From Butyrivibrio sp. (GTDB lineage: Bacteria > Bacillota > Clostridia > Lachnospirales > Lachnospiraceae): DNA of 56,682 nt. The first letter of the stretch is position 1. The number at the start of each line of letters is the position of its first letter. The notes beneath the pieces are model-generated. The model did no database searches and had not been told where the DNA came from. It saw nothing but the letters and a program-made list of their open reading frames with translations. Below, one piece after another: positions 1-56,682 of this stretch. The stretch spans positions 1 to 56,682 of the forward strand of contig JAFSQI010000101.1 in NCBI GenBank assembly GCA_017446685.1, read 5' to 3'. A program made the translations under genes and the position numbers.

Positions 1-96
1 ATGAGCATTGTTTCCTTTTCTGGAGATGTTGGTTTGGCGATTGACATTATACCAAAAAGGGAGGTCAATGCTCTTTTTATTTTGAACTCCCGATAA
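1..96 (+). other. Short open frame at window edge, possible 3' end of an upstream gene
   Basis: The first 96 bases are open in frame 1 and end in TAA at 94-96. The frame happens to begin with ATG at base 1, giving 31 codons. It could be the tail of a gene cut by the window edge, or a chance open stretch. I recognise no family in it, and no ribosome binding site can be judged because the sequence starts here. Confidence 0.2.
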
Positions 97-141
97 ATCA
101 AGGTTTTAGAACTAAAAATGGGTAGTAAATTTGACACTACC
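59..141 (+). promoter_or_regulatory. 5' leader with two inverted repeats before the first gene
   Basis: Two potential hairpins lie upstream of the first gene. The first pairs 59-67 with 83-91 (nine pairs, one mismatch, 15-base loop). The second pairs GGTAGT at 121-126 with ACTACC at 136-141 (nine-base loop). Neither is followed by a T tract, so they do not look like finished intrinsic terminators. They could be leader-RNA structures read by a processive antiterminator such as LoaP, a NusG paralogue found with long polysaccharide operons in Firmicutes. That role is inference; the repeats are seen directly. Confidence 0.25.
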
Positions 142-164
142 GGACCAATTAAAGGGGACATTGT

Positions 165-1571
165 ATGAAAAATGTGGAGTCAATAAAGAGAGTTCTTGTA
201 TTGCTGCTTGGATTTGTGGGGCTTGTAATGCAAACAGCGGTGTATGCGCTATTTTGGTTTAGAACATATTACCCAATGGTTGCGGCTGACCGTGTTAGCC
301 AGGATGGCTATTATCTTGGATACGGTCTTAAGCTCTATTTTCGTGGCCATTTGCTGATACTTGGAATATATTTTATTTTATTGCTTTTCTTTTCCAATAC
401 TTATGGTGGATTGAAAATTGGATATTTAAAGCCGATGGATGTGTTCTTTTCACAGATTTTTGCACTCTTCATGGTTAATTTTATATCATATTTTCAGATT
501 TCACTTCTTAGGAACTGGCTCGTTCCGGTTGCACCTATTGTTACGATTTTCTTTATCCAGCTCGCTATATCTTTTTTATGGGCATATGCGACAAACTGGA
601 TTTATATGGCGATTTTTAAGCCAAGGCAGCTTCTTCTTGTAAGCGGAGAATATTCTGTAGATGATATTATCCGTAAATTCAATTCAAGAAAGGACAAATA
701 TAATATTGCAAAGACAATAAATATTTCAGAGGGAATTGAAAAGGTATACGAAGAATGTCTTAAAGATTACGACGGCGTTGTTATCTGGGATGTACCAAGT
801 CAGTACAGGAATGGACTGGTAAAATTCTGCTACGGAAGAAACATCAGAATATATGTTATGCCTAAAATAACAGATGTTTTGCTTAAAGGTTCAACACAGC
901 TTCACTTATTTGATACTCCGGTTCTTTTGTTGAGGGAGTATGCGATTAAGGTTGAGCAGAGAGCTGTAAAGAGACTGATTGATATTGTGATGTCATTTAT
1001 TCTTATAATCCTTTTCTCCCCGATTATGCTTATTACTGCAATTGTGGTTAAAGCTTATGATGGAGGCCCTGTTTTGTATAAGCAGGTAAGATGTACAGCC
1101 GGCAGAAGAGAATTTAAGATAATGAAATTCAGAAGTATGAGAGTTGATGCGGAAAAAGATGGTGTTGCACGACTTGCTTCCAAGAATGATTCCAGGATAA
1201 CACCGGTAGGAAAATTTATCAGAAAATGCCGAATTGACGAACTTCCCCAGCTATTTAATATTTTGATAGGAGATATGTCATTTATAGGACCAAGACCTGA
1301 AAGACCTGAAATTATCGCGCAATATCTTGAAGAAATGCCTGAGTTTGCTTTTAGAACCAAGATTAAGGCGGGACTTGCAGGTTATGCCCAGGTCTACGGC
1401 AAATATAATACTACACCCTATGACAAGCTTAAGCTTGATCTTACATATATAGAAAATTATTCAATCTGGCTTGATATAAAACTTATGCTTTTGACAGTCA
1501 AGATTCTGTTTACACCGGACAGTACGGAAGGCGTTGATGACGATCAGATTACAGCTCAGAAGAATGCTTGA
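165..1571 (+). CDS. Undecaprenyl-phosphate sugar phosphotransferase (WcaJ/CpsE type), initiating enzyme
   Basis: This enzyme transfers a sugar-1-phosphate from a nucleotide sugar to undecaprenyl phosphate and so starts a repeat unit at the inner membrane face. The 468 residues show an N-terminal block of membrane helices (about 8-30, 62-78, 95-112, 120-148), a soluble middle region (about 155-250) and a C-terminal bacterial sugar transferase domain. That domain has a membrane re-entrant segment at about 272-296, then GPVLYKQVR (301-309), FKIMKFRSM (317-325), RIDELPQLFN (356-365) with the catalytic Asp358-Glu359 pair, and GPRPE (375-379). AAAGGGG lies just upstream of the ATG. It is the first gene of a plus-strand operon. 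The sugar cannot be told from sequence alone. Confidence 0.9.
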   Translation: MKNVESIKRVLVLLLGFVGLVMQTAVYALFWFRTYYPMVAADRVSQDGYYLGYGLKLYFRGHLLILGIYFILLLFFSNTYGGLKIGYLKPMDVFFSQIFALFMVNFISYFQISLLRNWLVPVAPIVTIFFIQLAISFLWAYATNWIYMAIFKPRQLLLVSGEYSVDDIIRKFNSRKDKYNIAKTINISEGIEKVYEECLKDYDGVVIWDVPSQYRNGLVKFCYGRNIRIYVMPKITDVLLKGSTQLHLFDTPVLLLREYAIKVEQRAVKRLIDIVMSFILIILFSPIMLITAIVVKAYDGGPVLYKQVRCTAGRREFKIMKFRSMRVDAEKDGVARLASKNDSRITPVGKFIRKCRIDELPQLFNILIGDMSFIGPRPERPEIIAQYLEEMPEFAFRTKIKAGLAGYAQVYGKYNTTPYDKLKLDLTYIENYSIWLDIKLMLLTVKILFTPDSTEGVDDDQITAQKNA

Positions 1572-1615
1572 GATTTCTTAATAAGAACTGAGCTAACCTG
1601 GCATGGAGATTTGTT

Positions 1616-2758
1616 ATGGACAGAAACAGTAGTGGTCATTTAGATGAAACCATGAATTTAAGATGCTTTTATTTAAGACTTGTGAAAAAGATTTGGATTG
1701 TCCCTGCGGCAGCAGTTGCAGGAGCATTGATTGCAGCATTTGTTTATACTCTTGTAACGGTGTCTTTTGGACCTGAGAGAACGTACAGTGCAAGTGCTAA
1801 GCTTTACTTGAATTTTGCGTATAATGAGCAGACGGGTACGCAGGTGGATTCTTATAATGCCTATACATGGAATATGTTTATGTCTACAGATGACATACTT
1901 AAGCCGATTATAGAAGAATTGAAAAAACAGGGAATTGATGTTATTGAAAATGAAGAGAATTCCAGCGGGGAATTAGAGAAAAAAGAAAAAACAATCACAA
2001 AAGATGAGCTGATTTCATCTATTACTGCGGAGATTCCTTCTGACATTCGTGTCATGTTGCTTACTTCTGAAAATTCAGATAGAGAGCTTGCAGATGCAAT
2101 ACTTCTTGCAAGCGTAGCATCAATGGAAAATTTCGGTGATATTAATGAGGCTTTTGATTCAATTAAAAATCTGGGAATTACGCCTGCAAAGCTTGTAGTT
2201 TACTCTGATAAGACAATAACAGCCGCTATATTTGGCGCTGTTCTTGCCGTTCTTGCTGTTTTACTTTGTCTTTTGCTATATGATGCACTGGATGATGCAG
2301 TATATGTTCCGGAGGACTGTGAAAAGAGGTACGGTTACAGCTTGCTTGGGGTTTTGTTTAAAGAAAAAGATGAGTTTTTCAGAAATGAGCTGATGGCTTC
2401 ATTTGGAAAAAAAGCAGGACATTTATCGGAAATAATTGTTATTTCAACTGACAGTGTCAAAGACGATTCTTTGTCAATTGAAGATTGTAAATTGTTGACT
2501 GAGAGTGTTGCTCCTATATTAGAAGAGACAGGAACAAAACTCACTCCCATGGCTGTTCCGGGAACAGTACTTGATAATTACAGAAAAATTGGTACATGCG
2601 ATGGCGTGATTCTTTGTATCCCTTATGGTAAGAAAAACGGAAGCATGACAGAGCATATTATTGCGCAGCTTGTAAAACATGAATGCCCGATAGTCGGTAT
2701 AGTGATAAGCAGAGCCGACAGAGCGTTTTTGATGAATTATTATGGGCTAAGGAAATAG
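1616..2758 (+). CDS. Wzz/CapA-like polysaccharide chain-length determinant
   Basis: A co-polymerase that would control chain length or export at the membrane. The 380 residues have the Wzz layout: a short cytoplasmic start, a first membrane helix at about 27-50, an extracytoplasmic region rich in charged residues, a second helix at about 201-222, and then roughly 150 cytoplasmic residues. That tail occupies the place of a tyrosine-kinase-like domain, but I see no Walker A glycine-rich loop and no C-terminal tyrosine cluster, so it is probably a degenerate, non-kinase domain. GGAG stands 7 bases before the ATG. It follows the initiating transferase by 44 bases, the usual place for such a gene. 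Confidence 0.75.
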   Translation: MDRNSSGHLDETMNLRCFYLRLVKKIWIVPAAAVAGALIAAFVYTLVTVSFGPERTYSASAKLYLNFAYNEQTGTQVDSYNAYTWNMFMSTDDILKPIIEELKKQGIDVIENEENSSGELEKKEKTITKDELISSITAEIPSDIRVMLLTSENSDRELADAILLASVASMENFGDINEAFDSIKNLGITPAKLVVYSDKTITAAIFGAVLAVLAVLLCLLLYDALDDAVYVPEDCEKRYGYSLLGVLFKEKDEFFRNELMASFGKKAGHLSEIIVISTDSVKDDSLSIEDCKLLTESVAPILEETGTKLTPMAVPGTVLDNYRKIGTCDGVILCIPYGKKNGSMTEHIIAQLVKHECPIVGIVISRADRAFLMNYYGLRK

Positions 2759-2760
2759 AA

Positions 2761-3594
2761 ATGAAAAAAAACAGTCTACAAATCCTGGTTTCTTCTGTTA
2801 ATAAAGATGCTGAGAAGTTAATTCAGGAAATGAATATCCAGACGGATGCAATAATCGTGAATCAGGTTCAAAAAAAAGATGGAGAATTTGAGTTCTCTTC
2901 AAATATAGAAGATGAGAGGAATTTTTTTTATTCAGGGTATTCAATCAAGGTTTTTAACAGGAAGGAAAAGGGAGTAGGACTTTCAAGAAATGCCGCTCTT
3001 GAAGCTTCTGACCATGATTTAATTCAGTTTGCTGATGATGATATAGTTTATGATCAGGGCTATCCTGAACTTGTTGTAAAAGAATTTGAAAATCATCCGG
3101 AGGCGGATATTCTTTTGTTTAATGTAAAGGCGCAGGAAGGAAGAGAAACCTATTGGAACAATGATTATTCCAAAGTTTCATGGTACAACTACGGAAGATA
3201 TCCTGCTTATGCTATATGTGCCAAAAGAGAAAAAATAGAAGCGGCAGGCATCAGATATTCTCTTTTGTTTGGTGGCGGAGCGCCTCACATGAACGGCGAA
3301 GATAGTTTGTTTTTGCATGACTGTCTGGAAAAGGGGCTTAAAATTTATAGGACAAGTGTTCAGATAGGTCACGAAAAAGCCGGCGAGTCTACATGGTTTA
3401 AAGGCTATACAGATAAGTTTTTCTATGACAGAGGTGTTTTATATCATTTTCTGTATGGAAAAATGGCCAAAGTATGGGGCTTGAGGTTTCTTATAAAAAA
3501 CAGAAATACAATGTGTGCGGAAAAAGGCCTGGTAAGCTGTTTTAAATTATTATCAGACGGAATAAAATACGGGAGAACGCTTAAGAAAATATAA
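2761..3594 (+). CDS. Glycosyltransferase family 2
   Basis: A cytoplasmic GT-A transferase of 277 residues that would add one sugar to the growing lipid-linked repeat. It starts with a beta-strand (LQILVSS) and carries GLSRNAAL (73-80) and the acidic cluster Asp92-Asp94, which should hold the metal and nucleotide sugar. The frame is open further upstream into the previous gene, but the ATG at 2761 is preferred: AAGGA sits at the right distance, it lies 2 bases after the previous stop, and the protein then begins at the Rossmann-like strand. Its stop overlaps the next ATG by one base. Donor and acceptor are unknown. Confidence 0.8.
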   Translation: MKKNSLQILVSSVNKDAEKLIQEMNIQTDAIIVNQVQKKDGEFEFSSNIEDERNFFYSGYSIKVFNRKEKGVGLSRNAALEASDHDLIQFADDDIVYDQGYPELVVKEFENHPEADILLFNVKAQEGRETYWNNDYSKVSWYNYGRYPAYAICAKREKIEAAGIRYSLLFGGGAPHMNGEDSLFLHDCLEKGLKIYRTSVQIGHEKAGESTWFKGYTDKFFYDRGVLYHFLYGKMAKVWGLRFLIKNRNTMCAEKGLVSCFKLLSDGIKYGRTLKKI

Positions 3595-4727
3595 TGGCTG
3601 TATATTTATCACTTACGGCGGTTGTGCTTATAGTTGCACTTCTCATACGTCAGGAAAAAACTCCATATGAAAATAGTAAAGGACAAATTCTTTATCGCGG
3701 AATGAGCAGGCAGCAATTAATAAACGTAGTAGGTTGCCTGATTATTTTTGTGTTACTGTTTTTGGTTTCAGCACTGAGGCTCAATGTTGGAAACGATTAT
3801 CTTAATTATGTAGAGTTCATGCATCTTGTGTACAGCAGAGCCTACGTCCCCACAGAAGTTGGATTTAATCTGCTTACATATTGCATTTATTCATTGTGCG
3901 GATTTGAGAATTATCTTTTGGTTTTTGCTATCTTTGCCTTTTTTACAATATTTTTTTTCATGAAAGCAATATATGATCAGAGCCGGTCATTTACCTTAAG
4001 CTTTGCTATGTTTATGCTGCTGGGATATTATTTTCAGTCACTTAGCACCATGAGATATTATCTTGCTTTGGGAATGGCACTTTTTTCTATGAGATATGTC
4101 ATAAAAAGAGACTGGCCACGGTTTATCTTACTGATCGTAGTTGCTTCGCTGTTCCACAAGTCGGCTCTGGTGGTGCTTCCTTTATATTTTCTTGCTCAGC
4201 TTAACTGGAAGAGATGGATGTATCTTGTACTTGGGGCAGCAGGGATTTCCTGTTTGTTTCTTAATGACTTTTATTTGAAAGTGGTAGTTTTTTTGTACCC
4301 TTCCTACAAAAATACCGAATATCTCACAGGTGGTACCAGTAAAATAAATATTTTAAGATGTGCGGTAATTTTGTTGATTTCATTATGGCTTTACCGCGAT
4401 CATATTAAAGCTAATAGAATAATGGAATTTTATTTTATATGTAATGTAATGGCGCTTGTTCTTTACGTTTTTGGGTCTTTTCTTCCTGTTATTTCAAGGA
4501 TAGGATATTATCTTACGGTGTCACATATATTGTTTGTTCCGGCACTTATAGAATGTATCAGAGATGACCAAAAGAAAAAATTGATTAAAGCTTCAGTTGT
4601 GACCATTTGCATTTTGTATTTTGGGATTTATATGGCAGGAGCGGCAAATGACGGAGTGAGGATTTTACCGTACCAGACTTTTTTATTTCATGAATTGCCG
4701 CTAACTTTATCGGAAAGAGGATATTGA
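3594..4727 (+). CDS. EpsG/Wzy-like polysaccharide polymerase
   Basis: A 377-residue, strongly hydrophobic protein with about ten predicted membrane helices. It matches the EpsG family of polymerases, with an RLNVGNDYLNY segment after the second helix and a TMRYYLALG segment in the middle. Members of this family join lipid-linked repeat units on the outer face of the membrane. The ATG overlaps the previous stop (TAATG), so translation is coupled. Placement among glycosyltransferases and just after a Wzz-like gene supports a Wzx/Wzy type pathway, although no Wzx flippase is visible in this operon. Confidence 0.8.
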   Translation: MAVYLSLTAVVLIVALLIRQEKTPYENSKGQILYRGMSRQQLINVVGCLIIFVLLFLVSALRLNVGNDYLNYVEFMHLVYSRAYVPTEVGFNLLTYCIYSLCGFENYLLVFAIFAFFTIFFFMKAIYDQSRSFTLSFAMFMLLGYYFQSLSTMRYYLALGMALFSMRYVIKRDWPRFILLIVVASLFHKSALVVLPLYFLAQLNWKRWMYLVLGAAGISCLFLNDFYLKVVVFLYPSYKNTEYLTGGTSKINILRCAVILLISLWLYRDHIKANRIMEFYFICNVMALVLYVFGSFLPVISRIGYYLTVSHILFVPALIECIRDDQKKKLIKASVVTICILYFGIYMAGAANDGVRILPYQTFLFHELPLTLSERGY

Positions 4728-4732
4728 TCGAT

Positions 4733-5614
4733 ATGAAAAAAGCTTTTTTTGTGATCATTATAGTTTCATATAATCCGGGGAAAAGACTTTTTGATACTCT
4801 TGAAAGTGTAAAAAGACAAAATTTTGATGATTACAGAATTTTAATAAAAGACGGTTTATCTACTGACGGATCAATTGAGAAGCTTAAAAGTGAGTATGAG
4901 CTTGGTGGCAGAATAAGGCTTGTTGAGGGCTGTGATAACGGAATATATCATGCCATGAATATAGCTATTTCTCATGTTTATGAGTGTATTGAAGAAACTA
5001 AAAAGTTAAAAGCAGGTGAAAGTCCCTCATATGTTTTTTTCCTCAATTGCGGAGATGTATTTTCTGATGAAAATGTTTTGAAAAATGTTCATGATAGCAT
5101 TGTTGCCAGAAATAGAAGAGAGGGAACAACTCTTCCTGCTATTTTTTACGGCGATATATTTGACAGTCAGACAAAGACGAGAGTGGCGTCGAATCCTCAA
5201 ATAGACGATTTTGCCTGTTATAGAAATGTTCCGTCTCATCAGGCGTGTTTTTATGATGAGAGGCTGATTTATAAAAATCCATTTGATTTAAAGTACAAAG
5301 TCAGAGCAGATTATGAACAGTTTCTAAGATGCTTTTACAAGGAAAAAGCAGACACCTGTTATATACCAATAATTATTGCAGATTACGAAGGCGGTGGATA
5401 TTCTGATCAGAACAGAAAGATTTCTGAGCTTGAGAGAAAAGAAATAATAAAAATGTATCTTCCTGCATCCAAAATCAGAAAATATGATTTTATCAGAGTG
5501 ATCACTCTGGCAGGGCTTAGGACTTTTCTGGCAAATAATAAAATAACTGCCGGGGTATACAATTCACTTAAAGAATTTGCTTATAGCATAAAAGGTTCTG
5601 TAAAGGAGAAGTAA
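4733..5614 (+). CDS. Glycosyltransferase family 2 (WcaA/TuaG-like)
   Basis: A GT-A transferase of 293 residues. The N-terminal strand VIIIVSYNPG, the ILIKDGLSTDGS nucleotide-binding segment, CDNGIYHAMN and the FFLNCGD acidic motif are all present. The frame can begin with TTG at 4724, inside the previous stop region, but the AGAGG at 4716-4720 is only 3 bases from that TTG and 12 from the ATG at 4733, so the ATG is preferred. Two bases separate it from the next gene. The C-terminal YEGGGYSDQN segment is typical of transferases found in exopolysaccharide operons. The sugar is unknown. Confidence 0.8.
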   Translation: MKKAFFVIIIVSYNPGKRLFDTLESVKRQNFDDYRILIKDGLSTDGSIEKLKSEYELGGRIRLVEGCDNGIYHAMNIAISHVYECIEETKKLKAGESPSYVFFLNCGDVFSDENVLKNVHDSIVARNRREGTTLPAIFYGDIFDSQTKTRVASNPQIDDFACYRNVPSHQACFYDERLIYKNPFDLKYKVRADYEQFLRCFYKEKADTCYIPIIIADYEGGGYSDQNRKISELERKEIIKMYLPASKIRKYDFIRVITLAGLRTFLANNKITAGVYNSLKEFAYSIKGSVKEK

Positions 5615-5615
5615 A

Positions 5616-6914
5616 TTGAAAGTTTTATGGTTATGTAATATTATGCTCCCGGCATATGCAAGGGCACATAATCTGGCATTTTCTCCCAGAGAAGGATGGC
5701 TAACCGGTTGTCTTGAGAGAATAGTAAATAATTCTGATGCTAAAGATAAAATAGAGCTTGGAATATGTTTTCCGGCAGAAGGAGAGATAGCATTTTCAAG
5801 CGAAGTAATAGATAACGTAAAGTACTATGGTTTTACGGAGGATTTGGAGCATCCTGAGAAATATGATGAAAGTATTGAGAAACGTTTTCGTATAATTCTT
5901 GATGATTTTAAGCCGGACCTTGTTCATATTTTTGGAACAGAGTTTCCACATACGTTGGCCATAATAAGGACATTCGGAAAGACTGAAAGGATTTTATTGG
6001 GAATTCAAGGGCTGTGTAGTTGTATTGCAGACGAATACATGGCAAATATTCCGGAGTCAGTGCAGAAAAAGGTAACTTTCAGGGACTGGCTTAAGGGAGA
6101 TTCCATCGTTTTACAGCAGGAAAAATACAGGATTCGTGGTGAAAGAGAAAAAGAAGCTATTCGTTTATGCGGAAATATTGCGGGAAGAACAAAATTTGAC
6201 AAGGATGAAACCGGAAAGATAAATCCTTGTGCAAAATATTTCGAACTTAACGAAACCATGCGTCCTATGTTTTATGATGGAAAATGGGATGAGACCAAGG
6301 TGATTCCACATTCCGTTTTCTTGTCGCAGGGTGATTATCCGCTTAAGGGATTTCATTTTGTTCTTCAGGCAATGCCTGAGATATTAAAGAAATATCCGGA
6401 TGCGCAGCTTTTTGTTGCAGGAAATAATATTATTGGAAAAGGTGGAAGTAAATACCCATATTTTCTTAGAGCAAGTGCTTATTCCAAATACATAAGAGCT
6501 CTCATAGCAAAAAATAAGCTGAAAAAGAACGTCACTATGATTGGAATGCTAAGTGAAAGCGAAATGAAGGACCGGTTTTTAAAGAGCAGTGTTTTTGTCT
6601 GTCCTTCAATTGTAGAAAACTCCCCTAATTCAGTTGGGGAAGCAATGCTTTTGGGAGTTCCTGTTGTAGCAGCCAGGTGTGGAGGGATTCCTAGTATTTT
6701 ACAGGACAATAAAGATGGCTTGTTGTTTGAAAAAGCAAATCCGCAAAAGCTTGCAGAAGCGATAATACAGATATGGGATGAACCTGTAATTTCTGAGGTG
6801 TTTGGGGAAAATGCAAGGAAACATGCAAGAATTACTCATGATCCCGACAGAAATTTTAACAGATTAATGGAAATATATGAGCAAATTTATGTTACAAGCG
6901 GGTGCGCTAAGTGA
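5616..6914 (+). CDS. Glycosyltransferase family 4 (GT-B)
   Basis: A 432-residue retaining transferase with two Rossmann-like halves. The C-terminal half carries the family's donor-binding segment SPNSVGEAMLLGVPVVAA, where the EX7E-type glutamates lie. The start is a TTG at 5616, one base after the previous TAA, with AAAGGAG at 5602-5608. No in-frame ATG near it would keep the N-terminal strand KVLWLCNIMLP. The next gene overlaps it at TGATG. The acceptor and sugar are not identifiable. Confidence 0.8.
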   Translation: MKVLWLCNIMLPAYARAHNLAFSPREGWLTGCLERIVNNSDAKDKIELGICFPAEGEIAFSSEVIDNVKYYGFTEDLEHPEKYDESIEKRFRIILDDFKPDLVHIFGTEFPHTLAIIRTFGKTERILLGIQGLCSCIADEYMANIPESVQKKVTFRDWLKGDSIVLQQEKYRIRGEREKEAIRLCGNIAGRTKFDKDETGKINPCAKYFELNETMRPMFYDGKWDETKVIPHSVFLSQGDYPLKGFHFVLQAMPEILKKYPDAQLFVAGNNIIGKGGSKYPYFLRASAYSKYIRALIAKNKLKKNVTMIGMLSESEMKDRFLKSSVFVCPSIVENSPNSVGEAMLLGVPVVAARCGGIPSILQDNKDGLLFEKANPQKLAEAIIQIWDEPVISEVFGENARKHARITHDPDRNFNRLMEIYEQIYVTSGCAK

Positions 6915-8113
6915 TGAAAAAAATAGTTGTGACCTTTGCATCTAATTACATAAATCATCATCAACTTCCGTTTTGCATGGCAATGAATTCACAGGAAAAT
7001 GTTGATTTTCACTTTATTCAGGTCATGCCAATGGAAGAAAAAAGAGTTGAGATGGGATGGTCGGTTGATATAGAGCAATATCCATTTGTTGCTCTTTGGT
7101 ATGAAGAAAAGGAAAAATGTAAAGAGCTTATTTTAAAAAGTGATGTGACAATACTCGGCTGGACTGAAGGCGTTTTGGGAGAAACTGAAGAAAAACGTCT
7201 TTCATCCGGAAAACTGACATTCAGAGTGAGCGAGCGTATTTATAGAGAAGGGCAGTGGAAGGCAATTAGTCCTAAAGGTCTTGTTCACAAGTACAAAGAA
7301 CATATCAGGTATAGAAATAAGCCGGTATATCTTCTTTGTGCGGGGGCGTATGTTGCATCGGATTTTGCGCTGATTCACAGTTATCCGGGAAAGATGCTTA
7401 AATGGGGATATTTCCCCGATGTAAAGATCCAAAAAAAGGATTTTTTTGATGGGAAAAACAAAAAAATAAAGCTCTGCTGGGCAGGTAGGCTTATTGATTT
7501 AAAGCATCCTGAATATGCAATAAATGCCGCTAAAGTGCTATGCGATAAGGGATATGATTTCAGCCTTGAAATTATTGGTGATGGAAATAAAAGAGATTAT
7601 ATCAAAGATCTTATTCATAGCTATGGCCTGGAGGATAAAGTAAAACTTCTCGGTGCGATGAAACCAAAAGAAGTTCTTGATAAAATGCGGCAGGCTGATG
7701 TTTTTCTTTTTACCAGCAATTATCTGGAAGGCTGGGGGGCTGTAGTCAATGAAGCTATGGGAAGTGGCTTGTGTACAATTGCTTCTTATGAAGCAGGTTC
7801 AGTTCCATTTTTAATTGAAGACGGAGTTAATGGCATTACTTATAAATGTGGAAAATACGATGATTTTGTGGAAAAGCTTCTTGAATTATTTGCTAATTGT
7901 GGAAAAGTGTCCGAGATTTCCCAAAATGCACAAAAGACAATCAGCGAAAAGTGGAATGCTGAAAATGCGGCTAAGGAGTTTGTACGCTTTTCCACTGAAT
8001 ATTTAGAGGGAAAAGAACCGAAATTAGCTTTAGATGGTCCCATGAGTAAAGCATATGTAATTCGTCCGGCGGGATTTTTTCGGACGATGAAGGAAAAAAA
8101 CAGATTGGAATGA
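6914..8113 (+). CDS. Glycosyltransferase family 4 (GT-B)
   Basis: A second GT4 enzyme of 399 residues, acting on the cytoplasmic face. The C-terminal half begins with the strand KIKLCWAGRLIDLKHPEYAI, a typical GT4 signature, and continues through DVFLFTSNYLEGWG and AVVNEAMGSGLCTIA, which form the donor site. The ATG at 6914 overlaps the previous TGA (TGATG); a GTG three bases earlier is also in frame, so the first residue is uncertain by one codon. It is followed after 4 bases by the next gene. Specificity is unknown. Confidence 0.78.
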   Translation: MKKIVVTFASNYINHHQLPFCMAMNSQENVDFHFIQVMPMEEKRVEMGWSVDIEQYPFVALWYEEKEKCKELILKSDVTILGWTEGVLGETEEKRLSSGKLTFRVSERIYREGQWKAISPKGLVHKYKEHIRYRNKPVYLLCAGAYVASDFALIHSYPGKMLKWGYFPDVKIQKKDFFDGKNKKIKLCWAGRLIDLKHPEYAINAAKVLCDKGYDFSLEIIGDGNKRDYIKDLIHSYGLEDKVKLLGAMKPKEVLDKMRQADVFLFTSNYLEGWGAVVNEAMGSGLCTIASYEAGSVPFLIEDGVNGITYKCGKYDDFVEKLLELFANCGKVSEISQNAQKTISEKWNAENAAKEFVRFSTEYLEGKEPKLALDGPMSKAYVIRPAGFFRTMKEKNRLE

Positions 8114-8117
8114 AAAA

Positions 8118-9347
8118 ATGAGATTGATTGATAAGATTTTTGATGTTGAATTTAAAATATTTGGAATAACTGTAACATGTTTCGATGTACTGTTTGGACT
8201 TATTTTGTCTTTTCTTGGAATAATGTTCAGATTAAAACTATATGATATTCAATCAGGAGATTATGTGACTGCTTTTGCAGATTGGATGAGAGAATGTCAT
8301 GAGGCTGGAGGATTTGCATATCTTGGAATAAAGCCCGGAGTTTCAGATGCAAGTACATTTGATTATAATTGCATGTTTCAGTATCTGATTGTTATTCTTC
8401 ACTATATAGGTGGTGGAAATACAGAGAATGATATGTATTTGGTAAAAACTTTATCAGTGATATTTGACTATGTATGTGCAGTAACTATTTTTAGGATTGC
8501 TTATCATGCAACCGCAGGGAATGTAAAAAAATCTTTCATGGCTTATGCGGCAGTTTTATTTCTTCCGACAGTTGTTCTGAACAGTGCGGCATGGGCACAG
8601 AATGATTCAATATATACAGCGTTTGTTTTACTTTCATTGTTACATGTATTAAAGAAAAATGACATCAGAGCATTTGCATATCTTGCAGTAGCATATAGTT
8701 TTAAACAGCAGAGTATATTTTTTATGCCATTTATAATAATAATGTGGCTTAAGAATAAGGTGAAAATCAGATATATTCTGTTTATACCACTATTTAATGT
8801 TATTTCAATGATCCCTGCAGCTATAGCAGGAAGAAAATGGGGGGATCTGCTTGGAATTTATGGCAATCAGGTTTCAATGTTCTCAAGGCTTAGCATGAAT
8901 TACCCAAGCATTTACACCATAATCACATCAGATTTGGATAAGAGTATAAGAAAACTAATTATTCCGGCCGGAACAATTGCTACAGTGATGATACTTGGAG
9001 TCCTTTGCTACTATATTTACAGGAAAAAGTTTAGTATTACATCAAAATATATGATAACACTTGTTATATTCAGCGTTGAATTATGCTGCTTTTGCCTGCC
9101 TGTAATGCATGAAAGATATGGATATATTCCGGAAATTCTGGCTGTTGTATATGCACTTTATAGTTATAAGAGAATGCCGGTATGTGCTCTTTTACAGGTA
9201 ATTTCCATGATAACATATACAAGGTATTTGTTTGGCGCTACTGTTACAACTATGTGGCCTTTGTCTGTAGCAATGCTTGCAATTATATTGGTTGTAGGGT
9301 ATGACCTGTATAGACAGATGCAGATTCCGGAGGCAGAAAATGTCTGA
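8118..9347 (+). CDS. Gpi18-like multispanning glycosyltransferase (GT-C)
   Basis: A 409-residue integral membrane protein with about ten helices. It resembles the Gpi18-related mannosyltransferase group: an acidic residue in the first outer loop (Asp48 in SGDY), and the segment AWAQNDSIY (158-166) at the end of a later helix. GT-C enzymes use a polyprenyl-phosphate sugar and act on the outer face. A likely role is to add a side sugar after export. It begins 4 bases after the previous gene and overlaps the next by 8. The donor lipid sugar is not made by an obvious neighbour in this operon. Confidence 0.6.
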   Translation: MRLIDKIFDVEFKIFGITVTCFDVLFGLILSFLGIMFRLKLYDIQSGDYVTAFADWMRECHEAGGFAYLGIKPGVSDASTFDYNCMFQYLIVILHYIGGGNTENDMYLVKTLSVIFDYVCAVTIFRIAYHATAGNVKKSFMAYAAVLFLPTVVLNSAAWAQNDSIYTAFVLLSLLHVLKKNDIRAFAYLAVAYSFKQQSIFFMPFIIIMWLKNKVKIRYILFIPLFNVISMIPAAIAGRKWGDLLGIYGNQVSMFSRLSMNYPSIYTIITSDLDKSIRKLIIPAGTIATVMILGVLCYYIYRKKFSITSKYMITLVIFSVELCCFCLPVMHERYGYIPEILAVVYALYSYKRMPVCALLQVISMITYTRYLFGATVTTMWPLSVAMLAIILVVGYDLYRQMQIPEAENV

Positions 9348-10374
9348 TCAGAAAAGAACTGTTTCAGTTGTAATTCCTGCGTACAACATCGAGAATCTCT
9401 TGGAAAAGTGCGTGGATTCGGTTGCAAATCAGGATTATCCCAAAGAACTGATGCAAATTATAGTTGTGGATGACGGATCTACTGATGGAACAGGAAAGCT
9501 GGCTGATAAGCTGGCTGAAAAATATGATAATGTAATTGCATTGCATAAAGAAAATGGTGGTTCAAGTAGTGCCAGGAATATAGGAATAAGGCATGCTACA
9601 GGTGAGTACATAGGCTTTGTCGACAGCGATGACTATGTGGATCACAGGATGTACAGCACGATGTTGGCAGCAGCCAGTCGGTATAATGCTGATATGGTTC
9701 AGATTTCAAGAGATGAGATTTCTGAAGATGGTCAGAAAATGGCTGATGTGGTTATTGCGCCTAAAGAGCCATGCATAGTAACTACTAAAGAACAACTTAA
9801 GTCACTTCTTCTACACACAGGTGATGCATCTTTTTGTACAAAAATTGTTAAGAGAAGTTATTTTACTGAAAAATATATGTTTCCGGAAGGAGAGCTCAAT
9901 GAAGACTTTTATCTGATGATCTTTATGTTGGGAAAAGTCAATAAGCTTGTTGTCCTTCCGGAGCAGTACTATCACGTTTTTTATAGGCTTGGAAGCAATA
10001 GCAGGAGAAAAAAAGAGGATAAGGATTATTTTCCAAGTGTTTTTACAGATATAGTAAGAAATTCAGATGTTGCACTGAAACTTGTCAAAGATGAATATCC
10101 TGAACTTGTTGAAGTTGCAGAGAGGTTTGGATATTATCAAAGACTTGATTATCTTCTTCATATTCCGGTAAGCAAGATGAAAAATGACAATATTTTCTAT
10201 CAGAATGTTGTGAAATATATAAGACATGATCTGATAAAAATATTGAAAAATTCATATTTGAGCAGTAAACAAAAAGCTTATTTGTGTATACTTGCTACAG
10301 CACCAAGACAAATCAGAAAAGCACATGGCTTTTATATGAAATTGAGAGACAGAAAAAAAGAATTTAGTGAGTAA
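9340..10374 (+). CDS. Glycosyltransferase family 2
   Basis: A 344-residue GT-A transferase with the complete set of family-2 marks: VVIPAYN near the start, VVDDGSTDG (42-50), SSSARNIGI (76-83) and the metal site DSDD (95-98). The frame extends upstream to 9301, but ATG 9340 has GGAGG 5-6 bases ahead and keeps the conserved first strand near the N-terminus, so it is the likely start; it overlaps the preceding stop by 8 bases. The C-terminal half resembles exopolysaccharide transferases of the CpsJ/EpsJ type. The sugar is unknown. Confidence 0.82.
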   Translation: MSDQKRTVSVVIPAYNIENLLEKCVDSVANQDYPKELMQIIVVDDGSTDGTGKLADKLAEKYDNVIALHKENGGSSSARNIGIRHATGEYIGFVDSDDYVDHRMYSTMLAAASRYNADMVQISRDEISEDGQKMADVVIAPKEPCIVTTKEQLKSLLLHTGDASFCTKIVKRSYFTEKYMFPEGELNEDFYLMIFMLGKVNKLVVLPEQYYHVFYRLGSNSRRKKEDKDYFPSVFTDIVRNSDVALKLVKDEYPELVEVAERFGYYQRLDYLLHIPVSKMKNDNIFYQNVVKYIRHDLIKILKNSYLSSKQKAYLCILATAPRQIRKAHGFYMKLRDRKKEFSE

Positions 10375-10389
10375 GACAGCAGGATGTTT

Positions 10390-11958
10390 ATGAAAAAATA
10401 TATAACACTTGTTATATTTGCGCTTGCACTGGCAGTAAATATTTATTTTGGATTTCAAAAGTCGGGATTTCATGAAGATGAATATTATACTTATTTTTCA
10501 TCGAATAGAAGTATCGGACTATATCAGCCTGATCGCGAATGGCAGGATATGCAGGTTATTCTGGATGAATTTGTGGTAAAGGATGGAGAAGGATTTAATT
10601 ACAGTCTTGTAAAACTCGTTCAATCCTGGGATGTTCATCCTCCGCTTTATTATTTTATATTTCATACGGTATGTTCTTTTATCGGAGCTGTGTTTACAAA
10701 GTGGAGCGGAATAATTACTAATTTAATAGCGTTTGCAATTTCTTTTTATGTTTTTGATAAGCTGCTAATTCAGTTAAAGTGCAGTGATTATTTAAGGTGG
10801 ATTATTCTGGCATTTTGGGGATTGAATCCTCAGACTGTATCCTGCAATCTTTTGATAAGAATGTATGCATGGCTGACACTATTTGTGTTTTTGTGTGCCT
10901 TTGTACATATAAGATTTGTACAAGCAATCGATAAAGGAATAGTAAAAAACAGTAAAGATCTTTTTCTAAAGTACCTTTTACCGATTATGGTGATATCATA
11001 TTTGGGATTTCTTACTCAGTATTTTTATTTATTTTTCTTTGTGGGAATAGGTTTTTCCCTGACGGTCTGGATGTTTTTTGGAAAAAAGCTAAGGACAAAA
11101 TCTATAATATATGTAATATGTTGTGGAGTGAGTCTTGTTGCAGCGGTATTAACATATCCTGCAAGTGTTCATCATATTTTTGGCGGATATAGAGGAAATG
11201 AAGCTGCCGGAAGTCTTTTTGACATAGATAGTACGTTTTTAAGGATGTCTTTTTTTACAGGACTTGTAAATGATTTTGTTTTTGCCGGTTTACTTTGGCT
11301 GATCGTTATAGCAATTGCAGTCGCTATAGTGGTACGACTTAATGGAAAAAAAATACAGGGTAAGAAAAAAGACAATATCGCACCGGAATTATTGATTTTG
11401 ATAATTGCGACTGTTTTTTATTTTTTGATGACTGCAAAATCTGCGCTATTAGTTGGGAGCGCATCAAACAGATACGAAATGCCTGTCTATGGACTAATAA
11501 TAGCTGTTGTTATAATTGGGGCCGATCATTACATTAAAATTTCTGATGGTGCTGTAAAAAGAATTGCTGTTATTGCAATTCTTGGATTGATATTATTCAA
11601 AGGATTTGTAATTGATAAAAATGTACTTTTTCTTTATACGGAGGATGTAGCTAAGGTGCAGTATGCTTCTGACAATCAAAATGAAGTGGCAATCGTTATG
11701 TTTAATCCTGCATCTCCGCATAATGTCTGGAGGCTTACTGATGAGCTTTTGCAGTATCATGAAGTGTATTACATGGATGAAGAAAACCTTGAAGCGCTTA
11801 CTGATGAAAGAATTTTGAGTGCCGATAAAATTGTATTATATGTTGCTGATAACGAATATCAGGAAAAAGCTTTGCAGAACCTCATGGATTCGGCTGGTTT
11901 GTATGAAATGAATCAGATATTTACGGAAGATATGTGGAAGACTTTCGAGCTCAAATAA
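10390..11958 (+). CDS. PMT/GT39-like membrane glycosyltransferase (GT-C)
   Basis: A 522-residue protein with a first helix at about 3-20 and many later helices, ending in a soluble tail of about 110 residues. The first outer loop carries FHEDEYYTYF (27-36), the acidic pair expected in GT-C enzymes that use a polyprenyl-phosphate sugar, and later VHPPLYY, also typical of the PMT_2-type fold. An in-frame ATG also occurs at 10384, but AGCAGG at 10378-10383 is well spaced only for 10390. It is the last gene of the left operon, followed by the bidirectional terminator. It probably decorates the exported glycan. Confidence 0.6.
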   Translation: MKKYITLVIFALALAVNIYFGFQKSGFHEDEYYTYFSSNRSIGLYQPDREWQDMQVILDEFVVKDGEGFNYSLVKLVQSWDVHPPLYYFIFHTVCSFIGAVFTKWSGIITNLIAFAISFYVFDKLLIQLKCSDYLRWIILAFWGLNPQTVSCNLLIRMYAWLTLFVFLCAFVHIRFVQAIDKGIVKNSKDLFLKYLLPIMVISYLGFLTQYFYLFFFVGIGFSLTVWMFFGKKLRTKSIIYVICCGVSLVAAVLTYPASVHHIFGGYRGNEAAGSLFDIDSTFLRMSFFTGLVNDFVFAGLLWLIVIAIAVAIVVRLNGKKIQGKKKDNIAPELLILIIATVFYFLMTAKSALLVGSASNRYEMPVYGLIIAVVIIGADHYIKISDGAVKRIAVIAILGLILFKGFVIDKNVLFLYTEDVAKVQYASDNQNEVAIVMFNPASPHNVWRLTDELLQYHEVYYMDEENLEALTDERILSADKIVLYVADNEYQEKALQNLMDSAGLYEMNQIFTEDMWKTFELK

Positions 11959-12002
11959 GATGAATGAGCAATTGTTAATGAAAGGCAAATGCTTTTGACG
12001 CT

Positions 12003-12043
12003 AAAAAAACGTCGATACCTGTTTTGGGGTGTCGACGTTTTTT
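12003..12043. terminator. Bidirectional intrinsic terminator between converging operons
   Basis: CGTCGA at 12010-12015 pairs with TCGACG at 12032-12037, and the stem extends inward through TACC/GGGGT. The stem is flanked by seven A on the left and six T on the right, so each strand ends in a T tract after the hairpin. It lies 44 bases after the plus-strand stop at 11958 and 19 bases beyond the minus-strand stop at 12063, which fits termination in both directions. Confidence 0.85.
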
Positions 12044-12062
12044 AAATTACAATCATTATTTG

Positions 12063-13811
12063 TCAGAGACTATAAACGTAAATTGTATATGGACTGCTTT
12101 CATCGGTATACGTGCCGGTAAGCGTAAGCCCGAGCTCGTCAGAATTGGTGAATAATATTCTGGAGAATATATATTTGCAGTCAAGACTTCGTAGTTCATC
12201 AATGTTTACTACAAGTCTGTTATCCTCAAGTTCCATAACTCTAAGCGGTGCGTAGGTATTTTCATCTGAACCTGAATAAAGGCTTACTCTTGCGCCCCAT
12301 CCTTCAAAATAGGATTTTAATGAAGGGGAACCTTCAAGCGCAGGTTCGATAACTTTAGTCCATTTTTCCTTGTATTCCTGCGAGTACATACCAAGATAAC
12401 CATCTACTGTAGCGATTCCGTTGTAGTTGAGAACTGCGGGATGCAATCCGTATGCAGCGGACCATTCACCACTATAATCAATATCGTCAATTATTTTTTG
12501 AAAGAGAGCAGTAGAATAAAATTCATTATAGTTAACTGTGCTGGTTTCTTTATTCTTTATTATTTTGTATGCCTGATTATAGCAGGTATAGTAAAAATCA
12601 TTGTATACCTGTGGTACAAACATAACTGCAAGTATTGCAAGAGTGACAATAATGTTCGCGCATAGCTTTAAGTATGTCTTTTTACTGTCATACATTCTCA
12701 CACATACAAGGAGAAGCTCGGCATACCATAGGAAAGTATTGAAGTAAGCTGTTCTGGCAAATTCAAATCCGGTAAGTGGTGGAATCAATGTCTCAAATAA
12801 ATGTCTGAATGGTTCATACTGGTACAGACCAAATATAAGAACATTGAAAATAATCCATAGCATTACAAGATTTATTGGATCAGAGAGAATTTTTTTACCT
12901 TCTTTTTTGATTATATAGGAAGCGTTTATAATCAGTATTGCTACGAGAACTACCCCCAGAATAACATATGTGTGTGAGTCCTCGGAGTGGAACGAGGCAT
13001 TTACAAACTCTGCAAAAGCAGTTGCGATTGCCTGAGTAAATGTGATTGATCCATGATCCATAGTAGTGCGGATTGTAACAGTATCATTGTTAAAAAGCAT
13101 TGCACCAAAAAGTCTGTATTCAAAAACAATATATCCAAGTGACAGGATAATTACAGAAGTAAAGGTGCTTCCTGGAAATTTTTTATCCCTTATCCATAGG
13201 ATAATTACAGCAATTACCATATATCCCAGTATAAAGAATCCATGGTAAGAAAAATATGATAACAATGGATACAAAAATACACCGATGTAGTATGGAATCT
13301 TTTCTTTTAATGTTTTAGCAAAATAGAGTCGCCTTAAAAATAGTACGATAAGTGGTACTGAAGTGAATGCGATGCCATAAGTCGGAAAAACAGGAATAAA
13401 TGAATAAGCAACAGAAATTACTGTAATTATAGGCGTATATTTTTCTGCCTTTTCCTTATAAATATCCTTTGCCAATAGGGAAAAAGATATTATACCAACC
13501 GCTATTTTTGCTGCGTATCCTGCAAGATAAGCCCATATTCCCGGAAGTATTATATAAAAGAAATTGTATAGGTTGAACTCAGAACCAAATAAATCTCTTG
13601 AAACTCCATGAAGTATAGGTGCGTCAACGCCATGTGCAAACCAAAGACTCCATTTTTTCAGCATTTCATAATGTGCCATGAAAAGGTCAAGGTTGTCATG
13701 AACCTGAGGATAGCTTTCTCCTCGAAATACGAGGAACACTGCGGCTTGCAGTGCCAGCAGTGCTCCTGTTAAACAGATGTACCATTTTTCTTTTAACTTG
13801 AAGGATTTCAT
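12063..13811 (-). CDS. DUF6044/YkoS-like multispanning membrane protein
   Basis: A 582-residue protein with about twelve membrane helices and a soluble C-terminal tail of about 160 residues. The first outer loop has HDNLD (38-42), and the general layout matches the uncharacterised DUF6044 (Bacillus YkoS-like) group, which looks like a GT-C transferase. I infer an outer-face sugar transfer role; nothing shows the substrate. The ATG overlaps the stop of the amidotransferase gene by four bases (ATGA), so the two are translationally coupled and probably work on the same glycan. The gene ends at the bidirectional hairpin. Confidence 0.5.
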   Translation of the reverse strand: MKSFKLKEKWYICLTGALLALQAAVFLVFRGESYPQVHDNLDLFMAHYEMLKKWSLWFAHGVDAPILHGVSRDLFGSEFNLYNFFYIILPGIWAYLAGYAAKIAVGIISFSLLAKDIYKEKAEKYTPIITVISVAYSFIPVFPTYGIAFTSVPLIVLFLRRLYFAKTLKEKIPYYIGVFLYPLLSYFSYHGFFILGYMVIAVIILWIRDKKFPGSTFTSVIILSLGYIVFEYRLFGAMLFNNDTVTIRTTMDHGSITFTQAIATAFAEFVNASFHSEDSHTYVILGVVLVAILIINASYIIKKEGKKILSDPINLVMLWIIFNVLIFGLYQYEPFRHLFETLIPPLTGFEFARTAYFNTFLWYAELLLVCVRMYDSKKTYLKLCANIIVTLAILAVMFVPQVYNDFYYTCYNQAYKIIKNKETSTVNYNEFYSTALFQKIIDDIDYSGEWSAAYGLHPAVLNYNGIATVDGYLGMYSQEYKEKWTKVIEPALEGSPSLKSYFEGWGARVSLYSGSDENTYAPLRVMELEDNRLVVNIDELRSLDCKYIFSRILFTNSDELGLTLTGTYTDESSPYTIYVYSL

Positions 13812-14953
13812 GATTCGTAATCTTCTCCTACTGTAAATTTAGGAGTCCATTTTCCATTTACTTTTTCAAAGAGATCTCTGTTAACATATTTGTCAACTAC
13901 TTCCCAGAACTCTTCCTCTGTTATTGAAAGATATTTGCATGCCTTTTCAATATATTGCTGGCCGCATTTTCCGTCGTATTCATTTACGTACCATTTGCCG
14001 TCTTCACGACTAAAACGTCCTTCTCTGATGTCATAGCAAATTTCATCTGTGGCGTAACCAAAACCAAACTTGAGATATTTTATCATCTGGTTTGGAATCT
14101 GAAGATCGCAGTCAAGAGCAGTATATCTTCTGTAGCGGCCAAGGTCATACAGTGAATCGCTTCTTCCGGTCAGACCTCTTGCAATTGCAAAGTCTGCATT
14201 AGTAACCTGAGACCACTCTTTTACGTAGTACTGAAGGAAAATCGCTTTAATACCTTTAGCCTGCATTTCCTCTACGGTAGGAATCTTATATAGGAAAAGA
14301 TCTTTTTCTGTAATGTTGTTTGAAAGGTCTACAAAGCTATCTACACTTGCGCCTCTTATGGTCTCGAGCTGCATAACAGAGAAGGCATTTCCGGTTGTTT
14401 CCTGGTTTTTGGCAGCACCAAGTGTAAGAGCAGCATTTTCGCCCTGTATAATGAGCGGAATATTGAATTTGACAGCCATAATATATGAAGAAGCCCATAA
14501 GCAGTACTCAGATGCTGCAATAATATTGCCTCTTTCGAAAAATGATTTTCTTGCAAGTTTCTTTGCAACAATAGGATTTGGTCTGATTGAAATGATGTCA
14601 AAACCAAGATTGTTGAGGTTTTCAATATTTTTTCTGCCTATTTCGGTTATTTCATCAGGCATGCAGTTGATCAAAAGAGGATTAAGTCCGAGCTTTTCCT
14701 TGGCATAAACGGCCTGAAATGTAGAATCCTTACCACCGGAAACTCCGATTATACAATCATAAGTGTTTCCACGCTTCTTGGCCTCAGCCTTTGCTTCATC
14801 TGCGAAAGCCTGTAACTCAGAATGACGTTTTTCCCAATCAATAGTTGCTTTTGATTCTTCATATCTGCAGGCAAAGCATACCTGCTCATCATCAAAAACG
14901 ATACCCGGTCTGGTATCAGGTTGAAGACATTTTTTACAATAACGCATTTTCAT
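13808..14953 (-). CDS. N-acetyl sugar amidotransferase (PseA/WbpG family)
   Basis: This family turns a sugar acetamido group into an acetamidino group, using ammonia and ATP. The 381 residues show a zinc-type site made of CxxC at 6-9 and 26-29 and the PP-loop SGGKDST (72-78) that binds ATP. The length fits the family. WbpG partners with HisH2/HisF2 in Pseudomonas, but no such genes are here. PseA of Campylobacter makes Pse5Ac7Am, and this gene is transcribed away from a pseudaminic acid operon across a shared promoter region. I therefore favour a PseA-like role. AAGGA lies about 11 bases before the ATG. Confidence 0.75.
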   Translation of the reverse strand: MKMRYCKKCLQPDTRPGIVFDDEQVCFACRYEESKATIDWEKRHSELQAFADEAKAEAKKRGNTYDCIIGVSGGKDSTFQAVYAKEKLGLNPLLINCMPDEITEIGRKNIENLNNLGFDIISIRPNPIVAKKLARKSFFERGNIIAASEYCLWASSYIMAVKFNIPLIIQGENAALTLGAAKNQETTGNAFSVMQLETIRGASVDSFVDLSNNITEKDLFLYKIPTVEEMQAKGIKAIFLQYYVKEWSQVTNADFAIARGLTGRSDSLYDLGRYRRYTALDCDLQIPNQMIKYLKFGFGYATDEICYDIREGRFSREDGKWYVNEYDGKCGQQYIEKACKYLSITEEEFWEVVDKYVNRDLFEKVNGKWTPKFTVGEDYES

Positions 14954-14980
14954 GTTGGATTCTTCCTTTTTTTTATAAAA

Positions 14981-15010
14981 AGTATACTACCATGAATTAA
15001 GGTAAGACAA
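14981..15010 (-). promoter_or_regulatory. Sigma-70-type promoter for the minus-strand operon
   Basis: On the minus strand, TTGTCT (15010-15005) is followed after 18 bases by TATACT (14986-14981). Both resemble the -35 and -10 boxes, with 4 of 6 and 5 of 6 matches. It lies about 30 bases before the amidotransferase ATG, leaving room for the AAGGA ribosome binding site. Confidence 0.55.
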
Positions 15011-15014
15011 GTGG

Positions 15015-15043
15015 ATGACAATGATTGTTTTTGATTATATAAT
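15015..15043 (+). promoter_or_regulatory. Sigma-70-type promoter for the long plus-strand operon
   Basis: ATGACA (15015-15020, 5 of 6 matches to the -35 box) is followed by 17 bases and a perfect TATAAT (15038-15043). Transcription would start near 15050, at the preferred ATG at 15051, so the first gene may be read from an almost leaderless message. The -35 boxes of the two divergent promoters are only 4 bases apart, so one bound regulator could affect both. Confidence 0.6.
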
Positions 15044-15050
15044 TAAGGGC

Positions 15051-16139
15051 ATGAATAGAGAAAAAACACCTAAAAGAGTATATGTTTGTCACACATATTA
15101 TCATGTATATATTGCAGCTGTAAAAGAGCTTATTTTGCAACATGATAAGAAGGGCAGTGCTGATATCGTGCTTAGTACGATGTCTAATGATTTTGAGTCT
15201 TTGAAAGAGAGACTGGAAAGCGCAAAAGTATTTCAAAATGTCTATACCTATGATGAAAAAGAGGATGTGACGTCAGAGGAAGTCATGAGATATCATAGAG
15301 ACAGGGAAAATATTGTCCTTAATCTTATGCAGCGAATTAAGTATACAAAACTTCTTGGAAAGCTTCAGGAAAAATATATACCAACTGATATGTCAAAATA
15401 CAAGGATGTATACGTTTTTTGCGATTCTGATCCAATCGGGTATTATCTCAATTACAGGAAAATTTATTATCATGCTATTGAGGACGGATTAAATTCAGGC
15501 CGTCTTGATGATCAGGCAAGACTTGCTAATAAGGGGGCTTTTCCGCTTAAATGTTTTATGGCAAAGCTTGGTCTTATATTTATTGAAAGCGGATACAGTA
15601 AATATTGTATTGATTATGAGGTAAATGATATCAGTGCCAATCATAAGCCACCTAAAAATGTAATTGAAGTTCCAAGAGAAGATCTTAATGATAAGCTTAG
15701 CAAAGAAGACCATGCAGTTCTTGTGAGTATTTTTCTTGAAAATCCGGAGAGAGTGGTTGGTCAGCTGGTAGACAAAAATAGTACAAAACCAAATGTTATG
15801 ATATTGACAGAGCCTCTTTGCGAGCTTGATGTTAGAAAAAAGCTTTTTGGAGATATTATTTCTGAGTATGAAAATGATTACAGGGTGATTATTAAACCTC
15901 ATCCAAGAGATTTACTTGATTATGAGAAAGAATTTCCGGGAGTGTGCGTTGTAAAAGACAGGTTCCCGATGGAAGTTCTTGGAGATATTGACGGTTTTAA
16001 GGTTGATAAACTTGTTTCTGTTATCACTCAGGTTGAAAATGTGTATTTTGCAGATAAGATAGTTTACCTTGGACTTGATTTTCTGGATAAATATGAAGAT
16101 CCAAGCATTCACAGAAAAACTGAGCTTTTGGATAAATAA
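15051..16139 (+). CDS. Sialyltransferase-like (GT52/polysialyltransferase-like) enzyme, probable nonulosonate transferase
   Basis: A 362-residue protein that looks like the GT52/capsule sialyltransferase group: an N-terminal strand VYVCHTYYHVYIA (10-22) in the place of the usual C-x-T-P-x-Q segment, and the conserved His-Pro pair in KPHPRD (282-287), followed by VSVITQVEN. Such enzymes use CMP-activated nonulosonic acids. As first gene of the pseudaminic acid operon it is the natural candidate to transfer pseudaminic acid. Earlier in-frame ATGs exist at 15015 and 15021, but they overlap the promoter; 15051 keeps the conserved strand close to the start. The acceptor is unknown. Confidence 0.6.
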   Translation: MNREKTPKRVYVCHTYYHVYIAAVKELILQHDKKGSADIVLSTMSNDFESLKERLESAKVFQNVYTYDEKEDVTSEEVMRYHRDRENIVLNLMQRIKYTKLLGKLQEKYIPTDMSKYKDVYVFCDSDPIGYYLNYRKIYYHAIEDGLNSGRLDDQARLANKGAFPLKCFMAKLGLIFIESGYSKYCIDYEVNDISANHKPPKNVIEVPREDLNDKLSKEDHAVLVSIFLENPERVVGQLVDKNSTKPNVMILTEPLCELDVRKKLFGDIISEYENDYRVIIKPHPRDLLDYEKEFPGVCVVKDRFPMEVLGDIDGFKVDKLVSVITQVENVYFADKIVYLGLDFLDKYEDPSIHRKTELLDK

Positions 16140-16222
16140 TAAGGTAAAGTTACTGTTCAGACAGAAATGCGAACTAAGCAGCGTATTTTGTGAGACCTTG
16201 ATGCAAGATAATGAGGTGACGG

Positions 16223-16657
16223 ATGTATCTTAGAAAGACCACTATTGATGATGCCAAAATGATACTTGACTGGAGAAATGATGAAACTACCAGAAATAAT
16301 TCATTTTCAAAAAATGTGATATCAATGGATGAACATGTTAAATGGCTTACAAGAAAGCTTGCGGATAGTTCGTGCATGATGTTTATTCTGGTGGATAGTG
16401 ATGAACCTGTCGGAAGTATAAGGGTAGATATTCAGAAAAAAACAGGAGAAGTCAGCTATATGATTGCGCCATCTAAGCGCGGAATGGGGTATGGAACAGC
16501 TATTCTTGGATTATTAGAAGAAAAAACTGCCGGATTAACTACACTTTTGGGACTCGTAAGAGAAGATAATAAAGCATCCGGAATCTGCTTTGAAAAAAAT
16601 GGATATGATCCTTTTTTTGGCGAAAAAATGGTTTGTTATGTGAAAAATTTAAGATAA
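16223..16657 (+). CDS. pseH: GNAT acetyltransferase, PseH-like
   Basis: PseH acetylates the 4-amino group of the UDP-linked trideoxy-altrose precursor of pseudaminic acid. This 144-residue GNAT protein has the acetyl-CoA loop RGMGYG (86-91) and the MILDWRNDETTRNN opening seen in PseH and its relatives. AGGTGA stands a few bases before the ATG. It sits one gene before pseI, which supports the role, although GNAT sequences alone do not fix the substrate. No fused PseG domain is present; the hydrolase is separate. Confidence 0.65.
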   Translation: MYLRKTTIDDAKMILDWRNDETTRNNSFSKNVISMDEHVKWLTRKLADSSCMMFILVDSDEPVGSIRVDIQKKTGEVSYMIAPSKRGMGYGTAILGLLEEKTAGLTTLLGLVREDNKASGICFEKNGYDPFFGEKMVCYVKNLR

Positions 16658-16676
16658 TAATCCATAAGTGTACAAT
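16649..16676 (+). promoter_or_regulatory. Weak candidate internal promoter before pseI
   Basis: TTAAGA (16649-16654) and TACAAT (16671-16676) are separated by 16 bases and lie in the 61-base gap before pseI. The -10 box matches 5 of 6, the -35 box 4 of 6. It is only suggestive. Confidence 0.2.
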
Positions 16677-16718
16677 AATAAGAAGATTACAGTTTAAACA
16701 AGAAAAAGAGGAAAAGTT

Positions 16719-17774
16719 ATGTTTAGTAAAAGCATAAAAATCGGAAATAAGAATGTCGGAGAAGGTCAGCCTGCGATGATAGTAGCAGAACTATCAGGAA
16801 ATCATAACGGTGATTATAACAGAGCAGTTGAGATTATTCATGCTGCAGCAGAAGCCGGTGCAGATGCGGTAAAGCTTCAGACCTACACTGCTGATACAAT
16901 AACAATTGACTGTAATAAGCCTTGGTTTATGACTTCAGAAGGTTCCTTGTGGGAAGGAAGAACACTTCATGATTTATATAAGGAAGCTTATACACCGTGG
17001 GAATGGCATGAGGGGTTGATGAAAGAAGCTCATAACCTTGGACTTGAGTGCTTTTCATCTCCTTTTGATCCGACTGCAGTTGATTATCTGGAAAATTTGA
17101 ATGTACCTGCTTATAAGATAGCAAGCTTTGAAATAAATGATATTCCACTTATCAGAAAAATTGCCAAGCTTCATAAGCCCATGATTTTTGCTACAGGGAT
17201 TGCATATGAAGAGGATATAAAACTTGCACTTGATACCTGTAAAGAAGAGGGCAATGAGAATGTAATATTACTAAAATGTGTAAGTGCATATCCGACACCA
17301 TACAGCATGGTCAATCTGAGAATGATGCAGTATCTTCAGGATGAATATAACTGTCTTACAGGTCTTTCTGATCATACTCTGGGCAGTGTTGTTGCTACAG
17401 GAAGTATAGCCCTTGGTGGTAAGATGATTGAAAAGCATCTTACTTTGGACAGATCAGCAGGTGGAGTTGACGATGCTTTCTCTATGGAACCCGCAGAGTT
17501 TGCTGAAATGGTAAAAAATGTAAGAATAATGGAACAGGCACTTGGCTCATATAAATATGAAATAAGTGATAAACAGGCTGCTGAAAGAAGACTTAGCAGA
17601 TCCTTGTTTGTAGTTAAGGATATAAATGCCGGAGACTTGATAACTCCTGAAAATGTCAGATCTATAAGACCAGGAAACGGACTTCATACTAAATATTATG
17701 AAGAAGTGCTTGGAATGACTGCAATCCATGATATTGAGAAAGGAACTCCCCTCAGCTGGGATCTGATTAAATAA
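16719..17774 (+). CDS. pseI: Pseudaminic acid synthase
   Basis: PseI condenses phosphoenolpyruvate with 2,4-diacetamido-2,4,6-trideoxy-L-altrose to give pseudaminic acid. The 351 residues carry the NeuB TIM-barrel domain (IVAELSGNHNGDYNRA from 21, GADAVKLQTYT from 48, SSPFDPTAV from 113, AYKIASFE from 131) and the C-terminal SAF antifreeze-like domain (about 293-350). The LWEG...LHDLYKEA...TPWEWH stretch (78-97) matches PseI rather than sialic or legionaminic acid synthases. AGAGGAAAAG precedes the ATG. The next gene begins 8 bases after the stop. Confidence 0.9.
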   Translation: MFSKSIKIGNKNVGEGQPAMIVAELSGNHNGDYNRAVEIIHAAAEAGADAVKLQTYTADTITIDCNKPWFMTSEGSLWEGRTLHDLYKEAYTPWEWHEGLMKEAHNLGLECFSSPFDPTAVDYLENLNVPAYKIASFEINDIPLIRKIAKLHKPMIFATGIAYEEDIKLALDTCKEEGNENVILLKCVSAYPTPYSMVNLRMMQYLQDEYNCLTGLSDHTLGSVVATGSIALGGKMIEKHLTLDRSAGGVDDAFSMEPAEFAEMVKNVRIMEQALGSYKYEISDKQAAERRLSRSLFVVKDINAGDLITPENVRSIRPGNGLHTKYYEEVLGMTAIHDIEKGTPLSWDLIK

Positions 17775-17782
17775 CAAAAAAT

Positions 17783-18898
17783 ATGATTGGAATCAGAGTA
17801 GATGCAAACAGCATAATTGCAGCAGGGCATATGATGCGATGCATGACAATAGCGAAAGCTATCACTTCACTTGGCAGTTCAGTGATATTTTTCGTTGCTG
17901 ACAGTGAATCGAAAAAACTTTTAAATAATTTAATTGAACCAGATATGAAAACATGTGTTTTAAATACTGACTATAAGCACATGGATGATGAGGTTGAAAA
18001 GCTTATTTCGCTTCTTGAAAACTATGATGTCAGAACTTTATTGGTAGATTCGTATAATGTGACCTATAATTATTTTGAAAAGCTAAAGTCTGTATGCAAG
18101 ATAGCATATTTGGATGATCTACTTGCAGGTGTATATCCTGTTGATTTGATAATAAATTACAGTGGATATTCATTTCAAATGGGATATGAAGAAAAATATG
18201 AATCTGAAGGACTAAAAGCCAAAATGTTATTGGGGCTTAAGTATGCTCCGCTTAGAAAACAGTTTTATGAAAACAGAAGTGATTTAAGTAAAATAGCCGG
18301 TATAGAAGAAAAATTCTATTCAAATGATGATACAGTACATAGGTCTGAAGTCAAAGATATTCTTCTGGCAACAGGCGGGGCAGATATATGCGGTATGATA
18401 CTGCCAACCTTGAAAAAGGTTGAAGAATCAGGTGTTTCTCAAAATATCACATGGAATGTAGTTGTGGGCGATTATGTTGAAAATACAGATGAAATAGAAG
18501 AATATGCGGTGTCGCATAATAATATCAGGATTCACAAATCAGTAAAAAATATGGCACAGCTAATGAAAAGCTGCCAGATTGCGGTTCTTGCAGCCGGAAC
18601 AATGCTTACAGAATGTGCAGCACTTGGTCTTCCGGCAGTTTTTTATCAGGTTGCGGACAATCAGAAGTTTAATGTTTCCTATTTTGGGAAAACGGGCGGT
18701 ATGGTTTTTGCCGGAGATGTGACTAAGGGTGAAGTAGCAAAGGACAAAGTTATCAGCAATATCATTAAAGAAATTGGTGAAATTATATCAAATGATATAA
18801 AAAGATATGAAATGTCAGATAAGCTTAGAAGTATAACCGATGGAAGGGGCGCAGTTAGAATCGCAAAAGCGCTTATGGAACTTGAAAATGAAGCTTAG
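17783..18898 (+). CDS. pseG: PseG-like UDP-sugar hydrolase (first copy)
   Basis: PseG cleaves UDP from UDP-2,4-diacetamido-2,4,6-trideoxy-altrose to free the sugar for PseI. This 371-residue MurG-like GT-B protein begins IGIRVDANSIIAAGH; the motif GHMMRC (15-20) contains the catalytic histidine (His16). YLDDLLAG, the YAPLR segment and TGGAD follow as in PseG. The ATG has no clear ribosome binding site and lies 8 bases after the pseI stop, so coupled translation is likely. Compared with Campylobacter PseG it has about 100 extra residues. A second paralogue lies at 20648-21718. Confidence 0.7.
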   Translation: MIGIRVDANSIIAAGHMMRCMTIAKAITSLGSSVIFFVADSESKKLLNNLIEPDMKTCVLNTDYKHMDDEVEKLISLLENYDVRTLLVDSYNVTYNYFEKLKSVCKIAYLDDLLAGVYPVDLIINYSGYSFQMGYEEKYESEGLKAKMLLGLKYAPLRKQFYENRSDLSKIAGIEEKFYSNDDTVHRSEVKDILLATGGADICGMILPTLKKVEESGVSQNITWNVVVGDYVENTDEIEEYAVSHNNIRIHKSVKNMAQLMKSCQIAVLAAGTMLTECAALGLPAVFYQVADNQKFNVSYFGKTGGMVFAGDVTKGEVAKDKVISNIIKEIGEIISNDIKRYEMSDKLRSITDGRGAVRIAKALMELENEA

Positions 18899-19925
18899 CA
18901 TAATTGTTCCTGTATACAATATGGCAGGTGAAAATAAACTGAGGTACTGTATGGATTCTCTTTTGTCTCAGAATCTTGAGAATTTTGAGATTATCGCGGT
19001 GGATGACTGTTCGACTGACAATTCACTTGATATTTTAAAAGAGTATCAGACAAAAAATCCTGACAGGGTGAAGGCAGTTCACAGCGATGTGAATAAGCAT
19101 CAGGGAGGAGCCAAGAACATAGGCATCAGAGAAGCTAAGGGTGAATGGATCGGATTTATTGATGCGGATGATTGGATTGATCCGGATATGTATAGGCTTA
19201 TGATACAAAAGGCTGAAGAAACAGGGGCCGATATGGTTGGCTGTGATCTCAATATGACAGATAGGCACAGTTATGAAGTTGGAAAAATAATAGAACCAAA
19301 CGGAAATGCTTCTCAATCAGGAGTTCTTGATCATGATAAGAAAAAAAGTCTTATTCTTGATGGGGGCAGGCTTGTTGTCAAGATATACAAAAGAGAAAAT
19401 ATAATAAATAACAATCTTTATTTTCCTGAACACATTTTTTATGAAGACAATGCAATGAGCAACTCATATCTTCTTTCGGCGAAGCACTACGAGTATATTT
19501 CAAAACCTTGGTATTACTATTATCAGCATGAAAGCTCTACGGTTCATTCCTTTTCTGAGAAGATGTGCGAAGACAGAATGCAGGCAGCAAGAATAATGCT
19601 TAGTGAAGCAAAAAGACTGGGCTTTTATGAAGAGTTCAAGCCTGAACTGGAATTTATGTTTACGCAGCTGTTTTATGTTAATACACTTTTTACTTATATG
19701 CCCTGTGTAAAACCTGCTAAGCTTTCATTTGTAAAAAAACTGACAGATGAGATGATAAAAACTTTTCCGGACTTTGGCAAAAACAGTTATTATATAGAAA
19801 GAGTCGGAGAAGAAGAGAAAAAGCTGATAAATATGGCGTGTTCTTCTGTGACAGAGTTTTATTTATATTATAAGATTCTTTGGGGATATAGAAATCTTAG
19901 AAAGAGAATGGTGAAAAAGAGATGA
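18888..19925 (+). CDS. Glycosyltransferase family 2
   Basis: A 345-residue GT-A transferase inside the pseudaminic acid operon. It has LSIIVPVYN at the start, AVDDCSTDNS (37-46), GGAKNIGI (73-80) and the metal site DADD (92-95). The ATG at 18888 overlaps the previous stop by 11 bases and has GGAA upstream; a longer reading from 18840 would run through the previous gene and is not needed. The gene separates the first PseG-like gene from pseF, so its sugar probably enters the same oligosaccharide. The donor is unknown. Confidence 0.78.
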   Translation: MKLSIIVPVYNMAGENKLRYCMDSLLSQNLENFEIIAVDDCSTDNSLDILKEYQTKNPDRVKAVHSDVNKHQGGAKNIGIREAKGEWIGFIDADDWIDPDMYRLMIQKAEETGADMVGCDLNMTDRHSYEVGKIIEPNGNASQSGVLDHDKKKSLILDGGRLVVKIYKRENIINNNLYFPEHIFYEDNAMSNSYLLSAKHYEYISKPWYYYYQHESSTVHSFSEKMCEDRMQAARIMLSEAKRLGFYEEFKPELEFMFTQLFYVNTLFTYMPCVKPAKLSFVKKLTDEMIKTFPDFGKNSYYIERVGEEEKKLINMACSSVTEFYLYYKILWGYRNLRKRMVKKR

Positions 19926-20608
19926 AAACACTTGCGATGATAACAGCAAGAGGTGGAAGTAAAAGAATTCCAAGAAAGAACATAAAAGAATTTAATGGTA
20001 AGCCGATAATTGCTTATTCAATAGAAGCTGCTATTAAATCCGGAGTTTTTGATGAAGTGATGGTTTCAACAGATGATGAGGAAATTGCGCAGATTTCCCG
20101 CAGCTTCGGAGCAAGTATCCCATTCTACAGAAGTGAGAAGACTTCAAACGATTTTGCTACGACAACAGACGTTATAGAAGAGGTTATAAGCGAGTATAAG
20201 AAACGTGGAAAAGAATTTGATATTTTTTCCTGTATTTATCCAACAGCTCCTTTTGTAACATCCGACAGGTTAAAAGAAGCAGTTGATATGCTTTCAAAGT
20301 CGGATGCTGATTCACTTATTCCTGTTGTGAGATTTTCTTATCCGCCTCAGAGAGCAATGGAAATACAAGAAGGAAGGCTTTGTTTCAGACAGCCTGAAAA
20401 TCTTTCAAAGAGATCACAGGATTTGATACCGCATTATCATGATGCCGGACAATTCTATGTTTCGAGAACCGAGAGTTTCCTGAAAAATCGAAATATAATG
20501 ATTGGAAACATAATACCTATGGAATTATCAGAACTTGAAGTACAGGATATAGATAATGAAGTGGACTGGAAACTTGCGGAGTTAAAGTATAATCTTATAC
20601 ATGGTTGA
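19922..20608 (+). CDS. pseF: CMP-pseudaminic acid synthetase
   Basis: PseF activates pseudaminic acid with CTP. The 228 residues are typical in length. ARGGSKRIPRKNI (9-21) is the CTP-binding loop, STDDEEIA forms the next conserved block, YPTAPF follows, and the HYHDAGQFY segment near 180 is characteristic of PseF rather than NeuA. The ATG overlaps the previous stop by four bases (ATGA). The pathway from PseI to an activated sugar is therefore complete in this operon. Confidence 0.88.
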   Translation: MKTLAMITARGGSKRIPRKNIKEFNGKPIIAYSIEAAIKSGVFDEVMVSTDDEEIAQISRSFGASIPFYRSEKTSNDFATTTDVIEEVISEYKKRGKEFDIFSCIYPTAPFVTSDRLKEAVDMLSKSDADSLIPVVRFSYPPQRAMEIQEGRLCFRQPENLSKRSQDLIPHYHDAGQFYVSRTESFLKNRNIMIGNIIPMELSELEVQDIDNEVDWKLAELKYNLIHG

Positions 20609-20647
20609 TAAAACAGAAGTTTTTTTTACAGCTTTTAATGGAGGCAA

Positions 20648-21718
20648 ATGGTGCAAAAAAGAATCTGGATCAATACAAACGGAAACGGAATTGTTGCAAC
20701 AGGACATATCAGACGATGTATGACGATAGCGGAGGAACTGAAGAAAAGAGGCGCTCTTGTTGAATTTATTCTGCCTGATGAGCATAGCGCGGATGTTTTA
20801 GCTAAACTTTCCGGGGAAGATGGTATTTTTTTTGATTCAAAGATCATGCATACAGATTATTCAAAGCCAATGCAGGATTTGCCGGTTTTAAAAGGATATT
20901 TTGAAGAAATTGTTCCGGATTTACTTTTATGTGATTCCGGTTTTATAACACCTGAATATTTCACCGAAGTTCAAAAGATTGTTCCAAAGGACAGAATATT
21001 ACTCACGGGGTATATTGATGATTTGGACAGAGATGATTATCCGGTTAATCTTGTAATAAATTATAATATCGAACCGGGAGATATTTATGAAAGTGCGGCG
21101 CATAAGCTGCTTGGTGCAGAGTTTGCTCCTTTGAGAGAGCAATTTTGTCAATTTGATTACAATGTCAGTGAAATGGGAAAAAGAGCTTTTTTGTCATCAG
21201 GGGGAACTGATCCCTGTCATGTGATAGGAAAGCTCCTCACAGAGATTTATGAGGGAGACAGCCCTTATAGAAAAACGCTTGATATAACAGGAATTGAGTG
21301 TGAAGTAATTGTAGGAGCTTTATTTGAACCGGAATATGTAGATGAATTGAGTGAGTTTGCCAAGAGACACACAGGAATCACCCTTCATGATTATGTTGAA
21401 GATATGGCAGAGCTTATGGGCAGATGTGATTTTGCAGTATCTGCAGGAGGCTCTACTTTATATGAGTTATGTGCTATCGGAGTTCCGACTGTTGTTTATA
21501 GTATGACAGATGCCCAGGCAGAGCTGGTGGAGTCCTTTGACAGGATTGGTGCGGCTAAATATGCCGGAGATGCAAGATATGATCACAGGCTTGTGCAAAA
21601 GATAGTAACATGGGGAACTGCTGCAATCGGTAACCGTGGATTCAGAAGCAGAATAAATATAGTTGACGGAAAAGGTGTATATAAAATTGCAGATGCTATA
21701 TTTGAGATATTAAAGTAA
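20648..21718 (+). CDS. PseG-like protein (second copy), hydrolase or transferase
   Basis: A 356-residue paralogue of the PseG-like protein at 17783-18898. It keeps the histidine motif, GHIRRC (19-24, His20), the D-rich GYIDDLDRDDYPVN segment, APLREQF and SSGGTD. The two copies are clearly divergent, so this is not a recent duplication. It has a good GGAGG site and follows pseF by 39 bases. It may hydrolyse another UDP-sugar, for example a legionaminic-type or bacillosamine-type one, or, because the fold is shared with MurG, act as a glycosyltransferase. The retained histidine argues for hydrolysis. Confidence 0.6.
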   Translation: MVQKRIWINTNGNGIVATGHIRRCMTIAEELKKRGALVEFILPDEHSADVLAKLSGEDGIFFDSKIMHTDYSKPMQDLPVLKGYFEEIVPDLLLCDSGFITPEYFTEVQKIVPKDRILLTGYIDDLDRDDYPVNLVINYNIEPGDIYESAAHKLLGAEFAPLREQFCQFDYNVSEMGKRAFLSSGGTDPCHVIGKLLTEIYEGDSPYRKTLDITGIECEVIVGALFEPEYVDELSEFAKRHTGITLHDYVEDMAELMGRCDFAVSAGGSTLYELCAIGVPTVVYSMTDAQAELVESFDRIGAAKYAGDARYDHRLVQKIVTWGTAAIGNRGFRSRINIVDGKGVYKIADAIFEILK

Positions 21719-21758
21719 TGAAATAACAGAATAACTGGAAGGATTTTTATTTTTTATT

Positions 21759-23516
21759 ATGCGCAGGATTTTAAAAAAATTAATGGTGCTTTTGGATAAA
21801 AGGCAAAAAAAGCAGATGGTGGGGATAGTATTCATGATGCTTATCGGAGGAGTACTTGAATCACTTGGAATTGCCATGATTGCGCCGGTTATGCAGATTG
21901 TACTTGATCCGCAGGAGGTTGAAAAAAGCCGGATTTTATCTGCGATTTATCATGGACTTAACATGACAAATTCAGCACAGCTTGCTGAGTTTATTATGGT
22001 GGGGCTTATACTTGTTTTTGTAGTGAAAAATTTGTTCTTATATCTTTTAAATGTTGTTCAGCTTAGATTTGTATATACCAATCAGTTCGCGACATCAAGA
22101 CGAATGATGATTAATTTCATGCAAAGACCGTATGAATATTATCTAAATGCGGATACAAGTGTTATTCAAAGAAGTATTACTTCTGATGTAAACAATATGT
22201 ATGGACTGATTCTGAGCTGCCTTCAGCTTACCAGTGAGATAATTGTGTTTATCTGTCTTGTTGCAATACTGCTTAGCCAGGATGCGCAGATGACTATATG
22301 TATTGCTCTTTTACTTGTTGCAGTTCTTTTAATAATAAAATTTGTAATAAAACCTGTTATGGTAAAAGCAGGCCAGGATAATCAGGACTATTACAGCGGA
22401 CTTTATAAATGGATCAATGAATCTGTTACAGGTATAAAGGAAATAAAGATAGCATGTAAAGAAAATTATTTTATTAATGGATATGCTGATTGCGGATCCG
22501 GTTATGTTTCTGCAGTACAAAAGTACAATTTGTACAATTCAACTCCAAGACTTTTAATCGAAACAATTGCTATTGCCGGGATGGTTGGATATATGCTCAT
22601 TGTAATGGCGAGCGGCAGAGGACTTTCTGATCTGCTTCCACAGCTTACAGTACTTGCTGCAGCGGCTGCAAGACTTCTGCCAAGTGCAAACAGAATAAAT
22701 AATTACCTTACATCAATAGCCTATTTTGAGCCATTCCTTATGAATGTAAGTGATAACCTTCAAAAAGAGATTCATGATGGTTCTATTTCTTATAATAGCG
22801 AGGATTACAGAAAAAAGACAGAAGTTGAAAAGCTTCCTGTAACAAAGAGTATTGATCTGGTTGACATTAGCTATCGTTATCCAAATACAGACAAGCTTAT
22901 ACTTGATAAGGCGAGTATGAGCATTCCTGTTGGAAAATCAGTCGGAATTGTTGGAATGTCAGGTGCTGGAAAGACAACCATTGTAGATGTTCTTCTGGGA
23001 CTGCTTAAACCTGAAAACGGAAATATATATGCCGACGGAACAGATGTTATGAAAAATTACAGAAGCTGGCTTAAGAATGTAGGGTATATTCCACAGACTA
23101 TTTTTATGGTTGATTCTACCATTCGTAAAAATGTTGCTTTCGGTTATGCTGATGAAGATATAGATGATGAGAAGGTGTGGCAGGCACTAAAAGAAGCTTC
23201 GCTTGATACATTCGTCCGTTCACTACCGGAGGGACTTGATACACAGATTGGAGAAAGAGGAATCAGACTTTCAGGTGGTCAGAGACAGAGAATAGGAATA
23301 GCAAGAGCTCTTTTTGAAGATCCCGAAGTACTGGTTCTTGATGAGGCTACTTCTGCTCTGGATAATGAAACTGAAGCTGCAATAATGGAATCAATCAATA
23401 AGCTTCACGGGAAAAAGACACTTATTATTATTGCTCACAGACTTCAGACTATAGAAAAATGCGATATGGTATACAGCATAAAGGATGGAAAGGCATATGG
23501 AAACGCAAAACCTTAA
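21759..23516 (+). CDS. PglK-like ABC transporter, lipid-linked oligosaccharide flippase
   Basis: A half-size ABC exporter of 585 residues: six membrane helices over about 1-320, then an ATPase domain with Walker A GMSGAGKTT (399-407), signature LSGGQ (504-508) and Walker B VLVLDEA (524-530). The opening, with a GGVLESLGIAMIAPVMQ segment in the first helix, resembles PglK-type flippases more than drug exporters. It is the only flippase candidate in the window, because no Wzx is seen. AAGGA is 15 bases from the ATG, an unusually long gap, so translation may be weak or the start slightly wrong. Confidence 0.75.
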   Translation: MRRILKKLMVLLDKRQKKQMVGIVFMMLIGGVLESLGIAMIAPVMQIVLDPQEVEKSRILSAIYHGLNMTNSAQLAEFIMVGLILVFVVKNLFLYLLNVVQLRFVYTNQFATSRRMMINFMQRPYEYYLNADTSVIQRSITSDVNNMYGLILSCLQLTSEIIVFICLVAILLSQDAQMTICIALLLVAVLLIIKFVIKPVMVKAGQDNQDYYSGLYKWINESVTGIKEIKIACKENYFINGYADCGSGYVSAVQKYNLYNSTPRLLIETIAIAGMVGYMLIVMASGRGLSDLLPQLTVLAAAAARLLPSANRINNYLTSIAYFEPFLMNVSDNLQKEIHDGSISYNSEDYRKKTEVEKLPVTKSIDLVDISYRYPNTDKLILDKASMSIPVGKSVGIVGMSGAGKTTIVDVLLGLLKPENGNIYADGTDVMKNYRSWLKNVGYIPQTIFMVDSTIRKNVAFGYADEDIDDEKVWQALKEASLDTFVRSLPEGLDTQIGERGIRLSGGQRQRIGIARALFEDPEVLVLDEATSALDNETEAAIMESINKLHGKKTLIIIAHRLQTIEKCDMVYSIKDGKAYGNAKP

Positions 23517-24624
23517 GAAAAGGGAAACCAACTTCGAATTTTTGAGAGTTATAGCTATGTTTATGGTTGTAATTCTCCATTATCTTTCACAGGCAGACGC
23601 TCTTTTGCAGCTCGGAATTCCAAAAAGCGGAGTTTCAGTGTTTGCAACGGCGATAGAATCTTTATGTATAGTTGCTGTAAATGTCTGGGTTCTGATAAGT
23701 GGTTATTTTCTTTCTAAATCGGGGTTTAAGCTTAGTCGTATCATCCAACTTATCTGCGAAGTGTTTTTTTATACGATTTTGATATCTGTTGTTATGATGA
23801 TAACAGGTATTTATGTAGTAAATGACAGAGATTCATTTTATAAAACAATACAGTACTTTTTCCCAATTGAGTCGGAACATTATTGGTTTGCAACATCTTA
23901 TGTTCTTATGTATGTGTTTGCTCCTATATTAAACGCAGGGGTTAAGAATCTTACAAGAAAACAGCTTAAGGCTTCAATTCTTGGACTTTTGTTGTGGTTC
24001 TGTTTTATTAAAAGCTTTATTCCGGTTTTGTTTGTTACAGATCATTATGGATATGATTTTGGATGGTTTTTGTGTGTTTACCTTATTGCAGCATACATCA
24101 GAAAGTATAACGTTACTTTGTTTTACAGTGCCAAAAAGAGCGCTTTGGTTTATTTGATATCATGTGTGATTATATTTGCGATGACGATGATTTTTCATGA
24201 GATAAATCTCTCAAGGGGAGGGTTTGTATATTACTCACAGGTTCCGTATCATTACAATTATATATTTACACTGACAGGAGCTTTGGGAATTTTCTCATTT
24301 TTCAGATTTTACAAGATGAGAGATAATCTTTTTGCCAAAATAATTCGTTATATCGCTCCGCTTACTTTTGGGGTTTATCTATTACATCAGCATATTGAAA
24401 TACGTGACAGATGGATAATATGGCTTCAGAATATGATTGGTGAAATACCAAGATACAGTGTTTTTTTATTTGCATGGCATATGCTAAGATGCGTACTTAT
24501 TGTTTTTTGTGCAGGATTATTTGTTGACTGGGTAAGAATGGTAATTTTTGAATATATAGCAAGAACTCTCCATGATACAAAATTATTTACTTGGATTAGG
24601 AAAATGGATAAGGAATTATGTTAA
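23497..24624 (+). CDS. Acyltransferase family 3 (OafA/WecH-like)
   Basis: A 375-residue membrane O-acyltransferase with about ten helices. It shows the family's FEFLRVIAMFMVVILHY start, where the conserved arginine and histidine sit, and the C-terminal LTFGVYLLHQH segment. Such enzymes add acetyl or other short acyl groups to sugars. The start is either ATG 23485 or 23497; both overlap the flippase gene (stop at 23516), and GGAAAGG favours 23497. It probably acetylates an exported or lipid-linked sugar. Confidence 0.78.
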   Translation: METQNLKKRETNFEFLRVIAMFMVVILHYLSQADALLQLGIPKSGVSVFATAIESLCIVAVNVWVLISGYFLSKSGFKLSRIIQLICEVFFYTILISVVMMITGIYVVNDRDSFYKTIQYFFPIESEHYWFATSYVLMYVFAPILNAGVKNLTRKQLKASILGLLLWFCFIKSFIPVLFVTDHYGYDFGWFLCVYLIAAYIRKYNVTLFYSAKKSALVYLISCVIIFAMTMIFHEINLSRGGFVYYSQVPYHYNYIFTLTGALGIFSFFRFYKMRDNLFAKIIRYIAPLTFGVYLLHQHIEIRDRWIIWLQNMIGEIPRYSVFLFAWHMLRCVLIVFCAGLFVDWVRMVIFEYIARTLHDTKLFTWIRKMDKELC

Positions 24625-25316
24625 ATAATATCAGAAGTTTCTTTTATAAATATAAGAAATATCAGCAACCACTGGAAAAATACCTTTTTCCGGTGGTGCT
24701 TATTCTATATCCGCTTATTGGAGTAAATGCTGGAGTGGATATAACGGATACTACGTATAGTCTTGCTAATTATGAATTTATCGGCAGTATAGATCCGATG
24801 TGGCTATTGTCTACATTTATCAGTAATATTGCTGGAAATGGGATTATGAAGCTTCCCGGTGCAGGTACAATGCTTGGATTTGGAATTTACTGCAGCTTGA
24901 TCATCAGCATTATCGCGATTATTTCCTACTATAGTTTAAAAGAGTATATGCCCGGCTGGATGATTTTTATAGGCCTTATTATTTCGGAGAGCCTCTGCTG
25001 GTGCCCACGGGTAATCTTATATAATTACCTTACATATTTATTCATGACTACGGGAATATTACTGCTGCTTAAGGGGATTTTTTCCTGGAAAAGACAGACT
25101 TTTTATCTATTTTGTGCAGGGCTGGTTTTGGGATTGAATGTTATGGTAAGATTCCCAAATGTTACTGAGACAGCGTTTATTTTGATCCTTTGGTTTTATT
25201 CTTTTTTGACAAAAGAAAATCTGATACAGACAGTAAAAAAAAACTATCGTTTGTATATGCGGATATCTTGTGGGATTTGGAATACCATTTGTTGCAATTT
25301 CTATTACTTATGGTAA
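24618..25316 (+). CDS. N-terminal part of a membrane protein, broken by a frameshift at an A9 tract
   Basis: The first 232 codons of what appears to be one membrane protein of about 580 residues. The start MLNNIRSFF overlaps the previous stop, with AAGGA only 3 bases ahead. Membrane helices alternate with GVDITDTTYSLANYEF, an outer-loop acidic motif of the kind seen in GT-C proteins. At 25235-25243 there are nine A. Past that point this frame ends after 25 more codons, while the neighbouring frame continues the helix smoothly. Removing one A restores one open frame through to 26367. The last residues of this entry are therefore out of frame. Confidence 0.65.
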   Translation: MLNNIRSFFYKYKKYQQPLEKYLFPVVLILYPLIGVNAGVDITDTTYSLANYEFIGSIDPMWLLSTFISNIAGNGIMKLPGAGTMLGFGIYCSLIISIIAIISYYSLKEYMPGWMIFIGLIISESLCWCPRVILYNYLTYLFMTTGILLLLKGIFSWKRQTFYLFCAGLVLGLNVMVRFPNVTETAFILILWFYSFLTKENLIQTVKKNYRLYMRISCGIWNTICCNFYYLW

Positions 25317-26367
25317 AAATGCTTATTTTGATATGATAAGAAGTTTATTTGGAATGACTTCCAAAGCCTCTGATTATACTGCAGGTGGCATGTTATCTGT
25401 AATAATAGAAACTTATGTCGATACAGGGTCAAAAATGCTGATATTTATTCCGTGTATTGCAGCCGGCATGATTATGTTCAGTCTGTACAAAAATAAATAT
25501 ATTTCAGTGAAAAAGGTCCTTTATGTTATGGGGCTGATGGTTCTTATAAAGTTCTTTTTCTCAAGAGGAATACTTACAAGAAATTATTACTATTACGATA
25601 GTATTTTTCAGATTGCCATGATGCTTATTATTTTGTCGCTTATAATCGCAGTAATCGGAAGCACGGGATTGTTGAACGGAAGCAGACAGGAACAGACTCT
25701 CTCGTTTTCAATCATTATTATCGTATTAATTACGCCGCTTGGTAGTAATAATTATACTTTTCCTGTGCTCAATAATCTTTTTATTGTACTTCCACTTGCA
25801 TTATGGCTTTTCAGAAGGTTGATGCAAAGACTTGGGGACAGAAGTATTAATTTTCCGTGGCAGAGTATGATAACAGTGGTTATTGCTATCACCCTTATAC
25901 AGGGAGTTTTTTTTCATATTAATTTCTCGTTTGTTGATGGAGCAGACGGAGCAAAAAGAGACAGTGTTTCAACAAGTGTAGAAAAGATAAAATATATGGT
26001 CACTACGGAAGAAAATGTCAGGAGTCTTGAAGAATTAAATGATTATCTTATTTCAGAAAATAAGATTGGCAGTAAAGCTCTTTTGTTTGGACAGGTTCCC
26101 GGACTATCATATATTTTTGATCTAAGACCTGCCATTGATACATTATGGCCTGATCTTGACAGTTATACTGCTGAAAGATTTGCAGAAAGGCTTGAGGAAA
26201 TATCAGAATCCGACGAGCCTGAGGTCATGATCATATGTGGAAAAAACATACCTGAATATTCCAATATTGAAGCTAAATATGATATTTTGTTGGACTATAT
26301 TGCCAATCATGATTATAATATAGACTTTGAGAGTGATAGATTTATTGTTTATACAGGTAAAAAATGA
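25270..26367 (+). CDS. C-terminal part of the frameshifted membrane protein
   Basis: The 365-codon second half is open from the TAA at 25234-25236. The listed start is a GTG at 25270, but there is no ribosome binding site and the frame is already coding-like before it (TIVCICGYLVGFG continues a membrane helix). With one A fewer in the A9 tract the two halves join as a GT-C-like protein of about 583 residues, with many helices and a soluble C-terminal tail of about 120 residues. As written, this part may be untranslated, made by slippage, or restored in other cells of the population. The family is not recognised with confidence. Confidence 0.6.
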   Translation: MGFGIPFVAISITYGKNAYFDMIRSLFGMTSKASDYTAGGMLSVIIETYVDTGSKMLIFIPCIAAGMIMFSLYKNKYISVKKVLYVMGLMVLIKFFFSRGILTRNYYYYDSIFQIAMMLIILSLIIAVIGSTGLLNGSRQEQTLSFSIIIIVLITPLGSNNYTFPVLNNLFIVLPLALWLFRRLMQRLGDRSINFPWQSMITVVIAITLIQGVFFHINFSFVDGADGAKRDSVSTSVEKIKYMVTTEENVRSLEELNDYLISENKIGSKALLFGQVPGLSYIFDLRPAIDTLWPDLDSYTAERFAERLEEISESDEPEVMIICGKNIPEYSNIEAKYDILLDYIANHDYNIDFESDRFIVYTGKK

Positions 26368-26390
26368 TTTTTTGAAAGGATTTGTGTTTC

Positions 26391-26849
26391 ATGAATAAAC
26401 TTTTGGCTCAGATAGCTAAATTTGGCCTTGTAGGAGTTATCTGTTTTATTATTGATTATGTAATTTACAGAATTTTTAACGTCGTATTTATTGCCACAGG
26501 AATGGCAGATTCCTTTCCGCAATATTATCTAATCTCAGCTTTTCTTGGTTTTACAGTTTCTGTAGTATGTAACTATGTCCTTAGTTTTAAATTCGTTTTT
26601 GAAAGAAAGGAAGATCTTTCAAGAAAAAAAGAATTTATTATATTTTTAATCCTTAGTATCATTGGTATGGGAATAAATGAAATATGCCTGTGGCTTGGCT
26701 ATGATGTCATTTACAAAAATTGGAACTGGCTTATGCAGATTATGAGTGATTCTTTTGCAAAAGACATTTTCTTTAAATTTGGTGCTACAGGTGTTGTAAT
26801 GGTCTATAATTTCATTACAAGAAAGATTTTTTTGGAAAAGAAGAATTAA
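26391..26849 (+). CDS. GtrA-family membrane protein
   Basis: A 152-residue protein with four membrane helices in the GtrA layout: QIAKFGLVGVICFIIDY at the start, SVVCNYVLSFKFVF in the middle, and FKFGATGVVMVYNFITRKIF at the end. GtrA proteins are thought to flip undecaprenyl-phosphate-linked sugars made by a GtrB partner. The ATG at 26391 has AAAGGA about 10 bases ahead; a TTG at 26382 is also in frame. A GtrB/ArnC-like gene lies four genes later, which supports a Gtr-type system. Confidence 0.85.
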   Translation: MNKLLAQIAKFGLVGVICFIIDYVIYRIFNVVFIATGMADSFPQYYLISAFLGFTVSVVCNYVLSFKFVFERKEDLSRKKEFIIFLILSIIGMGINEICLWLGYDVIYKNWNWLMQIMSDSFAKDIFFKFGATGVVMVYNFITRKIFLEKKN

Positions 26850-26915
26850 TTATATTAACCAGATAAAAATGATTCACACTTCACTAAGTTTTTTTGCAAA
26901 AGGAGAATTACTTGA

Positions 26916-28052
26916 ATGCGCATAAATTTTAATGTTCCACCATATACAGGAAAAGAAATTGAATATATAAAGGAGTGTGTTGACAACCAGAAAATTTGTG
27001 GTGATGGTCCGTACACTCAGAAAGCAAATGAGTGGTTTGAGAAAAAAACGGGAGTAAGTAAGGTGCTTCTTACAACATCCTGTACACATGCAACAGAAAT
27101 GTCTGCTATTCTTGCCGGAATCAAAGAAGGCGATGAAGTTATTATGCCTTCATATACTTTTGTTTCTACGGCCAATGCATTTGTACTTCGTGGAGCAAAG
27201 GTAATATTTGTGGATATCAGACCTGATACCATGAACATTGATGAGAATCTGATTGAGCAGGCAATCACTTCCAAAACCAGAGCTATAGTTCCTATGCATT
27301 ATGCAGGCGTTGGCTGTGAGATGGATACTATCATGGATATTGCAAGAAGACATAACCTGTTCGTTATTGAGGATGCAGCTCAGGGTGTTATGTCCACATA
27401 CAAGGGAAAAGCGCTTGGAGCAATTGGTGACTTTGGCAATTACAGCTTCCATGAAACCAAGAATTACAGTATGGGAGAAGGCGGAGCTCTTTTGCTTCGT
27501 GATGAAACGTATGTTGATGATGCTATAATAATAAGAGAAAAAGGAACCAACAGAACTCTTTATAAGCTGGGAAAAGTAGATAAATACAGCTGGATTGAAC
27601 CGGGATCTTCATATCTTCCAAGTGAGATGAATGCGGCATATCTGTATGCTCAGCTTGAGCTTGCAGACGAAATCAATAATGCCAGACTGGATCATTGGAA
27701 CAGATACTATAATGCACTGCTTCCGCTTAAGGAAAAAGGATTGATTGAACTTCCGTATATACCAAAGGAATGTGTCCAGAATGGTCATATGTTCTATATT
27801 AAGTGTAAAGATTTTGAGGAGAGATCAGGCCTGATCAAGTATTTGCAGAGCAATGATATTCTTCCTGCATCTCACTATGTACCGCTTCATTCTTCAAAGG
27901 CAGGGCTAAAATACAGTGAGTTTAGAGGAGAAGACCGTTATACTACAAAGGAAAGTGAAAGACTTCTTAGACTCCCTATGTATTATAAGTTAACAGATGA
28001 GGATTTGGATGAAGTTGTTATGAGAGTCAAAGAGTACTATAAGTTTTCATGA
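26916..28052 (+). CDS. wecE: dTDP-4-amino-4,6-dideoxygalactose transaminase
   Basis: WecE transfers an amino group from glutamate to dTDP-4-keto-6-deoxyglucose, forming the Fuc4N nucleotide sugar. The 378 residues match E. coli WecE over their whole length, including GDEVIMPSYTFVSTANAFV, SFHETKNY with the pyridoxal-phosphate lysine (Lys182), IREKGTNR and TTKESERLLRLP. AAAGGAG precedes the ATG. Its substrate needs RmlA and RmlB, which are not in the window. The likely product after acetylation is dTDP-Fuc4NAc. Confidence 0.88.
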   Translation: MRINFNVPPYTGKEIEYIKECVDNQKICGDGPYTQKANEWFEKKTGVSKVLLTTSCTHATEMSAILAGIKEGDEVIMPSYTFVSTANAFVLRGAKVIFVDIRPDTMNIDENLIEQAITSKTRAIVPMHYAGVGCEMDTIMDIARRHNLFVIEDAAQGVMSTYKGKALGAIGDFGNYSFHETKNYSMGEGGALLLRDETYVDDAIIIREKGTNRTLYKLGKVDKYSWIEPGSSYLPSEMNAAYLYAQLELADEINNARLDHWNRYYNALLPLKEKGLIELPYIPKECVQNGHMFYIKCKDFEERSGLIKYLQSNDILPASHYVPLHSSKAGLKYSEFRGEDRYTTKESERLLRLPMYYKLTDEDLDEVVMRVKEYYKFS

Positions 28053-28086
28053 ACTTAGCAACTGAAATAATTTTTGAGGATTAGAT

Positions 28087-29895
28087 ATGGGTAAGGCGCG
28101 TTTTAATGTAAGCTTCATAGTGTCAGCTTTAGCAATAGTGGCTGTTATGATTGCGGTTGCTCTTACCGGAGACTACTTTTTTGACCTTAATGATGATGTT
28201 TTAATGAAAGATATTCTCTCAGGGGCATACACAGGTGTCCCTGAGGGGCATAATATACAAATGCTGTATTTGATCAGCTTGTTTATCTCCTTACCTTACA
28301 GAATTGGGATAGAAGCAGATTGGTATGGCATTTTTTTATGTTTTTGCCAATACTTCTGCCTCTTTATCATTTTGTTTAGAACAATCCGCAAGACTGAAAG
28401 CATAACCAAAAAGATAGCTTTAGCAGTGATTGAAGTGTTGGTCATATTGGGGCTTTTTCTGCCTCACCTTTTATTTGTGCAATATACAGTAATTTGCGGG
28501 CTTATGTCAGCTACGGCTGCTTTTTTGATCATAACGCCATATGATGAAGCCCTGGAAAAAAGAGAGAATATACTTGCAGTAGTATTGCTTATTATTGCAT
28601 TTCTCATAAGATCTGAGATGCTGCTATTGACTTTACCGCTTGTGGGAGTGGCTATTCTTATAAGATGGGGATTAAAAATATATGCTCTTGAGGATTATAA
28701 GGCACATATTGATGAAATAAAAAAGTATACAGCGCATTATTTAGTATTATGCTTTGCTATAGTGGCAGGAATGATTCTTTGTATCGTAACTCATAAGATG
28801 GCTTATTCATCTGATGACTGGAAGGAATTTACAAGATTTTTTGACAACAGAACCGAACTTTATGATTTTCAGTACATTCCGGACTATGATGAAAATGCAG
28901 ATTTTTATAATAGCATAGGACTTTCAAAAGCTGAATATCAGCTACTGGTCAATTATAATTTTTCCCTGGATGATGAGATAAATGCAGATACGCTCTTGGC
29001 GGTTGCTGAGTATGCTGATTCCGTAAAAGGAGAAGAGACACCTTTATTTACTAAGCTTAAGCAGGCTGTTTCGCTGTATTTCTACAGATTACATCAGTTT
29101 TCAAAGCCAAAATCATATGAATATCCAATGACCGACTATCCTTGGAATCTGGCGGCGATTATTCTATATATAGCAGTAATTGCTGTATTTGCAATAGAAA
29201 AAGAAAAGAAACAACCTTTATTAATTCCGGCAGCGCTTGTTATTACTCTTTTTGCGTGCAGATCAGTTCTTTGGCTTTTTATAATTTTTAGGGGAAGAGA
29301 TCCCATAAGGATAACTCATCCTTTATATTTAATGGAAATTCTTATTTTAATCGGGATTATTTTTAGTATCAGCAGTAAAAAGGGAACTGAAAAAGCGATA
29401 TTTTCTCTGCTTATTGCAATACTTGGAATTTCAGCTATACCATCACAGATTAAAATTTCCAAGAATGAGCAGTCATTAAGGGAAGAATGTCTGGAAAATT
29501 ACCGTGCATTATATGAGTATTTTGAAAACCATCAAGATGATTTTTATTTTATTGATGTGTACACAAGTGTATCATATGCTGATGAGGTTGAACAAAATGT
29601 GGCAACCTATAGTGAAAAAATGTTTGAAAACGTGAATAATTCTTGCTATAACCATGACATTCTCGGAGGCTGGGCTGCAAAAAGTCCTTTAAGTTCAAGG
29701 AAATTAGCTAAAGCCGGCTACAAAAATGTACAGGATGCACTTATTTCTCAAAATGTATTTTTTGTTCAGAACAAATCTAAAGATACACAGTGGCTATACG
29801 ATTACTACAAGGACAAAGGGATTGAGATAAGTATTATCAAGATTGATGAGATAGCAAATCTTTTTGCTGTTTACTCTGTACAGGAAGCAAATTAA
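28087..29895 (+). CDS. Large multispanning membrane protein, probable GT-C transferase
   Basis: A 602-residue protein with about eleven membrane helices and a soluble C-terminal tail of about 150 residues. The first outer loop has FDLNDDVLMKDILSGAYTG (32-50), an acidic motif comparable in place to those of GT-C enzymes. I do not recognise a named family. It lies between wecE and an acetyltransferase in a Gtr-like cluster, where the third Gtr component, the outer-face transferase, would be expected. It has a GAGGA site 7 bases before the ATG. Confidence 0.55.
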   Translation: MGKARFNVSFIVSALAIVAVMIAVALTGDYFFDLNDDVLMKDILSGAYTGVPEGHNIQMLYLISLFISLPYRIGIEADWYGIFLCFCQYFCLFIILFRTIRKTESITKKIALAVIEVLVILGLFLPHLLFVQYTVICGLMSATAAFLIITPYDEALEKRENILAVVLLIIAFLIRSEMLLLTLPLVGVAILIRWGLKIYALEDYKAHIDEIKKYTAHYLVLCFAIVAGMILCIVTHKMAYSSDDWKEFTRFFDNRTELYDFQYIPDYDENADFYNSIGLSKAEYQLLVNYNFSLDDEINADTLLAVAEYADSVKGEETPLFTKLKQAVSLYFYRLHQFSKPKSYEYPMTDYPWNLAAIILYIAVIAVFAIEKEKKQPLLIPAALVITLFACRSVLWLFIIFRGRDPIRITHPLYLMEILILIGIIFSISSKKGTEKAIFSLLIAILGISAIPSQIKISKNEQSLREECLENYRALYEYFENHQDDFYFIDVYTSVSYADEVEQNVATYSEKMFENVNNSCYNHDILGGWAAKSPLSSRKLAKAGYKNVQDALISQNVFFVQNKSKDTQWLYDYYKDKGIEISIIKIDEIANLFAVYSVQEAN

Positions 29896-29962
29896 AGTAA
29901 TCAAAGAAGCCAGACATTTATACAATATATTGTAAATCTGCCAAGAAGGAATATTTATAGAA

Positions 29963-30493
29963 ATGAATAATAATGAATTTGAAATGATAGGAAAAAAAGT
30001 ATCATTAAGGCTTATAACAAGGGATGATACTGATCTTATTGTTAAGTGGAGGAACAATGACAGGATAAGGAACAACTTTGTATACAGAGAGTTTTTTACC
30101 AAAGAAATACACGAAAACTGGTTAATAACAAAAGTTGATACCGGCAAAGTGGTTCAGATGATAATATGTGAAAATTCAAGAGACAACAGACCTGTTGGAA
30201 GCGTCTATTTGAGATATGATGATGATAACAGTAAAATTGCGGAATATGGAATTTTTATTGGCGAAGATGATGCTGTGGGTAAAGGGTATGGCAATGAAAC
30301 AGCCAGTCTAACGGTAGAGTATGCCAAAAACAAGCTTGGGCTGGATAAGCTGATGCTTAGAGTTTTTTCGTATAATAAGATTGCTCAAAAGAGTTATGAA
30401 CATGCAGGCTTTAGGAAGTCCGGTGAACTTCCTATGGTTGTATGCAGTGACGGACAAAAAAGTGATATGATACTCATGGAGCTTGTTTTATAG
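29963..30493 (+). CDS. GNAT acetyltransferase, candidate Fuc4N N-acetyltransferase
   Basis: A 176-residue GNAT protein of the RimJ/RimL-like type, with the acetyl-CoA loop GKGYGNE (106-112) and a C-terminal SYEHAGFRKSG segment. It is distinct from the PseH-like protein at 16223. By position, two genes after wecE and just before the GtrB-like gene, it is the natural candidate to acetylate the 4-amino group of the WecE product, a job done by WecD in E. coli. It does not closely resemble WecD in sequence, so this is inferred from context. Confidence 0.6.
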   Translation: MNNNEFEMIGKKVSLRLITRDDTDLIVKWRNNDRIRNNFVYREFFTKEIHENWLITKVDTGKVVQMIICENSRDNRPVGSVYLRYDDDNSKIAEYGIFIGEDDAVGKGYGNETASLTVEYAKNKLGLDKLMLRVFSYNKIAQKSYEHAGFRKSGELPMVVCSDGQKSDMILMELVL

Positions 30494-30530
30494 TGAGGTA
30501 CTATAAATATAATTACGAGGTAGTTTTTTG

Positions 30531-31481
30531 ATGTCAGATAAGAAGAAAAAAATAAGTTTTGTCATTCCATGCTACAGGTCTGAGAAGACACTTGGCAGTG
30601 TGATAAAAGAGATAGATGAAACAATGCAGAAATTGCTGAATTATACCTATGAGGTTGTGCTGGTAAATGACGGTTCACCGGATAATACCTGGGATACAAT
30701 CTGTGATATAGCCAAAAAAGATTCATTTGGACGTATTCTTGGAATAAATTTTGCAAAGAATTTCGGACAACATTCCGCAATAATGGCAGGTTTAAATTAT
30801 GTTAACGGTGATTATATAATTTGTCTTGATGATGATGGGCAGACACCGGCTTCTGAGGCAGGAAAACTTATCAATGCTCTGGAAAATGGAGCAGATGTGG
30901 TATATGCCAAATACGGGCATAAGCAGCATAATATTTTCAGAAATTTTGGAACTTTTATGAATGAGACTATGGCATCGGTCATGTTGGGTAAACCTAAAGA
31001 TTTGTATGTCTCAAGTTATTTTGCAGTAAGAAAATTTGTGGTAGATGAAATGATAAAATATGAAAGTTCCTATCCTTATGTCATCGGACTGGTGCTCAGA
31101 ACTACAAAGAATATTGTAAATGTGGATGTCAATCACAGAAAACGCGAAGTTGGTGAGAGCGGCTACAATTTTGTCAAGCTTTTTGGTCTTTGGGTTAACG
31201 GTTTTACTGCATTTAGTATTAAACCACTTAGAATAGCAACTTTTTCAGGTACAATTTTTGCTATATTAGGTTTTCTTTATGGTATATATACAATAATCAA
31301 AAAGTTTGTAAATCCAATTGCGCCAATGGGCTATGCAGCACTTATGAGCGCTGTTATCTTTATGGGGGGAATGATAATGCTCATGCTTGGAATGATTGGA
31401 GAATATGTTGGGAGAACCTACATTTCTCAAAATAAAAATCCCCAATATGTAATCCGCGAGACAACGCGAAATGATGAGTAA
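30531..31481 (+). CDS. GtrB/ArnC-like polyprenyl-phosphate glycosyltransferase
   Basis: This enzyme transfers a sugar to undecaprenyl phosphate, giving the donor for outer-face transferases. The 316 residues hold a GT2 domain with VNDGS (45-49), NFGQHSAIMAGL (77-88) as in ArnC and GtrB, and LDDDGQTP (99-106), followed by two C-terminal helices and a GEYVGRTY tail. ATG 30531 is preferred; a TTG directly before it would add one residue. With GtrA upstream this completes a Gtr-type pair. The sugar may be Fuc4NAc. Confidence 0.85.
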   Translation: MSDKKKKISFVIPCYRSEKTLGSVIKEIDETMQKLLNYTYEVVLVNDGSPDNTWDTICDIAKKDSFGRILGINFAKNFGQHSAIMAGLNYVNGDYIICLDDDGQTPASEAGKLINALENGADVVYAKYGHKQHNIFRNFGTFMNETMASVMLGKPKDLYVSSYFAVRKFVVDEMIKYESSYPYVIGLVLRTTKNIVNVDVNHRKREVGESGYNFVKLFGLWVNGFTAFSIKPLRIATFSGTIFAILGFLYGIYTIIKKFVNPIAPMGYAALMSAVIFMGGMIMLMLGMIGEYVGRTYISQNKNPQYVIRETTRNDE

Positions 31482-33174
31482 AGGGAAAAAGACTGAATTG
31501 AAAACTACAAATAAAAAAAGAGATAATTTAGCCTGGCTTATGTCAGGCTTATTTGGCATTTTATCAGGAATGTTTCTAGTATTTGGATATCAACTTGAAA
31601 AGTTTGATCATATTGATTTATCTGATAGAAATTCTATGCTTGTAATGCTGGCAATGATGATTGTTCTGGCTGTAGATACAAAACATGTATGGAATAATTA
31701 TAATGCCAGAAACCGCGGACAGAAGTTTCTGGGACTGATAGACTTGACAAAATACGCTTTGAATCCTTCAGAAGAAAAAACTCATGAAGACAGCAAAAGT
31801 TTTTATGTTACATGGGGAACTTTGGTTATTCTTAATTTTCCTGTCCTTCTTGCGGAATTTCCCGGTTTTTTTGTGTATGACGCTCAGGATGAGCTAAATG
31901 AAGTACTGACAAGGTCATTTTCGACACATCATCCTCTTTTGCATGTGCTTTTGCTTGGAGGAATTATAGCTTTTGTACATAAACTAAGCGGTTCCTGGAA
32001 TGCAGGCATTTTTACATATCTGTTTTTCCAGATGCTGGTTATTACTGCGATTTTTGCGTATGTTCTTTGTTACATGCAAAAATGCGGAATAGGTAATAAG
32101 AGAAAGATTGCGTATACTCTTTACTATGGACTTTTTCCTACTATAGTCATGTTTACGCTCTGTTCCAGTAAAGACGGTCTTTTTTCAGCTCTGTTGTTGC
32201 TTCTGACTGTGTATTTGATCCAGCTTTTAAAAAATACAGAAGATTTTATAAAAGATCGCAGAAAAGTAATCGCTTTTATCATCACTGCAACCTTGATGCC
32301 ATGCTTTAGACATAACGGTTTTTATTCTTATCTTGTATTTGTTCCTTTTGTGCTTGCATATTTTATAAAAAAGCTTAACAAGACTCTTACAGCACTCCTT
32401 ATCCTGCCGGTGTTTTTTTATCTGGTAATTTCAAATATTTTGGGATGTATCAGCAGTGAAGGAACTCATCATCAGGAAATGCTCACAGTTCCAATAATGC
32501 AGCTTGCAAGAGTATACACCTATGAAAAAGACAGTATGACACAAGAAGAGATAAATACACTTACATCATATATTCCGGAAGAAAACTTAAGTCTCTATAC
32601 ACCAAGAGTTTCTGATATGGTAAAGGTCGGATTTAATAATGAGCTTTATGAAAAAGACTCTGCTTCTTTCTATAAGCTATGGGCAGATAATCTTATAAAA
32701 CATCCAATGACTTATGTAAATGCATGGCTTTTAACTTCATATGGTTTCTGGTATCCGGCAGCAAATATTAATGTATATAAAGGAAACAGTGTTTTTACAT
32801 TTACATATGATGAAAGTTCATATTTCGGTTATGAAGTAGAACTGCCGGGAGAAAGACACAGTTTTATTCCGGTAGTTGACAGGCTATACAGATATTTATC
32901 AATAGGAAGCTTTTTTGAGGATGCACCTGTTATATCCCTTGTAATGCTTCCGGGATTTGCAATGCTGTTATTTTTATTCGTGTTGCTGTATAGGCTTTCT
33001 GTTAAAAACATCCAGGGAGTACTTCCATTTTTACCAATGGTTTTGACATACCTTACAGTCCTTCTTGGTCCTACCTACCTTCCAAGGTATGTGGTTTATT
33101 TGTGGATGTGCCTTCCGCTTATCCGTATTTCAGGTGCAAATTTGATAAAGAATACTATGTATGATAATATTTAG
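31471..33174 (+). CDS. DUF6020-like multispanning membrane protein
   Basis: A 567-residue protein with about twelve helices. After two N-terminal helices comes a soluble stretch and then FPGFFVYDAQDELNE (130-144), with THHPLLH shortly after, a pattern I associate with the uncharacterised DUF6020 group of Firmicutes. Its start overlaps the GtrB-like gene by 11 bases, so the two are probably coupled. An outer-face transfer role, perhaps with the sugar carried by the GtrB product, is inference. Confidence 0.5.
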   Translation: MMSKGKKTELKTTNKKRDNLAWLMSGLFGILSGMFLVFGYQLEKFDHIDLSDRNSMLVMLAMMIVLAVDTKHVWNNYNARNRGQKFLGLIDLTKYALNPSEEKTHEDSKSFYVTWGTLVILNFPVLLAEFPGFFVYDAQDELNEVLTRSFSTHHPLLHVLLLGGIIAFVHKLSGSWNAGIFTYLFFQMLVITAIFAYVLCYMQKCGIGNKRKIAYTLYYGLFPTIVMFTLCSSKDGLFSALLLLLTVYLIQLLKNTEDFIKDRRKVIAFIITATLMPCFRHNGFYSYLVFVPFVLAYFIKKLNKTLTALLILPVFFYLVISNILGCISSEGTHHQEMLTVPIMQLARVYTYEKDSMTQEEINTLTSYIPEENLSLYTPRVSDMVKVGFNNELYEKDSASFYKLWADNLIKHPMTYVNAWLLTSYGFWYPAANINVYKGNSVFTFTYDESSYFGYEVELPGERHSFIPVVDRLYRYLSIGSFFEDAPVISLVMLPGFAMLLFLFVLLYRLSVKNIQGVLPFLPMVLTYLTVLLGPTYLPRYVVYLWMCLPLIRISGANLIKNTMYDNI

Positions 33175-33211
33175 ATTGGTTTTTTATCTGAAAATATAGG
33201 ATATAGCATAA

Positions 33212-35854
33212 ATGAGAAAAATAATAAATAAAAAAACAGCGATTGAAGTAATAATTCTTATATTGGCAATTATGGCAATACTCAGTATTTTTCCGCTGAG
33301 AGTGTGGACTAAAGTTCAGAGCTTTTCGACCGGCGGTGAACTTGTGGAGAAATCTGAATATATAAACTATGAATATACAATGGCGCAGAAATTTGTTATT
33401 CAATATGATAGGTTAAGTAGTGTTGAATTGTATATTCCTGAAGTCGAAAATGGTAGGTATATTACAGTCTCAATAATGGATGAGAATGCTCGCGAGCTTT
33501 TGAGAACTTATGTAGATACAGAAGAATTTGAAATTCCGGGATATGTAACTGTTCCGCTGGAACTCAATGTGGAAGTGGGAAAAGAGTATTACCTTTCTTT
33601 ACAGGCCTGTCGTTCCAAGTTTTATGTAGGACTTGAGGATATTCCGGATGACACTGCATATGTTGGCAGCTTGTTTTACAATTGGGCAGAGATACCGGCA
33701 AGACATGTCGCTGCTGTTTACAATTATAGACTTCCTGTAGATAAAACAGTATCCCTTATGGCAATTCTGATTATTTTAGTTGTTGCAGGATTGTTCATTA
33801 CTTTTACAGAGTCATATTTTCAAAAAAGACCTGAAAAGAACGATGTATTTACTTTGGAAAAGACTATAAGAATTGTAGCAAACCCAATTGTATTCATAGT
33901 GTTTGGGGCACTTATGATAATGGTCTTTCCACTTAGGATTTTTGATTCAAGAGTTATAGATATAATTTTTTACGAAGCAGGGCTCTTGATATCTGCGGCA
34001 GTTGTATTTTATGCCATAAACCATAAGGCTGTAAGGCATAGCATAGGAATATCATTTTGGCAAAATATTCAGGGAAGCGACAGAGTAAGATACGTGCTTA
34101 TGATGGTTGCAATTGCAATGTCAATCTGGTATGCAAGTGAGTATATGAATGATCTTTATGACATTTATCACACCCTGTCAGAGCGCAGGATTATCATTTG
34201 CCTGCTGATACTTATTATTTTGACCTTTACATATAGTCAGGCAATTAATTTGTATAATATAGTTTGGGTGATTCTTTCTGTAATTGCAGGAGTTAACATT
34301 TACAAGGACAATGCTCTTGCAGATACGGAAAAAGAGTATGATCTTCATAATCTTGCACTAAAGTATCTTATTATAATTGCGGTACTTGCAGGACTTGTTT
34401 TGATAAATCTTTTAAGAGAAGCGGTTGAGAGATTTGTAGCTTTAAAAAATGCAAAGATAATTGAAAAAAGTCACAAATATGTACTTTCCACTTTTGGGGG
34501 GCTTCTGATTTTATTATTTGCAGCACTGATAATTTTCAGAAATACCAGGCTTTGGGGAATTTATATGGTGCTTATTTTTGGTGCCTTGTATATTAAAGTT
34601 TTCTTTTGGAATGGGAAAAAAGACTGGTACAAAATTTTATCAGGCGGTCTGATGTTGAATTTTGCTATTTCACTTGGCTATTCCATACTCCACAGATATT
34701 TTCCGGCATATGTAAGTGGAAGATTTGCATTTATTTTTCATACAGTTACAGTTACCGCAGAATACCTTACATTTATGGGAGCTGTAGGGGCAGTGATGCT
34801 TGTAATAAAAGTTGTGGCTTTTCCGAGAAAGCTTTCGGCATTTGATTTATTTAAATCTGCCTGGAAAGAGATTGTGCTTTTTGGTTTTATAATGGCTTAT
34901 GCTATTTTTACTGTGTCAAGAACTGCTTATGCTGCGATTATTGTGAGCGTATTTCTTGTTGTCATTATTGTGGCGTTTAGAAATAAAGGTCAGTTTATTA
35001 GAATCATAGCTGTTATGCTTGTGGCGGTATTATTGTGCTTCCCGGCAGCCTTTACTTTACAGAGAATTATTCCTACAATAGTTGCCAATCCGGTGTTCTA
35101 TGATATTGATGATGCTGATGCTTCGGTAAGAGGCGGAGCTAATTGGGACAGCAACAATTTTATGTGTGTTGAGAGGTTTGCAGGTCTTTTTGCATCAAAG
35201 ATACTTGGTATAGAAGTCGGTGATTATACATATCCTGACGATGTATATAATTATGACGAAAATGGTGCGCCTTTATATGATATATACGGATATCCAATGG
35301 ATAATCCGGTTGAGGAACAGGAAAATGAAGAATATGGTATGGGAAAAATTCCTGTTCCTATGGATGGTTATCTTGCTGCGGGAGGCTTTTCCGGCGCAGA
35401 ACGGAGAATGCTTCTTGCACTGACGGCAGGATATGTGGATGAAAACAGTGTTATTGACGTTTTGTCAAATGGGCGTATAACTATATTCAAGTCCTATTTA
35501 AATGAACTTAATTTGACAGGACATGACTCTATGGGAGCATTGCTTCCAAATGGTGAAGTAGCAGTTCATGCACATAATACATATCTTCAGGTGGCATATG
35601 ATAATGGAATATTTACAGGGATTATTTTTGTGATGACAATAGTTTGTGCTCTATTTTCGTCGCTTTCTCTTTACAGGAAAAATGAAAAAGATGATCCGCT
35701 TACATTGCTTACTTTTGCCATCACCCTGGGATTTGCTGTTGCAGGACTTACAGAATGGGTTTTTCACTTTGGAAATCCTATGACTATTGCGCTTATGCTT
35801 TCATTTGCGGGAATGATTTTTAAGGAAAAGAATTATGAGTCAAAAGAAAAATAA
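33212..35854 (+). CDS. O-antigen polymerase/ligase homologue (Wzy_C type), unusually long
   Basis: An 880-residue membrane protein. Residues 1-29 hold the first helix. Then about 110 extracytoplasmic residues with a beta-rich look follow (about 40-160), and after that twelve or so helices. The C-terminal part contains a large outer loop and the polymerase motif HNTYLQVAYDNG (788-799) typical of O-antigen ligases and polymerases. It would polymerise or ligate lipid-linked units on the outer face. Family members are usually near 400-450 residues, so the front half is an extension. It overlaps the next gene by 20 bases. Confidence 0.78.
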   Translation: MRKIINKKTAIEVIILILAIMAILSIFPLRVWTKVQSFSTGGELVEKSEYINYEYTMAQKFVIQYDRLSSVELYIPEVENGRYITVSIMDENARELLRTYVDTEEFEIPGYVTVPLELNVEVGKEYYLSLQACRSKFYVGLEDIPDDTAYVGSLFYNWAEIPARHVAAVYNYRLPVDKTVSLMAILIILVVAGLFITFTESYFQKRPEKNDVFTLEKTIRIVANPIVFIVFGALMIMVFPLRIFDSRVIDIIFYEAGLLISAAVVFYAINHKAVRHSIGISFWQNIQGSDRVRYVLMMVAIAMSIWYASEYMNDLYDIYHTLSERRIIICLLILIILTFTYSQAINLYNIVWVILSVIAGVNIYKDNALADTEKEYDLHNLALKYLIIIAVLAGLVLINLLREAVERFVALKNAKIIEKSHKYVLSTFGGLLILLFAALIIFRNTRLWGIYMVLIFGALYIKVFFWNGKKDWYKILSGGLMLNFAISLGYSILHRYFPAYVSGRFAFIFHTVTVTAEYLTFMGAVGAVMLVIKVVAFPRKLSAFDLFKSAWKEIVLFGFIMAYAIFTVSRTAYAAIIVSVFLVVIIVAFRNKGQFIRIIAVMLVAVLLCFPAAFTLQRIIPTIVANPVFYDIDDADASVRGGANWDSNNFMCVERFAGLFASKILGIEVGDYTYPDDVYNYDENGAPLYDIYGYPMDNPVEEQENEEYGMGKIPVPMDGYLAAGGFSGAERRMLLALTAGYVDENSVIDVLSNGRITIFKSYLNELNLTGHDSMGALLPNGEVAVHAHNTYLQVAYDNGIFTGIIFVMTIVCALFSSLSLYRKNEKDDPLTLLTFAITLGFAVAGLTEWVFHFGNPMTIALMLSFAGMIFKEKNYESKEK

Positions 35855-37781
35855 AGAGCCTTTTAACTATCAAAAACTATATAGAAGAACAGGGCTAATT
35901 ATTTATGACATTATCAGCATCATAGCTGCCAGCTACATTGCAATTCTGATAAGGTATGAGTTTAGAATAGGAAATATACCGGACCATTTCATAGATCCGG
36001 TCAATACATTTCTGCTGATAAATATCATTATTACACTGCTGATTTTTTATTTATTTAAGCTCTATGACAGCCTTTGGGCATATGCAGGCGAGCGTGAAAT
36101 GCAGAATCTCGTAATGGCATGTGTTATTTCGGGAGTAATAAACGCAGTAGGACTTCAGTTTTTTAAATCTGAGTCTCAGCCTGTTCCACAGAGTTATTAT
36201 TTTCTGTATACATTTTTGCTTATCACCTTTATTTTTGTCAGCAGATTTTCATACAGATTCTTGAGAAGTCAGAAGCATAGAGCCGAGAACAGAAATAACA
36301 GCAAGGCAGTTATGATAATCGGTGCAGGTGAAGCAGGCAATGCAATCATAAAAGAGATTATCACCAGCAACTACTCAACAATGTCAATTAAATGTATTAT
36401 CGATGACGATACAGCTAAATGGGGCAAGTACATTCAGGGCATCAGAGTGGTCGGTGGAAGAGACCGCATTGTTGAATGTGCAGATTTGTACGATATAGAT
36501 GAAATTATTGTTGCCATTCCTTCTGTTTCCAGACAGGAAATGAAAAAAATCCTGGATATCTGTAAGAATACAAACTGTAAATTGCGTTCGCTTCCCGGAA
36601 TGTATCAGCTTGTAAATGGTGAAGTGAATGTTTCACGACTAAGAGATGTTGAAGTAGAAGATCTTCTTGGAAGAGATCCCATAGCCGTTGATATGGATTC
36701 CATTGCAGGTTATGTAAAAAACAAGGTTGTCATGGTTACAGGTGGTGGCGGTTCCATAGGTTCGGAGCTGTGCAGACAGATTGCAGAGCATGGACCAAAA
36801 CGTCTGATAATTGTTGATATATATGAAAATAATGCCTATGAAATTCAACAGGAGCTTAAAGGAAAATACAAAGAACTTGATCTTGTGGTACTGATTGCTT
36901 CTGTTAGAAACACTTTGAGAATTAATAATATTTTTGAAGAGTACAAACCGGATATTGTATATCATGCAGCTGCACACAAGCATGTTCCGCTTATGGAGGA
37001 CAGTCCGGGAGAAGCAATTAAAAACAATGTATTCGGAACCTGGAAGACTGCGATGGCAGCAGCGATGAACGGAACAAAGAAATTCGTTCTTATCTCGACA
37101 GACAAAGCTGTTAACCCTACAAACGTCATGGGTGCGAGCAAGAGAATCTGTGAGATGATTGTTCAGACATTTAATAAGCATTATGATACTGAATTTGTAG
37201 CAGTGCGTTTTGGAAATGTACTTGGTTCAAACGGTTCGGTTATACCTCTTTTCAAGAAGCAGATAGCTTCAGGAGGTCCTGTTACTGTTACTGATCCGAG
37301 AATCATCAGATATTTTATGACAATTTCAGAGGCGGTTTCACTTGTCATGCAGGCAGGTGCCTATGCAAAGGGCGGTGAAATATTTGTCCTTGACATGGGA
37401 GAACCGGTTAAAATCCTTGACCTTGCCGAGAACCTTATCAAGTTGTCTGGATACAAGGTGGGAGAGGACATAAAAATTGAATTTACAGGACTTCGCCCTG
37501 GCGAAAAGCTCTATGAAGAGATGCTTATGGATGAAGAGGGACTTCAGGATACATCAAACAAGATGATCCATATAGGTAAACCGATTGAGCTTGATGAAAT
37601 GAGGTTTTTTGCCCAGCTTGAAAGACTGAAAGTTGCTGCAAAAGAGGAATCTCCGGAAGTTAAGCATATTGTTCAGGAGATAGTAACAACCTATCATCCA
37701 ACGGATAATGAAGCAGATCATACCAAGGAACATATAGCCGCATTAAAGAAGGTGGCTGACAAAATAAATGAGGAAGATTGA
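35835..37781 (+). CDS. pglF: UDP-GlcNAc 4,6-dehydratase, membrane type (PglF/CapD)
   Basis: This enzyme turns UDP-GlcNAc into UDP-4-keto-6-deoxy-GlcNAc. The 648 residues have about four N-terminal helices (about 15-145), a first Rossmann domain with IIGAGEAGNA near 160, and the catalytic SDR domain with TGGGGSIGSE (302-311), STDK (421-424) and the MGASKR segment. The length and the membrane part fit PglF and CapD, not the short soluble PseB. AAGGA sits well before the ATG. It feeds the aminotransferase next to it. Confidence 0.88.
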   Translation: MSQKKNKEPFNYQKLYRRTGLIIYDIISIIAASYIAILIRYEFRIGNIPDHFIDPVNTFLLINIIITLLIFYLFKLYDSLWAYAGEREMQNLVMACVISGVINAVGLQFFKSESQPVPQSYYFLYTFLLITFIFVSRFSYRFLRSQKHRAENRNNSKAVMIIGAGEAGNAIIKEIITSNYSTMSIKCIIDDDTAKWGKYIQGIRVVGGRDRIVECADLYDIDEIIVAIPSVSRQEMKKILDICKNTNCKLRSLPGMYQLVNGEVNVSRLRDVEVEDLLGRDPIAVDMDSIAGYVKNKVVMVTGGGGSIGSELCRQIAEHGPKRLIIVDIYENNAYEIQQELKGKYKELDLVVLIASVRNTLRINNIFEEYKPDIVYHAAAHKHVPLMEDSPGEAIKNNVFGTWKTAMAAAMNGTKKFVLISTDKAVNPTNVMGASKRICEMIVQTFNKHYDTEFVAVRFGNVLGSNGSVIPLFKKQIASGGPVTVTDPRIIRYFMTISEAVSLVMQAGAYAKGGEIFVLDMGEPVKILDLAENLIKLSGYKVGEDIKIEFTGLRPGEKLYEEMLMDEEGLQDTSNKMIHIGKPIELDEMRFFAQLERLKVAAKEESPEVKHIVQEIVTTYHPTDNEADHTKEHIAALKKVADKINEED

Positions 37782-37783
37782 TC

Positions 37784-39055
37784 ATGGAATTAAAACCCTT
37801 TGAGAAAAAAGTGTATCTATCATCTCCAACAATGCATGGTGATGAACTTAAATATATGGAAGAGGCATACACTACAAACTGGATGTCTACAGTAGGCGCC
37901 AATATAAATGAAGCTGAGAAAATGGTGACAGAGAAAATAGGATGCAAGGATGCCGTAGCTCTTTCTTCAGGAACGGCTGCACTTCATCTGGCAATAAAAC
38001 TGGCAGGTGAAAGGTTATATGGGCAGCCTAAAGTTGGACATGGAGCTCTTGAAGGAAAAAAGGTTTTTTGTTCAGATATGACTTTTGATGCTACAGTCAA
38101 TCCTGTAGCTTATGAAGGCGGAGAAGCAGTATTTATTGATACTGAGTGTGACACCTGGAATATGTCTCCAAAAGCTTTGGAGAAGGCGTTTGAAATCTAT
38201 CCGGAGGTTAAGCTTTTAGTAATTGCACATCTATATGGTACTCCCGGAAAAATAGATGAGATTAGAACTATATGCGACAAGCACGGCGCTCTTATTGTTG
38301 AAGATGCTGCAGAGTCATTCGGCGCAACCTACAAGGGAGTACAGACAGGAAACTTTGGAGATTATTCTATTATTTCTTTTAACGGAAACAAGATAATTAC
38401 AGGCTCGTCCGGTGGAATGTTTATTACAGATTCCATGGAGGATGCACACAAGGTGCGCAAGTGGTCCACACAGGCAAGAGAAGATGCTGCCTGGTATCAG
38501 CATGAGGAACTTGGATATAATTACCGCATGAGTAATGTAATTGCCGGTGTGGTAAGAGGACAGCTTCCATATCTTGAAGAACATATTGCTCAGAAAAAGG
38601 CAATTTATAACAGATACAAAGAAGGCTTCAAAGACCTTCCCGTTAAGATGAATCCGTATGACGAGAAAAACAGTGAACCTAATTTCTGGCTTTCATGCCT
38701 TATTATTGATAAAGAGGCAATGTGCAGGCAGGTTCGCGGCGAAAAAGATGTCCTTTATGTTACGGAACCGGGAAAAACATGTCCTACTCAGATACTTGAA
38801 ACCATTGCAAAATATAATGCAGAGGGAAGACCAATCTGGAAACCAATGCATATGCAGCCGGTGTACAGAATGAATCCATTTATTACAGAAAGCGGAAATG
38901 GCAGAGCAAGGAGCAACGCTTATATAAATGAGGGAGCAGAGCCGGATGTTGGTATGGATATTTTTGAAAGAGGCTTGTGTCTTCCAAGTGATAACAAGAT
39001 GACCCCTGAGCAGCAGGATGTTATTATTGAGATAGTAAAAAGGTGCTTCCGATAA
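37784..39055 (+). CDS. pglE: UDP-4-amino sugar aminotransferase (PglE type)
   Basis: A pyridoxal-phosphate enzyme of the DegT family that aminates UDP-4-keto-6-deoxy-GlcNAc. The 423 residues show [51 protein letters not shown] with the lysine at 203, STQARE and GYNYRMSN, all as in PglE. The frame could start at TTG 37778, but GAGGAAG is well spaced for ATG 37784. It overlaps nothing upstream and its stop overlaps the pglC-like ATG. No partner PglD acetyltransferase follows. Confidence 0.88.
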
Positions 39056-39669
39056 TGTACAAGAATTTTTTTAAACGTATTATAGATATAATATTGTCGC
39101 TTATAGTGATAATCTGCTTTTCCTGGCTCTACATCATAGTAGCTGTTCTTGTCAGAGTTAAGCTGGGGAGTCCTGTAATTTTTAAGCAGCCTCGTCCCGG
39201 AAGGAACGAAAAGGTTTTTAATATGTACAAATTCCGTTCCATGACTGATGAGAGGGATGAGAACGGAAATCTGCTCCCGGATGAGGTAAGACTCACCGCT
39301 TTTGGCAAAAAACTTCGTGCAACAAGCCTTGATGAACTTCCTGAGTTTTTTAATATCTTAAAGGGTGACATGAGCTTTGTGGGACCAAGACCGCTTCTTG
39401 TTAAGTATCTGCCTCTTTATAATGAAGAGCAGAGACATAGACATGATGTTAGACCGGGACTTACAGGATGGGCTCAGGTTAACGGCAGGAACCTTCTTAG
39501 CTGGGAAGACAGATTCGAAAAAGATGTTTATTATGCAAGAAATATTTCTTTTTTATTTGATTTAAAAATTGTATTTAAGACTGTCGCAGTAGTTTTTAAA
39601 CATAATGATATAAACAGTGCTACAGATGCTACGATGGAGGCATTTACAGGCACTAAACCAAAGGAGTAA
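39055..39669 (+). CDS. pglC: Phosphoglycosyl transferase (PglC type)
   Basis: A 204-residue monotopic transferase that moves a diamino-trideoxyhexose phosphate to undecaprenyl phosphate. It has one N-terminal re-entrant helix (about 6-32), then [26 protein letters not shown] with the catalytic Asp-Glu pair, [10 protein letters not shown] and GWAQVNGRN. It is the short PglC type without the extra helices of the WcaJ-like enzyme at 165-1571. The ATG overlaps the previous stop (TAATG). A GTG at 39043 is also in frame but unnecessary. It starts the second glycan. Confidence 0.9.
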
Positions 39670-39674
39670 TAAAG

Positions 39675-40670
39675 ATGAACATTTTGTTTTGCAGCGTAGG
39701 AAGACGTTGCGAGCTTTTAAAGGATTTTAGAAAGACACTCGGAGATAAAATCAAAATTGTTGTCACAGATAACAGTACTTATGCACCTGCGCTGGCTTTT
39801 GCAGACATAAGCTACCAGGTTCCGCTGATAACAGATGAAACTTATATTCCTAAGATACTTGAAATCTGTAAAAAAGAAAAAATAGATGCAGTTACAACTC
39901 TTATTGATCCGGAAATTTCAATTCTGGCAGAGCACAGAGAAGAATTCGAAAACCTTGGTGTTACAGTACTTGCACCATATATAGAAACAGCAGATCTTTG
40001 CTTTGATAAATTCAAAATGTATCAGTACCTTACTCAAAAGGGAGTAAATACTGTAAAAACCTATGGAACTTTGGAGGACTTTGATAAGGACTACAAAGAT
40101 GGCAAAATTACTCTTCCTGTGTTTGTCAAGCCAAGAACAGGAAGCGGAAGTGTAGGTGCAAGGAAGGTTGAAACCTATGAACTTCTACAGGAATTAATTT
40201 CAAGGGATCCATCTCTTATTATTCAGGAGCTTATGACAGGAAAGGACATGGATGCTGATGTTTATGTTGATACCTGCAGTGGAGAGGTAGTAGCTATCTT
40301 TTCAAAGAAAAAGATTTCAACAACCATAGGCGGGGCAAATAAGACAATATCCTTTAAAGACCAGGCACTTTTTGATTTTGTAAAAGATGCCATGAAGGTA
40401 TTTAAATTCAACGGACCGCTTGATATGGACCTCTTTTTTCAGGACGGTAAGTACTATTTGTCTGAGATAAATCCTAGATTTGGCGGCGCATACCTTCATG
40501 CTTACGGGGCAGGAGTAGATTTTCCGGCATTTATTTACAACAATGTAGTTGAAAAGAAGGCGAACAGGCAGCAGATAGGTGAATATGAAGAGGATGTCGT
40601 AATGATGATGTATGACAGCGTTGTGATCGATACCCTGGCTAATTTGAAAGGCAGAACGAAAGAAATCTGA
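39675..40670 (+). CDS. ATP-grasp ligase, candidate 4-N-acylating enzyme
   Basis: A 331-residue ATP-grasp protein of the carbamoyl-phosphate-synthase-like group. A Rossmann-like front (MNILFCSVGRRCELL) is followed by the ATP-grasp domain with VFVKPRTGSGSVGARK, IIQELMTGKDMDADV and EINPRFGG (264-271), whose acidic and Asn residues bind the metals. These ligases form an amide between a carboxylate and an amine. It follows the PglC-type gene by 5 bases with AAAGGAG. In Neisseria PglB2 an ATP-grasp domain is fused to the PglC-type domain and adds glycerate to the 4-amino sugar. I infer the same job here in split form. Confidence 0.8.
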   Translation: MNILFCSVGRRCELLKDFRKTLGDKIKIVVTDNSTYAPALAFADISYQVPLITDETYIPKILEICKKEKIDAVTTLIDPEISILAEHREEFENLGVTVLAPYIETADLCFDKFKMYQYLTQKGVNTVKTYGTLEDFDKDYKDGKITLPVFVKPRTGSGSVGARKVETYELLQELISRDPSLIIQELMTGKDMDADVYVDTCSGEVVAIFSKKKISTTIGGANKTISFKDQALFDFVKDAMKVFKFNGPLDMDLFFQDGKYYLSEINPRFGGAYLHAYGAGVDFPAFIYNNVVEKKANRQQIGEYEEDVVMMMYDSVVIDTLANLKGRTKEI

Positions 40671-41776
40671 TGAAGATATTGATTTTTACCAACTATGCCA
40701 ATGGCTTATACCTGTTTAGAAAAGAGCTTGTAGAGAATTTTCAGAAAAACGGACACGAGGTTTTCGTGTCTGTTCCTTTTGATGATAATTGTGTCAAGTT
40801 AAAAAATATGGGCGTCACACTTCTGGAAGCTCCTTTAGAAAGACATGGCATGAATCCTGCAAAAGATATAAAACTTTTTGGACACTACATGCGCAGCATA
40901 AAAAAAATAAGGCCGGAAGTTGTACTGACCTACACAATAAAGCCAAATATTTACGGAGCCTTGGCGGCAAGAATAAAAAGAATTCCGTATATTTGCAATG
41001 TTACAGGACTTGGACTTGCTATTGAAAGCGGTGGGACACTCAGTAAAATATTATTGAAGTTTTATTCAATATCTATGAAAAAAGCCGGAAAAGTCTTTTT
41101 CCAGAATGAAAGAAATATGAAGTTTATGCAGGAAAGAGGCGTCGCAGAAAAAAATGCAGGTCTTTTGCCAGGCTCAGGTGTAAATCTGCTTGAACATCCG
41201 TTTTCTGACTATCCTTCCGAGAAGGATGGAATTCATATCCTTGCTGTACTTCGCGTAATGAAGGATAAAGGAGTTTCAGAATATCTTGAGATGGTTAGAA
41301 CACTTAAGCCCAAATATCCCGATGTGTTCTTTGAACTTGTGGGTGAGTATGAGGAAGATGAGAGAGAGAATTTTGAACCTGAAATAAATAATCTTGTTGA
41401 TTTGAGGTATCTTAAATACTATGGGCATATTGATAATGTGCCTGAAGTCATGGCATCGAATCATATAGTTGTACATCCTTCCTACCATGAGGGATTATCT
41501 AATGTCCTTTTGGAAGCAGCAGCTTGTGGAAGACCGGTACTTGCCACTAATGTCAATGGTTGTAAGGAAACTCTCGATGCAGATAGAAGCGGGTATCTCT
41601 TTGAGCCCCGTGATGCAAAATCTCTTATTTTGGCAGTTGAAAAAATATTATCTCTTTCCGAAGAAAAGAGAAGAGAAATGGGAGCTTTGGGCCGTAGATG
41701 GGTTGAAGAGCGCTTTGACAGAAAACTTGTAATAGAAGCCTATAATAAGGAATTAAAAAAATTAAAATCGGTTTGA
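40670..41776 (+). CDS. Glycosyltransferase family 4, PglA-like
   Basis: A 368-residue GT-B enzyme. Its build resembles PglA, which adds the second sugar to undecaprenyl-diphospho-bacillosamine: ANGLYLFRKELVE near the start, PNIYGALAARIKRIPYICNVTGLG in the middle, and a donor-site region with HPSYHEGLSNVLLEAAACG. The ATG overlaps the previous stop (TGATG). With the four genes before it, this gives a PglF-PglE-PglC-ATP-grasp-PglA order. The donor sugar is unknown; PglA enzymes often use UDP-GalNAc or UDP-Gal. Confidence 0.78.
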   Translation: MKILIFTNYANGLYLFRKELVENFQKNGHEVFVSVPFDDNCVKLKNMGVTLLEAPLERHGMNPAKDIKLFGHYMRSIKKIRPEVVLTYTIKPNIYGALAARIKRIPYICNVTGLGLAIESGGTLSKILLKFYSISMKKAGKVFFQNERNMKFMQERGVAEKNAGLLPGSGVNLLEHPFSDYPSEKDGIHILAVLRVMKDKGVSEYLEMVRTLKPKYPDVFFELVGEYEEDERENFEPEINNLVDLRYLKYYGHIDNVPEVMASNHIVVHPSYHEGLSNVLLEAAACGRPVLATNVNGCKETLDADRSGYLFEPRDAKSLILAVEKILSLSEEKRREMGALGRRWVEERFDRKLVIEAYNKELKKLKSV

Positions 41777-41849
41777 CATGCGTAGTATAATAACTATGTA
41801 TGTAAATTTTTGATAAAAGATATAACATTATTAGTGTGGAGGAAACACG

Positions 41850-43166
41850 ATGAGTTTATATGAGAAGCTCCTTTCAGGAGAAGAAAAACTTTCACTTGTA
41901 GGTCTTGGATACGTTGGCATGCCAATTGCCGTAGCTTACGCCAAGAAGATTAAGGTGGTAGGTTACGATTTCAATGCTGCCAAGGTTCAGCTTTATAAGA
42001 ACGGAATTGATCCGACAAGAGAAGTTGGCAATGATGCTATTAAGGAGACTTCGGTAGATTTTACAGCTGATCCTGAAAAACTTCGCGAGTGTAAATTCCA
42101 TATCGTAGCTGTACCTACACCGGTAAATAATGACCATACACCGGATCTTTCACCTGTTGAGGGCGCGAGCCACACTCTTGGTAAGTACCTTACAAAGGGA
42201 TCAATAGTAGTATACGAATCAACAGTATATCCCGGAGTAACAGAAGATATATGTGTTCCGATTCTTGAAAAAGAATCAGGACTTAAATGCGGAGTTGACT
42301 TTAAAATCGGCTATTCACCCGAGCGTATAAATCCCGGTGACAAGGTTCACAGACTTGATACTATCACAAAGATTGTATCAGGTATGGATGAAGAGACACT
42401 TGAAGAAGTTGCAAACGTATACAGCCTGGTAGCACTTGCAGGAGTTTACAAGGCTCAGTCCATCAAGGTTGCAGAGGCTGCAAAGGTTATTGAAAACTCA
42501 CAGCGCGATATCAATATTGCGTTCATGAATGAACTTTCCATGATCTTTAACAGAATGGGAATAGATACAAAGAGCGTTTTGGAAGCTGCAGGTACAAAGT
42601 GGAACTTCTTAAACTTCCGCCCGGGACTTGTAGGTGGACACTGTATTGGTGTTGATCCTTACTATCTTACATACAAGGCTGAGGAACTTGGATATCATTC
42701 ACAGATTATCCTTTCCGGACGTCGTATCAATGATGATATGGGTAAATATATTGCGGAGTCATGTGTTAAGAGACTTATTGCCGCAGATATTCCGGTTAAG
42801 AATGCTAAAGTGGCAATTCTTGGATTTACCTTCAAGGAAAACTGTCCTGATACACGTAATACAAAGATCATTGACATTTATAATGAACTTGGAGAGTACG
42901 GAATTACTCCTGTAGTTGTAGATCCACAGGCTGATGCTGACGAAGCAAAGAGACTTTACGGAATAGAATTCAATTCACTTGATGATGTTAAGGATATGGA
43001 TGCAGTTATCATGGCAGTTGCTCATGAAGATTTTGCTTCTTATAAGCCTTCAGATATATTAAAGTTCTTTAATTCAGATAATAAGACCAAGGTATTCATG
43101 GATCTTAAGGGAATGTATAACCTTGAAGACTATAAGGCTCCTGAGTTCGATTACTGGAGACTGTGA
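41850..43166 (+). CDS. tviB: UDP-N-acetylhexosamine 6-dehydrogenase (TviB/WbpO)
   Basis: This NAD-dependent enzyme oxidises UDP-GlcNAc (or UDP-GalNAc) twice to the uronic acid. The 438 residues hold VGLGYVGMP (17-25), VPTPVNND, VYESTVYPG, the SPERINPGD segment, and GGHCIGVDPYY with the catalytic Cys265. The match to TviB of the Vi antigen pathway is strong through the IILSGRRINDDMG segment. GGAGG precedes the ATG. A 73-base gap in front, the largest in this region, carries TTGACA at 41773 and TATAAT at 41786, but their spacing is wrong for one promoter. It feeds the epimerase next to it. Confidence 0.9.
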   Translation: MSLYEKLLSGEEKLSLVGLGYVGMPIAVAYAKKIKVVGYDFNAAKVQLYKNGIDPTREVGNDAIKETSVDFTADPEKLRECKFHIVAVPTPVNNDHTPDLSPVEGASHTLGKYLTKGSIVVYESTVYPGVTEDICVPILEKESGLKCGVDFKIGYSPERINPGDKVHRLDTITKIVSGMDEETLEEVANVYSLVALAGVYKAQSIKVAEAAKVIENSQRDINIAFMNELSMIFNRMGIDTKSVLEAAGTKWNFLNFRPGLVGGHCIGVDPYYLTYKAEELGYHSQIILSGRRINDDMGKYIAESCVKRLIAADIPVKNAKVAILGFTFKENCPDTRNTKIIDIYNELGEYGITPVVVDPQADADEAKRLYGIEFNSLDDVKDMDAVIMAVAHEDFASYKPSDILKFFNSDNKTKVFMDLKGMYNLEDYKAPEFDYWRL

Positions 43167-43193
43167 TGGTACTTAATATGGGAGAGTAATTAA

Positions 43194-44168
43194 ATGGGAT
43201 TTAGAGATTTAAAATTTCCGGAAGGCTCTGTCTTCCTTGTAACAGGCGGTGCAGGATTTATAGGTTCGAATATTTGTGAAGCACTTCTTGATATGGGATA
43301 TACAGTAAGATGCATGGATAACCTTTCAACAGGTCATATTGAGAATATCCAGCCTTTTATGAGTAATCCGAAATTTACTTTTTTAGAAAAAGATATACGT
43401 GATCTCGATGCATGTATGGAAGCCACAAAGGACGTTGATTATGTTCTTAATGAAGCTGCATGGGGATCTGTTCCAAGAAGTATTGAAATGCCTCTTTTGT
43501 ATGAGGAGATAAATATCAGAGGAACACTTAACATGATGGAAGCCTCCAGGCAAAATGGAGTTAAAAAGTTTGTATATGCTTCAAGTTCTTCTGTTTATGG
43601 TGATTCTACAATACTTCCAAAAAAGGAAGGTCAGGAAGGAAACGTTCTTTCTCCATATGCTCTGACAAAGAGAACTGATGAAGAATACGGAAAATTATAT
43701 AAGAAGCTGTACAATCTCGATACATATGGTCTTAGATATTTCAATGTATTTGGGCGCAGGCAGGATCCTAATGGAGCCTATGCTGCAGCTATTCCAAAGT
43801 TTCTTCGTCAGCTTATGAACGGTGAGACACCTACTATCAATGGAGACGGAAAACAGTCAAGAGACTTTACATATGTTGATAATGTTATAGAAGGAAATCT
43901 TCGTGCGTGCCTTGCATCTTCTGAGGCAGCAGGCGAAGCTTACAATATCGGGGCAGGCGGAAGAGAGTATCTTATAGATGTATACCATCACTTGACAGAT
44001 GCTCTTGGAATGGATGTTGAGCCTGTGTTTGGACCTCCGAGAGCTGGAGATATAAGGGATTCCAATGCAGATATAACCAAGGCAAGAAAAAATCTCGGAT
44101 ATGATCCTTCATATGACTTCAAAGCAGGTATAGAGCTTGCAATAGACTGGTACAAGAAAAATTTGTAA
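43194..44168 (+). CDS. tviC: UDP-GlcNAc(A) 4-epimerase (TviC/WbpP)
   Basis: A 324-residue SDR epimerase that would turn UDP-GlcNAcA into UDP-GalNAcA. The NAD motif TGGAGFIGS (17-25), AAWGSVPRSIEMP, ASSSSVYGD and YALTK (Tyr155, Lys159) are present, with GLRYFNVFGRRQDPNGAY as in TviC and WbpP. It follows tviB by 27 bases, exactly the Vi-antigen pair. Together they should supply the GalNAcA that the later AsnB proteins could amidate. Confidence 0.88.
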   Translation: MGFRDLKFPEGSVFLVTGGAGFIGSNICEALLDMGYTVRCMDNLSTGHIENIQPFMSNPKFTFLEKDIRDLDACMEATKDVDYVLNEAAWGSVPRSIEMPLLYEEINIRGTLNMMEASRQNGVKKFVYASSSSVYGDSTILPKKEGQEGNVLSPYALTKRTDEEYGKLYKKLYNLDTYGLRYFNVFGRRQDPNGAYAAAIPKFLRQLMNGETPTINGDGKQSRDFTYVDNVIEGNLRACLASSEAAGEAYNIGAGGREYLIDVYHHLTDALGMDVEPVFGPPRAGDIRDSNADITKARKNLGYDPSYDFKAGIELAIDWYKKNL

Positions 44169-44186
44169 GTAATATCAGGTTTTATT

Positions 44187-44942
44187 ATGAAAATTACAAT
44201 AAGAATGGATGATATCACTCCGGATATGGACTGGGACAAGTTTTACAGGTTCAAGTCCATATTGGACAAGAATGGGATAAATCCTCTCATTGGAGTGGTA
44301 CCTGACAATAAAGATGAGAAACTCAGAAAAAACCCTGTAAAAGAGGACTTCTGGCAATATATATGCGGCCTTCAGCAACACGGTTGGACTGTGGCAATGC
44401 ATGGTTATAATCATTTGTATTCCACAAAAGAATCCGGATTATTTCCGATAGGCGATAAATCTGAGTTTGCGGGGTTGTCCTACAAAAAGCAGGACGATAT
44501 GATAAGAGAAGGAAAGAGAATTCTTAAATCAAACGGTATTGTTACTGATTTCTTTATGGCTCCTTCTCATTCCTATGATAAGAACACACTTAAGGCACTC
44601 AAGAAAAACGGATTTTACAGAATTACTGATGGATTCGGGGAGAATCCCTATGAATTTAACGGTATTGTTTTTTACCCGATTGCTGTAAGTAAAAGTGACT
44701 CATTAAAGAGTACAAAAGATGGAATCGTAACATTCGTTTATCATACAAATACAATGAATGATAAGGATTTTGAAGCTTTTGAGAAGATGCTTTCGAAAGG
44801 GCAGTTTGTATCATATGATGAGTTTTTCAAATGTAATGCATCACTTAGGAGTTTCAAAGAAGAAGCTCTTGAGTATCTAACAGCTAAGAGCAAGTATCTG
44901 GCAGTCAGGCTAAAGAGGGTAGCAAGCCAAAAGAAGAGTTGA
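44187..44942 (+). CDS. DUF2334 polysaccharide-deacetylase-like protein
   Basis: A 251-residue NodB-like fold protein with the metal-binding MDDITP start (Asp8, Asp9) and HGYNH (72-76). DUF2334 proteins are thought to remove acetyl groups from sugars. There is no signal peptide or membrane helix, so it would act in the cytoplasm on a nucleotide- or lipid-linked sugar, unlike the secreted deacetylases. It lies 18 bases after tviC. A free amine made here could be a substrate for another modification. The substrate is unknown. Confidence 0.75.
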   Translation: MKITIRMDDITPDMDWDKFYRFKSILDKNGINPLIGVVPDNKDEKLRKNPVKEDFWQYICGLQQHGWTVAMHGYNHLYSTKESGLFPIGDKSEFAGLSYKKQDDMIREGKRILKSNGIVTDFFMAPSHSYDKNTLKALKKNGFYRITDGFGENPYEFNGIVFYPIAVSKSDSLKSTKDGIVTFVYHTNTMNDKDFEAFEKMLSKGQFVSYDEFFKCNASLRSFKEEALEYLTAKSKYLAVRLKRVASQKKS

Positions 44943-44977
44943 TATTTTGAAGTTTTACAGATACAGTGGGGAATGCT

Positions 44978-46441
44978 ATGGAATACAGTTATGGTGGGCA
45001 AATACGTATATTGCATGTTCTTGGAGGATTAGGTCTTGGCGGTGCAGAATGCCGTATTCTTGATCTTTACCGCAATATGGACAGGGAAAAGATTCAATTT
45101 GATTTTCTTGTGCACAGTTCCCCGGAAAAAACCGGAAAGAAAAGTCCGACTTCTGATGAACTGATGGCGGTTCGAGAGCCGGACTATTTTGATTCAAGTG
45201 TACTCAAGCTTGGAGGAAGAATTTTCTGTCTTCCGAGGTTTGTAGGAACAAATGTATTAGAATATAAAGCTGCTGTAAAGCAGTTCTTTAATTCACATCA
45301 GGGCGAATGGAAAGTTGTGCAGGGACATATGACCAGTACAGCGTCTATTTATCTGCCTATAGCTAAAAAATCCGGAATACCTATCTGCATAGCCCATGCC
45401 AGAAGTGCAGGAGTAGACAATGGCATAAAGGGCTTTGCCACAAAGGTTCTTAGAAAGCCTCTTCAAAGAGAGGGATTAACCGATTACAATTTTGCCTGTT
45501 CAAAAGAAGCAGGTTTTGCTGTATTTGGAGAAAAACTAATGCATGAAGGAAGTGTCAGAATCATTCCCAATGCAATAGATATTTCACGATTTACTTACAA
45601 TGAAGAAGTAAGAAAAAAAATCAGAAATGAGCTTGGAGTCAGCAATGCATTGGTAATCGGTCATGTTGGAAGCTTTCGTTATGCCAAAAATCATGAATTT
45701 CTGTTAAATGTTTTTTCCCAGGTATGTCGACTTCTTGATAATGATGATCTCAATGAATACAGTATGCTTCATGGTATGCGTGTAAGACTTTTAATGCTTG
45801 GAAAAGGTCCGCTTATGGACGAAATGAAAAAGCTTGCTGATAAACTCCATATCTATGATAGATGTATTTTCCTCGGAAATAAGAGTAATGCCAGTGAATA
45901 TTATCAGGCTATGGATTATTTCTGTTTCCCTTCAAGATATGAGGGGCTTCCCGGAAGTGTAATTGAGGCGCAGGCTTCAGGACTTCAATGTCTGGTTTCC
46001 GATGCTGTAACAAGTGAAGTCAATGTGACAGAGCTTGTTTCAATGCGCAGCATAAACAGTGAGCCAAGAGATTGGGCAAGAAAGATTTTGGATGATCTGG
46101 TGTTCAGAGAGGATTATAATCCGGATGCTCTTGAGGAGGAGATTAAGCTTAATCAGACTCTGACTGCGATAGCAGGAGAGCGTAGAGAGAGCGTATTTGA
46201 AAATGATGATACGCCTGATTTTGATGTTTTAGACCAGGGAACAGGATTTGATACCATCAATGCTCCCAAAAAGGTTTCTGATGAAATATACAACAAAGGA
46301 ATGCATAGAGCCATAGAATATTCGATTGGTGACAGAATGCAGTCTTCGAAATATATTAAGAACAAATTAAAAGCGGCAGGGTTTGATGTCAAGGCGCAGG
46401 CTAAACTTATGACCTTCTTTTATGAGAGAGGACATTTTTAA
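44978..46441 (+). CDS. Glycosyltransferase family 4 with a C-terminal extension
   Basis: A 487-residue GT-B enzyme. The front (HVLGGLGLGGAECRILDLY) matches the EpsF/CpsF-like GT4 group, and the donor half holds FPSRYEGLPGSVIEAQASG. About 100 residues follow the transferase domain; they include an acidic linker and a basic helical end (GDRMQSSKYIKNKLKAAGF) with no known match. The frame opens with GTG 44966, but ATG 44978 has GGGG at the right distance and is preferred. The stop overlaps the next ATG by one base. Confidence 0.75.
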   Translation: MEYSYGGQIRILHVLGGLGLGGAECRILDLYRNMDREKIQFDFLVHSSPEKTGKKSPTSDELMAVREPDYFDSSVLKLGGRIFCLPRFVGTNVLEYKAAVKQFFNSHQGEWKVVQGHMTSTASIYLPIAKKSGIPICIAHARSAGVDNGIKGFATKVLRKPLQREGLTDYNFACSKEAGFAVFGEKLMHEGSVRIIPNAIDISRFTYNEEVRKKIRNELGVSNALVIGHVGSFRYAKNHEFLLNVFSQVCRLLDNDDLNEYSMLHGMRVRLLMLGKGPLMDEMKKLADKLHIYDRCIFLGNKSNASEYYQAMDYFCFPSRYEGLPGSVIEAQASGLQCLVSDAVTSEVNVTELVSMRSINSEPRDWARKILDDLVFREDYNPDALEEEIKLNQTLTAIAGERRESVFENDDTPDFDVLDQGTGFDTINAPKKVSDEIYNKGMHRAIEYSIGDRMQSSKYIKNKLKAAGFDVKAQAKLMTFFYERGHF

Positions 46442-47640
46442 TGGATAGCAGTAAAAAGAATCTGCTTTTAATGGTGCCGATGCTGCATCAGGGCGGATTT
46501 GAGAGAGTTTGTGTTACTACTGCAAGGTTGATGCAGGATTTATATAATGTGCATATTGTTATCTTCAGTTCAAAAGATATCAATTACGACATTACAGGAA
46601 TTGATGTGATTGATATTGATGTTCCTGCAAAAAAAGGAATTGCCAACAAGCTGGTAAATATGGCAAAAAGAGTACATAAAGTTAAGGCACTTAAGAAAAA
46701 GCTTGGAACTGATATATCCTACAGCTTTGGAAGCTCAGCCAATTATGTGAATGTGCTCTCAAAGGGAAAAGAAAAGGTTCTGACGGGAATCAGATGTCAG
46801 ACTGATTTGGAAAATCAGCGGGAAGTCAGCTTGCTTTGTCGAAAATCCGATCAGGTATTGTCCTGCTCAAAAGAGATAATGAGGCAGTTGTCTGCTGATT
46901 TTGACTATCATAACAGTACGTATATCTATAATCCATTGGATGTAAATGATATAAATAATAAGGCAAAAGAGCATGTTTCAGATTATCCCTTTGCAGGTGA
47001 TGACGTAAAAACCATCGTATGCATGGGAAGAAATGATTATATAAAAGGGATATGGCATCTTTTGAAGGCTTTTTCTCTGGTAAATAAAAAGCACCCTAAT
47101 GCAAGACTGCTGGTAGTAGGTGCGGGTAACTGGAGCTGTTATGTATCGATGGCAAGGAGCATGGGACTTGAAAAGGTTACAAGTTTTCCAGGAGTACGTA
47201 AAAACCCGTTCCCGTATGTCAAAAAGTCCGATATTTATGTCTGCAGTTCCAATCATGAGGGCTTTCCAAATGCTGTCCTTGAGGCAATGGCGCTTGGTAA
47301 ACCTGTTATTTCAGCAGATTGTAAGACAGGTCCGAGAGAAATACTTCTTTCAGAAGAAGAATATAAAAATATTCTGGCAGATAAGCCAAATGGTGACAGT
47401 ATAACAGATGCCATAGAGGGAACTTATGGAATTCTTGTCCCGGATATGGATGAAGCTATAGATATGGATCCCGGCAATATATGCAGGGAAGAAATTGTGC
47501 TTGCTGAAGCAATCAGTGATTTACTCGAACACGAGGAAAAATTAAGACATTTTGAGAAAAAAGCCCATGAGAGAGCTCTTTTCTATGAGCCCTCAAGGTA
47601 CAAAAACAGTATACATGAAATATTTGCACAATATGAATAG
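46441..47640 (+). CDS. Glycosyltransferase family 4
   Basis: A 399-residue GT-B transferase. MVPMLHQGGFERVCVTTARL is the acceptor-side opening; KTIVCMGRNDYIKGIWHLLKAF starts the donor half, and CSSNHEGFPNAVLEAMALG carries the EX7E motif. The ATG overlaps the previous stop (TAATG). This and the next transferase belong to the same subgroup as 50716-51927, all with a GG-E-R start and an EGxPNxxLEAM donor motif, which suggests one old duplication. Specificity is unknown. Confidence 0.8.
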   Translation: MDSSKKNLLLMVPMLHQGGFERVCVTTARLMQDLYNVHIVIFSSKDINYDITGIDVIDIDVPAKKGIANKLVNMAKRVHKVKALKKKLGTDISYSFGSSANYVNVLSKGKEKVLTGIRCQTDLENQREVSLLCRKSDQVLSCSKEIMRQLSADFDYHNSTYIYNPLDVNDINNKAKEHVSDYPFAGDDVKTIVCMGRNDYIKGIWHLLKAFSLVNKKHPNARLLVVGAGNWSCYVSMARSMGLEKVTSFPGVRKNPFPYVKKSDIYVCSSNHEGFPNAVLEAMALGKPVISADCKTGPREILLSEEEYKNILADKPNGDSITDAIEGTYGILVPDMDEAIDMDPGNICREEIVLAEAISDLLEHEEKLRHFEKKAHERALFYEPSRYKNSIHEIFAQYE

Positions 47641-48763
47641 CGAAAAAAGAAAACTAAAAACAATAGCATTTCATCTTAACTGCTTATGTCAGGGCGGAGC
47701 TGAAAGAGTAGTATCTAATCTGGCCAATCGATTCGCACAGGAAGGCTACAAGGTATATGTGGCTACCGAGTGGTATGATGAGAATGAATTTGAATTGGAT
47801 GAGAGAGTTACAAGAGTACATGTCGGGCTAAGAGATGAGGATGATAATAAGGGACGTGTGACAAAGTTTCTTTTAAGAGTAAAGTACTTAAAGGAATTTG
47901 TAAAAAAGTATCAGCCTGATGTTTTAGTTGCGTTTGCGCACAGGGCCAATTACAGAGCGCTTATGGCAGCAGGGAACAGTAAGATGCCTGTAGTTATTTC
48001 TGTAAGGATCGATCCTGTTGGAAATTATGATGCTTTTTCTGATAAAATCCAGATAAAATGGCTTTTCCCAAAAGCTGCAGGATGTGTATTTCAGACTGAG
48101 GATCAAAAGGCGTTCTTTAAACCCTATCTGCAGGACAATTCGGTAATAATTGTAAATCCAATAAATTCAAAGTATTTTGGTATACCTAGACCTGTAAAGC
48201 CTGAAAGGGCAGTTGTACATCATGCAAGACTTGTGGATTTCAAGAACCAGCCTATGCTGTGCAGAGCTTTTATAAAGGTACATCAAAAGCATCCTGACTA
48301 TGTTCTTAAAATATACGGACCGGATTCTTTTGACGGAACAAAAGAAAAATTGGAAAAGCTTATTGCAGACAATAATGCAGGCGATTATATTTTCCTTATG
48401 GGTGGATGCAACACTCTGGAAAAAGAGATTCCGAAGGGAGAAGTTTATGCCTATTCCTCTGATTATGAAGGAATGCCTAATTCACTTTTGGAGGCTATGG
48501 CGATGGGAATGCCTGTTGTGGCAACAGATTGCCCGTGTGGAGGCCCAAGAGCTGTAATAAGAGATGGAGAAAACGGTCTGCTTGTTCCAATAAAGGACGA
48601 AGATGCGCTCGCAAATGGAATAAACAGACTTATTGAGGATAAAGAATTCGCTAAAAGACTGGGAAAAGAAGCAGCAAAGATAAAAGAGACAGCAAGTACT
48701 GATGCTGTTTTTGAACAGTGGAGAGACTACCTCGAAAAAATCGTAGAAAAAACAAAAAAATAA
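47633..48763 (+). CDS. Glycosyltransferase family 4
   Basis: A 376-residue GT-B transferase with CQGGAERVVSNLANRFA near its start and SSDYEGMPNSLLEAMAMG, followed by CPCGGPRAVIRDGENG, as donor site. The frame is open upstream, so the start is chosen at ATG 47633, which overlaps the previous stop by 8 bases; no strong ribosome binding site supports it or the alternative ATG at 47615, and coupled translation is likely. The closest relative here is the transferase at 50716-51927, which shares the CPCGGP block. Confidence 0.8.
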   Translation: MNSEKRKLKTIAFHLNCLCQGGAERVVSNLANRFAQEGYKVYVATEWYDENEFELDERVTRVHVGLRDEDDNKGRVTKFLLRVKYLKEFVKKYQPDVLVAFAHRANYRALMAAGNSKMPVVISVRIDPVGNYDAFSDKIQIKWLFPKAAGCVFQTEDQKAFFKPYLQDNSVIIVNPINSKYFGIPRPVKPERAVVHHARLVDFKNQPMLCRAFIKVHQKHPDYVLKIYGPDSFDGTKEKLEKLIADNNAGDYIFLMGGCNTLEKEIPKGEVYAYSSDYEGMPNSLLEAMAMGMPVVATDCPCGGPRAVIRDGENGLLVPIKDEDALANGINRLIEDKEFAKRLGKEAAKIKETASTDAVFEQWRDYLEKIVEKTKK

Positions 48764-48782
48764 AAGATGATTGTAGGCTAAT

Positions 48783-50723
48783 ATGTGCGGAATCTGTGGA
48801 TATATATCTAGAAAGCGAATATCAGAAGAAGACTTAAGGATCATGAATGATACAATGTATCATCGTGGTCCTAATGACAGTGGAATTGCCATATATGAGG
48901 GAAAGGACGGGTATAGCATAGGCTTTGCACATAGAAGACTTGCTATACTGGATCTTTCACCGCTTGGGCATCAGCCCATGCATTCGGCTAACGGCAGAAT
49001 ATCAATTGTTTTTAACGGAGAAATTTATAATTTCCTTGAACTGAAAGAGGAACTTAAAGATTATCCTTACAAATCAACCTGTGACACAGAGGTAATTCTT
49101 GCAGCATATCTTAAATGGGGAATTGACATGGTTGACCATATCCATGGTATGTTTGCAATAGCTCTTTATGACAGGGAGACACAGGATGTCTTTTTGATAA
49201 GAGACAGAATAGGCAAAAAACCTTTATTTTATTGGAAAGATGGCGACGGAATAGTATTTGCGTCAGAGCTTAAACCAATCATGAAGTGTCCCGGATTTAA
49301 GCCGGAAATAAGAAGACAGCTGATTCCGAGATACCTTTATCAGCAGTATATTACTGCTCCTGATACAATTTTTAAGGATGTGTACAAGCTTGAGCCGGGA
49401 GCAATCCTTAGATTTAGAAATGGTGAAATAAAGAAGTGGAAGTATTGGGATATAAAGGAAGTCTACAAAGAAAATGCCAAAAATCCTGTTGAGAGCTATG
49501 AAGAAGCCAAAGAGGGATTAAAGCAGAGACTTAGAAATTCCGTAGCCGGCAGAATGATTGCAGATGTTCCGCTTGGAACCTTTTTGTCCGGAGGCTATGA
49601 TTCTTCTCTTGTGACAGCTATTGCGCAGGAACTTTCTGACAAACCTGTCAAGTCTTTTTGTATAGGATTTGACGCTAAGGGATACAATGAGGCAGAGTAT
49701 GCCAAGCAGGTTGCAAAGCACCTTGGAACAGACCATACAGAGTTATACATCTCTGAAAAAGATTTGTTTGAGATGGTTAACAGTATTCCTCAGTACTATG
49801 ATGAACCATTTGCGGATAATTCACAGATTCCTTCGATGCTGGTAAGTAAACTGGCAAAGAAGGATGTTACGGTTGCGCTCTCAGGAGACGGCGGAGATGA
49901 GTTTTTCTGCGGATATAATATATATGATAATGTAAGACAGGCACAAGCTCTGGAAATTCCGGGAGCAATAGTAAATGCGGTGGGTAAAATTCCATTAGGA
50001 AGTGGTAAACTTATCGACAAAATGCCATTTAGAGTCAGAGTAGTTGCGGGAAACCGCGATGCTGAGACTAAGACACAGCTCGTATCAGAAGGCTATGTAA
50101 AAGCAGCACATGCTTTTATAACAGGTGTGGAGTCACTGGATATTCCGATGACTTCAGAGCAATATTTTGGCACTGATTATAATAATCCTGAAAATATAGC
50201 GCCGGTTCTTTTCCCAATTGAAAGCAGCTACGGAGTAAGGGATTTCCAGATAAGAAGGATGTTGCTTGATATGGATACCTACCTTCCTGAAGATATACTT
50301 GTCAAGATGGACAGGGCATCAATGAAGTATTCATTGGAAAACAGATGTCCTATCATGGATACGGATGTTATGGAATATTCCTTCAGGATACCGCATAAAT
50401 TCAAATATTATAAAGGTGATAAGAAGCACATTTTAAAAGATATAGCATATGATTATATTCCCAGAGAGCTTTTAGACAGACCCAAGACAGGATTTGGTGT
50501 TCCGATGGATTCATGGCTTCGTGGTCCGTTAAAGGAACAGCTTCTTGAATACAGTAGCACCTCCTATTTGAAAAAACAGGGAATATTTAATGCTGATTAT
50601 GTTTCAAATTTCATCAACAATTATATAATGCATGGTGATGGAGGACCGGCTACAGGAGCTAATTACAGCAAGGTTTCGTGGTCATTCTTTATCTTCCAGC
50701 AGTGGTACAACTACTATGTCTAA
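48783..50723 (+). CDS. asnB: Asparagine-synthase-like amidotransferase (first copy)
   Basis: A 646-residue glutamine-dependent amidotransferase. The N-terminal domain starts MCGICGY, so Cys2 is the glutaminase nucleophile, and holds HRGPNDSG, FNGEIYNF and CDTEVI. The synthetase domain has the ATP loop SGGYDSS (269-275) and SGDGGDE. Copies of this family inside polysaccharide operons, such as WbpS, amidate uronic acid sugars. UDP-GalNAcA is made by the two enzymes upstream, so GalNAcA amide is a likely product. Free asparagine synthesis is less likely in this place but cannot be excluded. Confidence 0.82.
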   Translation: MCGICGYISRKRISEEDLRIMNDTMYHRGPNDSGIAIYEGKDGYSIGFAHRRLAILDLSPLGHQPMHSANGRISIVFNGEIYNFLELKEELKDYPYKSTCDTEVILAAYLKWGIDMVDHIHGMFAIALYDRETQDVFLIRDRIGKKPLFYWKDGDGIVFASELKPIMKCPGFKPEIRRQLIPRYLYQQYITAPDTIFKDVYKLEPGAILRFRNGEIKKWKYWDIKEVYKENAKNPVESYEEAKEGLKQRLRNSVAGRMIADVPLGTFLSGGYDSSLVTAIAQELSDKPVKSFCIGFDAKGYNEAEYAKQVAKHLGTDHTELYISEKDLFEMVNSIPQYYDEPFADNSQIPSMLVSKLAKKDVTVALSGDGGDEFFCGYNIYDNVRQAQALEIPGAIVNAVGKIPLGSGKLIDKMPFRVRVVAGNRDAETKTQLVSEGYVKAAHAFITGVESLDIPMTSEQYFGTDYNNPENIAPVLFPIESSYGVRDFQIRRMLLDMDTYLPEDILVKMDRASMKYSLENRCPIMDTDVMEYSFRIPHKFKYYKGDKKHILKDIAYDYIPRELLDRPKTGFGVPMDSWLRGPLKEQLLEYSSTSYLKKQGIFNADYVSNFINNYIMHGDGGPATGANYSKVSWSFFIFQQWYNYYV

Positions 50724-51927
50724 AAACGAGAGCGGGCGAAAACTTCATATTGCAATGTATATAGGCTCCCTTCAAAAAGGCGGAGCTGAGAGAGTTATGG
50801 TTAATCTCGCGGATTATTTCTATGAGGCAGGTTATAAGGTCACTTTGGTCACAACATATATTGCTCCTGTTGAATATGAAGTAAAGCATGCTGCCTGGAA
50901 GGTTGTCCCTGCAGGTGCGCCCGGTGGAGAGCTTGTATGTGATCCGGATGAGAACCCGGTATGGGTAGACCCTTATGGCGGAGAAAAAGACGGCATACGT
51001 AGAATTTTTTCAGCTCTTTTAAAAAGTGAGCAGAAGGATAGACTAAGTAACCTTAGAATGCGCACTGAAAAGCTTAAAACAATCTGGGAAGTTCTAAAAC
51101 CTGACATTGTTCTTAGCTTTATCGGTAAAAACAATATTATGGCTCTTTCTACAGCTACAAGAGAAGGCATCAAGGTTGTAGTGTCAGTAAGAGCAGATCC
51201 TGATATGGAGTATGATTCGCTTAGCTTAAAGGCAGGTATGCTGTCAACTTTCGGAAGGGCAGCAGGAGTTGTCGTGCAGACAACTAGAGCCAGAAACTGG
51301 TTTCCTGCATTTATCAGAAAAAAATGTGTTATTTTACCAAATTCTATAAATCCTGCATTTATAAGAAAAAGGTATGTGGGAAATCGTGAAAAGGCCATTG
51401 TTATGGTTGGAAGACTTGATGAAAATAAGAATCAGGCAATGGTTATGGAGGCCTTTTCAGAGGCTTTGAAGATGGGAAAGCTTTCGGATTATACTCTGAA
51501 ATTATTTGGAGACGGTCCGGATTTATTAAAGCTTAGAAGATATGCAGTTACTTTAGGAATAGAAAAGAATGTTGAATTTGAAGGTATGGTTCAGCATGTG
51601 GCTGAGCATATTGAGAAAACTTCGTTATTTATATTGGCATCAACGCAGGAAGGGATGCCTAACGCACTCATAGAGGCTATGTCTTTGGGCCTTCCGTGCA
51701 TTTCCACAGATTGTCCTTGTGGAGGACCTGCTGATCTTATTGAAAATGAAAAAAATGGTATTCTTGTTCCTGTGAATGATATGCAGGCAATGAAAAATGC
51801 TATGATACGTGTTCTTGAAAATCCTGAGTTTGCTGATAAACTGGGGGAAAGAGCAATACTTGTTCAAAAGAAATATAGTCCTGATGTTGTAAATAGCATG
51901 TGGAAGGACTATTTTGAAAGTTTATAA
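50716..51927 (+). CDS. Glycosyltransferase family 4
   Basis: A 403-residue GT-B transferase with SLQKGGAERVMVNLADYF near the start, IVMVGRLDENKNQAMVMEAF as first strand of the donor half, and STQEGMPNALIEAMSLG with CPCGGPADLIEN after it. ATG 50716 overlaps the AsnB stop by 8 bases; the upstream part of the frame is inside AsnB and is not used. It is closest in build to the transferase at 47633-48763. Its sugar is unknown. Confidence 0.8.
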   Translation: MSKNESGRKLHIAMYIGSLQKGGAERVMVNLADYFYEAGYKVTLVTTYIAPVEYEVKHAAWKVVPAGAPGGELVCDPDENPVWVDPYGGEKDGIRRIFSALLKSEQKDRLSNLRMRTEKLKTIWEVLKPDIVLSFIGKNNIMALSTATREGIKVVVSVRADPDMEYDSLSLKAGMLSTFGRAAGVVVQTTRARNWFPAFIRKKCVILPNSINPAFIRKRYVGNREKAIVMVGRLDENKNQAMVMEAFSEALKMGKLSDYTLKLFGDGPDLLKLRRYAVTLGIEKNVEFEGMVQHVAEHIEKTSLFILASTQEGMPNALIEAMSLGLPCISTDCPCGGPADLIENEKNGILVPVNDMQAMKNAMIRVLENPEFADKLGERAILVQKKYSPDVVNSMWKDYFESL

Positions 51928-51938
51928 GGAAATATACA

Positions 51939-53459
51939 ATGCAGTTTAATTCATATATTTTTATTTTATGCTTTCTGCCTCTGACTCTTTTAGTTTATTT
52001 TGGACTCAACCATTTTAAGCTTGAGAGAGGGGCGAAGGTCTCTCTCTTTTTTGCGTCACTGTGGTTTTACGGATATTTTAATCAGTTTTATCTTCTGATA
52101 ATATGCGCCAGCATAGTGGTTAATTATGCTATATCGAGACTTATGTATCTATATGAAAATAAGGTCAAAAAAAGTATTCTGACAATCGGAGTGCTTTTTA
52201 ATGTTGGACTTATTTTTTATTTTAAGTACTATGATTTTTTTATAAGCAATGTCAATTCCGTATTTAATACGGATTTTGTTCTGAAAAATCTTACTCTTCC
52301 GCTCGGAATCAGTTTTTTTACCTTTCAGCAGATTTCATTTATGGTGGATTCTTTCAAAGGTGAGACAAAGGACTATTCTTTCATTGAATATGCTTTATTT
52401 GTTTCATTTTTTCCCCAGCTTGTAGCAGGGCCTATTGTACTGCATTCAGAGCTGATCCCACAGTTTAGGGATGAAAAGAAATGGAAAATAAATTTTGACA
52501 ATTTGTCGCGTGGAATTATGATGTTTACAAGAGGACTTGCAAAAAAGATACTTATTGCAGATCTTTTTGGAACAGCGGTAGATTGGGGATTTGCACAGGC
52601 TGCGCTATATTCATCAGGTGAAAACGCTCTGTCTACCTGGGAAGCAGTTATTGTTATGCTTTCTTATACATTTCAGATTTATTTTGATTTTAGCGGTTAC
52701 AGTGACATGGCTATCGGACTTGGCGCTATGTTTAATCTGAAGATTCCGGTTAATTTCAATTCACCGTATAAAGCACTGTCTGTTGCGGATTTCTGGAAGA
52801 GATGGCACATGACTTTGACTGGATTTCTGACTGCTTACGTATATATTCCGCTTGGCGGAAATCGAAAAGGTAAGTTAAGAACATATATAAATACAATGAT
52901 AGTATTTATTGTCAGCGGAATTTGGCACGGGGCCAACTGGACTTTTATTCTGTGGGGGATAATTCATGGACTTGGGCAGTGCTTCAATAAGCTGTTTAGA
53001 GGAGTTCATCTAAAGATAGTTGAAATGATAGATAAATCATTTATTAAAGTTCCTTTAATGGCAGTTTTGCGTGCTTTTGAGTGGGCAGTTACTTTTGCAT
53101 TTTTAAACGTGACCTGGCTTTTATTCAGAGCTGACAGTATTCTTTTGTGGAAGCAGATTTTAGCAAGACTTTTTGTTCGCTATTATTTTATTAAAGATGA
53201 ACTGCTTGAGTGTTTCAGAATACCTAAGATCAGATATTTACTGTCTGCATTTGGACTGGAAATGTCAGACAATGCTGTACTTATGATGAGTATGTATATT
53301 GTTATGGGACTTGCCCTTGTATTATGTCTTTTCTTTAAGAATAATTCTGAGACTGTATACAAAAAGAATGTTACTTCTCTGGTGGTTACTGCAGTTCTTT
53401 TGATGATATGCATTGTTTCACTTGGAAAAGTTTCAACATTTTTATACTTTAATTTCTGA
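51939..53459 (+). CDS. MBOAT-family O-acyltransferase (AlgI/PatA-like)
   Basis: A 506-residue membrane O-acyltransferase with about eleven helices. It shows the family marks: LPLGISFFTFQQISF, YSDMAIGLG, FWKRWHMTLTGFL, and IWHGANWTF with the active-site histidine at about 330, then IIHGLGQ. Such proteins pass an acyl group across the membrane onto an exported polysaccharide, working with an SGNH-type partner. That partner is encoded 12 bases later, a pair like AlgI with AlgJ/AlgX or PatA with PatB. Confidence 0.88.
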   Translation: MQFNSYIFILCFLPLTLLVYFGLNHFKLERGAKVSLFFASLWFYGYFNQFYLLIICASIVVNYAISRLMYLYENKVKKSILTIGVLFNVGLIFYFKYYDFFISNVNSVFNTDFVLKNLTLPLGISFFTFQQISFMVDSFKGETKDYSFIEYALFVSFFPQLVAGPIVLHSELIPQFRDEKKWKINFDNLSRGIMMFTRGLAKKILIADLFGTAVDWGFAQAALYSSGENALSTWEAVIVMLSYTFQIYFDFSGYSDMAIGLGAMFNLKIPVNFNSPYKALSVADFWKRWHMTLTGFLTAYVYIPLGGNRKGKLRTYINTMIVFIVSGIWHGANWTFILWGIIHGLGQCFNKLFRGVHLKIVEMIDKSFIKVPLMAVLRAFEWAVTFAFLNVTWLLFRADSILLWKQILARLFVRYYFIKDELLECFRIPKIRYLLSAFGLEMSDNAVLMMSMYIVMGLALVLCLFFKNNSETVYKKNVTSLVVTAVLLMICIVSLGKVSTFLYFNF

Positions 53460-53471
53460 TTAAGGACAATT

Positions 53472-54575
53472 ATGAAAAATAGAGAAATGTCTGGAAAAAA
53501 ATGGTTTATTTCCATCATAGTGCTTTTATTGTGTATTATGGGATTGTTTTCGGGAACAGTTTTTTATGTAGACCCTTTTTTCCATTACAGAGCACCAAAC
53601 AAAAATTTTTTTTACACGTTGTTTGATCAGAGATCACAAAATGACGGTATTACCAGAAATTTTGATTATGATGCCATTATTACAGGAACTTCCATGGCTG
53701 AAAATTTCAAAAGTTCGCAGTTTGATTACAGATTTGTAACGAAGTCAATAAAAGTCACCTATTCAGGGGCTACTTACAAGGAAATAAATGATAATCTCAA
53801 GGTTTCCTATAAAAGCGGACACAGCCCTGAATACATTTTAAGACCGCTTGATTATTCACTGATGCTAAGGGATAAAGATGAGCTTAGGACAGATATGGGC
53901 GAATATCCTGACTGGCTTACTAACAGTAATCCTTTTGATGATGTAAAATATCTTTTGAACAGGGATGTTATAATAAATTATTGCTTACCTGCGCTTTTGT
54001 CATATTTTAACGGACCAGAGCCGGGATATACAAGCTTTGATGAGTACAGCTACACAGGAGACACCAGTTCCTACGGTAAGGAATATGTCCTTCAGGGAAA
54101 AGAGAAATTTACTGCAGCTGAGAGCTTTGAAGAAGTTACAGAAGAAGATTATGAAATGCTTTGCGGCAATTTTGAGCAGAATGTTGTCAGCCTTGCAAAA
54201 GAGCATCCTGAGACAACATTTTTGTATTATTTTCCACCGTATTCAATGGCATATTGGGGAACACAGCTTGAAGAAGGCTCTATATACAAAACACTTGAGC
54301 TAAAGAAAAAAGCTATAGAAATGATGCTTGAATGTGACAATATACATATTTACAGCTTTAGTATGGATACTGAAATTACAGGTAATCTTGATCTTTACAG
54401 AGATGTTGCTCATTATGACCCTTCTGTAAATGAGATGATAATAGAGAAAATAGCAGATTCTGAGCTTATTTCACAGGACAATGAAATCAGAATAACCTAC
54501 GATAATTACGAACAATATCTTGAGAAAGAAAAGAGCCTTTTACTGGGCTTTGACTATAATATACTGCTACAATAA
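53472..54575 (+). CDS. SGNH/AlgJ-DltD-like acyl-transfer partner
   Basis: A 367-residue protein with one N-terminal anchor (about 11-33) and an outer domain. The front has GTSMAEN with the nucleophile-like Ser74 (block I GTS), and near the end DVAHYDP with Asp311 and His314 as the DxxH block of SGNH hydrolases. I infer that it accepts the acyl group from the MBOAT protein and places it on the glycan, or removes it. The first outer segment YVDPFFHY is also seen in similar partners. Confidence 0.75.
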   Translation: MKNREMSGKKWFISIIVLLLCIMGLFSGTVFYVDPFFHYRAPNKNFFYTLFDQRSQNDGITRNFDYDAIITGTSMAENFKSSQFDYRFVTKSIKVTYSGATYKEINDNLKVSYKSGHSPEYILRPLDYSLMLRDKDELRTDMGEYPDWLTNSNPFDDVKYLLNRDVIINYCLPALLSYFNGPEPGYTSFDEYSYTGDTSSYGKEYVLQGKEKFTAAESFEEVTEEDYEMLCGNFEQNVVSLAKEHPETTFLYYFPPYSMAYWGTQLEEGSIYKTLELKKKAIEMMLECDNIHIYSFSMDTEITGNLDLYRDVAHYDPSVNEMIIEKIADSELISQDNEIRITYDNYEQYLEKEKSLLLGFDYNILLQ

Positions 54576-54664
54576 GAAAATGGATTTGATATTTTAGCGA
54601 GCTTTACGCGATTTGCCAGTAATTGCCGGTGACATAAATTGCTTGATTTTGGGAGGAGAAAGAC

Positions 54665-56542
54665 ATGTGCGGAATTTCCGGACTTATAAAATTTAAGGGT
54701 GATGCCAGAAATAATATACACAGGATGAATGAACGCATGATTCACAGAGGTCCGGATGATGATGGCATCTTTATAAGCAGTGACAATAACGTTGCATTGG
54801 GACATAGACGTCTTTCTATAGTTGACCTGTCCAAAAATGGTGCGCAGCCAATGGTATCACACAGCGGAAGATCTGTGATGGTATATAATGGCGAGATTTA
54901 TAACAGCTTTGAAGTAAAAAAAATGCTGAAGGACGACGGTTATACAGAAAACTACAGGGGAACATCTGATACAGAGATCTTACTTGAAGCAGTTGAACAT
55001 TACGGAGCTGAAAAGGCGCTTTCCATGTGTAAGGGAATGTTTGCCATAGCTGTTTATGACAAGGAAAAAAATACTGTGACACTTGCAAGGGACAGAGTTG
55101 GAGAAAAGCCGCTGTATTACGGCATGGTAGCAGGTTCTTTTGCCTTTGCCTCTGAAATTGGGTGTCTAAAGATTGTTGACGGATTTGATAACAAAATTAA
55201 TACTGATGTTCTTGATATATATTTTACAGAAGGGTACATTCCGGCACCTTATTCTATCTATCAGGGGATAAACAAGCTTGAAGCCGGAACGGTACTGACT
55301 GTTGATGTAGGTACTCTTAAGACTACGGAAAGTGTTTACTGGTCAATGATGGAGACTGCCAGAAAGGGGCAGGAGAATCTTTTTACAGGAAGCAGGAAGG
55401 AAGCTGCAGATGAGCTTGAAAGACTCTTAAAGGAATCTATAAAGGGGCAGATGGTGGCTGATGTTCCGGTTGGAGCTTTTTTATCTGCAGGAATAGACAG
55501 CAGTACAATTGTTGCACTTATGCAGTCTCTTGCACCCGGAAAAGTCAGGACTTTTACCATCGGAATGGAAGATAAGGCTTATAACGAGGCTGTTTATGCC
55601 AAAGAGATAGCTGGGCACCTTGGAACGGATCACACTGAGCTATATATTACCGAGAAGGATGCCAAAGCTGTTATTCCAAAACTGGCATATATGTTTGGAG
55701 AACCTTTTGCTGATTCTTCACAGATTCCCACTTACCTTGTAAGTAAAATGACCAGGGAACATGTGACGGTTTCGCTTTCAGGTGACGGTGGAGATGAGCT
55801 TTTCTGCGGATATACGTCCTATGAATCTGTAAGCAGAATCTGGGGAAAAATGAAAAATATTCCTTATTGGCTTAGAAAACCTTTAAGCTCAATGGTTTTG
55901 CACAGCCCTCTGGCTTCTAAGGATATTTACAGGATAAAGGGAACACTTCTTTCTGCTGATGGACCAAGAGATATTCATAGAATGGAACATGAAACTGATC
56001 CTATAATAAAAAAGATTGCGTTAAAGCACACCGGACTTCCGTATAAATACACACAGCTTGACGGAGATTATTTACAAGAGCCCAATCATGAGATAATGCT
56101 TATGGATATGCTGGTTTACCATCCTGATGATATTCTTGTAAAAGTTGACAGGACTGCTATGGCGGTTTCACTGGAAACACGAGTGCCAATGCTTGACAGA
56201 GATGTTGTCGAATTTGCATGGAGCCTTCCACTTGAGTATCTAAGACAGGACAAGACCGGAAAGCTGGTGCTTAGAGACGTTTTATACAGATATGTTCCCA
56301 AAGAAATGATGGAGCGCCCAAAGAAGGGATTTTCCATTCCGATTGAAAAGTGGCTTTTGGATTCAGACTTAAGGGACTGGGCAGAGAATCTTCTTGACAG
56401 GGATAAAATCAGAAAGCAGGGTATACTTGACGCTGATGTAGTTGATAAAATCTGGACTGATTATACACAAAGGGGCATTTATCGCATTCAAATATGGTAC
56501 ATTCTTATGTTCCAGCAGTGGTATGAGGAAGAGTATTGTTAA
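54665..56542 (+). CDS. asnB: Asparagine-synthase-like amidotransferase (second copy)
   Basis: A 625-residue paralogue of the first AsnB-like protein, again with Cys2 (MCGISGL), HRGPDDDG and YNGEIYN. Its ATP loop reads SAGIDSS (274-280), with Ala in place of the second residue of the usual SGGxDS, while SGDGGDE is kept. It has a strong GGAGGAG site. Two amidotransferases in one glycan locus suggest two sugars or two positions to amidate. It is the last gene in the window on this strand. Confidence 0.8.
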   Translation: MCGISGLIKFKGDARNNIHRMNERMIHRGPDDDGIFISSDNNVALGHRRLSIVDLSKNGAQPMVSHSGRSVMVYNGEIYNSFEVKKMLKDDGYTENYRGTSDTEILLEAVEHYGAEKALSMCKGMFAIAVYDKEKNTVTLARDRVGEKPLYYGMVAGSFAFASEIGCLKIVDGFDNKINTDVLDIYFTEGYIPAPYSIYQGINKLEAGTVLTVDVGTLKTTESVYWSMMETARKGQENLFTGSRKEAADELERLLKESIKGQMVADVPVGAFLSAGIDSSTIVALMQSLAPGKVRTFTIGMEDKAYNEAVYAKEIAGHLGTDHTELYITEKDAKAVIPKLAYMFGEPFADSSQIPTYLVSKMTREHVTVSLSGDGGDELFCGYTSYESVSRIWGKMKNIPYWLRKPLSSMVLHSPLASKDIYRIKGTLLSADGPRDIHRMEHETDPIIKKIALKHTGLPYKYTQLDGDYLQEPNHEIMLMDMLVYHPDDILVKVDRTAMAVSLETRVPMLDRDVVEFAWSLPLEYLRQDKTGKLVLRDVLYRYVPKEMMERPKKGFSIPIEKWLLDSDLRDWAENLLDRDKIRKQGILDADVVDKIWTDYTQRGIYRIQIWYILMFQQWYEEEYC

Positions 56543-56554
56543 GTTACAATTCAG

Positions 56555-56583
56555 TTGTCAGCCAATATATAAGCGGACATAAA
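56555..56583 (+). promoter_or_regulatory. Candidate promoter after the last gene
   Basis: TTGTCA (56555-56560) and CATAAA (56578-56583) are 17 bases apart, with 5 of 6 and 4 of 6 matches. It would drive a gene beyond the window. Low confidence. Confidence 0.2.
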
Positions 56584-56620
56584 TGCTTGTTTTCGTCTAC
56601 GTCGTAATTCATAAAGATTC

Positions 56621-56680
56621 AAATACAAGAACAAGCTTCATTTCAACGTTGTTCAAAGCATTCAGCTTGTTCTTGTATTT
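56621..56680. terminator. Perfect 17-bp inverted repeat, probable terminator
   Basis: The 17 bases at 56621-56637 are the exact reverse complement of 56664-56680, with a 26-base loop between them. The right arm ends in TATTTT. It lies 78 bases after the last stop. The arm is AT-rich, so it is a weaker terminator than the one at 12003, but it could end a message in either direction. A recombination site is a less likely alternative. Confidence 0.5.
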
Positions 56681-56682
56681 TC

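Follow-up and report, generated by a model that had tools for sequence, protein, structure and literature searches.

Gene Content of the Locus

The window analyzed in this study, i.e., the whole stretch of 56,682 nucleotides, harbors five cassette genes at positions 35835–41776 of the plus strand, encoding a PglF-type dehydratase, a PglE-type aminotransferase, a short PglC-type phosphoglycosyl transferase (PGT), an ATP-grasp ligase, and a glycosyltransferase of family GT4. One-base overlaps were found between the PglE and PGT genes as well as between the ATP-grasp and GT4 genes, and gaps of two and five bases separate PglF from PglE and PGT from the ATP-grasp gene, respectively. Gene order and positions reported in a first-pass annotation of this DNA were thereby recovered for all five genes. 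The taxonomic assignment to an apparent Firmicute is also in agreement, the cassette of a family-mate contig matching that of JHYK01000020.1 from Lachnospiraceae bacterium AC3007. The host itself is related to common gut species.

The first gene (35835–37781) encodes a PglF-type membrane UDP-GlcNAc 4,6-dehydratase of 648 amino acids (PF02719, 409 bits, and CoA_binding_3), which has the ‘WlaL protein’ 5bju as its best solved relative (E 3.5e-95) and keeps the STDKAV.PTN.MG stretch. It is followed by the gene for a PglE/LegC-type aminotransferase of 423 amino acids (37784–39055; DegT family, PF01041, 242 bits), the best solved relatives being 1o61 (E 7.6e-67) and 4ztc (E 5.1e-66). The alignment with 1o61 revealed a conserved NGNKIIT stretch, the lysine of which we take to be the PLP lysine, and the score against the LegC model TIGR04181 (291.3 bits) is under the cut-off of 420. 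The PGT (204 amino acids; 39055–39669; PF02397, 214.5 bits) matches the N,N'-diacetylbacilliosaminyl-1-phosphate transferase 8g1n over residues 1–199 of 204 (E 1.1e-79, best solved relative) and retains the GPRPLL stretch and the SLDELP stretch, the latter featuring the Asp-Glu pair of short monotopic PGTs, which is presumably catalytic. For the PGT and PglE genes, the ATG codons at 39055 and 37784 were chosen as the more likely starts over GTG 39043 and TTG 37778 of the open reading frame list. The best solved relatives of these three proteins belong to the Campylobacter/Bacillus-type pathway.

The free-standing ATP-grasp ligase, a putative 4-N-acyl ligase of 331 amino acids (39675–40670; PylC_N and ATP-grasp_3), is encoded by an open reading frame distinct from that of the PGT, which agrees with the earlier description of two separate adjacent genes. 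It passes the NCBIfam model NF009406 (449.7 bits, cut-off 271) and has an ATP-grasp fold in which the residues for ATP and metal are conserved; K112, K152, E264, N266, and R268 are invariant in an alignment of 27 rows. The GT4 enzyme (40670–41776; PF00534, 97.8 bits) presumably adds the second sugar. Its former designation as ‘PglA-like’ found no specific support, a PglA model being absent from the 25 top-scoring of 33 NCBIfam matches; none of these 25 reaches its cut-off.

Five further genes described here are likewise located on the plus strand. Upstream, a Wzy/O-antigen-ligase-like membrane protein (33212–35854; PF04932, 22.7 bits, under the cut-off) overlaps PglF by 20 bases, and its relatives occur 5' of PglF in many loci. 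Downstream, the cassette is followed by a UDP-sugar 6-dehydrogenase (UGD; 41850–43166; PF03721/PF00984/PF03720), a TviC-like UDP-sugar epimerase (43194–44168; PF01370, 200 bits; NF011728, 271.8 bits, below the cut-off of 760), and a DUF2334 polysaccharide-deacetylase-like protein (44187–44942; PF10096, 183 bits). UGD is conserved in this position, with at least 650 bits in 31 of 34 PGT-GT4 loci. A PseH-like GNAT acetyltransferase (29963–30493; PF13302, 60 bits; TIGR03585, 67.9 bits, below the cut-off of 93.1) is encoded 1.9 kb from a WecE-type aminotransferase (26916–28052); as a possible alternative 4-N-acetyltransferase, it had been left unweighed in the first-pass annotation.

Absence of PglD and Exchange of the Gene behind the PGT

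Compared to the PglF-PglE-PglD-PglC system of Campylobacter and the EpsC-EpsN-EpsM-EpsL system of Bacillus, the window lacks the PglD/EpsM acetyltransferase and harbors the ligase instead; EpsCNM were proposed to be the counterparts of PglFED (PMC10653937). The reported lack of PglD was corroborated, as no match to the NeuD/PglD model TIGR03570 over the cut-off was found in the cassette or elsewhere in its own genome (88.75% complete), the genome-wide best match reaching 30.9 bits compared to a cut-off of 160.8. Likewise, no NeuD/PglD homolog was detected at E≤1e-15 in two genomes of the same genus that are listed as 100% complete and carry the same cassette (G207 and G573). Among 20 other genomes with an ATP-grasp gene in the slot behind the PGT, four encode a NeuD-family protein over the cut-off elsewhere and 16 have none over it; one of the 20, G769, features a match of 129.8 bits, under the cut-off.

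The cassette also resembles Neisseria PglB2, where a PglC-type PGT and an ATP-grasp domain stand beside PglF/PglE-type genes and replace the acetyltransferase. However, PglB2 is one polypeptide, the PGT and the ligase of the window are encoded by separate genes, and the likeness is one of architecture. The PglB2 architecture itself was found in a relative (L194), in which a PGT and a ligase of the same class as that of the window are fused into a protein of 541 amino acids. A further fusion of PGT and ATP-grasp, with HAD, was found in L093.

The PglF search revealed 43 places in 42 genomes, all of which were inspected. Filtering (PglF at 1e-255; PGT ≥140 bits, followed by GT4 ≥240 bits; UGD ≥650 bits) retained 21 loci of the same family. 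The 22 places dropped before the count comprise one locus with FemAB and no UGD (L204), five with ATP-grasp after the PGT and no such GT4 (L054, L184, L187, L190, and L210), and 16 others, some being cut by contig ends and some lacking the PGT (e.g., L199 and L208, where PglE leads straight to UGD). Within the 21 loci, the slot is occupied by ATP-grasp in 17 cases, by PglD in one (L095), and by FemAB in one (L205), and it is empty in two; PglD and ATP-grasp together between PGT and GT4 were found in none of them. FemAB-family proteins use aminoacyl-tRNA. PglD also takes the ligase position in L064, an otherwise similar cassette like L095, and L083 carries PglF, PglE, and PGT with an empty slot. 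In three loci (L041, L042, and L207), the ligase is present and PglE is encoded outside the cassette, elsewhere in each genome.

Distribution and Classes of the Ligases

The ATP-grasp search yielded 23 matches, consisting of the window, 20 loci with wide flanks, one genome (G079) added as the PglE locus L084, and one place in G007 outside the wide-flank set. In 19 of the 21 class-1 loci retrieved through ATP-grasp searches (L037–L047 and L222–L231), a PGT gene lies at most three genes away, the misses being L046 and the contig-end locus L229. Given eight PGT genes in the 3.24 Mb of the window's own genome, this adjacency is beyond chance.

Ligases were grouped by motifs defined in this analysis, namely TTIGGANK for class 1a (TTIGGANKT in the window), MRAGETDK for class 1b, and R.GE[IV].K for the HAD-type, with nine ligases fitting none of them. 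Considering loci with at least 2.5 kb upstream, a PGT was found within three genes in 9/10 (1a), 22/23 (1b), and 70/72 (HAD-type) cases and PglD in 0/10, 0/23, and 2/72, some of the class-1 loci in these counts being PglF-found, so that the 19 of 21 given above is the companion figure; the underlying open reading frame calls and phmmer labels are rough and miss frameshifted or contig-end genes. Among 80 loci of a sister class, the PGT was within three genes in 74 and PglD in none. The neighborhood search suggested earlier, for PGT near ATP-grasp without PglD, accordingly showed the arrangement to be widespread in Bacillota and common rather than unusual. The 80 loci kept from a contig scan with HAD-linked ligases as query are, by title, from Bacillota or Mycoplasmatota/Tenericutes, plus L120 and L130 (‘bacterium’), and none is from Neisseria. 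Ten of the 16 PglE-found loci were scanned for the gene after the PGT, which encodes a glycosyltransferase of family 2 (four loci), GNAT (L088 and L089), a polysaccharide pyruvyl transferase, another ATP-grasp protein (L070), a class I/II aminotransferase (one locus each), or a protein of no family (L092); many PGT genes outside this cassette thus adjoin neither PglD nor this ligase. Searching open-licence PubMed Central full text for the words ATP-grasp and phosphoglycosyl transferase retrieved no paper, a weak and wording-dependent result, as PMC11130364 (‘ATP grasp/phosphorglycosyl-transferase’) slipped through.

In the phylogenetic tree, which was read as unrooted with splits checked separately, classes 1a and 1b together with the E. 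coli and Sphingobium plasmid enzymes were split from all 86 HAD-type ligases (support 0.995). Support was 1.0 for class 1a, 0.936 for the other 23 members of class 1b, and 0.745 for the node joining both. Despite its 1b motif, the Sphingobium enzyme (L233) groups with the E. coli enzyme L058 as well as with L051 and L052, and class 1b as defined by motif is therefore not one clade. Arg217, Glu220, and Lys/Arg312 are missing from the window enzyme and kept by both other classes (L233 being excluded from the residue table); R217 and K/R312 could represent phosphate or carboxylate binders.

The NCBIfam name of NF009406 and the name of PDB entry 2pn1 refer to a carbamoyl-phosphate-synthase-like enzyme, which would be unrelated to the cassette sugar. 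Compared to the window class, 2pn1 of NF009406/PRK12767 features the 1b motif, and no measured activity was found cited behind the name. Such a function is so improbable as to be negligible and was rejected, because the ligase gene accompanies a PGT gene in almost every locus and forms a single gene with it in L194.

Since UGD and an epimerase follow the cassette, we also considered that the GNAT protein acetylates the 4-amino group, resulting in diacetylbacillosamine, and that the ATP-grasp enzyme serves another sugar, e.g., by amidating the uronic acid derived from UGD and the epimerase. UGD lies within three genes of 7/10 class 1a and 15/23 class 1b ligases, a GNAT relative is located upstream in L083 with its empty slot, and glucuronic acid of the C. 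jejuni capsule is amidated by a TupA-like ATP-grasp domain (PMC11800379). This domain, the C-terminal part of Cj1438, is a capsule amide ligase with a phosphatase partner (Cj1435), as in the HAD-linked sister class; however, the carboxylate that it activates belongs to the sugar itself rather than to an acid coupled to a sugar amine. Against amidation, the sister-class ligase tracks the PGT and not UGD (1/72), L194 features a PGT-ligase fusion, and UGD persists where the slot contains PglD, FemAB, or nothing (L064, L095, L205, L083, and L200). GNAT relatives are also found upstream of ligase cassettes (L037, L042, L191, L192, and L207), and the product of the WecE-type aminotransferase could be the GNAT substrate. 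We therefore regard this combination as decidedly unlikely.

Proposed Pathway and Acyl Donor

We consider the 4-amino group the most plausible target of the ligase, because PglD and FemAB share its slot and because of the fusion in L194. PglF would dehydrate UDP-GlcNAc, and PglE would then aminate C4, giving UDP-2-acetamido-4-amino-2,4,6-trideoxyglucose. The ATP-grasp enzyme would convert a carboxylic acid and ATP to an acyl phosphate and couple it onto the 4-amino group, standing in for the step with PglD and acetyl-CoA in other systems. We infer that this reaction takes place on the UDP-sugar rather than on the lipid-linked sugar. The PGT would move the acylated sugar phosphate onto undecaprenyl phosphate, and GT4 would add the next sugar. 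Judged from gene content and context, this pathway as a whole, with an amino acid or close relative as the most probable acid, is likely to be correct.

Alternatively, the ligase may add a second acyl unit to an already acylated sugar, or act after transfer to undecaprenyl. Two ligases of different classes occur within one stretch in L130 and L159, so that a second site of ligase action is possible; PglD adjoins the ATP-grasp gene in the HAD-type loci L056 and L063, sets of GNAT, PALP, and ligase were found in L228, Sphingobium L233, and E. coli L058, and hydroxybutanoyl-alanyl chains on Qui4N exist (PMC10609480). However, the window contains a single ligase and no PglD, and 16 of the 20 other genomes with a slot ligase lack a NeuD-family gene over the cut-off (see above); either role is very improbable.

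Concerning the acid, the first-pass annotation had proposed that the ligase places glycerate, an amino acid, or another carboxylate on the 4-amino group. Its position in PglD's slot and the same-class fusion in L194 favor the site of action, while glycerate has become less likely. PLP enzymes lie within three genes in 12/23 class 1b loci (seven PALP, six decarboxylase-like, L228 having both) compared to 1/72 HAD-type loci, NCBIfam having been run on two decarboxylase-like and two PALP proteins and the remaining ones carrying Pfam or phmmer labels. HAD-family genes show the opposite pattern over the same three-gene distance (68/72 HAD-type, 0/23 class 1b), and none lies that close to the window ligase, which by motif also falls outside the HAD-linked class. 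Since the branch of the window is linked to PLP enzymes and its sister class to HAD phosphatases, an amino acid is favored over glycerate for the window enzyme; this guess rests on sister class 1b, because a PLP enzyme is nearby in only 1/10 class 1a loci. Amino acids linked to such sugar nitrogens have been described (PMC10609480, PMC3210612).

A 4-glyceramido sugar of the Neisseria type, made from glycerate or from phosphoglycerate and a phosphatase encoded elsewhere, appears unlikely, even though precedents exist. Neisseria PglB2 is described as an ATP grasp/phosphorglycosyl-transferase making GATDH (PMC11130364, PMC6959607), and a 4-(D-glyceroyl)amino sugar is named in the title of a Pragia fontium paper cited by PMC10609480. 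Furthermore, the ATP-grasp domain of the C. jejuni capsule uses a phosphorylated substrate from which Cj1435 strips the phosphoryl group, providing a precedent for pairing ATP-grasp and HAD; Cj1435 is cited there to a paper whose title concerns a HAD phosphatase (PMC11800379). Besides the missing HAD gene, the lack of R217 and K/R312, if these indeed bind phosphate or carboxylate, argues against glycerate in the window class.

We further make a tentative proposal, to which we give somewhat less than even weight: a Lachnospiraceae cassette with one exchangeable acyl slot between the PGT and the first glycosyltransferase, in which PglD (acetyl-CoA), FemAB-like proteins (aminoacyl-tRNA), and ATP-grasp ligases accompanied by either D-amino-acid-type PLP enzymes or a phosphatase would interchange within constant flanks, even within one genus. 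The window would represent a third ligase class; having lost the Arg-Glu pair and the Lys/Arg, it would probably take an acid without precedent among initiating sugars.

Both the PGT and the enzymes acting after it encounter the 4-N substituent of the first sugar, which is also part of what is exposed to a host or phage. If the proposed function is true, a single exchangeable gene setting this substituent would explain variation of the first sugar, a large family named ‘carbamoyl phosphate synthase-like’ would gain a testable function, and the acyl group might be predictable from the gene adjoining the PGT. The swaps of capping enzymes among relatives suggest a route to varied coats.

The Gene Between PGT and GT4

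The cassette described in the first-pass annotation, a PglF–PglE–PglC row with a free-standing ATP-grasp ligase and no PglD, was confirmed at 35835–41776 on the plus strand of the window, with the ligase encoded at 39675–40670. It belongs to a recurrent frame in the order Wzy-like protein, PglF, PglE, phosphoglycosyl transferase (PGT), slot, GT4, UDP-sugar 6-dehydrogenase, epimerase, and DUF2334. This frame was sampled via PglF instead of the ligase, yielding 43 places in 42 out of 397 genomes, for which the contents between PGT and GT4 were listed; the slot census was restricted to the 21 places having PGT, GT4, and the dehydrogenase. ATP-grasp occupied the slot in 17 out of these 21 places: alone in ten, fused to the PGT in one (locus L194), preceded by a PALP enzyme in three (L047, L196, and L197), preceded by a decarboxylase-like PLP enzyme in two (L041 and L206), and fused to HAD in one (L050). 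PglD was found in one place (L095), FemAB in another (L205), and the slot was empty in two (L083 and L200, the latter also without PglE). FemAB proteins draw on aminoacyl-tRNA. FemAB was likewise present in L204, where the dehydrogenase is absent. In L064, sampled via PglE, the slot gene scored as PglD over the cut-off (237.9 bits), the cassette PglE being 77% identical to that of the window. Other arrangements were PGT, GNAT, and a FemAB-like gene, scoring 346 bits against a slot FemAB, at L089:6042–7665, and at L039:9058–11142 a fusion of PGT with a decarboxylase-like PLP domain, with the ligase next.

The window ATP-grasp protein is thus likely to be a 4-N-acyl ligase. Neisseria PglB2 is described as an ATP grasp/phosphorglycosyl-transferase behind a glyceramido sugar (PMC11130364). 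PglB2 is a fusion, whereas the window has separate genes and therefore no PglB2 by membership; by analogy, its ligase probably works like PglB2.

Several loci weigh against the acyl-ligase reading. A HAD-type ligase adjoins PglD in L056 and L063, amino-sugar genes accompany the empty slot of L083, and in L041, L042, and L207 the ligase lies in a cassette without PglE, which is encoded elsewhere in each genome. L130 and L159 have two ligases each. L093:9025–11277 encodes a single 750-aa PGT–ligase domain–HAD protein whose ligase domain has lost KPxxGSxS and EINPRFGG, so that activity has probably disappeared in at least one ligase of this kind.

PglD and an Upstream GNAT

No NeuD/PglD family member over the cut-off was detected in the genome of origin (top score 30.9 versus 160.8 bits), where PglD could sit in a gap because the assembly is only 88.75% complete. 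At E 1e-15, no match was obtained in the same-genus genomes G207 and G573, both listed as 100% complete and carrying cassettes like the window's (L191 and L224, respectively). Five out of 24 relatives searched had a NeuD/PglD gene over the cut-off: the one in G087 fills the slot, and those in G370, G301, G060, and G735 lie outside the cassette, the slot being occupied by the ligase.

The window GNAT (29963–30493) ends 5.3 kb upstream of PglF and might acetylate the 4-amino group. Its relatives also occur upstream of ligase cassettes (L037, L042, L191, L192, and L207), so this GNAT is no substitute for the ligase. A WecE-type transaminase over the cut-off is located at 26916–28052, 1.9 kb from the GNAT, and perhaps the two form a separate pair.

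Ligase Classes and the Proposed Acid

Three ligase classes were defined by motif and tree: class 1a, that of the window (TTIGGANKT and GGAYLHA), class 1b (MRAGETDK and GGGYPHA), and the HAD-type (RSGEI.KG and GGGAPMS). Among loci with 2.5 kb or more of upstream sequence, HAD was found within three genes of 68/72 HAD-type, 0/23 class 1b, and 1/10 class 1a ligases, the sole class 1a case being L130, where HAD comes after the second ligase. The corresponding values for PLP enzymes were 1/72, 12/23, and 1/10. The nearest models, all below their cut-offs, were D-cysteate sulfo-lyase, D-cysteine desulfhydrase, and ACC deaminase for the PALP proteins of L047 and L058, and diaminopimelate and N-citrylornithine decarboxylases for the decarboxylase-like proteins of L041 and L043. 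All class 1b and HAD-type rows used have R217, E220, and K/R312. In class 1a, position 217 is T (10/11) or K (L130), 220 is G, and 312 is M (both 11/11), and G272 and P274 are likewise replaced by A and L. We read these changes, given the presumed roles of the positions, as an altered substrate pocket.

Action on the 4-amino group is likely, and of the acids suggested in the first-pass annotation (glycerate, an amino acid, or another carboxylate) an amino acid is favoured over glycerate, since PLP enzymes are linked to the window's branch. Nitrogens of amino sugars are known to carry amino acids: in E. coli O161, N-7 of a legionaminic acid bears D-alanyl, and in E. coli O123, Qui4N bears hydroxybutanoyl-D-alanyl (PMC10609480), while N-acetyl-D-alanyl on Qui4N is described in PMC3210612; the passages concerned name no ligase. 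The set PGT, PALP, GNAT, and ATP-grasp recurs in the same-class genome G696 (L228) and in Sphingobium (L233), and its gene content hints at an N-acetylated amino acid as substituent. Phosphorylated serinol or ethanolamine serves a TupA-like ATP-grasp domain of C. jejuni in the amidation of glucuronic acid, and Cj1435 takes off the phosphate (PMC11800379); by analogy, it is a fair guess that the HAD-type class would use a phosphorylated acid, with HAD acting afterwards.

Other Surface-Sugar Loci

The window also encodes PseI (16719–17774; 480.7 bits, cut-off 340.25), PseG (17783–18898; 190.3 bits, cut-off 153.55), and PseF (19922–20608; 289.6 bits, cut-off 205.7) within a pseudaminic acid region (16223–20608), together with a PseH-like GNAT (16223–16657) below the cut-off (51.9 versus 93.1 bits). 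A long-form second PGT (468 aa) at 165–1571, near the window start, means that the window may contain two polysaccharide loci. A DUF6044 protein (486 bits) is encoded at 12063–13811 on the minus strand among plus-strand genes.

Elsewhere in the same genome, L061 (C58:1–16000) carries another PglE, 69% identical to the first, and a distant ATP-grasp, next to a PglK-like ABC transporter and genes resembling NeuB and PseF; PF02397 had no match on this contig. L061 may be a nonulosonic-acid cluster also using a ligase. L058, on the E. coli plasmid pLAU-OXA3 (NZ_CP045280.1), is a plasmid-borne surface-sugar locus with consecutive genes for a DegT aminotransferase, GNAT, D-cysteine-desulfhydrase-like enzyme, and ATP-grasp, a row found on plasmids in 4 out of 5,426 E. 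coli genomes.

Variation and Distribution

Within the genus, G207, G573, and G735 retain the window's ligase class. G614 and G769 retain the dehydrogenase and epimerase at 903–906 and 683–706 bits, near the values in the other same-genus genomes (908–911 and 669–688), but their PGT (278–298 bits), ligase (256–283), and GT4 (303–318) were far more distant from the window's than those of the other genomes (398–404, 598–632, and 513–524, respectively); G769 has an extra PALP gene. Judged from these similarities, the pattern looks like cassette exchange.

Relatives of the window ligase were detected at 1e-30 in 23 out of 200 same-family genomes, its own included. HAD-linked ligases, used as queries against one genome per species, gave at least 567 confirmed relatives. 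Among the 80 kept of these, HAD directly followed the ligase in 75, PGT directly preceded it in 61, and both applied in 60; within three genes, PGT was found in 74, PglE in 47, and PglD in none of the same 80. A PGT next to a free ATP-grasp without PglD is therefore commonplace in Bacillota. It is not restricted to this phylum, as a Segatella plasmid carries PGT and ligase with HAD and an aminotransferase farther along, and a Sphingobium plasmid (L233) carries PGT, a PLP enzyme, GNAT, ligase, and a DegT aminotransferase.
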